Shown here piece by piece: positions 1 to 64,000 of a stretch of 64,000 nucleotides of DNA. Within the stretch, counting starts at the first letter, position 1; each line of letters starts with the position of its first letter. The notes below the pieces were generated by a model. That model was not told where the DNA came from. It ran no database searches and saw only the letters and a list, made by a program, of their open reading frames with translations. The translations under genes were made by a program, and so were the position numbers. The DNA comes from Sacculina carcini (Eukaryota; Arthropoda; Thecostraca; Sacculinidae): positions 5,982,501 to 6,046,500 of the forward strand of contig OU696575.1 of assembly GCA_916048095.2 (NCBI GenBank). Reading direction: 5' to 3'.

Positions 1-175
1 GACTATCGGGACGGGACAATATGTTGTCGGTGTTGTTGTTGTTTGTTGATGAGGATGATGACAGAGGAAACTTGCGCGACTGCACCGGCGACAAACCGAG
101 CAAGCCAACGAAAATGCATTGTTCACTCTCATACCTGAGCGCTTGAACCAGCTGCAGCAAATACAACATCAACTC
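1..175 (-). CDS. PIK3C3: PIK3C3 exon h (end of helical repeat and linker), partial at window edge
   Basis: The exon opens at 175 after an AG acceptor with ELMLYLLQLVQAL, which matches the VPS34 helical (PIK) domain directly after the PDE that ends exon g. It stays open to base 1. The last ~35 residues are a low-complexity S/N-rich linker, as expected between the helical repeats and the kinase domain. The acceptor is preceded by a TG-rich run on the minus strand instead of a pyrimidine tract. A strong-looking donor (CAG then GTATGAG) sits inside the exon near 133 and could give a shorter form. I prefer read-through because RYE after it matches the KYE expected in the family. Confidence 0.85.
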
Positions 176-2078
176 CTACCCACACACACGCACACGTTAG
201 ACAGGTCAGCTCGAGCTTAAGCTCAAATCCTGTAGAACAATTCGGTGAGTACACGATAAAACGGTATAAAAACTATAACCCATGTTTGATGGAAGCTCTT
301 TAATACACCGAGTCTAAAATAAAAGGCTCCCGAGGCCATTATAAGAGAATGCTGGTAAAATGAATTATTGGTATCTTTGGCTGGATACACGCACATGTAG
401 CATACCCAAACATGTTCGTGGCAGTTTTAAAATGAACTATAATGAGTGCGACTCCATACAGTGGCGAACTTTTAAAACTTACCGCCCGGGGCAACTTGAA
501 GTTTTGGCGCCCCTATACCCGCTGCGTAAATCACTGTGAATAGTAGAACATGACCTCTCAAAAGCAGCAATTGAGTCTACAATTGTGGCGGAAGTGGTAG
601 CAAAGTTTCCTAGTGTCTCTCTTTCTCTATTGTGTTTCTTTGCTAGACAAGATGCACATCATAGCACCATATGATTTTAGCACTTCCTCACGTGTAATCT
701 TGCGATTCTTGGTATATTCTGTGACTGGCGGCTCTCTGGAGCTTATGATTGAAATATGGGATGCTTTGAATGTTCCTAGAATAGCTTTTCAATCACTATG
801 ATATGAACCAGTTTTTCTGAACCCTTTTCTTGCCGTGGGCTCCCTTCAACACAATGCGAGTTATTGTGGCCCCCCAGAGACAGTCCGTGGCCCTCCTAGA
901 AGTCCTTGTGGCCCCATACACATATATCACCGCGACGCGACTACTCCACAGGATTACCTCATGTACGCCAGTTACTATTTCCACCGCCCACAAAAAAACG
1001 CCACGACCGTACGCACAGGTGGAATGAGCACACAGATATACAAGAGCATCAGCGCAATGATCACAATACATGATATTGTGTTCATTGTCCCCGGTGTTTA
1101 CCTGGAGCGAACGCTCCAAGCAAACACCGGGGTGTCATTGTCGCGAAGGATCACACGATTGAAACGTGTATCGAAAACAACAACATAGAAGAATACACTC
1201 TTCCAACCTAAATATTTGTGTGCCCTGAGCAAATATGGTTAACCCCATTTTTCAAATTTGGTCCTATGGCCCCTCAAAAAATCAAATGGCCCCCAACGGG
1301 GCCACATGACCACGTTGAAACATATACGATATATACGATCACGCAGATTATATAAGACGAATTGAGGATCAGATCATCTCGAAATGGTACAACACATCCA
1401 CTTGTATTGCTCTATTAAACTAAGGTTGGACACTAGAAACCTAGCACATACACAAAGTTGATAAAAGACGAGATTCCACTTTTGAATGTTCGACGAAATA
1501 TTCAAAAAGGAAAAATAGATGATGTGGAGATGCAGCTGATGAAAAACGATTTCACAGAAGATGGCTGGATTCAATTTGCGGAAATGTTGGCATGGCACAA
1601 TTAGAAATCAGGACAATAAATTCGCAGCCAGAAAAAGTGGGAAAACTTGGGCGCAGTTTGTGAGACGTTTTAATTAAAGTGAATACATATTAAAGTCAAA
1701 TCTAAAAGAGGAAATTCCGGGAGGAACGGGCCAACGTCCAATTGTCCATTTTTGTCTTTATTCCTTACTTAGCATATATTAAGCCCGCGAACTTCCCTAG
1801 TTGCAGGCATGAGCGGGTTTACATATCGCGCGACCCGTGATATCTTGCCATTAAAAGTTATATGGATTCCCTTCTGTGAGGGAGAACAATGGTCATAAAT
1901 GTTTTAAACCCTACAATTTATGATAAACAATATCGAGATTAAGCCTTGCACCAGAAGATAACGAATTGGGCACTCTTAATTCACACTCAATTCTTCATTA
2001 CGACAAGCATGTGTGCGGCAGAACGCAATGAAACGCGTTAAAAGCTAGCATTGCAGCGAGCACGTGGCAAACACCGAC
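176..2078 (-). other. PIK3C3 intron g-h
   Basis: No gene seen. Next to the acceptor there is a CA-rich run (about 178-200). Bases 458-1330 look like old interspersed repeats with GC-rich stretches reminiscent of hAT-type non-autonomous elements, but no clean ends were found. A strong hairpin lies at 1089-1132. Confidence 0.6.
1089..1132. repeat. 44-nt hairpin (near-perfect inverted repeat)
   Basis: Outer arms are CCCCGGTGTTT and AAACACCGGGG. Inner arms are TGGAGCG and CGCTCCA with a two-base loop, separated from the outer arms by a small asymmetric bulge. It lies in an intron among decayed repeats and may be the centre of a foldback MITE. No coding role is apparent. Confidence 0.8.
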
Positions 2079-2264
2079 CTCGTCGGGGGCCTGCTGCAGT
2101 CTCAACACGGCGTAGGCGCGCACGGCCGGATGAGTGAAGGCCGGACCGAGCAGCTCGAGGGCCTGGTGCGGCTCAATTGGTGCCCAGCGCGCCATCAACT
2201 CGAGCGCTTGCTGAGACTCACTATGCTGCGCCCAGTTGACGCACTTGAGGAATTTGGACAACGC
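2079..2264 (-). CDS. PIK3C3: PIK3C3 exon g (helical domain)
   Basis: This 62-codon exon begins ALSKFLKCVNWAQ and ends LRLQQAPDE. It matches the VPS34 helical domain segment with KFLKCVNW, QALELL and VRRYAV-like motifs. The acceptor is TGTCAG on the minus strand and the donor is GAG then GTCGGT. Both ends are phase 0: it follows exon f (ending SQSK) and leads into exon h (beginning EL). A short TG/TA run precedes the acceptor. Confidence 0.93.
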
Positions 2265-3070
2265 CTGACATATACACACATACCTTTTTCGATGACACTT
2301 TAATATATTATGGTAATTGTTGTGTATAAATTGACCATACGTCAGGTATCATATATCAATCTGGTCTTATGCATGCTCGTTCTAGAGATGCGGCACAACA
2401 AACACGGTCATTCTTTGTTGTTACTGGGTATATTATTACGTGGCAATAAATTATAAATTGCAGTTACGAAAAATACACACTTACATACAGACGTACATAC
2501 ACAATTGTCACTACAAATGTGTTTTACTCCTCGTGACCATGCATGGTGCGCATAGAAAATTTTTGTGCATACAAATAGTGAATGCCAATGTGTCTAACGC
2601 GTCCAATTGCCCTGTCCATTTTTATGCATTTATTTGCTAATAGGTAAATAATTATAAGAATACCAATCATATCAGTGATATCTTCACCGAGGGAACTGTG
2701 ATAACACCGCACGAGACGAAAATGTATGTGAATTCGAAAAACCTGAAATTGAGGCATACTGGTCTAGTCCTGGATCAAATATAATTAATCAAAACACAAT
2801 AACAACAATTATGGACACTAATACATTGGCTGAGCGTCAATTGGATATTTTATATTTTTCTAATCATTGGATTATTTTTCACAGTTTAAAGAGGGACGCG
2901 TAGATAATGTAACGTAAATACGTGATATACGTGTTCAGACTTGAAGGACCGAAGATACACCTCGCAGTCAGAGTTAAACATTGTCAACTCAACCCATAAC
3001 ATTTGCAAATAATTCTCGCAGCCAAACACGAGTGCCGTGTGAGACGAGGCAAGAGAAGAGCGAAACTGAC
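2265..3070 (-). other. PIK3C3 intron f-g, short
   Basis: An ordinary AT-rich intron of about 0.8 kb. I see no gene, no clear mobile element and no structured repeat. Confidence 0.6.
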
Positions 3071-3268
3071 TTTACTCTGCGAGCTCAGATAGAAGCGGTA
3101 CTTCCAGAACATGTCCTGCGCCTCGCGACCGACCGACGACGTCGGCGGTGCGGCGATCAAGGCAGCCAGCTGGTCGCGAGTCACGGCGTCCGGCTTGAGG
3201 TGGCGGTCAGTGACCCCAGAGCGCAGCGAACGCGCCAGATGGTGATGTTTCAGCTCCAGCAGGTTGTC
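3071..3268 (-). CDS. PIK3C3: PIK3C3 exon f (start of helical domain)
   Basis: This 66-codon exon begins DNLLELKHHHLARSL and ends FYLSSQSK. It matches the VPS34 stretch between the C2 and helical domains (KHHKLARSLRSG, LKPNAATRDQL, WKFRYYL in relatives). The acceptor is CTGTCAG on the minus strand; the donor is AAA then GTCAGT. A TG-rich run (CA on the plus strand, 3269-3300) lies directly upstream of the acceptor. Phase is 0 at both ends. Confidence 0.93.
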
Positions 3269-4853
3269 CTGACAGCCACGCACAAGCACACAAGCACATG
3301 AACGCAAAAGATGCACAACCTTTTGCCTTTTTCTCGAAAAAAAAACCCAATGAAAAACCACTTAAGTCAAGCAAGGACAGGTTTCAGACCTCATTCAGAT
3401 AAGACCGATTTTTCACAAAAATGTACGGACAATGATAATGATACAAGCACTTTTTCAAACAAAATATGACGTAGATTACATACATACATACATATGACGC
3501 TCAGAGAACGTCATCAAATTACAGACCACCAGATAAAACAGTAGTAAATAAATACCCAATTGGAAATTGTCAGCGGTTGAGCTGACAATAGCGACAGTAA
3601 AACAAAACGATGATGATCAGCTGAATTGGACAGACCTGGCCATGAAACACCACCATACTGCTACCTCGCACCATGATGCAAGCCTAACTCGGGCGTGTGC
3701 ACGCGACCACACCACAACACACAGTGCCACAACACAGCACCCGATCCACAAGCTAAATTCGCCTCATATCATCATCGGGAGTAAAACAAAACACCAAGTG
3801 TCATATGAGGTGAATGCCCGCTTGCGCGACAAGGACACATGCCAGTGACGATCCATTCTTGTCATATATACTCACACAGCAAAGTGAACCCTTTTCATGG
3901 CCGATGCAGCCTTGATGAGTCAAAAACATAGGCCAATAACCGCCCCGTGAATAAGCAGACACCAGCGATGAACCGTGATTAGTAGTGGAATACACGCACA
4001 AGCGTAGTGCGGGGAAGACCAGATCCAAACAACACTCACACAAGCCAACTACCACACGCCAAAATTCTGCAACAACTCACAGTCACAGTGAGTCGGCGCG
4101 CCAGTCAAAAAGTGTATGTTTTAGCAACATTGCGACATTAGAGCAGTACGATTTGACGAAAAACGGGCAAAAACAAGATTGGCAAAAAACTAGCCACAAG
4201 AAACAAATACGAGGCAGGATTGCGTCAAACACAAAATGTTTACAGCCGATGAGAAGATAGGCACACAATGACAAACTCATAAACACACACATGCACACAC
4301 AGCGCGAGAGGAAGTGTTGGAGCACACAAAATGTTGACACAAAGCAGACAACACACACACGTACACGCGCCCACATCAACACGCATAAATATCGTGAATA
4401 TTCGGTGACTGAATCACGTGGGAAACGGCATCTACCACATAACTGTCGATCGCATGCACTAATAGTGTACACAAAATAATCCGAGTCGATCGATATTATT
4501 TCCAAAAACAATCATATTGATTTCGATGAATGTATTGTGACTTGTGTGTAGTTTAAATGAAAGTTGCATTGATACACTTCTCACACGAGTTGAATATATG
4601 TGATTTGATTTGCACGGTGTTTTGGAGGTGTTGGATCGATACTAATTTACCCATTGAACAATGAGTTGAGTTTGCATGAACGTGTGTCAAGGAGTGAGTG
4701 GAAAGAAAATGTTCGTGGCGTTTGTAGTGTTAGCGTATTGTTTCCTCTTTTGTTGTTTTCATGTGTGTCACATTAACATTTAGAATGTTCATTAAGAGTA
4801 ATTGATACTTTTAGCGTCGTTATTTTGTGTGTAAGCGTTCGTTTTATGTATGT
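3269..4853 (-). other. PIK3C3 intron e-f, acceptor-proximal part
   Basis: CA-rich and AT-rich intron sequence. Several open frames in 3.5-4.5 kb are translations of CA/AC-rich low-complexity DNA and show no family resemblance. No mobile element with recognisable ends was found here. Confidence 0.55.
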
Positions 4854-7689
<2,836 letters not shown>

Positions 7690-8158
7690 ACTAGCATTAA
7701 AACCCACCCGTTGTGCGGAGAAATTCATGAAATAAAATTCATATTATATTAATAAAAAAATCAAATTAAAAAATATTATATTAAATCCACATAAATCCTA
7801 ATCAAATGAAAATTCTAAATTATATTTTTTATGTTTATTTTGACAAAATATGATCCCTAAACCCGCCTCATATTGAAATCCGCCCGTCGTACGGAATAAT
7901 TCAGAGCTCAAATACGATCCGTTCTGGACCTTGAAGTTAAATCATTTAGTTAAGTATATAAACTCGTTTTACACGGTGAAATTGAACGTTTTATTGTCTT
8001 TAGTTAATGCCCGCGGGACATTTTTATTTCATAAACATGATCCATCGCTTAGTTTACGTTTGAAGCCCCTGATTTATACCAGTGAGCCCGCACAATTATG
8101 TCACCTCATATTTAAGCATACTTACACACACACACACAAACAGAGAATTCCTTTTATA

Positions 8159-8161
<3 letters not shown>

Positions 8162-8202
<41 letters not shown>
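8162..8202. repeat. (AT)n microsatellite, unit 2
   Basis: A TA run at the position equivalent to the one in unit 1 but less than half its length. It shows the run was present before the duplication and changed in length afterwards. Confidence 0.95.
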
Positions 8203-8206
<4 letters not shown>

Positions 8207-9060
8207 AACCCGCCCGTCGTGCGGAATAATTCAAAATTCAGGTTCGAAATAATGACAATTTACTTGACTTTTTGTATCATAATGTTTACAAAATATATTT
8301 ATAAATTAGCATCATCTAGCATGGAAACCCTCCCGTTTTGCAGAACAATTAATAATGTAAAATAAATATTGAATTCATAAAAGAAAACGAATGCAAATTC
8401 ATAAAGAAAAAAGTAAACCCATAAAAAGTATTAACCAATAGAAAAGTCTAAATATGAATGTGTTTATTTTAGACGTGGCAAAATATATTCCCTCGAACAG
8501 CCTCATATTTAGACCCGCCCGTCGTGCGGAACGATGAATAAAATATAATGAATTAAAAAGCAAAAAGCTTATCCAACAGAAAAATGTAAAATTGTATATT
8601 TTTATTTTTATTATTGAGGAAGTGTTTTCCCTCAATACTGCTCAAATTCACACCCGTCCTTCGTGTGTAGTAATTTAGAAGTGTAACACTATCAAAACAA
8701 TGAAACTTTCTGTCATCTCTAAAATTATGGATTAATGCTTCCGCTAAAACAGCATATGCATATAGTTGGCATTGCATGATATTACAGCCCATATCCTTAT
8801 GCAACTTAAGCGTATGCAGCTTGAAATTAAACCAATTAAATTACACAGTAAAATTCAGTAGTTTACTTTGTTCCCAGTAGCATTTTATCCGCCCGTCGTG
8901 CGGAACAATTCATTTGTAAATATTGAGGACAATAAAGACTTTCTATTCAGTATAGTGTAGCATTAATTAAACTGTACGAAATAAAACCACACCATCCATG
9001 CTTGGAGCTAATATGATGCATTCTGAATTGTGATTGGGCTTCAGTGAAATTTAATCAGTG

Positions 9061-10085
9061 TATATTCCTGTGTAATCGCATGTGCGCATAATAGCTGTCA
9101 AATTGGTAATATGTCCTTTTGACTTTACACCGCCGTAACTTCCTTCAGATACACTTTGGGAAATAAAAAATTATACCGAATTGTAGAACACAAAATTTCC
9201 AGCACGATGTTATAATTTATTTATATGTGTAACAAATAGTTACAGAAAAATAATAAAAAATGAATTAATTTTAGTCAACCGGTGTTCAAGTCAAATTTTG
9301 GATGTATTTGAGAATTTTGCCAATTTTGCACGTTTTTTGTATCATTTGTGGGTATAAATTATAGCTTATCTTGTAGAAAACAACATTATCTACACAGTAG
9401 TATATTCCTGTGTAATCGCAAGTGCGCATAATAGCTGTCAAATTGGCAATATGTCCTTTTGACTTTACACCGCCGTAACTTCCTTCAGATACACTTTGGA
9501 AAATTACAAATTATACCGTATTGTAGAAAACAAGATTTCTAACACGATGGTATAATTCATTTTTATGTGTAACAAATAGATACTGAGAAATAGTAGAAAA
9601 ATGAATAAATTTTAGTCGCCCGGTGTTCAAGTGAAATTTTGGATGTATTTGAGAATTTTGCCAATTTTACACGTTTTTTGTATCATTTGTGGGTATAAAT
9701 TATAACTTTTCTTGTAGAACTCAAAATTATCTACACAGTAGTATATTCCTGTGTAATCGCAAGTGCGCATAATAGCTGTCAAATTGGCAATATGTCCTTT
9801 TGATTTTACACAGCCGTAACTTCCTTCAGATATACTTTGGAAAATAAAAAATTATACAGTATTGTAGACAACAAGATTTCCAGCACAATAGTATAATTTA
9901 TTTATATGTGTAACAAATAGTTACTGAGAAATGGTAGAAAAATGAATTGATTTTAGTCTCCCGGCGTTCAAGTGTAATTTTGGATGTATTTAAGAGTTTT
10001 GCCAATTTTACACGTTTTTTGTATCATTTGTGGGTATAAATTATACCTTTTCTTGTAGAACACAAAATTATCTACACAATAGTAT
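9061..10085. repeat. Three tandem copies of a ~340-bp module
   Basis: The phrase TATATTCCTGTGTAATCGCA recurs at 9061, 9401 and 9742 (spacing 340 and 341), each time followed by AGCTGTCAAATTGG and CACCGCCGTAACTTCC or close variants. Unit 1 has one copy of this module (from about 6665), so the amplification happened only in unit 2. Confidence 0.85.
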
Positions 10086-10792
10086 AATTTTTATAGCTGT
10101 ACTATTGCTGGTGTATGAGGAATGGATAGTTGAATATTGACCAAAATATTCACGTTTTAGTGTGCTAATTTTGCCTTTTTGACTTTGTCATTTACACTTC
10201 ACACCGCCGTAACTTTTTTTGAATACACTTTGGAAAATTAAAAATTATACCGTGTTGTAGCAAACGAAATTCCCAGTATGATGGTATTATTTATTTAGAT
10301 GTGTGATAATTAGTTTTTGAGAAATAGAGAAAAAAGTATGGAAAATCGGACGCGTGGAGTTTAAATAAAATTTTGAATGTAGATTGATTTTTTTCCATTT
10401 TACATGTTTCACATTTGGGCATAAATTTTTGGGCATAAATTATAATTCGTTGAGTAGAACAGAAAATTTTCTACACAGTGGTATAATTTGTATAGTTGTA
10501 CCATTGCTGGTTTAGGAGGAGTAGTCTTCAGAAAATTGACCAAAATTTTCGCATTTTTCAGGGTTCATTTTGTCTTTTCACCGCTATAACTTTTTTTGAT
10601 TTAATTTTTGAAATTTAAAATTTAATCTAAAGTGTAGACAAGAAAATTTCCAACGTGATGGTATAAATTGTTAGCGGGTAGGCCAAGTGGCGGCCAAATA
10701 ATAGCTGATAGAAAATGGACCAAGTAGGGTTGGACAGACACACAGACACACAGACACACACACACACAGAGGATCTCTTTTATATATATAGA

Positions 10793-12510
10793 TGTGTATG
10801 TTTGAATATTACCTCGCGTATATGTTGGTTGTAGCTTTGCGTTTATACTGTGGGTGCATCCTAGAGTTGGCTCAATGTGTATGTTGCTGTTGCGTTTGTT
10901 CGCTCACCCTGTGAGGTCACTGGTCACACTGTTAGGTCAGTGACCTGTAAATCGAATGTATTGTGTGTACGCGTATGGAGCCAGTCAGTCGGTGTGTAGC
11001 GTTGACCACGCAGTGAGCTCTATGTGTGTGCGTTTAATTCGATAATAGGATGCGCTTTATTAATATGACCAAGGAGTCCAGAATTTATGATTGGTGGCAG
11101 CAACCAACCAAGCTACAGATCAATATATTTGATACACGCTATCTCGGCATAATGAAAAAAACTGTAGATGATTCACGGATTTTCTTAAAGGAATTCGATA
11201 TGCGATTGATACCAGAATTTGACGGGAAAGGTGACGTGACTGACTGGATATGCAAGGTGAAGATGTGCAGACTTCGAAAGGTTGCAGATGCGGCTACCGT
11301 CATTCAGATGATATCTGGTGACTCCTACGCTGTAGTAGACCGAGTATCCGATGTTGAAAAGTTTGCCGGCAGGTGGGGCCTTTCAGGTGACCTTCCACTT
11401 GAATACGCGCTCATATGTGGTCTTCCTGGCCAGTGTAAAACATATCCTGTGCCCCAACACCATGTTTGACGATGACATTGGCACAAGTGTTGGAGCGTGC
11501 ACGCGTGATTAACGGATGAATTTTGATGGCATTGTCTAATGAACGGAGACCGGCTGAATCAAACAGTGCTATGTGCGCGAGCAACATAACTTTGTCAAGA
11601 GGGAGCCGGTCAATGTGAGGTTTTAACTGTGAAAAGATGAATCGCGTTGATAGAATGTGTAATCAGATGGACGGTACATTGTGTGCTTCAAGTGCGGTAA
11701 ACAAGGCCACACTGCTCCAATGTGTCCGGAACAGGAAAACGTGATCTCGGAGAGACATCAGCACCGATCTCTTCTCGTCAATGAAACAGGAGCTGCCCAG
11801 TGTTCAACCAGTCCACGACGGTGTGTGCATAAATGTGTTGGTAGACACTGGGTGTTCTAGCAGTATAGCTTGTGCTACTTCCTGGTTTCATTGTAGCAAA
11901 AGGAATGTCAGTTTAGTAACAGTGAGTGGAGAGATTACAAAATGTTCTGGTGTTAGTCATGTGTTTGTGCAGTTGCACGGAGGACAATTAGCTCGAGCGG
12001 AAGTGTTGGTGGTTGAATCTCACCCAATTGGGTTCGACTTAATTCTGGGTAAGAATGCTATCAACTGGCTGGGAGGAGTTTGTATGTCATCTATTGGATA
12101 AGTGTTTTTGGTGGCTAATCTCAGTGTGTTTCATTGACACCTGCTGCTCACGCTAAACTCAAATTAAACGAAGAATATTTTCAGGTGGTCTATGAGGATC
12201 GCAATCAATCATACCCGTTAGCTGAGAGTGGGCAGATGAAAAGGAACTCAATATGTAGAACAACAATAATTATCAGTATAGAATAAGTCATGCCGTTAAA
12301 TGTAAATATGAGCAATGGATAAGACTCGGCTGGCTAAAACCGTTTGATGAATCTGTTCTTGGTCTGGCCAAAGGTCCCATTCCAAAGATGACCGTCCAGC
12401 AAATAAATGGAGAAAATGTGCGTTCTGTAATGAATTACACGGAGTTGAAATGGCATGTTGACGCTTATACGGCCGATGCTGATGTTTGTTCGAAAAAATA
12501 ATGAAACAAA
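10793..12510 (+). mobile_element. Fossil LTR element (same lineage as elements 1, 3 and 4), 5' part
   Basis: A decayed 5' portion of an LTR retrotransposon lies in the intron. An LTR-like block of ~344 bp (about 10793-11136) ends in TACA and is followed by a 12-base stretch resembling the unusual primer-binding site of elements 3 and 4. Next come a Gag fragment (RLIPEFDGKGDVTDW, from about 11200), a protease fragment (VLVDTGCSS, about 11780-12100) and a short piece of the reverse transcriptase start (to about 12510). No 3' LTR was recognised. It carries many breaks and is clearly old. Confidence 0.7.
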
Positions 12511-13690
12511 CGCAAAACAGAAAACACACTCACACACGAAAACAGTCAGGTTAAGATTCAGTCATCATCATGCCCTTCTGTCCTATCAGAAAAGGTTAAC
12601 GACTAAATCGATGACACCTGCCCAGATTGCAATTCGGCATCACACACTATCACACACATCATGAAGCACTGCACAGCACACACACAACTCAAACGCAACA
12701 CAAAATCAGGTTAACCAAAGACCTGTGAAACACCCGATCGGTGCCGTGGCTTCCCTCAGGAGCTCGAAGTTGTTCGGCCAGACAACCTAAGGAACATCAA
12801 CAACAACAACTGAATGAAGATTATTTCTTCACCTTGCCTTAAAATGTCTTCATTGTCTTCAAACAGTAATCACCCTTGATTGCCATTTTGTGCTGAAGCT
12901 TCCACCGCGAACATCCTAATCAGCTCATATTTGTCAGCTTAGTTGGTTGTCTGCTCTTTCCCGCATTTGGTACAAAATATGCTGCATGGTCTATAAGTTT
13001 ATAAACTTTGTCTTCCCACCGACAATCAATCTTCTCGGTCCTGCAGATCTATTTTTTCTCAGCTCCTCAATTCCGTAATTATCTGCCCTCTTCCATACAT
13101 GCAGTCTTCCTTCAGCGCATTTTAGACTAATCTACACAAACACCTACTCATCTCTGACACCGCGCGTTGACCTTTCCGTTGTCTGGTCAGGATCTGTCCT
13201 GATACTGATATTCATGCAACTCCAGTGCAATCAGATTCACCGAGTTGTCGGCGACTAAACCGGCTCCTCCACTGTTATGCAGTGAGGGTGGCTAGGCACT
13301 CTACAGGACGAAAAAGATCTGATCAAGATCGGATGAGCTACTTGCAAACCATAGGGCACCTGGCAACACTTGCATCTGCGCAAACTTGACGCTCGTTTTC
13401 CGTCGCTTCGCGTTCGCGCGCGTCTTCCTATTGTCTTCTTCAACTTCACTCTCCTGTGTTAATATGTGTGCGCTATAGCAAATACACGTTGTTGTTGTCG
13501 TTGTTGATGTTGTTAACACTGAAGATGACTGGTGCTGGTGACCGGCAAGATCCGTTGCCGCTACTGACAGCTTTAGTTGCCTCGTGTGAAAGAATACATT
13601 GCCAAGCATTGCGGGCAACTAGTAGCGGACACTAGTGTCCGCCAATAGTTGCTTCATGTGAAAGGAGCCTTAGGCTTGAACTACTCTGTT
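12511..13690 (-). other. PIK3C3 intron e-f, mid part
   Basis: No gene seen. The stretch near 13560-13680 has the paired phrases TTGCCTCGTGTGAAAG and TTGCTTCATGTGAAAG around a 16-base palindrome (CGGACACTAGTGTCCG), probably the end of an old DNA-transposon MITE that I cannot delimit. Confidence 0.5.
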
Positions 13691-14180
13691 CAGGGCTAGC
13701 CTTAGAAAATTGGAGGCCCTAGGCAAAGTGATTTAGACGACCATAGAGGAAATGGAAAATTAAAACATAAATACCGAACCACAAAATACCAATTAATTAA
13801 AACCATTTGCAAATATAAATATACTAGCTAGTAACTGAAATCAATACCATATCATACAGATGTCATAAACTATTTACAAAAAGTGGTAGGTAGTTGATGG
13901 TGGCAAACTCTTGAATAAGGTGAGTAATCCAGAGACTCGTCGATACATCTCTCGATAAATATAATTGACAGAGTGATCAGATATCTGCATCACTGTCGTT
14001 TTCAAATAGTTTCTAATTAAAATATATTTGGTAAAACACGTTGTTCTCGATGCATAGTAAACATAATTGTCAATGTTATAAGAATGGCTATATTCCTCTG
14101 TGATTCGAGTGCGAGGTCCACCAATCAGAGGTCCTAGGTGACCGCCTAGTTTGCCTACGCATAAGGCCGGTCCTGCCCTG
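13691..14180. mobile_element. Probable hAT-type MITE, CAGGGC ends
   Basis: The ends are CAGGGCTAGCCTTAG and, inverted, CAGGGCAGGACCGGCC. Flanks (ACTCTGTT and TCTATTTT) agree at 5 of 8 bases, as for a decayed 8-bp duplication. There is no coding capacity. The right end (AGGTCC..CCGCCTAGTTTGCC) recurs as a fragment near 28050-28140, confirming a dispersed family. Confidence 0.6.
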
Positions 14181-14380
14181 TCTATTTTACCTCATGTATA
14201 AAGTGATTCAATACATCACTCAAGTTAAAAAATTAATTTTAACTACCTCGAACTCTTAGGGTTAAAACTTGATTAATATGGTTGAATAGAAGCAAATCTA
14301 CAAATAAAGCGAAATGGCTGGCACCTCTTGCGTAATGAATTTACATAAGCTTACTACGATTTAAGCAATGTAGTCTAAAT

Positions 14381-14679
14381 CAGAGGTTCCCAACCGGTGG
14401 GTCGCGACCCCCTAGGGGGTCGCGAGGCTACTCCTGGGGGTCGTGAGAGCCGCCTGAAAAATAATTCATTCGTCAAAATTTGCAAACAAAATCCATGTTA
14501 TGAACACCTGATGATATTTTTTCCGAATACATTCAATAACGATGGCATTAAAGAATTGAATGTGATAAGAATTTAGTATAAAGGCGTTTTCTAACTTATC
14601 TTATTGTTTTACTGGGGGGTCATGGAGCCCTCCGTATTTGTCCAGGGGGTCGCGAAGCGAAAAAGGTTGGGAACCCATG
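14381..14679. mobile_element. hAT MITE with 8-bp target duplication
   Basis: The 299-bp element has terminal inverted repeats CAGAGGTTCCCAACC and CATGGGTTCCCAACC and GTCGCGACCCCC subterminal boxes. It is flanked by a perfect 8-bp duplication GTCTAAAT (14373-14380 and 14680-14687). This is the standard hAT signature. It has no coding capacity. Confidence 0.93.
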
Positions 14680-14694
14680 GTCTAAATTAAACTA

Positions 14695-15104
14695 CCGTAG
14701 GTCCCGGTCATTAGGCCCACCTCGTCATGAAGCCCATGCCACTTCAGGGCTGAAATACTAGGATATTAGTAGTACGATCCAATAAGCCCACTCATAATTC
14801 AAACTTTACTCCTGTAATATTTCCTAATTCCCTATTTGTTCCACATATACAAAATGTTGAGAGAAAAAATCCTTCCTTTCCTATCATTTACGTGTTAATT
14901 TCCGTTTTTCATCCAAGTATTGCACACATTTAAACTTTATTAACATTGATATAATTTGTACTATAATGAATTTGTTCTTACGGATAAATAAAGGCAGGCA
15001 GACTAAATTGTTCACCCAGAAATAGCTCTGGCCATTAATCCCACCATGGAAATAAAAAACAAAATTTTGGATTAAAATATGGGCATAATGGCTGGGATAT
15101 ACGG
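14695..15104. mobile_element. Tc1/mariner-type MITE flanked by TA
   Basis: The ends CCGTAGGTCCCGGTCATTA and, inverted, CCGTATATCCCAGCCATTA match over about 25 bp with a few differences. They are flanked by TA on both sides (14693-14694 and 15105-15106). The ~410-bp interior has no open frame. It lies about 70 bp downstream of the exon e donor. Confidence 0.7.
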
Positions 15105-15176
15105 TATCCCCGTATGAGTATATTCTTCAGACATCAGTTAAAGCAATAGTTGGACAAAAATAAAAGCTGTCCCAAC

Positions 15177-15272
15177 CTGACCATCTTCGAAATCCTGAAC
15201 CACCATCAGCTTGGATGGTGTCACTTCTGGTTCCTCTTTGTCAGCGTCCTTCTCGAAATAAACGACGTTCAC
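15177..15272 (-). CDS. PIK3C3: PIK3C3 exon e (end of C2 domain)
   Basis: This 32-codon exon reads VNVVYFEKDADKEEP through VVQDFEDGQ and matches the VPS34 strand IVYYEKDGDE and following acidic loop. The acceptor is TGTTCAG on the minus strand; the donor is CAG then GTTGGG, a weak donor. It joins exon d (ending LQRE) and exon f (starting DNLL) in phase 0. The surrounding introns of 8 and 12 kb are almost entirely repeats. Confidence 0.9.
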
Positions 15273-15537
15273 CTGAACACAAGATCAACGAGATTAAACG
15301 GCGGCTTTCAGGAACCTTCACACAATGAACCATAGTAATGACAACAGCGACCGTTTGGTGAGCTAAAAATCAAGAAAACTTACGTTAAAAAACCAATAAT
15401 TTGCGCGTAAAATTCCGCACAAATATCACTCAAGCCTGGGGTGAAGAAAATCACTCAACCCTGAAAAAGTGTTCTTTGTGACAAAAACGTGCACTTTGTG
15501 CATATAATAAATGTTTACTACAATACTATTTCACATG

Positions 15538-15883
15538 GGCGTAGATCCTGAGTGGTATATGTACTCCCGATAAAATAACTGGAGGAATGAATACGCAAAT
15601 ATATCCACCGAAATTCCGCTGAATTCAGTTCATTGTGTGTATTGTCATCAACATCAAGATAGCAAGTAGAGATACACAGTACATAGTAGTAAAAATACAC
15701 AAGTGTGTGAGTGTGTGTGTGTGTGTTTAAGGAATTATACACAGTATAATATTATTGATGCATGTGTGCTGTTTTCGAATACACCAAAACGATTTAGGAT
15801 ACCATGCAATTGGCAATTGAGCCATCCTTGAGCACTAATAATGGCTGTCATCCTCCCGAACACAAACAGATATAATCTACGCC
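15538..15883. mobile_element. MITE-like repeat, GGCGTAGAT ends, copy 1
   Basis: The ends are GGCGTAGATCC and, inverted, GGCGTAGATTATATC. The interior resembles a second copy at 18384-18755 in the same orientation (shared CTGA.TTCAGT.CATT and TATTGTCATCAA.ATC phrases, TG-rich centre, GAGCCA...TTGA..ACTA near the end). No clear target duplication and no coding capacity were seen. Confidence 0.6.
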
Positions 15884-16444
15884 ATTGCTCTTGTATGTGT
15901 GATTGAAACTCTTACACAATTATTAGAATTATATATCGCTGTTTTAGTTCGTTCGCTGGTTTCGTTGTGTTCGTTTAGGTGTTTGTAGTGTGAGTAGCAT
16001 GTATGAGCTTGACTCGGCATTGGGCTCTTCAAATTAACCTTGATTCTTGTCGCTGCCTGTGATTGATGCAAGTCATGTGACACTGACATCAATACAGGCA
16101 CTCGCGCGTCTCTTTGGCATGTGTCAGTGAGTTCGCGTTGAGGTCACAAATCGTTGAGGTCTAGTCAGACTAGCAAGTCGTTTCTAGCAGTCAGTGCGTT
16201 ATGCTGTTCGTTTGTGATAGTTGCTACTATCAAATTGTCCACTTTCCTCGTGTGATTACTCGGCTGTTTCCAGTCTCGGCAATTATCCTCGTCTCCTTTT
16301 ACTTTCATTTCTTAAATATTTCTTCTTTCTCACCATTTTGTCGTGTATTCACACCCTTCCAATGATTGCTTCACCTGGAACAGTCGTCCACTCGATTGAA
16401 TATTGACATTGAATTCAGTGTTCTATTGATCAAAGGTAAGGCAG
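15884..16444 (-). other. PIK3C3 intron d-e, unremarkable part
   Basis: Nothing recognisable apart from short T-rich and pyrimidine-rich runs. Confidence 0.5.
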
Positions 16445-16448
16445 TTAA

Positions 16449-18241
16449 CACTAGAAGGACCGGACAATTGAACTACCTATAGGGACTGGAGCCGTCAATT
16501 GACGGCTGTCAATTAATGGCTGTTTTATAGGCAATTTTTTCCAAGAATTGGTTGTAAATATACTATTCCTTATGATTTAGACAACGCTAATCTAATGGGG
16601 ATAATTAAAATTCGATAAAAATTATTTGGTACCATGAGGTAAATTTCGAAATTCCGTGTTGAACAAAAAATGACAAAGATCATTTTCATTATTAGGTCGC
16701 GTTAAATGATATGTAAGACAATCTAACAACAAATATTGGAAAGCTTTTTTTGCGTTATATCAATAATATATTTATACTGCAATTTACGCACTACTTTAAA
16801 GCAAAATAACATGATAAACCTGGAAGAACCGCATTCGTCAATTGGCGGTTTGACCGCTAGAGTATAAAACAGTACAGATTTGGTGAATTCGTTTAGTCAA
16901 AGAGGGTATATCTCGCAAATATATCTATGCATAATAGAGGTGTGTAGGCTAGAAAATCGCCTGCAACTTGGTACTCTGGACATTTTTATGGTATGTTCAG
17001 GCTGCACCGGGCGTACTTCAGTATCGTATATTGGTTTGTGGACTTGGTACCATAGTGAAATTGAAAATTTTTGAGGTGCTCCAGTTTTGAATATTGTCGT
17101 TGGTCTTGCACAATATAATAGCACTGACTGTGTGCAATAATGCGGAGAAAGAAACAAGTGGATATGGTAGAGGTCGAGCAATCGTTATATCGCTTCCAAT
17201 GTGTACTATTTGATGAACCCGATCATTTAAACTATTCTGATGCCCGAATGCACGTTAAAATCCAATGCCCATTCTGTTTTTCTAAATGATTGTGTAATTT
17301 AGTTGCAGTATATTTGATTATTAGTGTTAAGAATGTATGCGTATCATGTATTATAAATATAATACATATTTCAAATGTTTCATGCATTGTACAGAGTCGA
17401 AATGTTAAAAACATGGGCAGCCGTCAGTTGACTGTACACATTCTTCTAGGAAGTTGTAGTTTTATGATCTTAATATGAATCAAATTATAACAACTAGGCA
17501 TACCATTACAAATATATTAAACTGATCTATAGAATGGTGTTTGTTGAGTTGCCATACAAATCTTCTAACTATGTAAATTGAGACAAACGTGCCAATACTT
17601 TCATGATACGGTAAACTTGTACATTTAAATTTGATTTTACGCCGTGGAAATTATTAAAATTTTATTTATTTTAGCACCATTAGATTTAGAGTTGTCTAAA
17701 TTATTCGAATATATATACTGATGAATGTAGTTTCGGGAGAAAAGTGCCGAAAATAGCCATCCCAAATGACAGCCGTCAATTGACGGCTCTGGTACTATTT
17801 AGTTTTGTTTCCATAAAAAATGTATTATTGCCAGTGTAGTGTAAGCGAGTGAGCATGAGAGCGTGTGACATTGGACAGCGATACTTGCCTTTTGTTCTAA
17901 GTGTGTGTGTGTGTGAGTGTGTGTGTGTGTGAGTGTATGTGTGTGTGTGTGAGTGTGTGTGTGTGAGCTTCTGTGTATGTACTTGTCAGTTATGTTGTGG
18001 GAGTGAGCGCGTGCTGGTATGATTTTGGAAGGTGTGATTTGTTATATTGTTTTTTTCTCAGCTACCAGGCTTCATGATGGACATGAAACCACAGCTAGAT
18101 AACTGAATATTTTGTTAACATGATCATTTTAACCAAAAATAAAAGTTAGGAAAATACAAATATATAACTCTAACCAGTGAAAAGTTATTTGAGACTTAAA
18201 TTTGAATAGCCGTCAATTGACGGCTACGGTCCTTCTAGTGT
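16449..18241. mobile_element. piggyBac-type element, TTAA flanked, with palindrome repeats
   Basis: The inverted ends CACTAGAAGGACCG lie directly inside TTAA on both sides (16445-16448 and 18242-18245). Inside, the perfect 16-base palindrome GCCGTCAATTGACGGC occurs at 16491, 17772 and 18210, near the ends, with a degenerate copy near 16835. There is no full transposase; one short open frame (17140-17289) is noted separately. A TG microsatellite at 17898-17968 and decayed filler make up the rest. I infer a non-autonomous derivative. Confidence 0.88.
17140..17289 (+). CDS. Short open frame inside the piggyBac-type element
   Basis: A 49-codon frame begins MRRKKQVDMVEVEQSL and contains an acidic patch and two late cysteines (CPFC). 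Start-proximal basic residues followed by acidic residues recall the N-terminus of piggyBac-like proteins, but the frame is too short to identify. It may be a remnant of the transposase start or chance. Confidence 0.25.
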   Translation: MRRKKQVDMVEVEQSLYRFQCVLFDEPDHLNYSDARMHVKIQCPFCFSK

Positions 18242-18383
18242 TAAGGCAAAACATCAGATAAGGCTATGAACACCCAAACTATAGTGAAATACGTGCTTTC
18301 TTGTATTAGAAGATGAGATGTATGAGCATTTTTCCATCACACATAATTACTATAAATCAAGTTGATCCCGTCGCGTCACCATC

Positions 18384-18755
18384 GACGTAGATCCTGGGGG
18401 TTTGGGGTACATATACCCTCGACAAAATGACACGGGGTGTGAATATGAAAATATACTCCCGTGAATTTGGCTGAGTTCAGTCCATTAGGTTTATTGTCAT
18501 CAAAATCCTCTTAGTAAACAAGTATCAATACACGACAAATATGTGAATATATGTGTGTGTATGCAAGTACGTTTCAGGGCGTTACATGAGTCTGTATGCA
18601 AACATGCTGCAATATACTTGTTGTTGAGTTATGTAAGTTGTAGTTGAATAAAGCGAAAATAGCTTAAGGTCTCATGCAATTCACCAGCTGAGCCAGCGTT
18701 GAACACTAGTGTTTGATGGCTGACATCCCCCCGAGTCTGCACGCAAATCTGCGCC
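18384..18755. mobile_element. MITE-like repeat, GGCGTAGAT family, copy 2
   Basis: A diverged second copy of the repeat at 15538-15883, with ends near CGACGTAGATCC and GCAGATTTGCG (inverted). It has the same internal order of landmarks and no coding capacity. Confidence 0.55.
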
Positions 18756-18860
18756 CATGCTATTTCAGCATTCACAGTTGAGATAGGAGTGAACGTTTCC
18801 TAAGCTTGAACTGCCACCTGGTGATGTCACCTTTACCTGTCACCTTTACCTGGTGATGAC

Positions 18861-19752
18861 TAGGGCTGTCAAAGAAGTAACCGAAAAATGTGAAAGAGTA
18901 ACTATATTTTCGAGAAAAAGTAACCTAAAAAAGTAACCTAAAAAACTGAGTTTTAATGTTATTATCACTTTTGTATCTCTTTATCACATGTTAATAACCC
19001 CTTTGCTGATTAGTGCGCTATATGAAATACACGGTGTGTTTATTGTTTGTTTGTGAACATAAAAAGTAACCTAATAACCTATAAAAAAGTAACCTAAAAC
19101 TAACCAAACTTTCGTAAAAATAAGGTCCATCAAAAACGTCAATTTCTGTTTGCAGTTATGAAGGAAGAAAATATACCAGTCCTTCTTTTCTATCCTCTTT
19201 CCGAGCTGGTACTATTTTTCCATCCTCTCTCCGAACTGGTAGCATTTTTACAACAAACCACCAAAAGTGACTTAACATTATTTGGCTAACATCACAAAAA
19301 GGAGCATAACCATCAAAATGAAATTTAAAGTGGAAAGCTAATACAAAAGTGAAATATACTAATTGCAAATGTAAATATTTTTTAGTAATGGTCGCAATAA
19401 TGTTCAATATATTGTATCAATGAAACTTTTTATAAAATAGCACGTGATACAGCTTGTATATGAGTGTGAGCGTAAACACTGCATGTATGAATGCCCCGTC
19501 CTCTCATATCTAGCACCCTGTGCTCACAGTCTTATACATGTCAAACGTGGTAAAATGGCGCTATCTCACACCCTGAAAATCACGTGCTGATTCCTGTTCA
19601 AGTAAATGCGTACTGTCAAGTGCTACAGTACAGTATCTGGTATAGAGAGCTCACACATCGTACTGGTATACCACGCTCCAAACATCTCACTACACCCTCC
19701 GGTTCATGGACATTTCCTAAAATGGAATGACGCTATCCTGCGTACACAAAAA

Positions 19753-19834
<82 letters not shown>

Positions 19835-20215
19835 GTAGCACAGATATTAAGGTGAATATCAATTGCTAAATCCTAACAGCAGAAATTTCGATATTTCTTT
19901 ATCTTCAGACCTAATATTCCATCTCTTTTCCTATATTATCCTCATATATACCGTTTTTGTGCCTCTTATCTGCAAAAAGTCACCAAACTTCGTGGTAAAC
20001 TTACCTAATAACACGAAAAATAACAAAAGGTAACCGGACGATAAAAAAGTAACCTGAAAGCAAAAAAAGTAGCCTAACGATGAAAAGGTAACTTCTGGTA
20101 ACCTAAAATTTTTTTTTAACAATTATCGTTCACAACTTTTTCATACAGTTTTAGATAGTTATGAAAAAGTGACCCTTATGTGAAAAAGTACCTTTATCAA
20201 CTTTTAACAGCCATA
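18861..20215. mobile_element. hAT-like element, TAGGGCTGTCAAA ends, 8-bp duplication
   Basis: The 1355-bp element is flanked by a perfect GTGATGAC duplication (18853-18860 and 20216-20223). The inverted ends are TAGGGCTGTCAAA and TATGGCTGTTAAAAG. Both ends are full of AAAAAGTAACCT-type phrases. The interior holds a long TA run and no credible transposase. A second, partial copy of the right end lies at 25165 in the opposite orientation. Confidence 0.85.
19755..19830. repeat. (TA)38 microsatellite
   Basis: A pure TA run inside the hAT-like element. Confidence 0.97.
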
Positions 20216-20223
20216 GTGATGAC

Positions 20224-20760
20224 CAAGGGTAACATTTTGGTGCGCCAAAAATCACAGTTTACCTAAAAAGTTTAGCTTAATCTTTCCCTAAAATATCACC
20301 AATCCTTGGAAAAGGTTCATAGAAATCAGCAGGCACTGAAATGTCTCCTTACTGATACACATTTGCAGATTCCATATTTTTTATTATTCTTGAATGTATT
20401 TTGAATATTCGCAATTGTGTGTTTTACGTGATTCAACTGTTACCTCGCTAGCAATAGCATAGGGCAGGGGGCATTGCACTAATTCTGGATTACCCTCATA
20501 ATGATTTAGATTGAAGCCAAGCTTAGTTATATGGAATTAAACGTCAAAGTAGCACGTGCTGGCGGAAATGATTCACTAGAGATCGGCACAATTGGCAGAT
20601 TGCCTAGCTACACAACTGACACAACTGATAACAATATTTCCTATCTACAATATAATTAGACAGACCCACCCGATTTGTATTTTAACAAGTGTTCTATAAT
20701 CCAAATGGATTTTGAGGATGAAACCATAATATGGTTCTGCGACAATCATATCCAAGTGAG
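20224..20760 (-). other. PIK3C3 intron d-e, unremarkable part
   Basis: AT-rich sequence with no gene, terminal repeats or tandem structure that I can recognise. Confidence 0.5.
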
Positions 20761-20837
20761 GTTGCTATTGTGTTTATTGTCGGTTGTATTGGTGTGTCTT
20801 ATTGTGTGTATATTGCATGGTATTATATTTTGTACTA

Positions 20838-22161
20838 CAAGGTGATCCGAAAATAACTCCTTATTTTGAAATACTTACAGTTTATTCAAATTCAGTAATA
20901 TGTTTCTCAATTTTTTTGTGTATGTTACCTAATGTTTGGCAATTTAATTTATGTTTTTCTTCTTCTTTTCAGATATGTTTGAAATTGCAAAACCCTTCAA
21001 AAATGGCAGGACGTCTTACTGTACAAGAACGTGCCCAGATAGCTGCACGTTACCAAGTTTGGAGATCCATTGTTGAAGTACAAAGATGGTGGAGAACCAT
21101 TAATGGAAGACATGCTCAAATTGACCCAAAGACGATCAATAATTGTCATGCAAAACTCATGACCACAGGATCTGTGAGTGATGCTCAAAAAAGCGGTCGC
21201 CCTTCCAAATTCAGAGAGCCTATGGTAGTGCAAGTTGTTCAAGAAATGTTTAGCCGTAGTCCGCAGAAGTCAATTCGACAAGCAGCAAGAGAAAGTTGAC
21301 TTTCCTTTCGCTGTGTACGTAATGCGCTCAAAAATGAGCTTAAATGGCGTGCTTGGAAGCCACACTACTGCCAGGCACTGTCTGCCGAAGACTGCGACAT
21401 TCGTATGGGGTTTGAAGAGATGATGTTGGCTTGGATTAGAGATTGGCCAGATCTCTTAGAAATATTATCTGGAGTGATGAAGTTGTATTCCACATAGGCG
21501 GGTTTGTAAATCGTCATAACTGCCACTACTGGCCGGAAGAAGATCCTCGTGTTACCAGTGAAAAAATGCAGAATCGACCAAAGATAACAGTATGGTGTGG
21601 AATGACTTCGGATAGGATTGTGGGTCCCTTCATCCTTCATGATACCATAAATGCTGAAAGATACCTCACTATGCTGAGAGATGAAGTTTGGCCAATTATC
21701 AGTGCCTGGGATAACATTGAAGATTTAATTTTTATGCAAGATGGAGCTCCTCCACACTTTGCTTTCGTGAATGGCTAAATGACCAATTTCCGGGAAAATG
21801 GATGGGTCGTCGTGGTTCACACGAATGGCCAGCCAGAAGTCCAGTCTTAACACCTTGTGACTTTTTTCTTTGGGGCTGGTTAAAAGAACAAGTCTACTCA
21901 ACCAAACCAAGAAATTTGGAAGAACTTGAAGAGAGAATACGTGAAATTATGAGTTCCATGCCGCACGATTTTCTTGTGAAATCAGTTGATGCAGTTCATG
22001 ATCGACTTGTTAAGCTGGTGGCGAATGATGGTGCCCATTTTGAATTTTAAATAAAACTCCATGCAATATATTTTCTTCTCATATTCATCAATTGGAGAAA
22101 TTACGCTTCAAAAATAAATTATTGTTATCTCAAAATAAGGAGTTACTTTCGGATCACCGTG
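20838..22161 (+). mobile_element. mariner element, complete ends, TA target site
   Basis: The 1324-bp element has inverted ends CAAGGTGATCCGAAAATAAC and CACGGTGATCCGAAAGTAAC, continuing as TCCTTATTTTGA for about 32 bp in all. It is flanked by TA (20836-20837 and 22162-22163). The uninterrupted LTRs of element 1 read straight across TA at the same position, which proves the insertion. It encodes a broken transposase. Confidence 0.95.
21003..22050 (+). pseudogene. mariner transposase, rosa-like (DD41D-type), inactivated
   Basis: The frame starts MAGRLTVQERAQIAARY, with an N-terminal helix-turn-helix region and a GRPSKF hook as in mariner/Tc transposases. The catalytic core follows: IWSDEVVFH (first D), FMQDGAPPHF (second D) and SPVLTPCDFFLWG (third D). 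Allowing for a small deletion, the spacing between the last two aspartates fits about 41 residues, like the rosa group. It is broken by an in-frame stop (21297-21299), a frameshift near 21455, and a small deletion with frame loss near 21765. It ends NDGAHFEF at the normal C-terminus. It is therefore recent but dead. Confidence 0.9.
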
Positions 22162-22346
22162 TATATATAATTATGTGTGAATGCGTGATATATATTTGTG
22201 TGTGTGTGTGTGCGCGTGGGAGCGTGATTTTGTGTATGTTGTTGCATGCGCGCGCGGAGGTGGCTGCGTCGCACAAGCGCGAGCTATGAGTCAATGCATG
22301 CGCGTGTGGTATCCGCCCGGAGTCAACGGTCGCTCGTGCATGCTGG

Positions 22347-22394
22347 GCCAACGCCACCTAGATACAGGTGGCGTTGTATCTAGGTGGCGTTGGC
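22347..22394. repeat. Tiny palindromic insertion inside the solo LTR
   Basis: The arms GCCAACGCCACCTAGATAC (22347-22365) and its exact reverse complement (22376-22394) enclose a 10-base spacer. Compared with the LTRs at 44496 and 48503, which read GGGCAGTGCG at this point, the solo LTR has 46 extra bases here. A second, less perfect version of the same palindrome flanks LTR element 2 (37423-37437 with 42351-42371). Confidence 0.85.
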
Positions 22395-22545
22395 AGTGCG
22401 TTACTGGTGAAGTGAGAGTGGTGTTTGTGCAGTGGTTGTTCGGTGGAGTATTATTCGGTACATTGTGTTGTCGTGTGATCGTGTGAAATTGTGCATTCTT
22501 CTTCTTGCTTTTTTCTCTTTCGCGCTTATATTCAAATACAGTTGC

Positions 22546-23339
22546 TCTAGAGTTTTGAGTCTAAATAGTAGCTTCAGGGTTGCTCAGAAAGTGTCAAAAA
22601 TAAAGTGTAGGGATTTTATATGATAAATTCTCAAGGCATCTAGAATAATTTAGTTATTCTAAATAATTCTAAATATCTAAATAATTTTATAATAAACCCT
22701 CATGCTAATATTTCAATAAATGTATTACAAAATTAATTCATTGACTTAAATTATTGAGAAAAAAAATTATTAATTATAATTTAATATTTAATTCATAACT
22801 TAATTCATTGACAAAAAATATATTCCCGACGTGATCCATTGTTTCATTGAATGACATCTGAGTTCACAATTAGTTGTGTCTAAACTAGTTCAAGTTGTTT
22901 GACGTTAAATTATGCACCAAATGATAGTGTTTCAGTTCATCAGTGTTTTCCAGCTTGCAAATCGGATAATAATGAAGCGATTGACGAGGTGAAGCGCAGG
23001 TGTCAAGTATAATGAGATCAGCAGAACAGACTTGCGATAAAAATGTTGTAGGCATGTTGCTAGTGGGGTAAAAAATGAAGTTTGAAAGCCCAAATGTTTG
23101 TTAGCATTGCGGTCATGCAGATACACTTCACAAATATATTATATTTTTCACTCAACTTCAATATCACTTGCAATATAACTAGCAATATCATTTCACCCAG
23201 CTAGGTAGAAATCTATCCCAACTATCCCAAGACGATTGGGGACAACCCCCAAAAATATAATCAATGAAACCTAAAAATAACATGTTTTCGAAAAAACGCA
23301 ACAAAAATAGATTATTTCGCATCTATAAGTGTGTCACAC
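22546..23339 (-). other. PIK3C3 intron d-e, donor-proximal part
   Basis: AT-rich intron with TTAATT/ATTCA-rich stretches. No gene or delimited repeat was found. Confidence 0.5.
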
Positions 23340-23498
23340 CTCTCGCTGAAGGCAGGTGGGCGTGGCGAATTCGATCATGAGGTAGAGCGACGAGGAGCGC
23401 CTCTTCTCACGCTCGTTGATCACCTCGATCTCGCGAAATGTCAGCCGATCCAGCCAGTCGACCTGCGGCAGCTGGCCGTTGCGGTGCTGTCGAGTCAG
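23340..23498 (-). CDS. PIK3C3: PIK3C3 exon d (C2 domain, WLDRLTFREIE)
   Basis: This 53-codon exon starts LTRQHRNGQLPQVDWL and ends TPTCLQRE. It contains VDWLDRLTFREIE followed by INEREKRRSSSLYLMIEF, which is the VPS34 signature stretch of the C2 domain. The acceptor is GTTCAG and the donor GAG then GTGTGA on the minus strand. A long TG microsatellite (CA at 23501-23565 on the plus strand) abuts the acceptor. An open frame that extends the exon upstream only reads that microsatellite. Phase is 0 at both ends. Confidence 0.96.
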
Positions 23499-24053
23499 CT
23501 GAACACGCACACACATACACACACACCCACAAACACACACACATATACATACGCACACACATGCTACTAGGGCTGCTCATTCACTAGTGATTCGAAAATA
23601 TTCGCAGGCGAGATTCCAACCATTGAGACGACGCCGATTCTAATGTTGCTAAAATTATTGTAATTATATGTGATTTAAGAGACGTGAGACATATTCGGGA
23701 AACTACAAAATTCGACTATTCAACTGAATTTGACCAAAAATGTATGAGAATTTGTCACATATTTTCACATGCTACAACATCCAATTCATCAATATGATAT
23801 TTTATGTCAATATTATGCTATTATGTTATATGTATATTCAACATTACCCAACGTGAGGTAATGTTGAAAATACCTCTCCATTTATCTTCTATAGTACGTG
23901 TTGGTTGCAATTCACCGAATAGTTGGCCGTACAGCTCTGATGTCCGTATGTTTGTATGTATGTGTATATGTGTATATGTGTGTGTGTGTGTGTGCGTACG
24001 TGCGTGTGTCGACACGTACAGCTCTTAACAAAACGAGGACACAGACCGTGGGA
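23499..24053 (-). other. PIK3C3 intron c-d, acceptor side
   Basis: It holds a CA microsatellite next to exon d (to ~23565) and a TG-rich run at ~23950-24010. No gene. Confidence 0.6.
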
Positions 24054-24406
24054 CAGTGGTTCCCAACCTGTGGTACGCGTAACACTAGTGGTACGCGTAA
24101 CACTAGTGGCACGCGAGGACATTCAGTGTGGTACACGAACACTTTCTGAGTCATGAACAATTATACCAGGGCATAATTTCTGATGTGATGTGAGCAAAGG
24201 CATGTTCCTCATTGACCAGATGGTGTAGAAGAAGCAGCCCTCGCATTGAGTTGTTTATTTCAGTTGATTTGTGAGTTCTGCTTGTATACAATTATGTAAA
24301 GAAAGTTATATCTGATAAACCTTAGTTTCCCTGGAACCAGGTAGTACGCGGCGACTGTACGAGACCTCCAAGTGATACTCGATAACAAAAAGGTTGGGAG
24401 CCACTG
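24054..24406. mobile_element. hAT-type MITE, CAGTGGTTCCCAACC ends
   Basis: The ends are CAGTGGTTCCCAACC and, inverted, CAGTGGCTCCCAACC, followed by TTTTTG or GTACGCG boxes. A TAACACTAGTGGTACGCG phrase is duplicated near the left end. The flanking 8 bp match only partly, so the copy is older than the one at 14381. It sits only 32 bp beyond the exon c donor. Confidence 0.8.
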
Positions 24407-24438
24407 GCGTAAGTGGTGCGCTGAGTGACAGCACTCAC

Positions 24439-24579
24439 CATGCTGAGTCGGTCCATCTGGCGACTAACTGTCATGTTAGTGGTGGCGCGACCCGGTCGCA
24501 TTGCGTCATCGCTCGAGATGACACGCAGTCGACCTGCGTCCTCGCCCGCCGGCACTGCCAACTTCAAGTCGTGCAAACC
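24439..24579 (-). CDS. PIK3C3: PIK3C3 exon c (C2 domain loop)
   Basis: This 47-codon exon starts GLHDLKLAVPAGED and ends RQMDRLSM. GLHDLK matches the GMHDLKVW of VPS34 after the FRQ that corresponds to the end of exon b. RQMDRLSM then LTRQH matches the SRLAKLTKAH join. The donor is ATG then GTGAGT, a strong site. The acceptor CGAG is atypical in lacking a pyrimidine at -3 and is preceded by a long TG run (CA on the plus strand, 24582-24640). Phase is 0. Confidence 0.92.
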
Positions 24580-24639
24580 CTCGACACACGCACATACACA
24601 CACATACACACACACACACTCAATCTTTACACTCACACA

Positions 24640-25164
24640 TAATTGGGTGATATATACTCGAATGATATTACCAGGTGGTCACTTTTTCCAAATGGTGGTT
24701 CGTATCTTATCTTCTGCACCCGTTCGTCTCGTTTTGTGAAGACAACATCTAGGCTTGACGGCTGATCAATTCCTCTCTGACGAGTGTTTTCGTTTACGTG
24801 TTGTGTTAGAAAGAAATCTTAGGTCATTTCGACAACACCTTTTTTGAGTGATTTTGAACTGCTCTCAATTTCAGCTTTGTTCACGTTGATGCTACAATAT
24901 ACGCCTGTAATAATGATGATCACCTCTAATAATAATGTTTCTGTTTTTGCACTCATATTTTTTTATAATTGCTATTATTTCATTCGAAGTGGAGTATTCC
25001 AGATATTTTTGTTCTTCCTGTGTCCATGCTTTTGTTTTCGGTGGCATGTAGACAACTGCAATTGTAACAACTTCCTCATCAAGTATATCTACCGCTGACA
25101 ATACGCTTTCATCTATGATGCTACATCTTTCAACGTTCAGGTGTTCTGAGGTCATTATAATAAC
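24640..25164 (-). other. PIK3C3 intron b-c, mid part
   Basis: Nothing recognisable. A minus-strand open frame at 24892-25176 (endonuclease-like words such as VVYMPPKTKAW, IIIRGDHHYY) may be a short decayed scrap of LINE endonuclease, but it is too weak to call. Confidence 0.4.
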
Positions 25165-25420
25165 TAGGGCTGTCAAAAGTAAATAAAGTTACTTTTTCAT
25201 CTAAAGGTCACTTTTTCATAAGATGCCTAAAACTGCATGAAAAAGTTGTATATGATAATAATTAAAAAAGTTATTAGGTTACCAAAAGTTACTTTTTCGT
25301 CGTTAGGTTACTATTTTTGCTTTTAGGATAGTTTTCCATTGTAATTTAAATTTTGCCATATTTTTGTTGTGTTGTTACTTGATCACGGGTTTGGTAACTT
25401 TTTCCAGTCATAGAAGGTGT
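25165..25420. mobile_element. Partial copy of the TAGGGCTGTCAAA hAT-like repeat
   Basis: It begins TAGGGCTGTCAAAAG and follows the inverted right end of the 18861-20215 element closely (AAAGTTACTTTTTCAT, AGGTCACTTTTTCATA, GCATGAAAAAGTTGT). Homology fades near 25400 and no second terminus was found. Confidence 0.7.
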
Positions 25421-26015
25421 ATAAATTAGAATTAGCTTTCATGATCTCCTTTATCTTTTTTATTTCGTGTGTATGTGTGTGTATGTGTATGAGAGTGACA
25501 CAGGATAGATCAACAAAGCCACCATCAGTGACCTTCTGAAGAAAATGGTGGCGAAGCAGTGGATCAGTTGACCTACTGACAAAGAGCCTTCACAATACCA
25601 AATATTGTTCACATCCCAAACAGCAAAGAAGCTCCAGTAAAAATCAACATCGTGCTTAATACAGGGCTACGATGAGTATTATTTCTGGATAGTGCCGACG
25701 TCGCGTCGTGGATAAGCTATATGTGAAAGTCATAGAGGGCCAATGAGTGTACGAATTTGCTAGGTCTGTGTGAATATAATTATTTCGGGAGTTGTTCAGC
25801 TGAGAAAAGTTTAAGTGACCTCAAATGCCAGTGTGCTTGAAGAAGGCGTGAGGAGTGTGTGCATTAACGATGTGTTTTTCATTGTCATCGAGGGTGGTCT
25901 TTGATTATACCCATTGGATGTGTTATACAAAAAGCCAACGATATTCGCCTTATTAAGAACGGTACGTGTGAGGTCATTTCGATTCACCAATCAACCCGGT
26001 GTTGACTGGAGCTAC
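25421..26015 (-). other. PIK3C3 intron b-c, donor-proximal part
   Basis: No recognisable gene or repeat. There is a TG-rich patch near 25468-25490. Confidence 0.5.
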
Positions 26016-26172
26016 CTGGTTGAGTCGCAGGTCATCCGTGAAAACACTGACAAACGTATAGCCGACGTGACACACTTTTTGCGGTGCGTAAGGTTCAAAC
26101 ACATCGAACCTGAGTGTTGCATCGGCCGGCAGGTCACAGTAGCGAATCTGCAAGTTCAGCCACTCGTTCCAA
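26016..26172 (-). CDS. PIK3C3: PIK3C3 exon b (C2 domain, WNEWL)
   Basis: The exon starts with one base that completes an Asn codon with the last two bases of exon a, then reads WNEWLNLQIRYCDLP through VSVFTDDLRLNQ. WNEWL, DLP and GGT-VS-F-like motifs are those of the VPS34 C2 domain. The acceptor is GTTCAG on the minus strand with a modest TG run upstream. The donor is CAG then GTAGCT. It is 157 bp, phase 2 in and phase 0 out. Confidence 0.94.
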
Positions 26173-26763
26173 CTGAACGGCGCACACAAACACGGAGTAT
26201 ATCACAACGGCGAGAAAAATAGAATATCACATGGCGAGCACACTGTTACAAAAACAATGAAAATTCTGCATTGACTTGAAACCGAAATCCATAGAAAATA
26301 CTTATTAATTCTTAAATTTTCAATGAATATTTTGTTGAGTATCAAAAACATATAACAAAAGCAAACATATTTGATTGTGTTAGAGTGATACGAGTTTAAC
26401 AAACAAACGCTTCGCCCTTACAAATGTTAAACACGGCGGCAAAATCCACGATCATAAATTGGATAACTATTCTTTTCATAACACACTGTTCCTATGTCTA
26501 ATAGAAACTCGTATTTTAATACTGACGATACGTTCTTTTCTGCTAAAATAACTTCGATTTATAACTTATTTCATTCCTCTAGTTCCTTTTCTACGAAGTC
26601 CTGTGGTGACGATACCAGATATTTTTATTGCAAGTCTTTCTCACTTTCAAGTAATTACAAGTAATCGAGTAATCGAGTAAATCGAGTAATCAAGTAAGTA
26701 ATTTCAAGTAATCTCGTACAAGTCTTTACTACAACTCTTTCTCAAAATCAACTTTTTCTCAAC
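26173..26763 (-). other. PIK3C3 intron a-b, acceptor-proximal part
   Basis: AT-rich. It contains a small degenerate tandem of CGAGTAAT/CAAGTAAT near 26640-26715 and no gene. Confidence 0.5.
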
Positions 26764-26765
26764 TA

Positions 26766-28443
26766 CAGTCGGCCCTCCAAATAGCGGACTCACTGTTAGC
26801 TTATGTGCAGGCCGCATCGGACCACCAAATAGCGGACTCGAAGGCACCGAGAAAAAATTCCGTAATTTGGAGGTGTCCGCTGTAGCAATGTTAATGAACA
26901 TTTTTTACTCTGAATCGTCCATTTTTCACATAAGATTCCTTTATTATTTACCAGTTTGTATCTCAAATAATTATACAAAAAAATGTTATCCCAACAATTA
27001 GTCAGCTGCGCGGCGTTCTCCTCTGGACGCCATGGTTTCGTGTAATTATATGTTCACAAATATATAACAGTATGGCGTTGGTTTTAGCATCGAGCGTTGT
27101 GTGCGTCGTGTGTGATTGAGTGTATGTATACGGTATGTCTGTGTGTTCTTGTGAGTGTCAGAGCGGTGATCAGCTGACCGTGTAGGCGCAGCTAGATGAC
27201 AGTGACCTGTGCTGGCACGGACCTTAGTGGCAGATGGTTTGAGGTTGTGGGAGAAGTGTGTACATTGTCGGTGTTGCGATATTGTTTTTCATTGTGTTCG
27301 AGAGCCGGTTGTTATTCATATTTATTGCATTGTTTTTTCTTGTTCAATATATTCTACATTTATATGTGCTGTAGTTTGCAGGAGAGACCAGTTTCTTCAA
27401 TGTTGAACACATCGTTAGTCTCCAATTAAATATTTATCGGAATCGTCAATGTGGGAGTACTACAATATTGCCCTATGAACATATTAGCCAAAAATGCCCG
27501 GTTACTCCCATACTCTGCAATAGGGCAATATGTTTACCTCGGCCAGCGTAGTGTCAAAGGCGTACAAAGTGCGGTGAATGCGACTGCGGCTTGTGGCCAA
27601 TATGTTCACTTTTCACCATAGCGTAATTTCAGTGGTTTTCAACGCAACGCACGAGTTTATACACAACAAGTAGCTAGCGCCTAACATACTGTGCGATTAT
27701 TGGCTAGGTCAGGTCAGGTCAGGTCAGGTCAGGTTGAGTCAAGTTAGATTACTGAGTCTAGCCAATAACCGCAGAGTATGTAAGGTGCTAGCTAGCTGTT
27801 GTGTATAAAATCGTGTATTGTGTTGAAAGCCACTGAGATTATGCTATGGTGAAAAGTGAACATATTGGCCACAAGCCGCAGTCGCATTCACCGCACTTTG
27901 TACGCCTTTGACACTACACTGGCCGAGGTGAACATATTGCCCTATTGCAGAGTATGGGAGTACTCGGGCATTTTTGGCTAATATGTTCATAGGGCAATAT
28001 TGTACTAGATCCGTCAATGTTACATGAAGGTCTAAATTCCTTCATGATTCCTGTGCGAATCCTCCACCAATCTGAGTTCCTAGCCACCTAGTTTGCCTAC
28101 ACGTAATAATATGCCTGTGTATATGCCTATAGACGGCCCTAATAAGTCACTCGTTTATGCCAATCAGCCTGCAACAATCGACAAGCTGTAGTCAATATAT
28201 TTCACAAAATCTTCTATTTAAGAATCAGAACCTCCGTTTTCCGCTAGTTGGAAGTGTGATATATGAGTGGGAACCAATAAGGCATTCCAATATTTGGAGG
28301 TGTCCGCTATTCGGAGGTTTAAGTTCCCCTATTTGGAGGTGTAGTTAACACGTATTTGATAAGCTTTTGATCGGGACCGAAGAAGTATTCCGCTATTTGG
28401 AGGATTCCGCTATTTGAAGGTTCGTTATTTGGAGGGTCCACTG
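26766..28443. mobile_element. pogo/Tigger-like element, TA flanked, hosting a foldback
   Basis: The ends CAGTCGGCCCTCCAAATA and, inverted, CAGTGGACCCTCCAAATA are flanked by TA (26764-26765 and 28444-28445). Subterminal TTTGGAGG and CCAAATAGCGG boxes recur at both ends, as is usual for Tigger-type elements. No transposase frame survives. About 27020-27440 has a promoter-like, LTR-like look (TG-rich, TTCAATATATTCTAC) but no matching partner. A foldback element sits inside at 27462-28003. Confidence 0.8.
27462..28003. mobile_element. 542-bp foldback element with AGGTC repeat loop
   Basis: Two arms of about 246 bp (27462-27707 and 27758-28003) are reverse complements with only scattered differences. 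They begin ACAATATTGCCCTATG and end CATAGGGCAATATTGT. The 50-base loop is five AGGTC units and a short unique stretch. ACT occurs on both sides and may be a 3-bp target duplication. There is no coding capacity. The RNA or single strand would fold into one very long hairpin. Confidence 0.9.
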
Positions 28444-28981
28444 TAGTATATAATATAATTTCTTTGATTAACCCATTAGCCGGCAGTAATCTAAAAATAG
28501 ATCACCAATTTCAACTATTTTTTCTCAGAATTGTTTTTTGATATGATGAATAGAATTCATTTATCATATTTGAACCTTGTACTTATGATATTATATTTTA
28601 AATAATTACTTTGGAGTTTTTAACTTGTCCTAATAAAGCATTGAAGTAGACCATTTTTACCCTTTTTTCGGTGGTTCTCTTTGTTGACCCACAGCATAGT
28701 CACACGACCTCGAGTAGAAAAATAATTGGTTTGAATAATATATCTATTACCTCATGCTGCTGCACAACGAATTTCAATGATCTAATAATTATAACTTCTG
28801 TATAGGAGCGATTTACATTCAGTGATCTAAAAATAGATCACTGCCGGTTTACGCGTATAATGGCACCAACTCAATGCTTTAGAGAAAATAGGTTCACCGC
28901 ACGAAATTAAACACAAAAATAAGAATAACTAGTCTAATAATGAAAATATGCGTTCCTGTCGGTTTTTTCAAGAATTTCGCG

Positions 28982-29166
28982 CAGCGGCGGTGCCAAGGGG
29001 GGACTTGGAGGGGCTGAAATTCCCCAAAATATGCCAACCCCCTTGAGCACACCATAAATCCTTACCATGAACATCTTGAGAGTAGTTATTTATGTTTCCC
29101 AAAGCCCCGCATCTTTTCCTTATCCCCTCTCAGTCCCCTACCGGAAAAATCCTGGCGCCGCCACTG
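28982..29166. mobile_element. Small MITE with GC-rich inverted ends
   Basis: The ends CAGCGGCGGTGCCA and, inverted, CAGTGGCGGCGCCA are hAT-like. Read on the minus strand it aligns with a second copy at 36090-36265 (shared GCGGCGCCA, TTTTCCGG, GGGGA..AGGAAAA, TTCAGCCCCTCC). The flanks do not match, so the target duplication is lost. Confidence 0.65.
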
Positions 29167-29569
29167 CCTTGGAGTATATACAATAGTTTCAATCCAAGTC
29201 CAGATGGTCCGTATCGGAACACGAAATGGACTTTTTCGAGCTGTCTGCCGGTAATGATTTATGTCGTATGATAGGGATTGAAAAACTGCCTGCACAGCGT
29301 AGTGTTTGCACACTTTCCGCATTAGGACAGTGAGCTCTACTTGCACCGGGGTCCCTGACATTGACGTTGCTGTTCACGCACGAGGCGAATAAGACCGAGG
29401 CCGTCGAAGCTGGAGTCCAGCGGAGGCTGCGATGCTAGTCCAACGCGAGAAGCGATCTGGGCCCGTGAGATGATTGAGTACTTGCCATTGGTGATCTTCA
29501 TATACGAGACGGTCACCTCGCGCGTGAAGTCGAGGACCGATAACTCTTCCGGCTTCTCAACCATGATTC

Positions 29570-30430
29570 TTGTGTATTAACCAGGCATTCACCAAGGTCA
29601 TCTGGATTGCCCCCATCAGAAGAGAGGAGTATATTTTTATCTTCGATCTCAATCACAAAGTGCGCCACCATCCAATCATGGTGGTCCACGACCGCATGTT
29701 ACTGTTTTACTTGGAGATCACGCGGAGCATGTCGACCTCCACGGAGCTAAGGACGTTTGGATAAGGATATATGCACCTCAGGTATATTTGGCCCTACTTC
29801 AGTCCCGCTCTCTTTCACTTTCCCAACTAACCTGATCATACATAACCTAACATAGAAAAAAGAGACACGGGACTGAAGCGGGACCAAACGAACCTGGGAC
29901 ATAACAGTGAATTTGCCGACCTTCATCTTCTTCTCGGCGCGGCTGTACCGCAACGCCTTCACTGTAGGGCGTGATTTGGAGTGGTTCGTCGCCATGTAAA
30001 CAAAGCTGCTGTCGTTCCACTTGACAAAAATAATCTGGTTCTTCTGGTTGACTTCCTGCTCCAAAGAGTCCCAAACCTTCTTCTCCTTGTCCGACTTGAA
30101 CGGATCCTTCTTGGTTCAATCGGCGAGGATGGTTCCTAACGCACTGAATCTCATTTTGGTCAACGAGACAAGAAGTGATAGAGAGGCGGACAATTTGTCG
30201 AAGGAGAGTTCCTTCCCGTTAGCGATGTCGACCAGGGAGATGGGACTGAGTACTACTCGAGAACCCATCGGGATCCCAGCTGAGTGACCCTGTTCCTTGT
30301 ACTGATACAAAGATGGAGCGTAGATGTTTCCGTCGGAGGCGCACAATAACCATAACTTGTATCCGAATCGAATGTATTTTCCCCGAATGAACAGCTTCAG
30401 GTCGTGATGGCCGTAATACTTTATGATCAT
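29570..30430 (-). pseudogene. piggyBac transposase remnant
   Basis: The minus strand reads MIIKYYGHHDLKLFIRGK then IRFGYKLWLLCASDG, the strongly conserved piggyBac core. It is followed by GSRVVLSPIS and LSFDKLSASLSLL (the FFDNFFTSL region) and, in another frame, QIIFVKWNDSSFVYMATNH (the VKWYDNK.V region). The C-terminal part near 29570-29720 retains the ALVNAW motif in pieces. At least two frame changes and several stops break it. The start and the cysteine-rich tail are not recognisable. Confidence 0.85.
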
Positions 30431-30798
30431 CTCATCGATTGAGAGTCTTGGAAACCCCCCAATGCCAACCTCAACTTAGAAGAATGTCGGCCTCAACCTC
30501 ATCGACATCGAGGCCAAGGTCGACCAGGAAGGCCACAGCCTCGTTCATAGTTAGATCACAGCGTGCAAACAGCCTATTGAAAAATAAATTACATTTGAAA
30601 GACAGCCACTATACGCGGTGTACCCTACGGCGCTCTCCGGCAGTGATCTATTTTTAGATCACCCTGAAAATCCTAGGAAATAATATATTAAATTTTGTTT
30701 TCGTATTTCACCATGTATAATGAACCTGATTATACAAAAAATAACTAATTTCAATAAGCCAACTTCATTAATTTTATGGTCGCCGGTTAATGGGTTAA

Positions 30799-31178
30799 TA
30801 CCCCATTGCCTCATTCGAATGTTAAGTCCTTTTCTGTGCCGTCTCATCCCAAATTTCGTATCATTTTGGGTTGAAACAGCACGGAGAAAAAAAATATCTT
30901 GGTCATGTAATTTATAAACCTACTAAACCAATAAATAATAGGTTATGTAATTTGAACCGATTTCACATATGGCTTATGTATAACAAATAGATATGAGCGA
31001 GTGTGATCACTACGGATACAGGTGGAAATATATATAAATTTGGATATCTTTTTTAATAAAAGCAATAGAAGTTTCAGAAAAAATGAGCAAAGAAGAAAAA
31101 CACTCTATGATAAATCAAATTAAAACAAGATAAATGTGACAGAAAATGAACGGTGCAATATTGCATAGTGAACCTCAC
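30799..31178 (-). other. PIK3C3 intron a-b, donor-proximal part
   Basis: AT-rich. No gene or repeat recognised. Confidence 0.5.
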
Positions 31179-31367
31179 TTCCAGCGCGTGGTGAACGCTT
31201 TGTACGACGTGCTGACAGGTAGTGTGAGCGGCTCACAGTCTGATAACACCTGAACCTCGACGTACATATCAGAACACTGCTCTGTCCACCGACCGGAGAA
31301 CTCCAACAGCGGGTCACGAAGCAAGTCTTCATAACTAGCGCGCTCCAGAGTGCCCTCCAACGTACCT
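31179..31367 (-). CDS. PIK3C3: PIK3C3 exon a (N-terminal C2 domain)
   Basis: The exon contributes one base of a split codon, then 62 codons from GTLEGTLERASYEDLL to TSYKAFTTRW, then two bases of the next codon. GTLEG, LLEFSG, CSDMYVEVQV and LPVSTSYKAF line up with the N-terminal C2 domain of VPS34. The acceptor is TGTTCAG and the donor AA then GTGAGG, on the minus strand. The preceding exon (start methionine and about 20 residues) was not found to the right. It could lie inside or beyond the transposon nest. Confidence 0.93.
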
Positions 31368-32239
31368 CTGAACAGTGCAAATACATTGACAGACCAAAAA
31401 ACTCCGTCAGTTTGACGAGCAAAATGGAAAAAGAATCTGGATAAAATGAAAGAATGAACGACTCTGGCTGCAGATCTGTCGAGAAATGATTCAAACAGGG
31501 GTAACTCAGAAAAGGAAACGGATAAAGATGAATCAATCAAACATCCGAAAACATGAACTGTGAATGAAATCCGCAGCGGAAAATGAAAGGGAATACACGA
31601 TAACAAAACAACAACAAATTCGGATTTGGTTTCGTTCACGATATTGCGAGACGTAGATAATGATAAAACAGACAAAATGTAAATTAGGACACTAGGGTAT
31701 GGAAGGCACTGCCCTATTTGCGCGGCGCTCCAAAGCGCACGTAGCAAAATGGAGGCGTAGCTAACAGGCACACTCCGTCCACTGCGATACTAGCTCTCTC
31801 TGACGGCAGAAAGTGTAACTAACCTAACCTAAGCTAACCAACCTAACCTAACCTAGCCTAACAACGAAAATGCATGTGTCAAAAATAACACTAGAACAGT
31901 GCGTTGATTAGCTTTGATAAATATAACTTTCAAAAAGTAATATTGCAATAATAAAGATTACTTAGATATATTTCTTATTGTTTTGTCGGCGGGACAAAAA
32001 TCGAAATGAATCGAAACAATTTAAATATATCAAAAATCGCACACTAGAAGAGCCTTAATCATCTTTGAAAAGTTGTTTTGTCGGAACGTAATTTTTGAAT
32101 TTGTACATTGGAAAACATCGGAATCCAAGTACAAAAAATCCAGCTAAACCAGCATATTTCTGGTTCGAAGTGAAGCAATGAATGCCTAAGGTTTTATTAA
32201 CACTCCAAATAAATCAATAAACATATATTTCTATTTTCC
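31368..32239 (-). other. Sequence upstream of exon a, probably intron
   Basis: No first exon could be recognised. It contains a CCTAA-type tract (31815-31862). Confidence 0.5.
31815..31862. repeat. Interstitial CCTAA (TTAGG-type) tract
   Basis: About nine degenerate units of AACCT/CCTAA run through this stretch (TAACCTAACCTAAG, ACCTAACCTAACC). TTAGG is the canonical arthropod telomere repeat, so this hints at lineage, but the tract is short and imperfect. Confidence 0.7.
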
Positions 32240-34560
32240 AGACTGTCTAAAACACACCAAAGAGCCTTAGAAATTATGTTTAGAAAAAAGCTCGAACGAT
32301 CATCTCAAAACGACAAGAACAATCTAGGCTACTTAAGGGGGGATTACAATAACATGAAATCCAATCTGACAAGTTGTTGGCGTGAATAAATAAAAAATTA
32401 TAAGAATATTGAGGACAAATGGGAATGTTTTAAAGGAAAAATCTTACAATTAGAACGGGCACATATTCCAGAGAAGAACAGTAAAGGGCTTCACATTGAT
32501 AATGATCGAGTGGCTCTGGGTCCCAAGATACGAGCTGAAATCAACAAGAAACACAGGTGCTGGCAACGATATATTGAGACGAAGGATCCTGATAAGCATA
32601 AACTATACTGTAGGCAGAGGAAGAGGGTGAGGAAGATGACTCGAGAAATAGAAAGGTTTGAAGAACGTGAGGTAGCCAGACCGGCCAAATCTTACCCGAA
32701 AAAATTTTGGTCGCATGTGAAGCGGAAGTTGAAAACATCTGCTGGTATTGCGGATTTGAAAGTTGAAAAAAATGGAAGGACAGAAGTCGTTACAGGAAAT
32801 ATTGAAAAGGCTGAAGTATTGTCGGAACATTTTGCTCAAGTCTTCACGAAGGAGGAAAATACTCACGAAAAATTCTCGGAAAAGACAGATGTTATTAGTG
32901 ATTTGGTGATCACTCAGCAGCAGGTGATGGAACAACTGAATGGATTGAAAACTGACAAATCTCAGGGTCCTGATGGACTTCATCCCAGAGTGTTGAAGGA
33001 ACTTAGAGAGGAAATATGCGAAGTCATTACAGATATTTTCAACACGACTCTTGTAACAGGTGAAATACCAACTGACTGGAAGTTGGCAAACATCAGCGCA
33101 ATTTTCAAAAAAGGCAATAAATCGGACCCGAGTAACTATCGACCGGTGAGTTTAACCAGTGTTGTTTGCAAGATCATGGAGAAAATAATCCGTACTCATA
33201 TTCTAGACCATGTGGAAACACTGGGAATGCTTTCCTCGGAACAGTATGGTTTCCTCACGAGAAGGTCAACGGTTATCCAGATGTTGAATGTTGTGGAAGA
33301 ATGGACTGCAGCACTGGATGAAGGGTGTGAGACTGATGTTGTCTACATGGATTTCCAAAAAGCCTTCGATAAAGTACCGCATTGTAGATTGCTACATAAA
33401 CTGGAAGAACATGGTATAACTGGACAAATATTGAAATGGATATCATCATTCTTGGTGGGAAGAAAACAAAGAGTGCACATAAAAGGGGAATATTCAGGAT
33501 GGCATCATGTGCAGAGTGGTGTGCCACAAGGCAGCGTATTGGGGCCAATTCTCTTCATCTTGTTCATCAACGATTTACCTTGTAATGTTCAGTCGCGGAT
33601 ATATATGTTTGCGGACGATACAAAGATATTTAGGCGGGTTGATTCACAGCAAGATTGTACGATGCTCCAGGAAGATTTGAATCAACTTCAAAAATGGTCA
33701 GTAGAAAATCAACTGCCTTTCCACCCTGACAAATGTAAACATTTGAAAATCCACAGCAAGTATCGTTCACATTTAGTGACAAGATATCACCTCGGAAATA
33801 GTGTGGAACAAGCTGACATACAGCAAGTCAAAGTTGAAAAGGACCTGGGAATCGTGACTGATGAGCACCTTTCTTTTTCAGCCCATATCCAGAGTAAAGT
33901 CACTAAGGCGAACCAGATAATGGGTCTGATAAGACGAACGTTCAAACATCTAGACATTCCAACGTTCCGTCGACTTTTCAAAGCTGTAGTGAGACCTCAC
34001 CTGGAATACGGTCAGGCAGTTTGGTCTCCGTACCTGAAAAAGGATGTAACTGCCATTGAAAATGTCTTAAGGAGAGCATCTAAGAATATTCCCGGTTTAC
34101 ATGGTATGACATACCAAGAAAGGTTACGATTGTTGCAGCTGCCTACCATGTTGTATAGGAGAATGAGAGGAGACATGATCGAGATGTACAAAATTATGAA
34201 TAACAAATATGATAAGGACGTGAATATGAGATTTGAGAAAAACGAAGGAGTGACTCGAGGAAATTGTATGAAGGTAATTATGCCTAGATGTCGAACTAGA
34301 AGGCGGCAAAAGTCTTTTTCCGTGAGGGTAGTGGATGTATGGAATAGTTTGCCGAATAATATTGTAGAGGCTCCAAATATTGCATCATTTGAAAAGCGAC
34401 TAGATAAGTGGTGGAGTAATCAAGAAATTAGACATGATCCCCTGGGGAAATTTATTGCCGCCACTCGCCAACAAGATTCGTATTGTGATGAAGATCTGGA
34501 CATAGAGGCCGACTAGGCCTGCGTCCAGTAACGCCGTAAGGTTACGTAAGGTAAGGTTAC
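32240..34560 (+). mobile_element. LINE C: 5'-truncated CR1/L2-like retrotransposon
   Basis: The upstream border is approximate. The coding frame can be followed from about 32240 (HQRALEIMFRKK, GYLRGDYNNMKSNL), which is the linker between endonuclease and reverse transcriptase in CR1-like LINEs. The endonuclease itself is absent, as expected of 5' truncation during target-primed insertion. The 3' end lies after a short GTAAGGTTACGTAAGG run. It is followed by a duplicated AAACGGTGGGTCCCGC phrase. Confidence 0.85.
32510..34516 (+). CDS. LINE C reverse transcriptase, 668 codons
   Basis: A long open frame encodes the reverse transcriptase and C-terminal domain of a CR1-like non-LTR retrotransposon. 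Motifs in order: SQGPDGLHPRVLKEL (~150), NYRPVSLTSV (~210), YMDFQKAFDKV (~278, first Asp), GVPQGSVLGP (~336), YMFADDTKIF (~365, catalytic FADD), LGIVTDEHLSF, then VRPHLEYGQAVWSPY (~493). The C-terminus has the usual SFSVRVVDVWNSLP and FEKRLDKWW. The frame is open further upstream but for one TAA at 32387-32389. The first ATG here is not the natural start; the protein would continue N-terminally into the missing endonuclease. The whole RT looks intact, so the copy is fairly young. Confidence 0.93.
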   Translation: MALGPKIRAEINKKHRCWQRYIETKDPDKHKLYCRQRKRVRKMTREIERFEEREVARPAKSYPKKFWSHVKRKLKTSAGIADLKVEKNGRTEVVTGNIEKAEVLSEHFAQVFTKEENTHEKFSEKTDVISDLVITQQQVMEQLNGLKTDKSQGPDGLHPRVLKELREEICEVITDIFNTTLVTGEIPTDWKLANISAIFKKGNKSDPSNYRPVSLTSVVCKIMEKIIRTHILDHVETLGMLSSEQYGFLTRRSTVIQMLNVVEEWTAALDEGCETDVVYMDFQKAFDKVPHCRLLHKLEEHGITGQILKWISSFLVGRKQRVHIKGEYSGWHHVQSGVPQGSVLGPILFILFINDLPCNVQSRIYMFADDTKIFRRVDSQQDCTMLQEDLNQLQKWSVENQLPFHPDKCKHLKIHSKYRSHLVTRYHLGNSVEQADIQQVKVEKDLGIVTDEHLSFSAHIQSKVTKANQIMGLIRRTFKHLDIPTFRRLFKAVVRPHLEYGQAVWSPYLKKDVTAIENVLRRASKNIPGLHGMTYQERLRLLQLPTMLYRRMRGDMIEMYKIMNNKYDKDVNMRFEKNEGVTRGNCMKVIMPRCRTRRRQKSFSVRVVDVWNSLPNNIVEAPNIASFEKRLDKWWSNQEIRHDPLGKFIAATRQQDSYCDEDLDIEAD

Positions 34561-36089
34561 TTTGCGCCTTGAAATTCACTAAATTCTAAAACGGTGGGTC
34601 CCGCAAAAACGGTGGGTCCCGCATGGAAAGCGGAAGGGAAGTAATATTTGTATGACATCTGCATAGACATGATAGAATAGGAAATAATACCGAGGGATTG
34701 GATACAACAAAATATGTAAACATTGAACATAACTGGGTCAATAGCAGATCCCGGGAGAACACCATATCAAAGAGGCAGTGTAAATTTCAAATTAATGACG
34801 TGGGGCCGATCCGAGAAGTAAAAACGAATAAAATCAAGTGCAGAAAAGAACACACAAATTGAAACAAAATTAACAAAATTATCAAATTTAACCAAAATAT
34901 TTTCACTATCCCTAAATAGCTAACGAATTTCTAACAAATAGCTACTGGAAATAGCTTGCAAATGTAAAGATTATTGTCTTGTATAAGAGCTCAAAAGAGC
35001 TCGCGTGTCGTACGATAATATATACTAGGAATACATGAGAAATATGTAAGAACTACAATGTTCAGAATGAACTGAACTAAATGAACAATTGACCGTGTAT
35101 TTAATAAAACTACAACAAATGTGTACGCTTTTATAAAACGTAGGATATTAAGACATTCTATCATTACGATATGAAACATAAAGTAAGACATAAATCATTA
35201 TCAGCATCTACGACACTCTTACATACTCGTATTTCATTTACTGTGTCGCAATATGGACTTGTACCTGGCTTGCCTCTCTTCAGATTTAAACTTGGCTAGA
35301 ATAAAAGTTTACGGTGCATTGAGTATAAGGACGATACGTTGACAATATCTACCACAACATACAAGTTGATAATTTTCATACGCTTGGAAATATATATGAG
35401 AACAAAGTTATCCGTAAAAATGAAGACTAACAATTTGAAGCCCAACGTATTCACTCAACAACGCACTGTAATAGACTTACAAAGGAGATATAATTGAATT
35501 ACACCGATATTTCCAACAATATCACTTAACTACAGTATTCCCTGATAGGGTGCTTCATTTCTCATTTGTATTTGACAATGTATTTGGCGGCACCAGAATG
35601 TTCTCGATTGGGCAGCCAGGAGGGCTAAGGAAAAATATGTGAGGGTCTGGTGAAATTATGGGTGACCATATTAAGAATTTCTAAAATGAGGATAACTCCA
35701 GATTGAGAAATTTTTAAACTTTCATGGAAAAATTACATTTCTATTGAAAAATTGACATAATTTTTAGGCACGGACCAGACCATTAAACACTCGCAGTGGG
35801 AATATACCAAATTTAACTACTCAAGCTATATAAACCCCGAACATTTGAAGGATTTCCAAAAAGAAACCGCACAGGTCCCAAAAACAAAACATGAGGAACT
35901 GCACTAAAAATTTCACGGTCAGGGTTTTGGGTGGCTTAGGGGGTTTGCTACCCTTTGGGGAGGGGTTCAGCCCCCAAGCCCCTACCTTGCCGCCACTGCC
36001 GCAACGATACCAAAAGAAGCGCAACCGATATTGGACAACATAAATACAATAATATCTTTGCTGTTGTTACATCAACAACCACGTCTTTG
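34561..36089 (+). other. Non-coding stretch right of LINE C
   Basis: No gene seen. Near 35826-36003 there is a GC-rich stretch (CCCAAGCCCCTACC, TTGCCGCCACTGCC) that resembles the ends of GC-rich MITEs but has no matched partner. The rest is AT-rich. Confidence 0.45.
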
Positions 36090-36265
36090 CAGTAGCGGCG
36101 CCATAATTTTCCCGGTGGGAGGCTGACGGGGGATGAGGAAAAAAACGCCGGGCTTGGCAAAACATGAGGAACTACACTCGAAATGTTCATTGTCAGTCTA
36201 TGTAGGGGGATACGGGAGGCTTGACATTTTTATGGGACTTCAGCCCCTCCCAGCTGACCTATATT
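36090..36265. mobile_element. Copy of the GC-rich-end MITE
   Basis: It begins CAGTAGCGGCGCCATAATTT and aligns with the inverted copy at 28982-29166 over most of its length, including TTCAGCCCCTCC near its far end. The right terminus is not clear. Confidence 0.55.
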
Positions 36266-36399
36266 TGGTACAGCGCATATCAAAACAAACGAGCGTAATA
36301 CGGCGTAAGCGTTTAAGTGTGCACCAGCATGTTGAGACTATATGACATGCCCCATTGTGTGCCCATTAACAGTAGTAACTAACGACGAAGGTTTTGATT

Positions 36400-36472
36400 A
36401 GCCAACTAAGACAAGGATTCAAACCGTGTGCATCTGAATCAAGAGTTCAGCGCCTGAGTCGCTGAGCTCCTA
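36400..36472 (-). repeat. tRNA-like sequence (SINE head or decayed tRNA)
   Basis: The minus strand has an A-box-like block (GCTCAGCGACTCAGGCGCTG), an anticodon-loop-like CTCTTGATT, and an 11-base B box GGTTTGAATCC, spaced as in a tRNA. The acceptor stem does not pair convincingly, so I take it as a tRNA-derived SINE head or pseudogene, not a functional tRNA. Confidence 0.45.
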
Positions 36473-36966
36473 GGGAGCTACACCTAGGTATTTGTTTAAG
36501 AAGCAACCAACACCTGAAACATGGAAATACACCTATATGAGAGCAAAAGGCCGGTGTGATGAGTGATAAGCATTACGAATTAAGTCACAAATGACAGGCT
36601 TAGAATGTCTATACAAATTGTCTGTAAATGCTTAACCAAATTCAAATAACTGCTGCAAATCAACAACACATATCACTGTCTATCAAAACTAATTTCTATT
36701 TAGAGCCAAACACTTACATTTTGATACTGAATTCCTTATCCAAATCGCAGCTATATATGAAACTAAAATCATGCATTTCTATACAATAATACAAGGGTTA
36801 CTATACAAGAATTACACCACAGGATTTGTCGTTGTTGCTTAGATATGCGCCTACGTCGTGTTCGACCGCTCTGCGCTAGCTTATCTCAGTCAAGAATTTT
36901 CTAAAAATAAAAATTATTAATTATGAATGGTAAATGGCGCATCTACCTCTCAGATCATATGGCACC

Positions 36967-37140
36967 CCACAAATCAAAATATTGTGCGGATTTTAGTCGT
37001 TTTTGTTGTTGTCAGCCCATGCCAGCAACATCTGCTGCATGTCAGCCGTGCCCACACAAATCAAAATATTGTGCGGATTTTAGTCGTTGTTGTTGTTGTC
37101 AGCCCATGCCAGCAACATCTGCTGCATGTCAGCCGTGCCA
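36967..37140. repeat. 87-bp tandem duplication ending in a hairpin
   Basis: Two nearly identical 87-bp units (period measured at AAATCAAAATATTGTG, 36971 and 37058). Since 87 is divisible by three, an open frame runs through both (CCCQPMPATSAACQP twice), but neighbouring frames are open as well. Just after unit 2, CATCTGCTGCATG (37116-37128) pairs with CATGCAGCAGATG (37139-37151). Confidence 0.85.
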
Positions 37141-37151
37141 TGCAGCAGATG

Positions 37152-37432
37152 CACGCTGAATAGCTGCAAATATGCGGCATCGCTTCCGTCGGACTTTAAT
37201 GCAGTCATCCGCAATTATGGTGACATCGCTTCTTAGACTATGGATAAATAGTTCATTGTCGTCTCCTGACCAGCACCGTCCTCTCTGAATCGCTGTTTTG
37301 TACACGCTGCTGTCGATGGGTAGGAGGCGTCCCTGTGTCATCGACCGGTTTTTGTGCACTGGACGGGACTTTCCGGTGCTTGGAGAATGACGATGTTGCC
37401 GTCTCGTCACCGCGATCCATCAACGCCACCTA
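37152..37432. other. Non-coding flank of LTR element 2
   Basis: No recognised gene. The last bases (from ~37423) are the left half of a palindrome whose right half lies beyond the LTR element at 42351-42371. Confidence 0.55.
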
Positions 37433-37437
37433 GACTA

Positions 37438-37565
37438 TGTAATAAACACACACAAGAGACAACGAGCACCAACTGTGTATTCAACGCCCTGTCCATCCTG
37501 GTTACATAATCCCACGCTAGGGGGCACTACAAGTATGGACTAAGACACAGGACCATATTACCACA
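37438..37565 (-). repeat. LTR element 2, 3' LTR
   Basis: 128 bp, TGTAATAAAC...TATTACCACA on the plus strand, the same as the other LTR on reading. Confidence 0.95.
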
Positions 37566-37714
37566 CTCCTCTCCAAGATTACACACACTATCTATTGTAA
37601 GATAAACAATGAAATTGTTGGATCATACGTAGAGAAGAAATAATATTTTACAACAACAATCGCGGTTAATAGTTGAATCACTTATATATAACATGTGAAC
37701 ATAATACTGGAATG

Positions 37715-40700
37715 TTACACCGCATCAGTGACGTAGTCATCTAGGTAAGCTGGTCGGCGACGTTCACGTTGGCTGCGCCGCGGACCAGCCGGGTGCACAT
37801 CTGGCGGAGGTGACGGTGTATGGTAGAAATCTGCGCTGGCTTCGTTTCCGCCGCCGGCACAGTGAGCGTTTCCGTCGGCTTCGTCGGCTTCGTCGTGTCC
37901 GTTGTCCGGAGTATGCTCAGGTTTCGATGTCTGGTTCGCGGTAGTAACCGGCATCAGATGGCGGCGGTTACGCCACCAAATTCGACCGCTCGGAAGACGG
38001 ATCGCATAAGCACGATGACGACCCACAGCAGACACATCACCAACCCTATCCCATCTCCCGATGGACCGATTCTGTATGTATACCCTCTGTCCAAGCCGTA
38101 GTGGTGCTAATGCTCGGGATATTTGGTTGTATGTGGTGATAACGCGCTCTCTAGTACTGACAGCACGCCTATCACATTCGTCTGCTTTTTCTTGCCATTC
38201 CGGAGCAAATGACCGATGATGAGCTGGCAATGCACTGCGCAGTGGATGGCCGTATACGATTTGTGCAGGTGAACGTCCGCCGACTCCTGGGGCGTTTCTC
38301 AGTTCGAGTAGTCCACGAGCAAATTCGTCTGTGTTCATGTCGCCATGGTCTGTGCATTTCTGTATGAGCCGTTTTGCTCTCTTCACTGCAGATTCAGCAT
38401 GACCATTAGCCTGTGGATAATGAGGGCTGGTGATGTTGTGGCGTACCCCCCATCGCCTCAGGAAGTCTCTGGTTCGATGAGCTACAAACTGAGGTCCTCC
38501 ATCGCTGCGCATATACTCAGGAACGCCGGTATACGTGAAAATCTCGCGAAGACAATGAATCAATGACCTTGAGTCGCTCTTCGTCGATGCCTTTGAGCCG
38601 TAAATCACTGGCCAGTTAGATAAACGATCGACATATACCATAAACATCCTGCCTGCATGTTCGAAATAATCAACAGACACATACTGGAAGATTCGTGACG
38701 GTTGCTCAGCTTCGATGTACTGTTCTCGTTGTATGCTGTTGGAATATTTTCGACACATTTCGCATGCCGCAGTGATATTCTTGATGTCATTATTGATGCC
38801 GGGCCAATAGACCGTTTGTCTCGCTCTCAATGTGGTTTTCGTTACGCCCAGGTGGCCATCATGAAGACGCTGCAGCGTTTCACGCCGTAAAGCTCTCGGG
38901 ATTATAAGTCGTCGGCCTAACAAAATCAGATCGTCATCAACAGCCATATCGTGCCGAACACACCAAAATGGCTGCAGGGAAGAAGAAACACGACGTTTAT
39001 CATTCGGAAACCCACTTGTAATTGTATTTTTCAGCATGCAGTATTCTGGATCGTTTCTCGCGGCATCTCTAATGTTTTCCAATTCATGATCATTCATCGA
39101 AAGAACATTTGCAGAAAGCTGGACGGATTGAATGTGAGCTTCGGCTATATCGCCTTCTTCTGGTTCAGCTGGGGCGCTAGGAGCTCGTGAAAGAGCGTCT
39201 GCTATGGAGTTCACGGATCCTGCTTTCCACTTCGCCGTAAAGGTTAAATGAGTGATCTTCTCACGGAGTCTTTGAATGCGTGGATTAGAAATATCAGCTA
39301 GGCCCTTCGAATTAAGTATAGGCACTAGAGCTTTGTGATCGGTGACAACGATGAAATTACTCAACCCGGCTACAAAGCAATTACACTTACGACATGCCCA
39401 AACTACAGCGAGCATTTCTAGTTCGCATACTGCGTAGCGTTCCTCTGTCTCTGTCAAAAACCTTGATCCACACTGGATAAGGCGCCAGGAGCCGTCGCTG
39501 TCTTGTTGTCTAAGGACAAATCCCAGACCTTTCAGCTTCGCTGCGTCAACTTCCAGCATGGTATCACGTGAAGGGTCAAAAAAATCCAAAATAGGCGGTG
39601 ACATCAGAGAGTTCTTAACTTCGTTGAACGCTGTGTCGTGCGTGGATGTCCACATCCATTTATTATTGCGCTTCAGAAGATCTCGCAAAGGTCTGGACTT
39701 TTCGGCAATCTGAGTGGAGAAGTAACCGAGTTGGTTAACCAACCCGAGGAATGATCTAAGGCCTGTGATATCTTTTGGACATGGAAATCTCTCTATTGCA
39801 CTCGTCTTCCCGGATTCTACCGTGTAGCCTTTCTCACTCACAGTAAAGCCGCAGAAATTTGTTTCGTTTCTACCGAATGCGAATTTTTCCTTGTTCAGAG
39901 TGATGCCTGCGTCGTCACATCGACAAAGGACCTGCCAAACGCGTGCAAGGTGATCGTCGTACTTTGAATCATATATAAGGATATCGTCTACTACTTTACA
40001 TGTGTTGGGAATGTCACCAAGGATTGCGTCTCCACGTCGATTAAACTCGTCTCCGCTGGAAACAAGTCCCATGGGGGCGCGCTTGTATCTGTATCGACCA
40101 AAATGCGTGATAAAGCATGTCAAATCCCTGTCCCTTGTATCGATCAATATTTGATGGTACCCTGATTTTGCGTCACATTTGGTAAAATATCTTGAACCAC
40201 GCGTAATCGTTGATACAGCATCAAGTGGGCTATGCATAGGGTGCGTGGGTCGCTGGACATATCTATTGAGCTTAGTCAGATCAGTTGTCAATCGACATCC
40301 AGTGTTATTCCCGTTAGTATCTTTTCGTGGTACTAGAACAATCGGATGACACCATGCCGTTGGATGGCTGACAGGTTCAATGACATCTTCCTCAATCAAC
40401 TTGTCCAGCTGAGTTTTCAAGCTGTCACGGTAACAAATCGGAACGGACCGAGGGGCGGTAATGCTCACTGGTGTGGCATCTTCTTTCAAAATGATCCTCA
40501 TTGGGTCACCTTCCATGCTTCGCAAAACTCCACTTTCTGAAAACACACGAGGGAAGCATTTTATCATCTCTGTGGTGTGGCTGTTTATTTCCTCACCAGT
40601 TGGCTCTCGGTTCAGATTCCACCGAGGCCTCGAGCGATGATATTGCCATCCACCAGAAGCAGCACGGGTGTTGTTGCTAGCTGTGAGTCGAAACACATCT

Positions 40701-42106
40701 GTGGCACTATACTCGCAACTTGTCTTTGACACCTCGTTTGTTTGTAGATCGCAAGTGTCGCTTGCTTCCAGTTGTTTCGGAAATGACTTGTGTAAAATTC
40801 TTAAATCAATAGCGTCCACCCATGATAAGAGTGCGTTGGAAATGCTGGGGACAACGTATGCCGTTGTACTGCATGTTGCTGAGCCCAGTTTTAGTTCAAG
40901 TGGGCAAGTTCCCACGCAAGTGAGTCTTTTCCCATTTGCTGCAAAAAGCTTCACATTGGCGGGGAGAAGATTGTTGTGGTCAATGTTCAGTAGGCTGGTC
41001 ACTTGCCTGTTGATGATTGTCACATCACTTCCAGTGTCCGTCGCTAGACATATTCTTCCAGTTTCACCCGAGCGGGTTAACGCGCTCACTTCTGTCAACG
41101 GTAGTTTCCTGATCTTGTGACGTTCAACTGCTTGAACATTTACGTCAGTAATAATGAGGTGTACGTTTTCATCCTTGTGTTCCGCTCGTTCGCGTTGATA
41201 CGAAGGTTTGAATTTCCGCTTCTTGCATACTCGGGCAAAATGACCGATCTGGTCACAGTTGTGGCACCTTTGTTTCAATGCACGACATTCTGAATTCCCA
41301 TGTCGGCGACCACAGCGATTACAATTAGTCGCACGCCCATTGCCTTCCTGTTGTGTCTGTGTTTTGTACACACTTGCATGTACCTCATTTTCGTTCGCCT
41401 TCAATTCTTGTGAGCTTATTCGGGCGCTCTCGTTTGCACGGCAAATATTTAAAGCACCATGCAAAGTCAACTTTTTCTCTTGAAACATTCTTTGTAACGC
41501 ATCTTCATCACGGATGCCCATCACAATTTTATCTCGAAGTCGGTTGTCTTCGCATTTGTCGCAAAATTCGCAATATGCGGCGATTTCTTGGACTGAACAT
41601 AAAAACTCGTCGAATGATTCGCCGTCCTGTTGATTGCGAGAAAAGAATTCCCTGCGGTCTACAATCACGTTTCTAGTATCTCGAATGTGCTCTCTTATTT
41701 TCGAAATGCAATCGTCAAGTGTGTCATCCTCTTGGAAAATGATATTGAACCTTGAAATTCGCACCCAATCCTCATCCAGCATTGACAAAAGAATAGCTTG
41801 TTGCTCTTTCGGGGATAACAAGTTGATATTAGATAAAGTCACGTAACCTGCTACTTTATGCCTCCATGATTCGAATTCACGCAACGATGCTCCGCTATGC
41901 AATATAGGAACCAGAATATTGGATGAAGGCAATTTCGGTGTGGTACGTGACTCATCGACTGTATGTTGAGACGAATTTCTTGTTTCGGTTCTCATCATTT
42001 GCTCCATTAAACTCGTCATTATTTGAGTTTGACGGGCTTCTCGTTCAGAACTCGCTTGCATTTGCATCGAAACTACCTCAAGTAGTTTTTCGATCTGTTT
42101 TTCCAT
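37715..42106 (-). CDS. LTR element 2 Gag-Pol polyprotein
   Basis: A single 1463-codon frame encodes all functions of a Ty3/gypsy-like element. Order: Gag with coiled N-terminus; two zinc knuckles (~260-300, CHNCDQIGHFARVC); aspartic protease (ATDTGSDVT, ~355); reverse transcriptase (FTKCDAKSGYHQI, then VVDDILIYD at ~705); RNase H (LEVDAAKLKG...VTDHKALV); integrase with its HHCC finger (HDGHLGV...CEMC, ~1080-1120) and D, D, E residues in VSVDYF, MRSDGGPQF and NGHAESAVKR (~1142, ~1199, ~1234); C-terminal tail. The protein order RT-RNaseH-IN places it in Ty3/gypsy. Gag and Pol share one frame without a shift signal. Confidence 0.95.
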   Translation of the reverse strand: MEKQIEKLLEVVSMQMQASSEREARQTQIMTSLMEQMMRTETRNSSQHTVDESRTTPKLPSSNILVPILHSGASLREFESWRHKVAGYVTLSNINLLSPKEQQAILLSMLDEDWVRISRFNIIFQEDDTLDDCISKIREHIRDTRNVIVDRREFFSRNQQDGESFDEFLCSVQEIAAYCEFCDKCEDNRLRDKIVMGIRDEDALQRMFQEKKLTLHGALNICRANESARISSQELKANENEVHASVYKTQTQQEGNGRATNCNRCGRRHGNSECRALKQRCHNCDQIGHFARVCKKRKFKPSYQRERAEHKDENVHLIITDVNVQAVERHKIRKLPLTEVSALTRSGETGRICLATDTGSDVTIINRQVTSLLNIDHNNLLPANVKLFAANGKRLTCVGTCPLELKLGSATCSTTAYVVPSISNALLSWVDAIDLRILHKSFPKQLEASDTCDLQTNEVSKTSCEYSATDVFRLTASNNTRAASGGWQYHRSRPRWNLNREPTGEEINSHTTEMIKCFPRVFSESGVLRSMEGDPMRIILKEDATPVSITAPRSVPICYRDSLKTQLDKLIEEDVIEPVSHPTAWCHPIVLVPRKDTNGNNTGCRLTTDLTKLNRYVQRPTHPMHSPLDAVSTITRGSRYFTKCDAKSGYHQILIDTRDRDLTCFITHFGRYRYKRAPMGLVSSGDEFNRRGDAILGDIPNTCKVVDDILIYDSKYDDHLARVWQVLCRCDDAGITLNKEKFAFGRNETNFCGFTVSEKGYTVESGKTSAIERFPCPKDITGLRSFLGLVNQLGYFSTQIAEKSRPLRDLLKRNNKWMWTSTHDTAFNEVKNSLMSPPILDFFDPSRDTMLEVDAAKLKGLGFVLRQQDSDGSWRLIQCGSRFLTETEERYAVCELEMLAVVWACRKCNCFVAGLSNFIVVTDHKALVPILNSKGLADISNPRIQRLREKITHLTFTAKWKAGSVNSIADALSRAPSAPAEPEEGDIAEAHIQSVQLSANVLSMNDHELENIRDAARNDPEYCMLKNTITSGFPNDKRRVSSSLQPFWCVRHDMAVDDDLILLGRRLIIPRALRRETLQRLHDGHLGVTKTTLRARQTVYWPGINNDIKNITAACEMCRKYSNSIQREQYIEAEQPSRIFQYVSVDYFEHAGRMFMVYVDRLSNWPVIYGSKASTKSDSRSLIHCLREIFTYTGVPEYMRSDGGPQFVAHRTRDFLRRWGVRHNITSPHYPQANGHAESAVKRAKRLIQKCTDHGDMNTDEFARGLLELRNAPGVGGRSPAQIVYGHPLRSALPAHHRSFAPEWQEKADECDRRAVSTRERVITTYNQISRALAPLRLGQRVYIQNRSIGRWDRVGDVSAVGRHRAYAIRLPSGRIWWRNRRHLMPVTTANQTSKPEHTPDNGHDEADEADGNAHCAGGGNEASADFYHTPSPPPDVHPAGPRRSQRERRRPAYLDDYVTDAV

Positions 42107-42222
42107 TGTTAGTCCAATTTCGGAATGACAATATTCAATAAGTCAGTATTTACACCTCCAGATTGTCTTTAACTGAAAGGGAAATTTCTAACACTGACCT
42201 TCACATCCTGTCGGCTGCGCCA

Positions 42223-42350
42223 TGTAATAAACACACACAAGAGACAACGAGCACCAACTGTGTATTCAACGCCCTGTCCATCCTGGTTACATAATCCCAC
42301 GCTAGGGGGCACTACAAGTATGGACTAAGACACAGGACCATATTACCACA
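42223..42350 (-). repeat. LTR element 2, 5' LTR
   Basis: 128 bp, partner of 37438-37565. The primer-binding site abuts its inner edge. Confidence 0.95.
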
Positions 42351-42355
42351 GACTA

Positions 42356-43071
42356 GTCTAAGTGGCGTTGGATCTATTCATCCATATCAGTGTTATTTTC
42401 AAATTGGTCACTTTGTCCCGCTGACCAGCAGCGTCTCGTCTCATATCTGACGTCTTCGTTTGAAGTTCCAGATTTGATATTTGATCTTTAGAGTGGCTGT
42501 TGGTTTTCCTTGTTCAACTGATTTGGGTGTAATCTGGTTTGAGACTCACAGTTGTGAGTCAGTTGTCCTGCTGTGCGGACGTCTTTTGAATCGCTCATGA
42601 TTTACCTAGGCTTAGCGCTGTGTATTTGAATTTTTATGCTAGGAGCCATATAGGTGCAGTGTTGTGAAAGTGCTGCAGCATTGTGCGGGGCATCGCGTGC
42701 CTCTGTGCACTATTGTGCGCGTTGTGCGCTTTGACACATTGTATAATTTGAATAGTTTATAATTAGGTATAACGTCATTGTTTCAGCCAATTTGGGCGAA
42801 AACATCGCTAAGGAAATTTGCATAAAAAACATGTGCCACATCGAATGCGATGCTTCCGACAATTGAAAATTGCATTTTCTTAGCACTTTCAATTGGTTAT
42901 TGTTGGATATTAAATTAGAAATTGGACGTCAAGACTAGTCAAGACTAGTCAGTGTGGGAAGTGCCGTAAATTGAATGAACAAGCTGCATCAGCTGAAGAA
43001 AGCGACCGCAGCAGGTACTTCGACGCAAATAACAAGCAAATGGACGCTTCAACCGCCAAGCAACACAAGCA
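42356..43071 (+). other. Likely 5' untranslated region of LINE A
   Basis: No gene. The first bases complete the palindrome around LTR element 2. The 5' border of LINE A must lie somewhere here, but no target duplication partner exists within the window. Confidence 0.5.
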
Positions 43072-44175
43072 ATGACGACTGGACAACTGAATCAGGAGAG
43101 TGAATGTCTGGAATGCGAAAACAATTCCGGAAGGCCGTGTATACGTTGTGCCGAATGTGGTAGAGGAGTGCATATTGCGTGCTCTGCCCTGCCTGTCTAC
43201 CACATCATGTGCCTGGAGCTGACCAGATACAGAAACATGTGCAGGAACTGTGTTTTTATGAAGGCAGGAGACAAATACGATCAACTACGGGACTATATAA
43301 ATGACGCCTTATCAGGTGAGAAAATATCCACCACAGGCACATTCGACGAAACAAATGTAACTAGCGACATCATCGATGCACCGGAAGTCCAGCCGACAAG
43401 TATCGAGAGCACGGGACAGCAACATGCAATGAAAACAGAGGCGATGCATGAAGGAAAAACCACCGCACGAGAGGTAAGACGTACATCACCCATGAAACAT
43501 GTGCAATCACCCGCCGATAAAATATGTAAGTTTTATATCCGCAAAAAATGTAAACATGGCAAAGAGGGAAAAGAGTGTAAATTCTCTCACCCAAAGTTGT
43601 GCATGGATTTCATCAAGCATGGAGAAATTTCCCCAAGAGGATGCAACAAAGGCAAGAGATGTGAGCATTATCACCCCGTAATGCGCAGAAACGAAACAAA
43701 ATTTGGAGTCTGCAAAAAAACAAACTGTCGTTTCTACCACTCGAGAAAAATGACCAGATCGAGCAGATCGCCAAACCAAAAAGACCCAAACACACAGAAC
43801 TACATGTACGTGAGCCAACAAAATAATAGCAACATGGTTACGCCTGTTCAAAAAAGTAATAGCAACATGGTTACGCCTGTTCAACAAAATAATAGCAACA
43901 TGGTTACGCCTGTTCAACTAAAAGACGAAAAAAAGCAAATGAGTTATGTTCAGGCACTTGCTCAAAACGGAGCAGCTCACCATTCATGCGAAAACATCCC
44001 CGAAAATCGTCAAATAGCCGAACCAAATGGCCGCCATTTTTTAGGTGTACATGCAATTCAAAACCAAATTCATCAACTACAATTACAGATGATGACGCTG
44101 ATGAAGCAAGTGGAAGAAATCTGCCACCAACCAGCGAACACGCATTGTATGTGTCGAATTTCCCCGATACACTAA
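43072..44175 (+). CDS. LINE A ORF1: PHD-like finger plus three CCCH zinc fingers
   Basis: A 367-residue protein, probably the RNA-binding chaperone of the LINE. Residues ~12-60 form a cysteine-rich PHD/RING-like finger (CLEC, CIRCAECGRGVH, CRNC). Residues ~150-225 hold three CCCH-type fingers in a row (CKFYIRKKCKHG...CKFSH, CMDFI...CEHYH, CKKTNCRFYH), an RNA-binding module. Then come three tandem 11-residue repeats of NSNMVTPVQ (43822-43920). Near the end HAIQNQIHQLQLQMMTLMKQ suggests a short coiled coil for trimerisation. PHD-like fingers are known in CR1-type ORF1 proteins; the CCCH triplet is less usual. It is separated from ORF2 by 24 bases. Confidence 0.88.
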   Translation: MTTGQLNQESECLECENNSGRPCIRCAECGRGVHIACSALPVYHIMCLELTRYRNMCRNCVFMKAGDKYDQLRDYINDALSGEKISTTGTFDETNVTSDIIDAPEVQPTSIESTGQQHAMKTEAMHEGKTTAREVRRTSPMKHVQSPADKICKFYIRKKCKHGKEGKECKFSHPKLCMDFIKHGEISPRGCNKGKRCEHYHPVMRRNETKFGVCKKTNCRFYHSRKMTRSSRSPNQKDPNTQNYMYVSQQNNSNMVTPVQKSNSNMVTPVQQNNSNMVTPVQLKDEKKQMSYVQALAQNGAAHHSCENIPENRQIAEPNGRHFLGVHAIQNQIHQLQLQMMTLMKQVEEICHQPANTHCMCRISPIH

Positions 44176-44199
44176 AAATGTACACAAGCACTAACCTCA

Positions 44200-44495
44200 T
44201 TGACGATAATATTGACGAATATTGAGTCACATAATGTTGAACACACAACTAAAACAACTGATGATGCATGTAACAGCGATCGTCTCTCGATAAGCACTCT
44301 TTCAGAAACACTCAGTAAGCATTCGGGTGTCTCACTGTTGCATGTCAATATCCGTAGCGTCAGGGCAAATTTTCACAAACTTCAAGAATTGTTGGAGTCA
44401 TTATCCGTAAGTGGTCGAAAACTGCCTGATATAATTGCAGTATCGGAAACCTGGTTCGATAATAATACTAACTTAGACTTATATCAGTTAAAAAC
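44200..44495 (+). CDS. LINE A ORF2, part 1: start of endonuclease
   Basis: The frame carries the start of an AP-type endonuclease: LLHVNIRSVRANFHKL (catalytic Asn) and IIAVSETWF (catalytic Glu). It is cut by LTR element 1 after LYQLKT. The ATG at 44200 is the first in frame after ORF1, but the true start could be slightly different. Confidence 0.9.
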
Positions 44496-44872
44496 TGTAT
44501 TGTGTTTATTGTGTATTGCATGGTATTGTATTTTGTACTATATATAATTGTGTGTGCGTGCATGTGTATTTGTGTGCGTACGTGGGAGTGTGATTTTGTG
44601 TACGTTGTTGTATGCGCGCGCGGAGGTAGCTGCGTTGCATAAGCGCGAGCTATGAGTGCATGCATGCGCGGGTGGTATCCGCCCGGAGTCAACGGTCGCT
44701 CGTGCATGTTGGGCAGTGCGTTACTGGTGAAGTGAGAGTGTGGTGTTTTGTGCAGTGGCTTAGAGTGTTGTTCGGTGGAGAGAGTAGTATTTAGTGCATT
44801 GTGTTGCGGTGTGATCGTGTGGGATTGTGCTTTCTTGTTCTTTTTTATTTTTCGTGCTTACATTCAAATACA
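44496..44872 (+). repeat. LTR element 1, 5' LTR
   Basis: 377 bp, TGTATTGTG...CAAATACA. The same family gave the solo LTR at 20766-22540. Confidence 0.95.
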
Positions 44873-44884
44873 AGCTAACCGGCC
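44873..44884 (+). other. Primer-binding site matching the 5' end of tRNA-Ile
   Basis: AGCTAACCGGCC directly follows the LTR. Its reverse complement GGCCGGTTAGCT is the first 12 bases of a common animal tRNA-Ile(AAU), as I recall it. It has no resemblance to a tRNA 3' end (no TGG start). Confidence 0.7.
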
Positions 44885-44894
44885 CTTACGAAAA

Positions 44895-45600
44895 ATGGAG
44901 TCTTCATGTGGTTTCGACGCTCGCGTGATACCAGAATTTGATGGTCAGAGTGACATTGTGGAATGGTGGACTCGCACGGAGATGATGTGTCAGCTCAAAG
45001 GCGTCGATGTGATGAGCGTAGTGCCACTACGTCTCTCAAAAGGCGCGTTTGTTGTGTGGTCCCAACTGCCGGATGAACTTCGCCGTTGTGCGAAAGGGAC
45101 TCGCAGCGCTTTGTTCTCGGCGTTTGGAGTGGACAGATTCCGTGCATACGCCCTGTTCACCAGTCGTCGTCTGCAAGAAGGTGAGTCGCCTGACGTATAT
45201 TTAGCAGATTTGAAAAAACTCGCTGTTTCATTCGGTGGCGTATCCGATAATCTGCTGATATGTGCATTTGTAAATGGCCTACCCGATCACGTGGCGACCA
45301 GTATTCGTGCAAGCACAGTGTCAGAGTCTCTGTCGTTGAGTGATATTACGAGCAGAACTCGCATGGTGTTACAAACTGCCGGAAACTGCCGCATGGTGCC
45401 CATCAAACTGTCTAGCCGCCAATGCCGGGTCGCTTTCACCTCGAAAATGCTACATTTGCAATCAGAATGGTCATTTGAGTAGAGAGTGCCCCAAAAGGAA
45501 ATATCGGATACGATGTTATAATTGCTCCAAATTGGGTCACATGGCGAAGGACTGTCAGGGAAACGAGGAAGGAGAGGGCTCGTCAGCGCCAGCACCCTCT
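44895..45600 (+). CDS. LTR element 1 Gag region
   Basis: It begins MESSCGFDARVIPEFDGQSD just after the primer-binding site. The capsid-like part resembles the Gag of elements 3 and 4 (FDGxxDxxEWxxRxE, then RRLQEGESPDVYLADL). Two zinc knuckles (CYICNQNGHLSREC, CYNCSKLGHMAKDC) end the region. Confidence 0.85.
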
Positions 45601-48479
45601 CCTCAGTGAGCAATGAGGCGCTTCCTTCAGTCACTGTGTTTATTGATCAACGTGAGTCTTATGTGCTTGTTGATACCGATTGTTCTCGCTGTATTGTGTG
45701 GAGCGGTGTTTGTAAAACATGGACACCAGTAACGACTCATGTGAATACTCTGGGTGGCATGAGCTTTGACTGTTCGGGTGTTGGTGAATGTTGTGTGAGT
45801 GTCGAGGAACAGTCAGTTGTGGTGAAGGCCCTTGTTGTGCAGCACAAGCCGATGGGATATGATGCGATTTTGGGAATGAACGCCATATCAGCGCTGGGGG
45901 GTGTTTGTGTAAGTGCTGACGGTAGGGTGCGTTTTCAAGTGAGTGCCAAGGCCGCATACTGTGCTGCGGCTGGTGATATTGTTGAGTCAAAACCTGGGCA
46001 TGAGGCACGGTTTGATGCAGTTAAAAACATGTGGACTTGCAAGTGGAAGTGGCTTGACGACCACGAGCCTCATCGTTTGACAAACGAAACTGCACAATAT
46101 CATGTGAGGCAACACGCCAAGGAGGCATTTGACAGAGAGATAAATGAGTGGATCAGCAACAAATGGTTGACTCCCTATGATGAGAGTGTACATGGGCCTG
46201 CTCGCTGTTTAATTCCTCTGATGGCAGTGACCCAAAAGAACAAGAACAAAGTGAGACCGGTCCTTGATTTCCGAGAATTTAATAAACACATTGACACTCG
46301 TTCTGCAGATGCTGACGTATGCAATGAGAAGCTGAGGGAATGGCGGATGAAGGGAGACAATGTGTTTATCATGGACCTCAAGAAAGCCTACCTGCACATA
46401 TCAGTGGACAGTTCGTTGTGGCCTTTCCAGACGGTGAAGTTCAATGGTGTGCTGTACTGCTTGACCAGGCTTGGATTCGGGTTGAGTGAGGCGCCCATGA
46501 TCATGCATACGGTGGTTGACTCGGTGATGGCACAAAACGACCAGATAAGGCGTGGTACATCGGCATATGTTGACGATGTCCTCATTGATGGAAACATTGT
46601 GTCACCCGAAGCAGTGAAGAAGCACTTTGCCAAGTACGGTCTTGAATCGAAGGAGATTCAAAAGCTCTCTGACGGAACACGTGTGCTCGGTTTACACGTG
46701 TTTTCATCAGAGTCTGGCAAGTTGATGTGGAAAAGGGACAATGCTGTGGGTGAGTGTCCGCAACAGCTCACGAGACGAGTCGTGTTTTCTTTGTGCAGTA
46801 CTTTGGTGTCGCATTATCCTGTCGGTGGCTGGTTGCGAGTTGCCGCTTCGTACATCAAGCGACTTGCATCCGAAGCGACAAACAGCTGGGACGAACCGAT
46901 TTGTGACTCAGCAATCAATAGTCTTGTGAACGAGGTGATGTCGAAACTGCAGCATAGCGATCCCGTGAGAGGCGTGTGGAAGATCGATGATGATTTGGCG
47001 AATGTATGGGTGGACGCTAGCAACATTGCCATTGGTGCGTTGGTTGAGGTGAATGGCGAGACAGTGGAAGATGCTTGCTGGTTGAGAAGGGACAGCCACC
47101 ACATAAACCTCAGTGAGCTAGAGGCCGTGATAAAGGGGCTTGGCCTGGCGATCAAGCTCAAATTTCGAAAAATTCGGGTTTTCACAGATTCGTCCACGGT
47201 GCATTTATGGCTCAGAGGACTTCTAACGGAAAAAGAACGTCTCAGGACAGCTGCCTGTAGTGAGTTGTTGATCAGGCGCCGACTAGAGATCATTGGTGGA
47301 TTGTTGGACGAGTACAATTTGACTGTTGAAGTAATGAAGGTGGCGTCTGAGAGGAATAAAGCAGATTGCCTGACTCGTGTGCCTGGTCACTGGTTGAAAC
47401 AGGACAAATCAGTGTGTGCCGCAGGTGCTGAACCGACTGACGTGCGTCCTCGCATCCGGCAGATTCACCTCGACGCCGGACATCCGGGCATCCACCGAAC
47501 GCGGTACTTTTGCCGGAGGAAAAAGCTTTACGTGAGCAAGCGGGAAGTCGCAGATGTTGTGAGGTCGTGTGACATCTGTAATTCGATTTGTCCGGCCTCA
47601 GTGAAATGGAGACACGGGAATCTGAGCGTGAATCAAAACTGGCACCGACTGGCAGCAGATTTTGTGCATGTGCGTGATTTGTTGTATGTGTCTGTCATCG
47701 ATTGTGGTCCTTCGAGGTTTTCTCTCTGGCGCAAGGTTCGCACTCGCAGCAGCGATGAAGTGGCGGACATTTTCGATGACATTTTTAGTGAGCGTGGACC
47801 CCCAAATGAGATACTTCTGGACAACGACACATCTTTTCGTGGACAGGTTTTTGTGCGGGCGATGGAGCGTTGGGGTGTGAACATTCGATATCGGTGTGCT
47901 TTTCGCCCAGAAGGAAACGGCATAGCGGAGAGGTCGCATCGGACAGTGAAGACCATTGTTGCGAGGAAACAGTGCAGTGTGAGAGAGGCTGTGATGCTGC
48001 ACAATTTGACGCCAAGCGATGACGCCGGTCGCAGACCTGTTGATTGTGTGTATCGATACAGAGTGCGAATGCGTGATGAACTCCCGCGACAGCGCAGCAC
48101 ATCTGTTCGTGGCTGCGATTATGAGGTCGGCGATCCTGTCTGGGTGAGGCAGCGCGGAGATCGGTGTGATGCTGTCGGTCGCAGGGGTACCGTCACAAGT
48201 GTCGTGTCAGACCTCGTTGTCGCCGTCGATGGCATCAACAGGCACGTGGGTGATGTCAGACCACGGGCGGAGACGGAGAACGGTGGCGGTACGAACTCAT
48301 TGGTCGAGGCGAGCGGTGACGTGGCGGACGACGGCGAGCCTGCCGTCATGGTGTACGGTGAGAGGACTGCCGGGACTGATCCGGCGAGTAGCGGTCAGCA
48401 GCAGACGCGACCACAGCGACAGAGTCAGCGTCCGGCGCGGTTCAATGATTATGTTGTGTATAATTCTAATCGGGCATAG
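45600..48479 (+). CDS. LTR element 1 Pol region
   Basis: One long frame covers protease (SYVLVDTDCSR), reverse transcriptase (KVRPVLDFRE, FIMDLKKAYLH, YVDDVLIDG), RNase H (VWVDASNIAIGA, LSELEAVIKGL, FTDSSTVHLWL, NKADCLTRVP) and integrase (DAGHPGIHRT, CDICNS, VIDCGPSRFSLWR, LLDNDTSF, NGIAERSHRTVK). A basic, glycine-rich C-terminal domain has VGDPVWVRQRGD. Integrase D, D and E residues are all visible. Confidence 0.9.
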   Translation, partial: SSVSNEALPSVTVFIDQRESYVLVDTDCSRCIVWSGVCKTWTPVTTHVNTLGGMSFDCSGVGECCVSVEEQSVVVKALVVQHKPMGYDAILGMNAISALGGVCVSADGRVRFQVSAKAAYCAAAGDIVESKPGHEARFDAVKNMWTCKWKWLDDHEPHRLTNETAQYHVRQHAKEAFDREINEWISNKWLTPYDESVHGPARCLIPLMAVTQKNKNKVRPVLDFREFNKHIDTRSADADVCNEKLREWRMKGDNVFIMDLKKAYLHISVDSSLWPFQTVKFNGVLYCLTRLGFGLSEAPMIMHTVVDSVMAQNDQIRRGTSAYVDDVLIDGNIVSPEAVKKHFAKYGLESKEIQKLSDGTRVLGLHVFSSESGKLMWKRDNAVGECPQQLTRRVVFSLCSTLVSHYPVGGWLRVAASYIKRLASEATNSWDEPICDSAINSLVNEVMSKLQHSDPVRGVWKIDDDLANVWVDASNIAIGALVEVNGETVEDACWLRRDSHHINLSELEAVIKGLGLAIKLKFRKIRVFTDSSTVHLWLRGLLTEKERLRTAACSELLIRRRLEIIGGLLDEYNLTVEVMKVASERNKADCLTRVPGHWLKQDKSVCAAGAEPTDVRPRIRQIHLDAGHPGIHRTRYFCRRKKLYVSKREVADVVRSCDICNSICPASVKWRHGNLSVNQNWHRLAADFVHVRDLLYVSVIDCGPSRFSLWRKVRTRSSDEVADIFDDIFSERGPPNEILLDNDTSFRGQVFVRAMERWGVNIRYRCAFRPEGNGIAERSHRTVKTIVARKQCSVREAVMLHNLTPSDDAGRRPVDCVYRYRVRMRDELPRQRSTSVRGCDYEVGDPVWVRQRGDRCDAVGRRGTVTSVVSDLVVAVDGINRHVGDVRPRAETENGGGTNSLVEASGDVADDGEPAVMVYGERTAGTDPASSGQQQTRPQRQSQRPARFNDYVVYNSNRA

Positions 48480-48502
48480 TGATTCTTAGAATCAGGGGGA
48501 TA

Positions 48503-48879
48503 TGTATTGTGTTTATTGTGTATTGCATGGTATTGTATTTTGTACTATATATAATTGTGTGTGCGTGCATGTGTATTTGTGTGCGTACGTGGGAGTGTGA
48601 TTTTGTGTACGTTGTTGTATGCGCGCGCGGAGGTAGCTGCGTTGCATAAGCGCGAGCTATGAGTGCATGCATGCGCGGGTGGTATCCGCCCGGAGTCAAC
48701 GGTCGCTCGTGCATGTTGGGCAGTGCGTTACTGGTGAAGTGAGAGTGTGGTGTTTTGTGCAGTGGCTTAGAGTGTTGTTCGGTGGAGAGAGTAGTATTTA
48801 GTGCATTGTGTTGCGGTGTGATCGTGTGGAATTGTGCTTTCTTGTTCTTTTCTATTTTTCGTGCTTACATTCAAATACA
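48503..48879 (+). repeat. LTR element 1, 3' LTR
   Basis: 377 bp, nearly identical partner of 44496-44872. Confidence 0.95.
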
Positions 48880-48884
48880 AAAAC

Positions 48885-49479
48885 ATATCAGCTTTTCACT
48901 GCGAATCGCAACAGTAGAAGAGGAGGGGGAGTAGCCGTTTACATTGACAATAAAGCAATTGTAGATCAAAATTCAGTCGAGGCTACACAAACAAATGGTG
49001 TGTTAGAAGCACTAACATTGAAAGCGAACTTCAATCACCATATTTTTATCATAACCTGTGTATACAGGTCTCCAGCGTCGAGCATGAGGAGCTTCGTAGA
49101 TTTTGTGTGTGAAACTCTCGAAAAAAGTGACAAAAATGATTGGTTTGTAGTAGGAGACTTCAACGTAGACTTCGCAAAGAAGGATGAACAGGAAACAAAT
49201 AGCCTAATTAACGCTTTTTTTGGTCACGGTTTTGTTCCGTTAATTACATCACCAACAAGAATAACATCGACATCACAAACGACTATTGATAATATATTCA
49301 CCAACGTTACCAAAAAAAAGATTATGTCAGGAACAGTCACTTTTGACATCAGTGACCATCTACCCATATATGCACTAGTTGGTGGACCAGGCCATTCTAG
49401 GCAAAGAGAAAGTGTATTGATGAGGACATTTTCAAGGAAGTCTGAACAAGAATTCTTAGAACTATTGGGTAAAACAAAC
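48885..49479 (+). CDS. LINE A ORF2, part 2: rest of endonuclease
   Basis: It continues in the same frame as part 1. Motifs: RRGGGVAVYID, VVGDFNVDF (Asp/Asn pair), TTIDNIFT and FDISDHLPI (the catalytic SDH). It ends at FLELLGKTN, where LINE B has inserted. All endonuclease active-site residues appear to be present. Confidence 0.92.
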
Positions 49480-49703
49480 AACAACAACAAAACATCAACA
49501 ACAAAACATGTATTTCATATAGCGCTCTAATTATCATAGGCGCGAGGAACGGCTAGCTATAAAATGTATACAATGTGGAATAAACAAAACAGTATCGCAT
49601 AAACAAAAATATAAGCAGCGATATACTATGAAGGAACAATTGAAAATAACTATGGATGAAAAAAAAAATCAAAAAAAATCTAACAGTTATTCACACAATA
49701 TAA

Positions 49704-50872
49704 TTATTCATCAGAGGAGACACCGAGAAGATATGTACAAAGAGAAGTGGAAAAAGACCTGTAAGAGAGAGAAGATCGAATTTTAAGAGGAAGTTCATTG
49801 AACAAACGAGGTCCAGAGAAAAAAAGAGATTTCGAAGACCAGGTGGAGTCGTTGAGAGCACGGGGACAGAAGAGACTACGTGATAGTGAGCGGCCCGGAC
49901 GATCAGAAACAGTAAGAAGAGAACGGAGATAAGGAGGAGCAGAGTCGGAGTGGATGATCTTGAAGATGATGCAGCAAACCTTGTGATGGATTCGCTGCCG
50001 TGCAGGAAGCCATCCAAGTTGGCGGATGAATTTCGAGGTGGGAGTTCTCGGTGGAAGAAGAAAAACAAAACGGCAAGATTGGTTTATAATTTTCTGAAGC
50101 GAGCGTATATTTTTACAAGAAACATGAAGATAAAGAGAGTTACAATAGTCTAACCTGGAGAAAATTAAGGACTGTACAAGTGTGATTGCTGTAGCATTAT
50201 CAAGGAATCGACGGATAGGATAAAGTTGGCGGAGAATAAGACGACAGGAGCGAGTCACACGTGATATGTTAATTGAGAAAGAGAGATTGTGATCAAAATG
50301 TACACCAAGATCACGAACACACTGAGATAGGGGTAATGGAATTATTGGAGGAGATAATTTGGGAGGATGAAACACAATATATTCAGACTTGGAATGGTTC
50401 AAAAGTAGATGGCGTGATGAAGCCCAGGATGTAATATTATTCAAAACCGCAGAAATGCAATTTTCTGAAAATTTTGAGATAGGAAAGTACAGCTGTAGAT
50501 CATCCGCATAAATGTGGTAAGAAATAGGAAAACGATGAAGAATTGGACAGAGAGAAGACATATACAAATTGAACAATAACGGACCCAATATTGATCCCTG
50601 AGGTACGCCACTGGAAAGTTTTACAGAACTCGAAAAAGTGGAATTAGAGCGAACAGAATAAGAACGATTAGAAAAGTATGAATTCATCAATGAAAGAGCC
50701 GTAGAAGAGAGTCCAATAGCGGCAAGGTCGTCACACAAAATTGCATGATCGACGAGGTCAAATGCCGAAGAGAGATCCAGCAGAACAAGCAGAACAGAGT
50801 CACCAGAGGCAAAATGATTGAAGATATCGTTCAATAGGTGCAAAAGGAGAGATTCAGTGGAACGATTAGATA
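49704..50872 (-). CDS. LINE B reverse transcriptase, C-terminal part
   Basis: It continues the frame of 55660-56159 after the interruption: SNRSTESLLLHLLNDIF, VLLDLSSAFDLVDH (catalytic Asp), GVPQGSILGPLLFNLY, HIYADDLQLYF (catalytic YADD) and LGVHFDHNLSF. The C-terminal region has SRLDYCNSLY, LGWLPARQRIHHK and SGPRLFNELP, standard for L2/CR1 LINEs. No internal stop. Confidence 0.93.
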
Positions 50873-51072
50873 TGTAGGAACGCCTACAGTAACGAATTAT
50901 TAACACACACGAGCTGCAACGAACAACTGGTGTATTTACAGAAGCACGATGTGTTGTTGTCTTTACACCTTCACATTTGGCGCACACAAGGTCTAACAAT
51001 AAAACAGAAACAATATAACAATTGCATGATATTTAACTATTAAATAAATAGAAATAACAGACGGCGGCCACA
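50873..51072 (-). repeat. CsRn1-like element, 3' LTR
   Basis: 200 bp, TGTAGGAACG...GCGGCCACA on the plus strand. Confidence 0.95.
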
Positions 51073-51097
51073 GCCCCCTTCAGGTGCAAGGCACCGA

Positions 51098-54000
51098 TTA
51101 CCGATAGCGTCTGGGGACGCGAACCAGTCGGGCGCGCCGTGACCACACAATTCTGTCTGGACACTGTGTGAGAGATGGTTCAGCTGGAATGGGAGGTGTC
51201 TGAGTCGTTGAAGTGGCTGCTGGTGTTCCGTTCGGAAGAGCCGATGCCGAAGCAGGAGAGGGCGCGTCACTGTTCTCCGAGAATGCTGGTTTCAGCCGGT
51301 CAAGGGCGACGGTGTCTATTCTTCCGTTGATGTCCAGGACAAAAGCTTTGTCACCCCGCTTGATTACAGCATATGGACCACGGTAAGGTGGTGTCAAAGG
51401 CGGGCGTACAGCATCGACTCGGACAAATACGTGTGTCGCTGTTTTCAGCGGCTGCGAGACAAATGGGCGTTCGGCGTCAGAACTCCGATGCCAGGATGTT
51501 GGTGTCGGTCGCAGCTTGGAGATGGCAGTTGCCAGTTGTCGAGCAGTCTCACAAGCCGGCGCTGGAGTCGTTTGAGAGAAGAACTGGCCCGGCAGACGCA
51601 TTTTCTCTCCCAAGACAAGCTCTGCTGAAGACGAGTTGATGTCTGGTTTGTAAGAAGCTCGCATGCCCATCAGCACAACAGGTAAAGCGATGAGCCAGTT
51701 TGTGGACCTCTCCAGTGCAGCGGTGAGAGACGCCTTCAATTGACGATGTATCCGCTCCACCAATCCGTTCTGCTGAGGAGAATACGCGCATGTTGTTTTG
51801 TGAGCCACTCCCAGGATGGACCAGAACTCTGACCACAGATCAGATACGAACTGTCGTCCGCGATCTGATGTGATGCACAAGCACATGCCGAAACGTGAAG
51901 TCCATTCCAGCAGTGCACGTGCGCACGAAGCAGCCGATGCGTCCGTCATTGGCACAGCATCCGGGTAGCGTGTGTACCTGTCGACGATAGTAAACAGGTA
52001 ATGGTACCCGTTTGCTTCAGGAAGCGGACCGACGATGTCAACGTGCAGGGCCTCAAATCGGCCGGACGGTGTGGCAGGACGACGCAGAGCCGAGCGCTGA
52101 TGACGACCGACCTTGCACTGCTGACAAGGGACACAGTTCTTCGCCCAGGTTGAAACCTTTGATCCGATGCGTTTGAAAACAAAGCGCTCGGAAATCAAGC
52201 GACGTGTTGCTCGTGCACTAGGATGGTGCATGTTGTGAAATGAACAGAAGATATCGTGCTGGAGCGACTCAGGTACAAGAGGACGATCAACACCATTAGA
52301 CACGTCAACTAGCAGGCCACCCGGGACACCCTCGACCTCTCGACGTTCAACACAAAGCGACGGGGAGGCGGCGAGTTCAGAAACGTCCGCGGCACCTTGC
52401 TGCGCGATGGCGATCTTTCTGATGTCCAGACCTTGCTGAGCGACGACATCAAGCTGTGAGACCTGGTGTTCCGTGACGAAGACCGGTGGTCGACTCAGGT
52501 AATCAGACACCGCGTTGTCTCGGCCGCTAATGTGTCTGATGTCGGTGGAGAATTCACTGATGAAAGCCAGTTGACGCTGTACACGTGCCGAACGCTCGGA
52601 CATGCTCGTGAACGCGTGCGTCAACGGCTTGTGATCCGTCCACAGCTGCAGTTCTGGACGACCTTCAAGCAAATGCCTGAAACGCTTCAAGACGCTGAAA
52701 ATGGCAAACAGCTCCTTGTCTCCTGTGCACCATCTCAGCTGGGCACCGGCCAACACACGAGAATGGTATGCCAGAGGCACCCATCTGCCTTCCTGCAGCT
52801 GCAAAATGACCGCGCCGACGGCGTGGTCCGATGCGTCCGCGACGACCTTTGTGATGGCGTCGTGTCGAGGGTACGCAAGCTGGGATACGGCGGCCAGCGC
52901 AGATTTGGATTTCTCGAAGGCTGCCGTTTGGCGCGGACCCCAGGAAAACCCGCGCTTCGCGTTCGCCGTGTCATGAAGTGGCTGCAGAATCGACGCCAGA
53001 TTAGGGATGAACCGATGAAAGAAGTTCACCATGCCGAGGTATTTTCTGCAATCCGCTGGATCCCGTGGCGGCGGCATGGACAGCAAATCCTCCACTTTGT
53101 CGGGAAGAGGTGCAATGCCACGGGCGGACACCTCCATGCCAACGAAGCGGACCTTGCTGACGCCAAAAACACACTTCTCCGGTTTGACAGCCAACCCAGC
53201 TTTGCTCAGACGGCGAAAAAGCTCCTGCAAGTCCCTGCGGTGAGTTGCAGCATCGGGCGAGTAGATGAGAATGTCGTCTAGGTAACAGTACACCCGCGGC
53301 ATTCCCCTGAGAACCGTGTCCATCAACCTCTGAAACGTCTGTGCCGCGTTGCAGAGACCGAAGGGCATGCGGGTGTACTGAAACAGCCCGAAGGGAGTGG
53401 TAATGGCTGTCTTATCTTGGTCGTCTTTATGCACAGGAACCTGAGCAAATGCTCTTGGCAGATCGACTGTGCTGAAAATGGTGGCACCTGAGAGACGATC
53501 AGCGAAGGTCTGCATGTGCGGCACAGGATATCTGTCTGGGACAGTGATGGCGTTGAGGCGTTCGTAACACCCAACCATTCTGAACGAAGCGCCACCATCC
53601 TTCTGGACCAGGTGGATTGGGCTCGACCATGAAGAAGATGATGGTACCAGGATGCCACGTTCCACTAGCTCATCGAGCTCCCGCTTGGCGGCCGCTAGCT
53701 TGGCCGGCATGAGACGTCGTGGTCTAGCAAACACCGGGTTGCCGCGAGTGATGATGCGGTGTTTCACACCGGGTACGGATACCACAGGAAACCCTGTTGG
53801 CGGAACTGTGAGTTTCAAAAACTCGCTCGACCGACGAACATCAGCAAACCCTTCGCCGTCCTGCTCTCGTCGCTGGACGGTGCTGACATGAACTATGACT
53901 GGATACCGGTCGGTGTGTTGAGGTGAACTGCTGGTTGACAAAAAGGTGGCGCTGTCGATCAGCCGATGTTTTGTCATATCGACCATGAGGCCGAATTCCC

Positions 54001-54349
54001 GCAAAAAGTCAGCACCGAGGATTGGAGTCGGAACTGCCGCCACAAAAAAACCAAACGAGTACACTCGGCCAAGACCTAAGTCTACATCCACACGGTGGTT
54101 TACCTTGTAGACAGATATGGAGGTACCATTGGCGGCGCGGAGTACCGGCTGACTCAATGCGGCTGAACATCCCGAGGGGGCCGGCAGTAACGACACCTCC
54201 GACCCGCTGTCCACCAGATATCTACGGCCTGTGAGATCCGTAACGAATAAAAGACGGCACTTCTTACGGCAGTCGTGGGCCGTCATTACCGCCGGCTGCC
54301 GCTGTCGTTTCCCGGCACGTCTGCGTGGAAAGTGCACGATCCCAGGCAA
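51098..54349 (-). CDS. CsRn1-like element Pol
   Basis: A 1083-codon frame. The first part holds the aspartic protease (YLVDSGSEVSLLPAP, ~40). Next comes the reverse transcriptase (FSTVDLPRAFAQVPV, FQYTRMPFGLCNAAQ, YCYLDDILIYSPD at ~355). RNase H follows (VVADASDHAVGAV, LWTDHKPLTHAF). The integrase has an H-C finger (HHPSARAT, CVPCQQCK) and core residues in HVDIVGPLP, ITSDRGRQFVSDLW and QQNGLVERIHRQLK. These are typical of the CsRn1/Kabuki clade. The C-terminal tail is proline-rich. Confidence 0.93.
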   Translation of the reverse strand: MPGIVHFPRRRAGKRQRQPAVMTAHDCRKKCRLLFVTDLTGRRYLVDSGSEVSLLPAPSGCSAALSQPVLRAANGTSISVYKVNHRVDVDLGLGRVYSFGFFVAAVPTPILGADFLREFGLMVDMTKHRLIDSATFLSTSSSPQHTDRYPVIVHVSTVQRREQDGEGFADVRRSSEFLKLTVPPTGFPVVSVPGVKHRIITRGNPVFARPRRLMPAKLAAAKRELDELVERGILVPSSSSWSSPIHLVQKDGGASFRMVGCYERLNAITVPDRYPVPHMQTFADRLSGATIFSTVDLPRAFAQVPVHKDDQDKTAITTPFGLFQYTRMPFGLCNAAQTFQRLMDTVLRGMPRVYCYLDDILIYSPDAATHRRDLQELFRRLSKAGLAVKPEKCVFGVSKVRFVGMEVSARGIAPLPDKVEDLLSMPPPRDPADCRKYLGMVNFFHRFIPNLASILQPLHDTANAKRGFSWGPRQTAAFEKSKSALAAVSQLAYPRHDAITKVVADASDHAVGAVILQLQEGRWVPLAYHSRVLAGAQLRWCTGDKELFAIFSVLKRFRHLLEGRPELQLWTDHKPLTHAFTSMSERSARVQRQLAFISEFSTDIRHISGRDNAVSDYLSRPPVFVTEHQVSQLDVVAQQGLDIRKIAIAQQGAADVSELAASPSLCVERREVEGVPGGLLVDVSNGVDRPLVPESLQHDIFCSFHNMHHPSARATRRLISERFVFKRIGSKVSTWAKNCVPCQQCKVGRHQRSALRRPATPSGRFEALHVDIVGPLPEANGYHYLFTIVDRYTRYPDAVPMTDASAASCARALLEWTSRFGMCLCITSDRGRQFVSDLWSEFWSILGVAHKTTCAYSPQQNGLVERIHRQLKASLTAALERSTNWLIALPVVLMGMRASYKPDINSSSAELVLGEKMRLPGQFFSQTTPAPACETARQLATAISKLRPTPTSWHRSSDAERPFVSQPLKTATHVFVRVDAVRPPLTPPYRGPYAVIKRGDKAFVLDINGRIDTVALDRLKPAFSENSDAPSPASASALPNGTPAATSTTQTPPIPAEPSLTQCPDRIVWSRRARLVRVPRRYR

Positions 54350-55101
54350 CGACGCGCAGCGGGTCCATATTTACGGTGTAGACGGCACCAGCGATTAACG
54401 AAGTCGTTCACAGATGGCTGGGCTGCTTGCGGTTGTCTCTGACGACTGGGACGCTGACGAGGACCTGTGGCAGCGGCAACAAGATGGTTCTCCGGCTCAT
54501 CAGTCGCAGGAGCAGCAGCTTCACTGACCACCTGGGCCGTGAACACTGCAGAAGACGCAGCTGGCTGGTGAAAGGCGTCAGCGCGAAGAGCCGCTTCACG
54601 CAAGCTCATCGTGACCAGCCACTCGCGACAAAGAAGCCGGAGATCATTTGGCACTCGGATGAGAAACATCTCGCGAATTATTTCGTGATCTGTATCATTC
54701 GGATACAAAGCCGCGAGGTCTCCGAAAAGCTCCGACGGTTTCCTCGAGCCAAGCTGCTGCGGCAGACTCAAGAGGCGCTGTAAGCGTTCCGCCGGAGTGA
54801 GCTGGAGACGCTGCTTTAGCCTTTCTTTCAGCTGATCGTAGCAGTCAGTGGCGAGGGGCACCTGAGTGGCCAGATCCATCACCATGCGAAAATGCGACGG
54901 AGGCAATTTGGCCAATAATTTTCGGAACATGGTGGTTTGACACGTAAGACCACCGTCGGCCATGAGGTTGTCGCACATGGCGAGCCACACATCCACATTC
55001 TCGCAGTCAAACACAGGTAATTCCACCCTTACCGCGTGTATGCTACCGGTGTTAGACATCGTCAACGAAACAAAAACGATGAAAAAACACAGAACAATCA
55101 A
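54286..55101 (-). CDS. CsRn1-like element Gag
   Basis: A 271-codon frame that overlaps the start of Pol by about 60 bases in another frame. The core reads SIHAVRVELPVFDCENVDVW, LPPSHFRMVMDLA, ERLQRLLSLPQQLG and FLIRVPNDLRLL, as in CsRn1-clade Gag. A C-terminal CRLHRKYGPAARRC stretch is the CHCC-like finger known from that clade instead of a CCHC knuckle. Confidence 0.9.
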   Translation of the reverse strand: MIVLCFFIVFVSLTMSNTGSIHAVRVELPVFDCENVDVWLAMCDNLMADGGLTCQTTMFRKLLAKLPPSHFRMVMDLATQVPLATDCYDQLKERLKQRLQLTPAERLQRLLSLPQQLGSRKPSELFGDLAALYPNDTDHEIIREMFLIRVPNDLRLLCREWLVTMSLREAALRADAFHQPAASSAVFTAQVVSEAAAPATDEPENHLVAAATGPRQRPSRQRQPQAAQPSVNDFVNRWCRLHRKYGPAARRCLGSCTFHADVPGNDSGSRR

Positions 55102-55182
55102 ATTGTTATGAAAAAAAATATATATCTACATGCAGATGATAGATATATCTATATAAAAAAAATTGGAGTCGGGGTCACCACT

Positions 55183-55382
55183 TGTAGGAACGCCTACAGT
55201 AACGAATTATTAACACACACGAGCTGCAACGAACAACTGGTGTATTTACAGAAGCACGATGTGTTGTTGTCTTTACACCTTCACATTTGGCGCACACAAG
55301 GTCTAACAATAAAACAGAAACAATATAACAATTGCATGATATTTAACTATTAAATAAATAGAAATAACAGACGGCGGCCACA
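55183..55382 (-). repeat. CsRn1-like element, 5' LTR
   Basis: 200 bp partner of 50873-51072, followed on the minus strand by a two-base spacer and the tRNA-Trp-type site. Confidence 0.95.
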
Positions 55383-55659
55383 GGGTGGAATTACCTGTGT
55401 TTGACTGCGAAAATGCGACGGAGGCAATTTGGCCAATAATTTTCGGAACATGGTGGTTTGACACGTAAGACCACCGTCGGCCATGAGGTTGTCGCACATG
55501 GCGAGCCACACATCCACATTCTCGCAGTCAAACACAGGTAATTCCACCCTTACCGCGTGTATGCTACCGGTGTTAGACATCGTCAACGAAACAGAAACAA
55601 TATAACAATTGCATGATATTTAACTATTAAATAAATAGAAATAACAGACGGCGGCCACA
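55383..55659 (-). repeat. Extra gag/LTR segment with a 27-bp inverted repeat
   Basis: On the minus strand the order is: first ~70 bases of an LTR (55590-55659), gag leader and about 180 bases of gag, then a 27-base inverted piece of gag (55383-55409, matching 55523-55549 in reverse), then the full 5' LTR. Junctions show short microhomology. I infer template switching and snap-back priming during reverse transcription of the integrated cDNA. Confidence 0.85.
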
Positions 55660-56159
55660 GATACAAAGCCAGATTGAAAAGGATCGAGAACGGTGTTTAT
55701 CAAAGGTGATAATTGCTCGTGTATGGCCGACTCCAGCAGCTTGGCAGTGAAGCTCAGAACGGAAACAGGGCGGTAATTACCAGGACAGTTAGGGTCAAGA
55801 GTGGGTTTTTTCAGTATTGGTGTGACAATAGCAGATTTATCAGCAAAAAATAAACCATGTAGAAAAGAAGAATTGATGAGATGGGAAAAAATGGGGGAAA
55901 GGAGGTGAATGGAGTCAGACAAAGCAGAGAAATTAATCGGATCGAGAGGACAACGAGAAATTTTAAGTTTTTTAATAAGGCGAGAAGTATGAGCTACCGA
56001 GATATGGGAGAAACTAGACAGAGTGGAGGATGAAGTAGTATGAGTGAGAACTGTAGTGGTTGTAGGAAGTAGGGCACGAACCGAATTTAGTTTTTGAGGG
56101 AAGAATTGAGCAAAAGTAGAAGCCGAAATAGGATTGGGAGAGGAGCTGCCAACTGTCAA
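55660..56159 (-). CDS. LINE B reverse transcriptase, N-terminal part
   Basis: The frame reads SSSPNPISASTFAQFF, then the RT start: KISRCPLDPINFSAL, IVTPILKKPTLDPN, NYRPVSVLSFTAKLLE and VLDPFQSGFVS. One copy of the GATA duplication joins it in frame to NRSTESLLLH at 50868. The natural start is lost by 5' truncation; the first Met seen is not a real start. Confidence 0.9.
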
Positions 56160-56168
56160 CTGTCAAAC

Positions 56169-57397
56169 TGGACATGCACTCAATATGAGGACGTTGATCA
56201 AGCCTACAGTGATTTTCTACACCAGTTCATCACGCTCGTTGAACATTGTTTCCCTGTTCGCAGAATCAGCAGATACAATAGAATGGAAACTAGGCCATGG
56301 ATGACAAGTGCACTGAAAACATCATGTAAATATAAAAACAAACTCCATAAGAAATTCCTAGAGACTCGATTAGAAAAAGATAATATGAGATATAAGGAAT
56401 ATCGAAACATGTTGACTTCCCACATACGTCAGGCGAAACAAAATTTCATCTCAAATGCGCTCCACCAAGCAAAAAATGACACAAAAAGCACATGGAAAAT
56501 TCTGAACAAAGCGTTAGGACGAGAAAAAACTGACACTCATTCATGTGTGTTTCATCAGAACGGCCATGATTACAAATCGGGCGATGATATCTCGAACGCA
56601 TTTAATAACTTCTTTGTTGAAGCAGCCAATGATGTGACAAAAAATATTCCAAAAGCCACGGCAGATCTCAAGACAATAAATATGAAAAGAGTTGAGTCAA
56701 CAATTTTCCTGAGTCCTGTCACCCAAGCTGAGGTCTACAACGTCATCATGTCATGTGAGAGCAAGAAATCCTGTGATGATGACTTTATCGACATGAGATT
56801 GCTAAAAACAGCGGTCAGGTTCATTTCAACACCTCTTCAGTATGTTTGCAACCTGTCGTTCACACATGGAGTTTTCCCTGCTCAAATGAAAACAGCCAAA
56901 GTCATACCAATTTTCAAAAAAGGCAAAAGAACAAATTTCACAAATTATAGACCAATTTCTCTTCTTCCTCAATTTTCAAAAATTCTAGAAAAATTGTTTG
57001 ATTCAAGATTGAGCTCGTTTATTTCCAAAAACAAAATCATAAATTCTGGTCAGTATGGGTTTCAGTCGAAAAAGTCTGTGAATGACGCAATCGCCGATAC
57101 CATAGAATTCATTTCCAACTCCTTGGACAAGAACAATTTCACAATAGGAATATTTGTAGATTTGAGAAAAGCGTTTGACACAGTGAATCATCGAATACTT
57201 TTAAATAAGTTGGAAGTGTACGGCATACGAGGCAAGGCTAAAGATTGGGCTGAGAGTTATCTGAATGAACGTCACCAAATGGTCGATTATCGTGGGGCGA
57301 TATCGGACAAAAAAGTCATCACATGTGGAGTCCCACAGGGGTCGGTCCTTGGCCCTAAACTTGTTCTCCTGTATATTAACGACTTACTCAGCGTATC
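56169..57397 (+). CDS. LINE A ORF2, part 3: linker and reverse transcriptase
   Basis: It resumes directly with WTCTQYEDVDQAY. The linker contains PWMTSALKTSCKYKNKL and WKILNKALG. The reverse transcriptase follows: VIPIFKKGKR, NYRPISLLPQFSKILEK, GIFVDLRKAFDTVNH (first catalytic Asp) and GVPQGSVLGPKL. It ends at YINDLLSVS just before the expected FADD box, where LTR element 3 begins. No stops are seen. Confidence 0.92.
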
Positions 57398-57564
57398 TGT
57401 GGAGTTTGTATGCGTGTTTGTGTGTGTGTGTGTGTGTCTGTTTGTCTTTGTGTGTGCGTCAAAGTGTATGTACGAGCAAGTGTGATTTAGTGTGTGCTAT
57501 CCTTGTTCGTTGTCCAGTGCTTGAAGCGGCGTCACGTGACTCGTACACTTTAAGGTTATATAAG

Positions 57565-58133
57565 TGTAGTTCCGCATTCCCCGCAACCGTCATTGTTGCT
57601 TCGTTCTCCGTCATGTCTCGGTAGACAACCAGAAATTAGGAAACGTGTAATTACAGTCTCGAATAAACTCGGAATGACTGAACGAATATAAATACTTAGA
57701 TAATAACAAAAGATAACAGTAACCCGTGAGTGAACAAACGACTCAATAAACTACCGGGTAACAATAACCCGTGAGTGAACGAACCACTCAATAAACCACC
57801 GCTACCGCCGTAAATCCCATTTCAACACAACGCAACACCGCCGCACGCTTCACACACACTGCCCAACATTCACCCTCCAGTTCACGCGTTGAGAATCGCC
57901 CGATGCAGGCGATCGTTTGTACATTCATCCAATAATCAACCAATCAGAAAACAATACGCCAATACGTCATCAACGCCTGCAAGTTCACACACAAGCATAC
58001 ATGCACGCTCGCACACACGCACACGCAGGCTACCCGCACGCGCAGGCTATAAGCCACGCCTCAACACACTGCACCGCAAACAGTCAGCTGATACAAATGC
58101 CTTAATGCGCAAGCATCTCCACTTCACACTACA
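57565..58133 (-). repeat. LTR element 4, 3' LTR
   Basis: 569 bp, TGTAGTTCC...CACACTACA on the plus strand. Confidence 0.95.
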
Positions 58134-61100
58134 CCCCACCCTGATCTCCAAGATCACAACATAAACACCGGGGAGGTGGTCGCCGTACCCGCGCCCCTCT
58201 CCGAACGCCTTCGGCTGGCACGGTCGTCGGTTCCCGTCTATCAGCATCAACTTCTGGACGTGCTGCATCATCATGAACTCCAACAGCGTCGACTCGCTCA
58301 TGTACTGACGATGAAGCTCGTCCAGCCACATCTGCATTGGAAGTGGAGTGGGACACGGGACCACCGACCCACAGCGGAGAGTCGTTGGTTGATGACATAT
58401 CGTCGGGTGGCTCGGCTTCCACACCATGCTCGTTCCTGCGTCGAAGATCTCGGACATGACGCGGCACACCGTCAACCTCGACCACCTGCTCAGACACAAC
58501 ACCACTTACCACTCCTTGTGCCGACCGCTCGGTGCATCTGGTCCCACGCTGACGAACCCATACTGCGTCACCAGTCGTGAATCTAGACCGCCCACTACCG
58601 GAAATCTCTCCTTCTCTTGGCTGGTTAACCCGAGGTCTCGCGTAGTCTCGTACTCTATAGTTGTAGACACAATTGGCTGGTGCGCTGTCTCCAGTCTCTC
58701 CGTCGCGAGGCGTGACGTTATATAAATGAACAGCCTCAGTGATGCTGCAACCCTTTCTAGCAGCAATGACTTTCACGGTCCTATGATTGCGCTCAACAAT
58801 CGCATTCCCACTTGCAGCATACGCCGCTCTGAAACGTAGCTTGATGCTCCACTGTGCTGCAAGCGCCGCAAACGACCGACTTCTGAAAACTGTATCGTTG
58901 TCGCAAAGTAGTTCAGCTGGTGCACCTCTCTCAAAAAATATCCTCTCCAAGTGCTGTATGACCTGATAACTGTCGGCCGCACGCAGTTGTCTCCACAAGC
59001 TAAACCGCGAAGGGCCACAGTCAACGACAGTCAGGTACGACTGATTGTCGTAATGAGTAACGTCAATGGCCAGGCGACTCCAGATATCAGCAACGCTCAG
59101 CGCGCCGTGTCGCCATTTGACCGGTGCCGGATCGATAGCGTTGCATACATCACAACGACGAACCACCTCGCGTACATCCGATCGCTTCACAGGTCTAGCG
59201 AGGTCACGTTTGGCAAAAAATAATGTTCGACGTATTCCTGGATGCCCTGCTCGCTCATGAATGTTTACAATATCCTCGGCGACTGAGCCACGGACTGCTG
59301 GAGCCGCAGCTGCCGCGCCTACAGCTGTTGATTCGCTGCCAAGCCAACTGGTTGGCACACGCGTGAGAGCATCTGCCAAATTTTCGGCGGATCGAACCAG
59401 CCGCACCTTCACTCGTAATCCGAGTTCATCCACCATCTGTTTGATGAGGCACACTCTCCGTCGTATCAGCATTTCGCCATGCGCTTTTGTCCGGAGCCTG
59501 GCACGACCGCTCAGTGCATCACCAATCCAATGGTGAACAGTTGCAGAATCCGTGCGGAGGTCTATCACCTTCATACCCCACGAAACGGCCATGTTGATAC
59601 CTCTGATGGCAGCGTCCAGCTCGGCCATGTTGATATGAGTGACTTCATCTCGACGAAGCCAGCATGCGTCCTCGATTACTCCCGAGTCCTTAGTCTCCAA
59701 CACCACTCCGAGAGCAATCGCGCTGGCATCAGTCCACACAGTTACCTCTTCTCCGGTCACCCGCCATACTCCCCGCGCTGGATCTTCATTCTTGAGTCTG
59801 TTAATGACATTTGAAATTTTGTTCTCCACAGACCGGTCATCAACGACATCATCCCATCCTTGAGTCACAGAATTCACACACCGCTTCATCCAGGAGGCAG
59901 CAGGTCTTAACCATCCAACCACCGGTAGATGAGCAACCAGACGGCCGCACCACGAAAACACCGACCTGCGAGTCATTGGCCCATTAATTGGTGGTATAGG
60001 ATTATCCCTGCTCCACGCCAATCCGTTCTGCTGTCGCCGAACGCTCAGACCCAGTACACGACATGAGGGGTCGGCCCGCAATGCGGTTTTACAGGTGAGC
60101 CCATATCTGGAGAGATGCTTGCTCACTTCATCTGCGCTCAGCACAGACTCATCGACAAGAATGTCGTCAATGTACGATGAAGCTGCTCTGTCGACATTTG
60201 GATCTTGCTTACACACGAAGTTGACGATCTCTTTCATTATGATAGGAGCCGCACTTAGCCCGAACCCCAACCGAGTCAGACAATATCGCTTGTTAGATAT
60301 TATTACTGTTTGGTAACACCAGAGTGCAGGCTCGACTTCAACCTGGAGATAGGCGCGCGTCAGATCCAACAAGGCTATACGGTCGCCCCGCCTCCTCCAC
60401 TCTCTGAGTTTGTGATGGCAGACGTCAGCATCCGCCGTATGTATTTCCACGAATTGATTTAATTGGCGAAAGTCCATCACCGGCCTGACTTTGGATTTAT
60501 TCTTTTGGCTGACTGCCATGAGTGGGATGAGTCCTCTTACTGGCCCATGAGCGCGTTCATCGTATTCAACGAGCCATCCGGCGTCAATCCAAGATTGTAG
60601 CTCCGACCGGTACTCATCGCGGGCATGTGGAGCAATCGCATATTCAGCCGTCCGGTTCGTCAGCACACTCGGACGTTGCGACCACTTCCACTTCACTCTC
60701 CACGAGTTTTTATTTGCATCGAAATATGCCACGAAGTCTTTGCCCTCAAGCTCACATCCACCACCCACACCTTTCCCATTCGCTGCTGCCGCAGCACACA
60801 GTTCCCGCTGAGCAAGTGCATCTTCTACTCCCCACGTCAGTTTCCGCCTCGAGTCCAACATCATGCCACCCATTGCCACAATACCGTCAAGTCCGAGAAT
60901 GAAATCAAAACCGGCTGGCCGGTGCTTCACCACCAGCACGCTGAGCTCGAATGCCTTGCCTCCGTCCACCGCGATCTGCGCTGGCCAACTACCCTGACAT
61001 ATCATCTGAGCTCCGCTAATAGTCAACAACGACTCACCATGAAATTCCGCCAGCCCTCTGCACAACGACTCCGATATTATACTCCTAGTACATCCAGTGT

Positions 61101-61152
61101 CAACTAACGCAAGGCACTGAACGTCGTTGACTAACACACGAGTGGTGACCAT
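58129..61152 (-). CDS. LTR element 4 Pol
   Basis: A 1007-codon frame, 36 bases after the Gag frame ends. Protease: CLALVDTGCTRSIIS (~15). RT: KVRPVMDFRQLNQFV, ALLDLTRAYLQVEV, RLGFGLSAAPI, YIDDILVDES (~327). RNase H: VWTDASAIALGVVLE, NMAELDAAIRG, RTDSATVHHW, ADALTRVP. Integrase: HERAGHPGIRRT, CDVCNA, AIDVTHYDN, LLCDNDTVFRS, NAIVERNHRTVK. The C-terminal domain is GDAVWVRQRGTR. It is the same branch as element 1. The last codons run a few bases into the 3' LTR. Confidence 0.93.
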   Translation of the reverse strand: MVTTRVLVNDVQCLALVDTGCTRSIISESLCRGLAEFHGESLLTISGAQMICQGSWPAQIAVDGGKAFELSVLVVKHRPAGFDFILGLDGIVAMGGMMLDSRRKLTWGVEDALAQRELCAAAAANGKGVGGGCELEGKDFVAYFDANKNSWRVKWKWSQRPSVLTNRTAEYAIAPHARDEYRSELQSWIDAGWLVEYDERAHGPVRGLIPLMAVSQKNKSKVRPVMDFRQLNQFVEIHTADADVCHHKLREWRRRGDRIALLDLTRAYLQVEVEPALWCYQTVIISNKRYCLTRLGFGLSAAPIIMKEIVNFVCKQDPNVDRAASSYIDDILVDESVLSADEVSKHLSRYGLTCKTALRADPSCRVLGLSVRRQQNGLAWSRDNPIPPINGPMTRRSVFSWCGRLVAHLPVVGWLRPAASWMKRCVNSVTQGWDDVVDDRSVENKISNVINRLKNEDPARGVWRVTGEEVTVWTDASAIALGVVLETKDSGVIEDACWLRRDEVTHINMAELDAAIRGINMAVSWGMKVIDLRTDSATVHHWIGDALSGRARLRTKAHGEMLIRRRVCLIKQMVDELGLRVKVRLVRSAENLADALTRVPTSWLGSESTAVGAAAAAPAVRGSVAEDIVNIHERAGHPGIRRTLFFAKRDLARPVKRSDVREVVRRCDVCNAIDPAPVKWRHGALSVADIWSRLAIDVTHYDNQSYLTVVDCGPSRFSLWRQLRAADSYQVIQHLERIFFERGAPAELLCDNDTVFRSRSFAALAAQWSIKLRFRAAYAASGNAIVERNHRTVKVIAARKGCSITEAVHLYNVTPRDGETGDSAPANCVYNYRVRDYARPRVNQPREGEISGSGRSRFTTGDAVWVRQRGTRCTERSAQGVVSGVVSEQVVEVDGVPRHVRDLRRRNEHGVEAEPPDDMSSTNDSPLWVGGPVSHSTSNADVAGRASSSVHERVDAVGVHDDAARPEVDADRREPTTVPAEGVRRGARVRRPPPRCLCCDLGDQGGV

Positions 61153-61187
61153 CGGCGCCGTTTCGGTAGAGGAGAAGAGACTGGCAC

Positions 61188-61970
61188 CTACGTCTCCCCT
61201 CCTTGGCCGTTTTCCGGACAGCGTGAACAGATATGCCCGATTTCACCACACTTGAAACACGTGGGCCCAGTTCTCCCTTTTCCAGGGCCATTTTTTCGGC
61301 GAGAGCAATAACGCGCGGAATGCCCGGCTTGGTTACACAAGAAACACTTGAAGGGTTTTATCTGCTGGTCGTAATCACGCGTTGTCGAACGAGCAGCCAG
61401 TCCAGTGTTAACGGTGTGGGTCGCTTCTGACAAAATCACCCTTGTCCTGTCCACGACTTCGGTCAGCGTCATAGCGTCGAGCTTGGCGTTCGCCCTGAGG
61501 ACATGTCGCACAGTCTGTGGGATCCCTGAGACGAAAGCACATTTTATTGAGACTGGGTCGGTTATATTGCACCTGGCTCCCAGTCTGCGCAGGTCGGACA
61601 GCAACACATCAACACACTCACCTTCGCTCAATCTTCGCCCCACAAAAGCGTCGTACGCTCCGAAAGTATCCATGCCAAACGCGGTCTGAAGAGCTTGCTC
61701 CACTTTTTCAAGGTCCAGCTGTTCCACATCGGGGAGGCAGTCCACGACAGCATATGCATCACCTGTAACTCTCATCCCAACAACTTGGGCCACATCGCGC
61801 ACGCCTCGGAGTCGACACATTTTCCGAACTTTGCTGAGCCATTCTGTGGGGTCCTTTTTGCCGTCATACTCCGGCACCAGCCTCAGGTCGAAAGCCACAT
61901 TACTTGCCGCCGAAATAGCTTGTAGTTCCGCATTCCCCGCAACCGTCATTGTTGCTTCGTTCTCCGTCAT
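61188..61970 (-). CDS. LTR element 4 Gag, starting inside the LTR
   Basis: A 260-codon frame begins MTENEATMTVAGNAELQ within the 5' LTR, reads through the primer-binding site (AISAA) and continues FDLRLVPEYDGKKDPTEWL. The only methionines before the conserved core are at 61970 and 61949, both inside the LTR. Later motifs are RRLSEGECVDVLLSDL and two zinc knuckles (CFLCNQAGHSARYC, CFKCGEIGHICSRC). Translation must begin upstream of the primer-binding site. Confidence 0.88.
   Translation of the reverse strand: MTENEATMTVAGNAELQAISAASNVAFDLRLVPEYDGKKDPTEWLSKVRKMCRLRGVRDVAQVVGMRVTGDAYAVVDCLPDVEQLDLEKVEQALQTAFGMDTFGAYDAFVGRRLSEGECVDVLLSDLRRLGARCNITDPVSIKCAFVSGIPQTVRHVLRANAKLDAMTLTEVVDRTRVILSEATHTVNTGLAARSTTRDYDQQIKPFKCFLCNQAGHSARYCSRRKNGPGKGRTGPTCFKCGEIGHICSRCPENGQGGET
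61909..61920 (-). other. Primer-binding site of element 4 matching the 5' end of tRNA-Phe
   Basis: The plus strand reads GCCGAAATAGCT directly against the LTR, which is the start of animal tRNA-Phe itself. The genomic (minus) sense is therefore its complement over exactly 12 bases. The same 12 bases occur in element 3. Confidence 0.7.
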
Positions 61971-62489
61971 GTCTCGGTAGACAACCAGAAATTAGGAAAC
62001 GTGTAATTACAGTCTCGAATAAACTCGGAATGACTGAACGAATATAAATACTTAGATAATAACAAAAGATAACAGTAACCCGTGAGTGAACAAACGACTC
62101 AATAAACTACCGGGTAACAATAACCCGTGAGTGAACGAACCACTCAATAAACCACCGCTACCGCCGTAAATCCCATTTCAACACAACGCAACACCGCCGC
62201 ACGCTTCACACACACTGCCCAACATTCACCCTCCAGTTCACGCGTTGAGAATCGCCCGATGCAGGCGATCGTTTGTACATTCATCCAATAATCAACCAAT
62301 CAGAAAACAATACGCCAATACGTCATCAACGCCTGCAAGTTCACACACAAGCATACATGCACGCTCGCACACACGCACACGCAGGCTACCCGCACGCGCA
62401 GGCTATAAGCCACGCCTCAACACACTGCACCGCAAACAGTCAGCTGATACAAATGCCTTAATGCGCAAGCATCTCCACTTCACACTACA
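61921..62489 (-). repeat. LTR element 4, 5' LTR
   Basis: 569 bp partner of 57565-58133. It contains the first ~16 codons of Gag at its inner end. Confidence 0.95.
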
Positions 62490-62673
62490 ATAAGCGCTGT
62501 GTTCCATTGTGAAGGAGGAGTGAGTGATCAGTTGCGGCCGTGAGAACTGAGCGTGCGCTTGAGTGAGTTGTGGTGCGAGATTGGTGGATTATTGTGTGTG
62601 GTGTGTGTGCGTATATTCCAGTGAACCTGTGCGCGAGTGTGCACACAATATACAGGTGTTTTTTTTTATTACA

Positions 62674-62685
62674 AGCTATTTCGGC
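62674..62685 (+). other. Primer-binding site of element 3 matching the 5' end of tRNA-Phe
   Basis: AGCTATTTCGGC directly follows the LTR end TTATTACA. Its reverse complement GCCGAAATAGCT is the first 12 bases of animal tRNA-Phe as I recall it. Confidence 0.7.
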
Positions 62686-62689
62686 TATA

Positions 62690-63520
62690 ATGCAGCCTTC
62701 ACAAGATTTCAAGACTACAACAAACGTCGTGTCCTCGTTGCAGCCGCCCTATGTTTCGCTGGGAAACATGGCCGCACAGAATGTTGCAGGTTCTAGCGCC
62801 GTTGCTGCCGAGGTTCAGTCTCAACCAACGTTCGACGCTCGTCTACTAGCGGAGTTCGACGGTAATGGAGACGTAGCGGAATGGCTTATCAGAGCCGAGA
62901 CTCTGTGCAGCCTTCGAGGAGTGGACGTCACCAGCGTGCTTCCGCTGAGACTAACCGGTGGAGCGTTTGCGGTATGGACTCAGCTGCCGGTGACCAGCAG
63001 GTGTCATTTGCCGTCGGTAAAACAGGCTCTTTATGCCGCATTTGCACTCGACGAGCATGCGGCCTACGAGGCATACACAAAACGCCGACTGCGTCCAGGC
63101 GAGTCTGTGGATGTGTATTTAGCGGATTTACAAAGACTTGCGTCATTATACGGAGGCGTGCCAGAACGTGCCCTGGTTTGCGCGTTTGTCGCTGGGCTGC
63201 CTGATGAGGTGAGGCGCATCATTCGAGCCGGCGCAAGAGCCGATGCATTGGATCTGGCTAGCGTGCTGGTGCGAGCACGCAATGTGTTGAGCGATGAGCG
63301 CATGTACGCTGCTGTCGTGCCACCAGCTGGTGCCAGTGGTTATTCTGCATATCGTTCGCAGAACGCGCGTCGAAGAAGATCGCCTCAAATTTGCAGGAGA
63401 TGTGGTGCAGCGGGACACTTCGCTGCTGTTTGCCCCTCCTCGCGATCTTTTATTCGAGATAACGCGCCCGGTTCCGCAGCTTCATCGCGAGCGGGAAACG
63501 AAGGAGGGGGAGATGCGTAA
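62690..63520 (+). CDS. LTR element 3 Gag
   Basis: It starts MQPSQDFKTTTNVV five bases after the primer-binding site, although the frame is open further upstream through that site. The core reads FDARLLAEFDGNGDVAEWL, LRLTGGAFAVWTQLP and RRLRPGESVDVYLADL, closely parallel to element 1. One zinc knuckle (CRRCGAAGHFAAVC) lies near the end. Confidence 0.88.
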   Translation: MQPSQDFKTTTNVVSSLQPPYVSLGNMAAQNVAGSSAVAAEVQSQPTFDARLLAEFDGNGDVAEWLIRAETLCSLRGVDVTSVLPLRLTGGAFAVWTQLPVTSRCHLPSVKQALYAAFALDEHAAYEAYTKRRLRPGESVDVYLADLQRLASLYGGVPERALVCAFVAGLPDEVRRIIRAGARADALDLASVLVRARNVLSDERMYAAVVPPAGASGYSAYRSQNARRRRSPQICRRCGAAGHFAAVCPSSRSFIRDNAPGSAASSRAGNEGGGDA

Positions 63521-63549
63521 GCGCCAGCCTTCTTCCCCGTGAAAATCCG

Positions 63550-64000
63550 CGCGCATGCGGTGGCGTTTTACCAACCGTGCAGCTGATTGTCGACGGTCGA
63601 TGTCTACGAGCATTGGTAGACACTGGCTGCACTGACACGCTCATACACTCGGCCTTGTGTGCTGAATGGCGCCCCAGTAGATTGCGGATGTCGACGATGG
63701 GCAGTCAGCCTCTCGTCTGCTGTGGCACTTGCGTTATTAACGTTAAGACAACGGCCGGTCACTCCGCAACTATTGACGCACTAGCCGTGGCGGAGCGTCC
63801 ATTGGGGTACGACGTTGTGCTAGGTATTTCGGGCATACAAGCACTCGGTGGAGTCACTGTGCTATCCGCCGATCATGTGTGTTTCTCCCAAGACAACACA
63901 ACTGAGCACGAGACTGTCCGAGCGGCAGCCGCAACGAAGACACCAGCAGTGGCGGCTCCGTGCGTTGACACGTCAGATTTTCGTGTTCAATTTGATGCTA
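63550..64000 (+). CDS. LTR element 3 Pol, start (protease), partial
   Basis: In a frame different from Gag, the aspartic protease reads VQLIVDGRCLRALVDTGC then TDTLIH, with a second landmark YDVVLGISGIQALGG. The frame is open to the window edge, where the N-terminus of RT should begin. The exact start is unclear. Confidence 0.8.

Follow-up and report, generated by a model that had tools for sequence, protein, structure and literature searches.

In a clade of LTR retrotransposons from Sacculina carcini, the 12 bases that directly follow the 5' LTR are probably the primer-binding site, at which the 5' end of a host tRNA would initiate minus-strand DNA. For some families this tRNA would be tRNA-Ile(AAU); for a larger number it is probably tRNA-Phe. 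The site lies flush with the LTR, it matches bases 1-12 of tRNA-Ile exactly, it is retained in thousands of copies, and at least two changes between an Ile type and a Phe type have taken place. From this anatomy we infer the further step, that a complementary site signifies a 12-nt 5' tRNA fragment acting as primer. Retroviruses and most LTR elements are described as being primed by the 3' end of a tRNA (PMC7472051).

The window, the whole stretch of 64,000 nucleotides that was analysed, holds three elements with such sites, which we call e1, e3 and e4. The 5' LTR of e1 (44496-44872, + strand, 377 bp, TGT..ACA) is followed immediately, after its terminal ..TACA, by the site AGCTAACCGGCC at 44873-44884 (+). 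A gag reading frame at 44895-45482 (+) starts at the first ATG behind the site, and a pol reading frame at 45522-48479 (+) has matches to RVT_1, DUF7047, RVT_3, H2C2 and rve, those to rve and H2C2 being below the Pfam cut-off. The 3' LTR (48503-48879, +) is directly preceded by a purine-rich tract and is 99.5% identical to the 5' LTR, and the element is flanked by the target duplication AAAAC.

The Phe-type site AGCTATTTCGGC occurs twice, again directly behind an LTR ending in ..TACA. In e3, on the minus strand, it occupies 61909-61920, next to a 5' LTR of 569 bp (61921-62489) that is 100% identical to its 3' partner at 57565-58133; the target duplication is CTTAT. A gag-like frame with a zinc knuckle (61188-61970, -) is listed as beginning within the LTR and reading through the site. 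The pol frame (58129-61152, -) includes DUF7047, rve, H2C2, RVT_1, RVT_3 and a protease-like start, of which RVT_1 and the protease-like start fall below the cut-off. The third element, e4, is interrupted within its 5' LTR by e3, so that the LTR is divided into a first part at 57398-57564 (+, aligned extent) and a second at 62490-62673 (+), the latter reaching the site at 62674-62685 (+). Its 3' LTR (L253) lies outside the window, and alignment with it, at 99.5% over 184 bp, places the end of the repeat at 62673. The LTR edges of all three elements are thus defined by a second LTR, and in all three the 12-mer is flush with the edge, so that reading of the sequence and alignment of the LTR pairs bear out the positions given for these sites in the original prediction. 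A further, decayed Phe-type site, CGCTATCTCGGC at 11137-11148 (+), was missed in that prediction; it has two mismatches to the Phe type, is preceded by ACA and has a gag-like remnant behind it.

The Ile-type site had been proposed to be the complement of tRNA-Ile bases 1-12, and all ten tRNA-Ile(AAU) genes recovered from the host (five of them run through ARAGORN) start with exactly these bases. When the site was compared in every register with the 11 host tRNA species recovered, a match of 12/12 was found at base 1 of tRNA-Ile only, the runner-up being base 1 of tRNA-Lys with 10/12; no better tRNA region was found among these species. Furthermore, because of a G5-U68 pair in the acceptor stem, the two strands of tRNA-Ile can be told apart, and the site, with ACCGGCC, corresponds to the 5' strand, whereas the 3' strand reads ACTGGCC. 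The Phe-type site is one which we take, from the animal tRNA-Phe sequence, to be the complement of tRNA-Phe bases 1-12, and host tRNA-Phe genes would then be expected to start GCCGAAATAGCT. The expectation that the host tRNA genes begin with the 12 bases therefore holds for Ile, whilst no matching Phe gene was found in the searchable assembly: a full-length tRNA-Phe query matched in part at two places, searches with four patterns returned nothing, and no tRNA gene starting GCCGAAATAGCTCAG, or combining a standard T arm with a TTTCGGC end, was found there. Two rearranged short Phe-type elements contain pieces of an animal-type tRNA-Phe, covering bases 38-72 in one and 38-67 in the other.

Across the genome, with the same pattern read backwards as control, the Ile-type 12-mer has 402 copies against 22 and the Phe-type 2021 against 5. 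Preceded by the CA of an LTR end, the counts are 377 against 2 and 1913 against 0, such that 94% of Ile-type and 95% of Phe-type copies directly follow CA, where chance would give about 1/16. The 80 sites sampled fall into 29 LTR groups. At six of 30 Phe-type loci a second copy of the repeat was found within 3 kb with its edge no more than one base from the site, and at a seventh such locus the repeat stops 14 bases short. Target duplications, judged by eye, flank four of five short elements. In each family examined the tRNA match ends at base 12, exactly at the LTR edge, and free variation of the 12 bases among copies, which had been named as a refuting observation, is not seen.

Exchange between the two types of site is evident within the clade. 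A gag tree of 16 rows calls for the minimum of two changes given above, and one family, represented by L083 and L225, carries Ile and Phe sites in tandem; L221 and L230 have a second tandem site with one change. In a sequence set collected mostly for the Ile and Phe 12-mers, these were the only ones to recur after [TC]ACA+AGCTA (12 Ile, 30 Phe), six others occurring once each. Against the proposed priming, only two tRNAs are used although the Lys and Thr(CGT) tRNAs likewise have TAGCT at bases 8-12: a genome pattern search for Lys- and Thr-type sites gave three matches against one for the control, with one of Thr type and none of Lys type.

The elements e1 and e3 have the features of LTR retrotransposons, namely two LTRs, TG..CA ends, a target duplication and a purine tract before the 3' LTR, together with gag and a PR-RT-RNH-IN pol. 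DUF7047 (PF23088) lies between RT and RNase H and scores above the cut-off in both pols, to which the profile test applies; the loci of the other families mostly stop upstream of this domain. A gag or pol match lies within 1.5 kb of the site at 23 of 36 loci and at none of the other 13, and every copy in which coding sequence could be detected falls into a single pol clade. Thus the thousands of copies do not amount to thousands of independent events. Relatives of this pol occur in Amphibalanus, Trichuris and Petrolisthes, and among the 120 matches listed identity to the e3 pol is 45-58%. These elements have the same pol domains as e1 and e3 and are known here as proteins; a search of these 120 pols for codons corresponding to the site gave no useful result. 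A protein search of viral_contigs and genome_contigs gave no relatives outside the host genome. Exact-pattern matches there (13 in viral_contigs, and at least 116 in genome_contigs, where about 479 would be expected for a 15-mer) look like chance; 93 of the 129 loci were compared with the gag and pol of the window, and none matched.

Membership of the established groups was also considered. A copia-type assignment does not fit, as rve is downstream of RVT_1 and RVT_3 in e1 and e3. The ordinary 3'-end register is present in the same window, in two gypsy-like elements with TGG-type sites: e2, whose site (55163-55180, -) is 2 bases behind the LTR (LTRs 50873-51073 and 55183-55383), and e0, whose site (42204-42221, -) is directly behind it (LTRs 37437-37565 and 42222-42350). 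Conventional priming has in common with the arrangement described here a host tRNA and a site adjacent to the LTR, but e1, e3 and e4, unlike e2 and e0, have no TGG-type site at the edge in the sequence behind their LTRs, and are not conventional 3'-end primed elements. The gypsy-type RNase H families RT_RNaseH and RT_RNaseH_2 match e2 and e0 only, and the pols of e1 and e3 have only short, weak matches to those of e2 and e0, so that Ty3/gypsy membership was rejected. The 12-bp duplexes are short, a further point against the proposed priming: they reach -23.1 and -18.7 kcal/mol, whereas the sites of e2 and e0 give -34.4 and -38.4.

It is attractive to consider how such a site would function. 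Pairing of tRNA bases 1-12 with it would melt the acceptor stem along with part of the D stem; cleavage of the tRNA would follow after base 12, where the duplex ends, and the new 3' end would prime into U5. The position of the cut would thereby set the LTR edge, and the site would be renewed by plus-strand copying of the tRNA fragment. The likeliest cutter may be the element's own RNase H. In Tf1 and Tf2, self-priming employs an 11-nt RNA, cut where the duplex ends. Here too a short RNA (12 rather than 11 nt) would be paired at the LTR edge and cut where pairing stops; the difference is that the RNA would come in trans, from a host tRNA and not from the 5' end of the element, and the tested elements carry no sense copy of the primer. 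More tentatively, with the balance somewhat against it, the DUF7047 pol clade of animal LTR retrotransposons at large might prime in trans as Tf1 does in cis, by annealing of 12 bases, an RNase H cut after base 12 and priming from the 12-nt stub, with swaps between two tRNAs at a fixed register, one of them recorded as tandem sites.

The chief alternative, which we judge unlikely, resembles copia: a host nuclease would make a 5' tRNA fragment that ends at, or is trimmed to, base 12, the cut being independent of the site and of the element's RNase H. Host 5' tRNA fragments and the cleaved tRNA primer of copia are known. Furthermore, both tRNA-Phe pieces in the rearranged copies begin at base 38, beside the anticodon, as would fit a halved tRNA; such starts may alternatively reflect a stop at modified base 37. 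The coincidence of the end of the match with both base 12 and the LTR edge is, however, more simply explained by cleavage where the duplex ends, and we know of no common host tRNA fragment of 12 nt. Self-priming of the Tf1 type, with the element's own RNA as primer and the tRNA match incidental, is very improbable. The Tf1 self-primer is flush with the LTR and close to 12 nt in length, but a sense copy of the primer is absent (best 9/12 in e1, and 8/12 in e3, in the part of e4 within the window and in five short elements), and self-priming gives no reason for the site to match bases 1-12 of tRNA-Ile. Just as improbable is a role in tethering or packaging, for which alone the site would bind the tRNA 5' end, whilst a conventional 3' end primes elsewhere. 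In e1 a 3'-end tRNA-Ile site is indeed matched at 11/14, 66 bases behind the LTR; this match was set aside, being located in gag codons and seen in 6 of 28 Ile-type copies, each a member of the e1 family, with at most 9/14 in other Ile families and a best match of 9/14 for Phe in e3 and e4. Moreover the U5 edge is set by the 3' end of the primer, and it is the 5'-end site that sits at this edge. Least probable of all is an arbitrary 12-mer inherited at the LTR edge and resembling tRNA by chance, which could draw on the non-independence of copies from one clade but is opposed by two 12-mers at a single register, the exactness of the Ile match and the exchanges within the clade.

Priming in trans from a tRNA 5' end would take its place beside the few known routes of LTR priming: the tRNA 3' end, an internally cut tRNA and a self-primer. 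In copia and Ty5, the initiator tRNA-Met is cut internally to give a primer ending in the anticodon region, at about base 39. There, as proposed here, the primer is a 5' tRNA fragment whose 3' end was created by internal cleavage, but in the present elements the end would be at base 12, pairing would start from base 1, the tRNAs are those for Ile and Phe, and integrase lies behind RNase H. If the proposal is correct, a 12-nt tRNA 5' fragment and cleavage of the tRNA at the 12/13 junction are predicted, and a further register for starting reverse transcription would connect the cut-tRNA and self-primer strategies. In annotation, primer sites are sought against tRNA 3' ends; sites of the present kind would be missed by this practice, and the type may therefore be common and overlooked. 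Small RNAs derived from the 3' ends of tRNAs are described as targeting conventional primer sites (PMC7472051), and elements primed from the tRNA 5' end would be predicted to evade them.

Three LTR retrotransposons in the window, e1, e3 and e4, carry a 12-base site complementary to the first 12 bases of a tRNA: tRNA-Ile in e1 and probably tRNA-Phe in e3 and e4. Read directly from the sequence, the sites lie where the original prediction placed them (44873-44884, 61909-61920 on the minus strand, and 62674-62685) and, as it had claimed, flush with the LTR edge: all three LTRs end in ..TACA and the 12-mer starts at the very next base. The LTR pair of e1 (44496-48879, plus strand) is 99.5% alike and that of e3 (57565-62489, minus strand) is identical across 569 bp; both elements have a purine-rich tract preceding the 3' LTR and 5-bp target duplications, AAAAC in e1 and CTTAT in e3. 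Element e4 extends past the window, and its 3' LTR, L253, lies outside. Since L253 matches both 62490-62673 (99.5%) and sequence ending at 57564 (95.8%), e3 is nested within the 5' LTR of e4; ATAAG is present on both flanks of e3 (57398-57564 and 62490-62673). A decayed member of the same clade at 11050-11470 has a 10/12 Phe-type site followed by a gag-like remnant. The gag frame of e3, as listed, begins within the LTR, so that at 61909-61970 the 12-base site doubles as gag codons (..ELQAISAA..). The window also holds an inverted repeat at 27458-28007 (250-bp arms, 93% complementary, 50-base spacer) and long reading frames at 32510-34516, 49704-50999 and 56094-57485 which by eye resemble non-LTR (LINE) reverse transcriptases.

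According to PMC7472051, LTR elements use a host tRNA with few exceptions, and synthesis at the primer site starts from the tRNA 3' end. A genome search with a tRNA-Ile query recovered 10 genes, and ARAGORN called tRNA-Ile(AAU) in all five of the loci on which it was run. All 10 carry GGCCGGTTAGCTCAG from base 1, so that the e1 site is the complement of tRNA-Ile bases 1-12, as proposed. No tRNA region fits better: when the Ile-type primer is compared at all registers with 11 host tRNA species, it matches 12/12 solely at tRNA-Ile base 1, with tRNA-Lys base 1 the runner-up at 10/12. Furthermore, tRNA-Ile, read from the gene, has a G5-U68 pair, such that its 3' acceptor strand gives ACTGGCC but the complement of its 5' strand ACCGGCC. 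The site carries ACCGGCC and thus mirrors the 5' strand. The Lys and Thr(CGT) tRNAs likewise have TAGCT at bases 8-12, and a genome pattern search points to hardly any use of them as primers, or none (Lys-type 0, Thr-type 1). No conventional 3'-end (TGG-type) site is present at the LTR edges of e1, e3 or e4. Within gag of e1, 66 bases past the end of the LTR, lies an 11/14 match to a 3'-end tRNA-Ile site; this match is found in six of 28 Ile-type copies, all of the e1 family, the others reaching at most 9/14. Two further elements of the window, e2 and e0, have a gypsy-like pol without DUF7047 and each a TGG-type site, which in e2 is separated from the LTR by 2 bases and in e0 follows it immediately; these sites match best at 10/16 and 12/18, respectively, among the 11 recovered tRNAs, their own tRNAs being outside that set.

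The Phe-type primer, GCCGAAATAGCT, corresponds to what we take to be bases 1-12 of animal tRNA-Phe. The prediction that the host tRNA genes begin with these 12-mers held for tRNA-Ile (10/10), while no tRNA-Phe gene with this 5' end was found in the searchable assembly: an animal-type query turned up two partial matches, and searches with four patterns had no hit. Genome-wide, no tRNA gene with GCCGAAATAGCTCAG or the matching 3' end was found, against 1913 sites with CA and the complement. As the assembly is perhaps incomplete, this is not read as absence of the gene. The partial matches, bases 38-72 (94%) and 38-67 (100%), both begin at base 38, adjoining the anticodon, and lie in two loci, L049 and L050, on the reverse strand from base 1501. 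Since these pieces sit within rearranged short Phe-type elements, it seems that an animal-type tRNA-Phe has met such elements.

The 12-base tRNA-5'-end sites are a real and abundant feature of the genome. Over the 264-Mb assembly (43 contigs), whose tRNA genes and transposons resemble those of animals, the Ile-type 12-mer occurs 402 times (205+197) and the Phe-type 2021 times (1016+1005), against 22 and 5 for the same patterns read backwards. CA precedes 377 of the former (94%; control 2) and 1913 of the latter (95%; control 0), where chance would give about 6%. Among the first eight Ile-type loci, six have ACA in front, at LTR ends of five kinds, and two are tRNA genes; CA precedes 29 of the first 30 Phe-type loci and 19 of a further 20, hand-picked out of the plain 12-mer list. 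The 20/20 for a further Ile-type set is no test, the sites having been drawn solely from those known to follow CA. Eighty sites (52 Phe and 28 Ile, including e1, e3, e4 and L083 and excluding the two tRNA genes), 78 of them preceded by CA, were sorted by likeness of up to 200 preceding bases into 29 groups, a count made approximate by single linkage on matches of at least 40 bases; 10 are Ile only, 18 Phe only and one mixed. Seven of 30 Phe-type 3-kb loci, all short elements of ~1.0-1.6 kb, contain the sequence preceding the site a second time. In six of them this repeat stops either directly before the site or at its first base; in L055 it falls 14 bases short of the LTR end. Of five printed with flanks, L056, L071, L075 and L078 have by eye a 5-bp target duplication and L072 has none. 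For the other loci sampled, the position of the LTR edge is judged from the CA end rather than a second LTR.

The pol of e1 and e3 has RVT_1, DUF7047 (PF23088), RVT_3, H2C2 and rve domains, some under Pfam cut-offs. Its relatives are found in a barnacle (Amphibalanus), in whipworms (Trichuris), in a crab (Petrolisthes) and in many further contigs (547 matches in 7992 candidates scored; identity 45-58% among the 120 matches listed); no DNA of these outside relatives was found in viral_contigs or genome_contigs. In 25 aligned pols, acidic positions which we presume to belong to the active sites of RT, RNase H and integrase vary little or not at all. A search of 36 loci (30 Phe, 6 Ile) over the 1.5 kb following the site found similarity to the window elements' gag or pol in 23 and none in 13. 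A gag tree built from 16 of 18 prepared rows (L053 and L006 were removed, the segment taken not being gag) groups the Ile family L007 with the Phe families L054 and L069 (100/100), and places e1, L005 and L004, all Ile, together (100/99) beside three Phe families (94/97). Five of 13 forks are open and L059 and L066 have long branches; both Ile placements are on starred branches, which force at least two Ile/Phe changes.

A family of short elements carries tandem sites. In L083 and L225 the LTR, ending ..TTTTACA, is followed by the Ile site, TGTAACA (7 bases) and the Phe site; L221 and L230 share this order, their second site being altered at one position, and in L001, L214 and L220 the Ile site and TGTAACA are present without a second site. 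This looks like a recorded primer switch. An Ile fragment would have primed at an imperfect position, 19 bases into the old U5, creating a new edge and 12-mer and leaving the old edge and site behind; such a scenario would agree with a rule whereby the primer end sets the LTR edge.

A mechanism can be proposed that builds on the demonstrated site, register, host tRNA-Ile match, conservation and switching. Bases 1-12 of the tRNA would pair with the site, the bare duplexes amounting to -23.1 and -18.7 kcal/mol, versus -34.4 (e2) and -38.4 (e0); the tRNA would be cut after base 12, the new end extended into U5, and the site renewed by plus-strand copying. The cut may be made by a host nuclease. 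Cleavage by the element's own RNase H at the duplex end is favoured, because in all families seen the match goes no further than base 12, and because there is a precedent in Tf1, in which the cut falls at the duplex end, on the element's own RNA. Confidence is restrained chiefly because the tRNA-Phe gene was not found. The register of tRNA bases 1-12 may be undescribed so far. If the inference holds, these elements would represent a new variant of tRNA priming.
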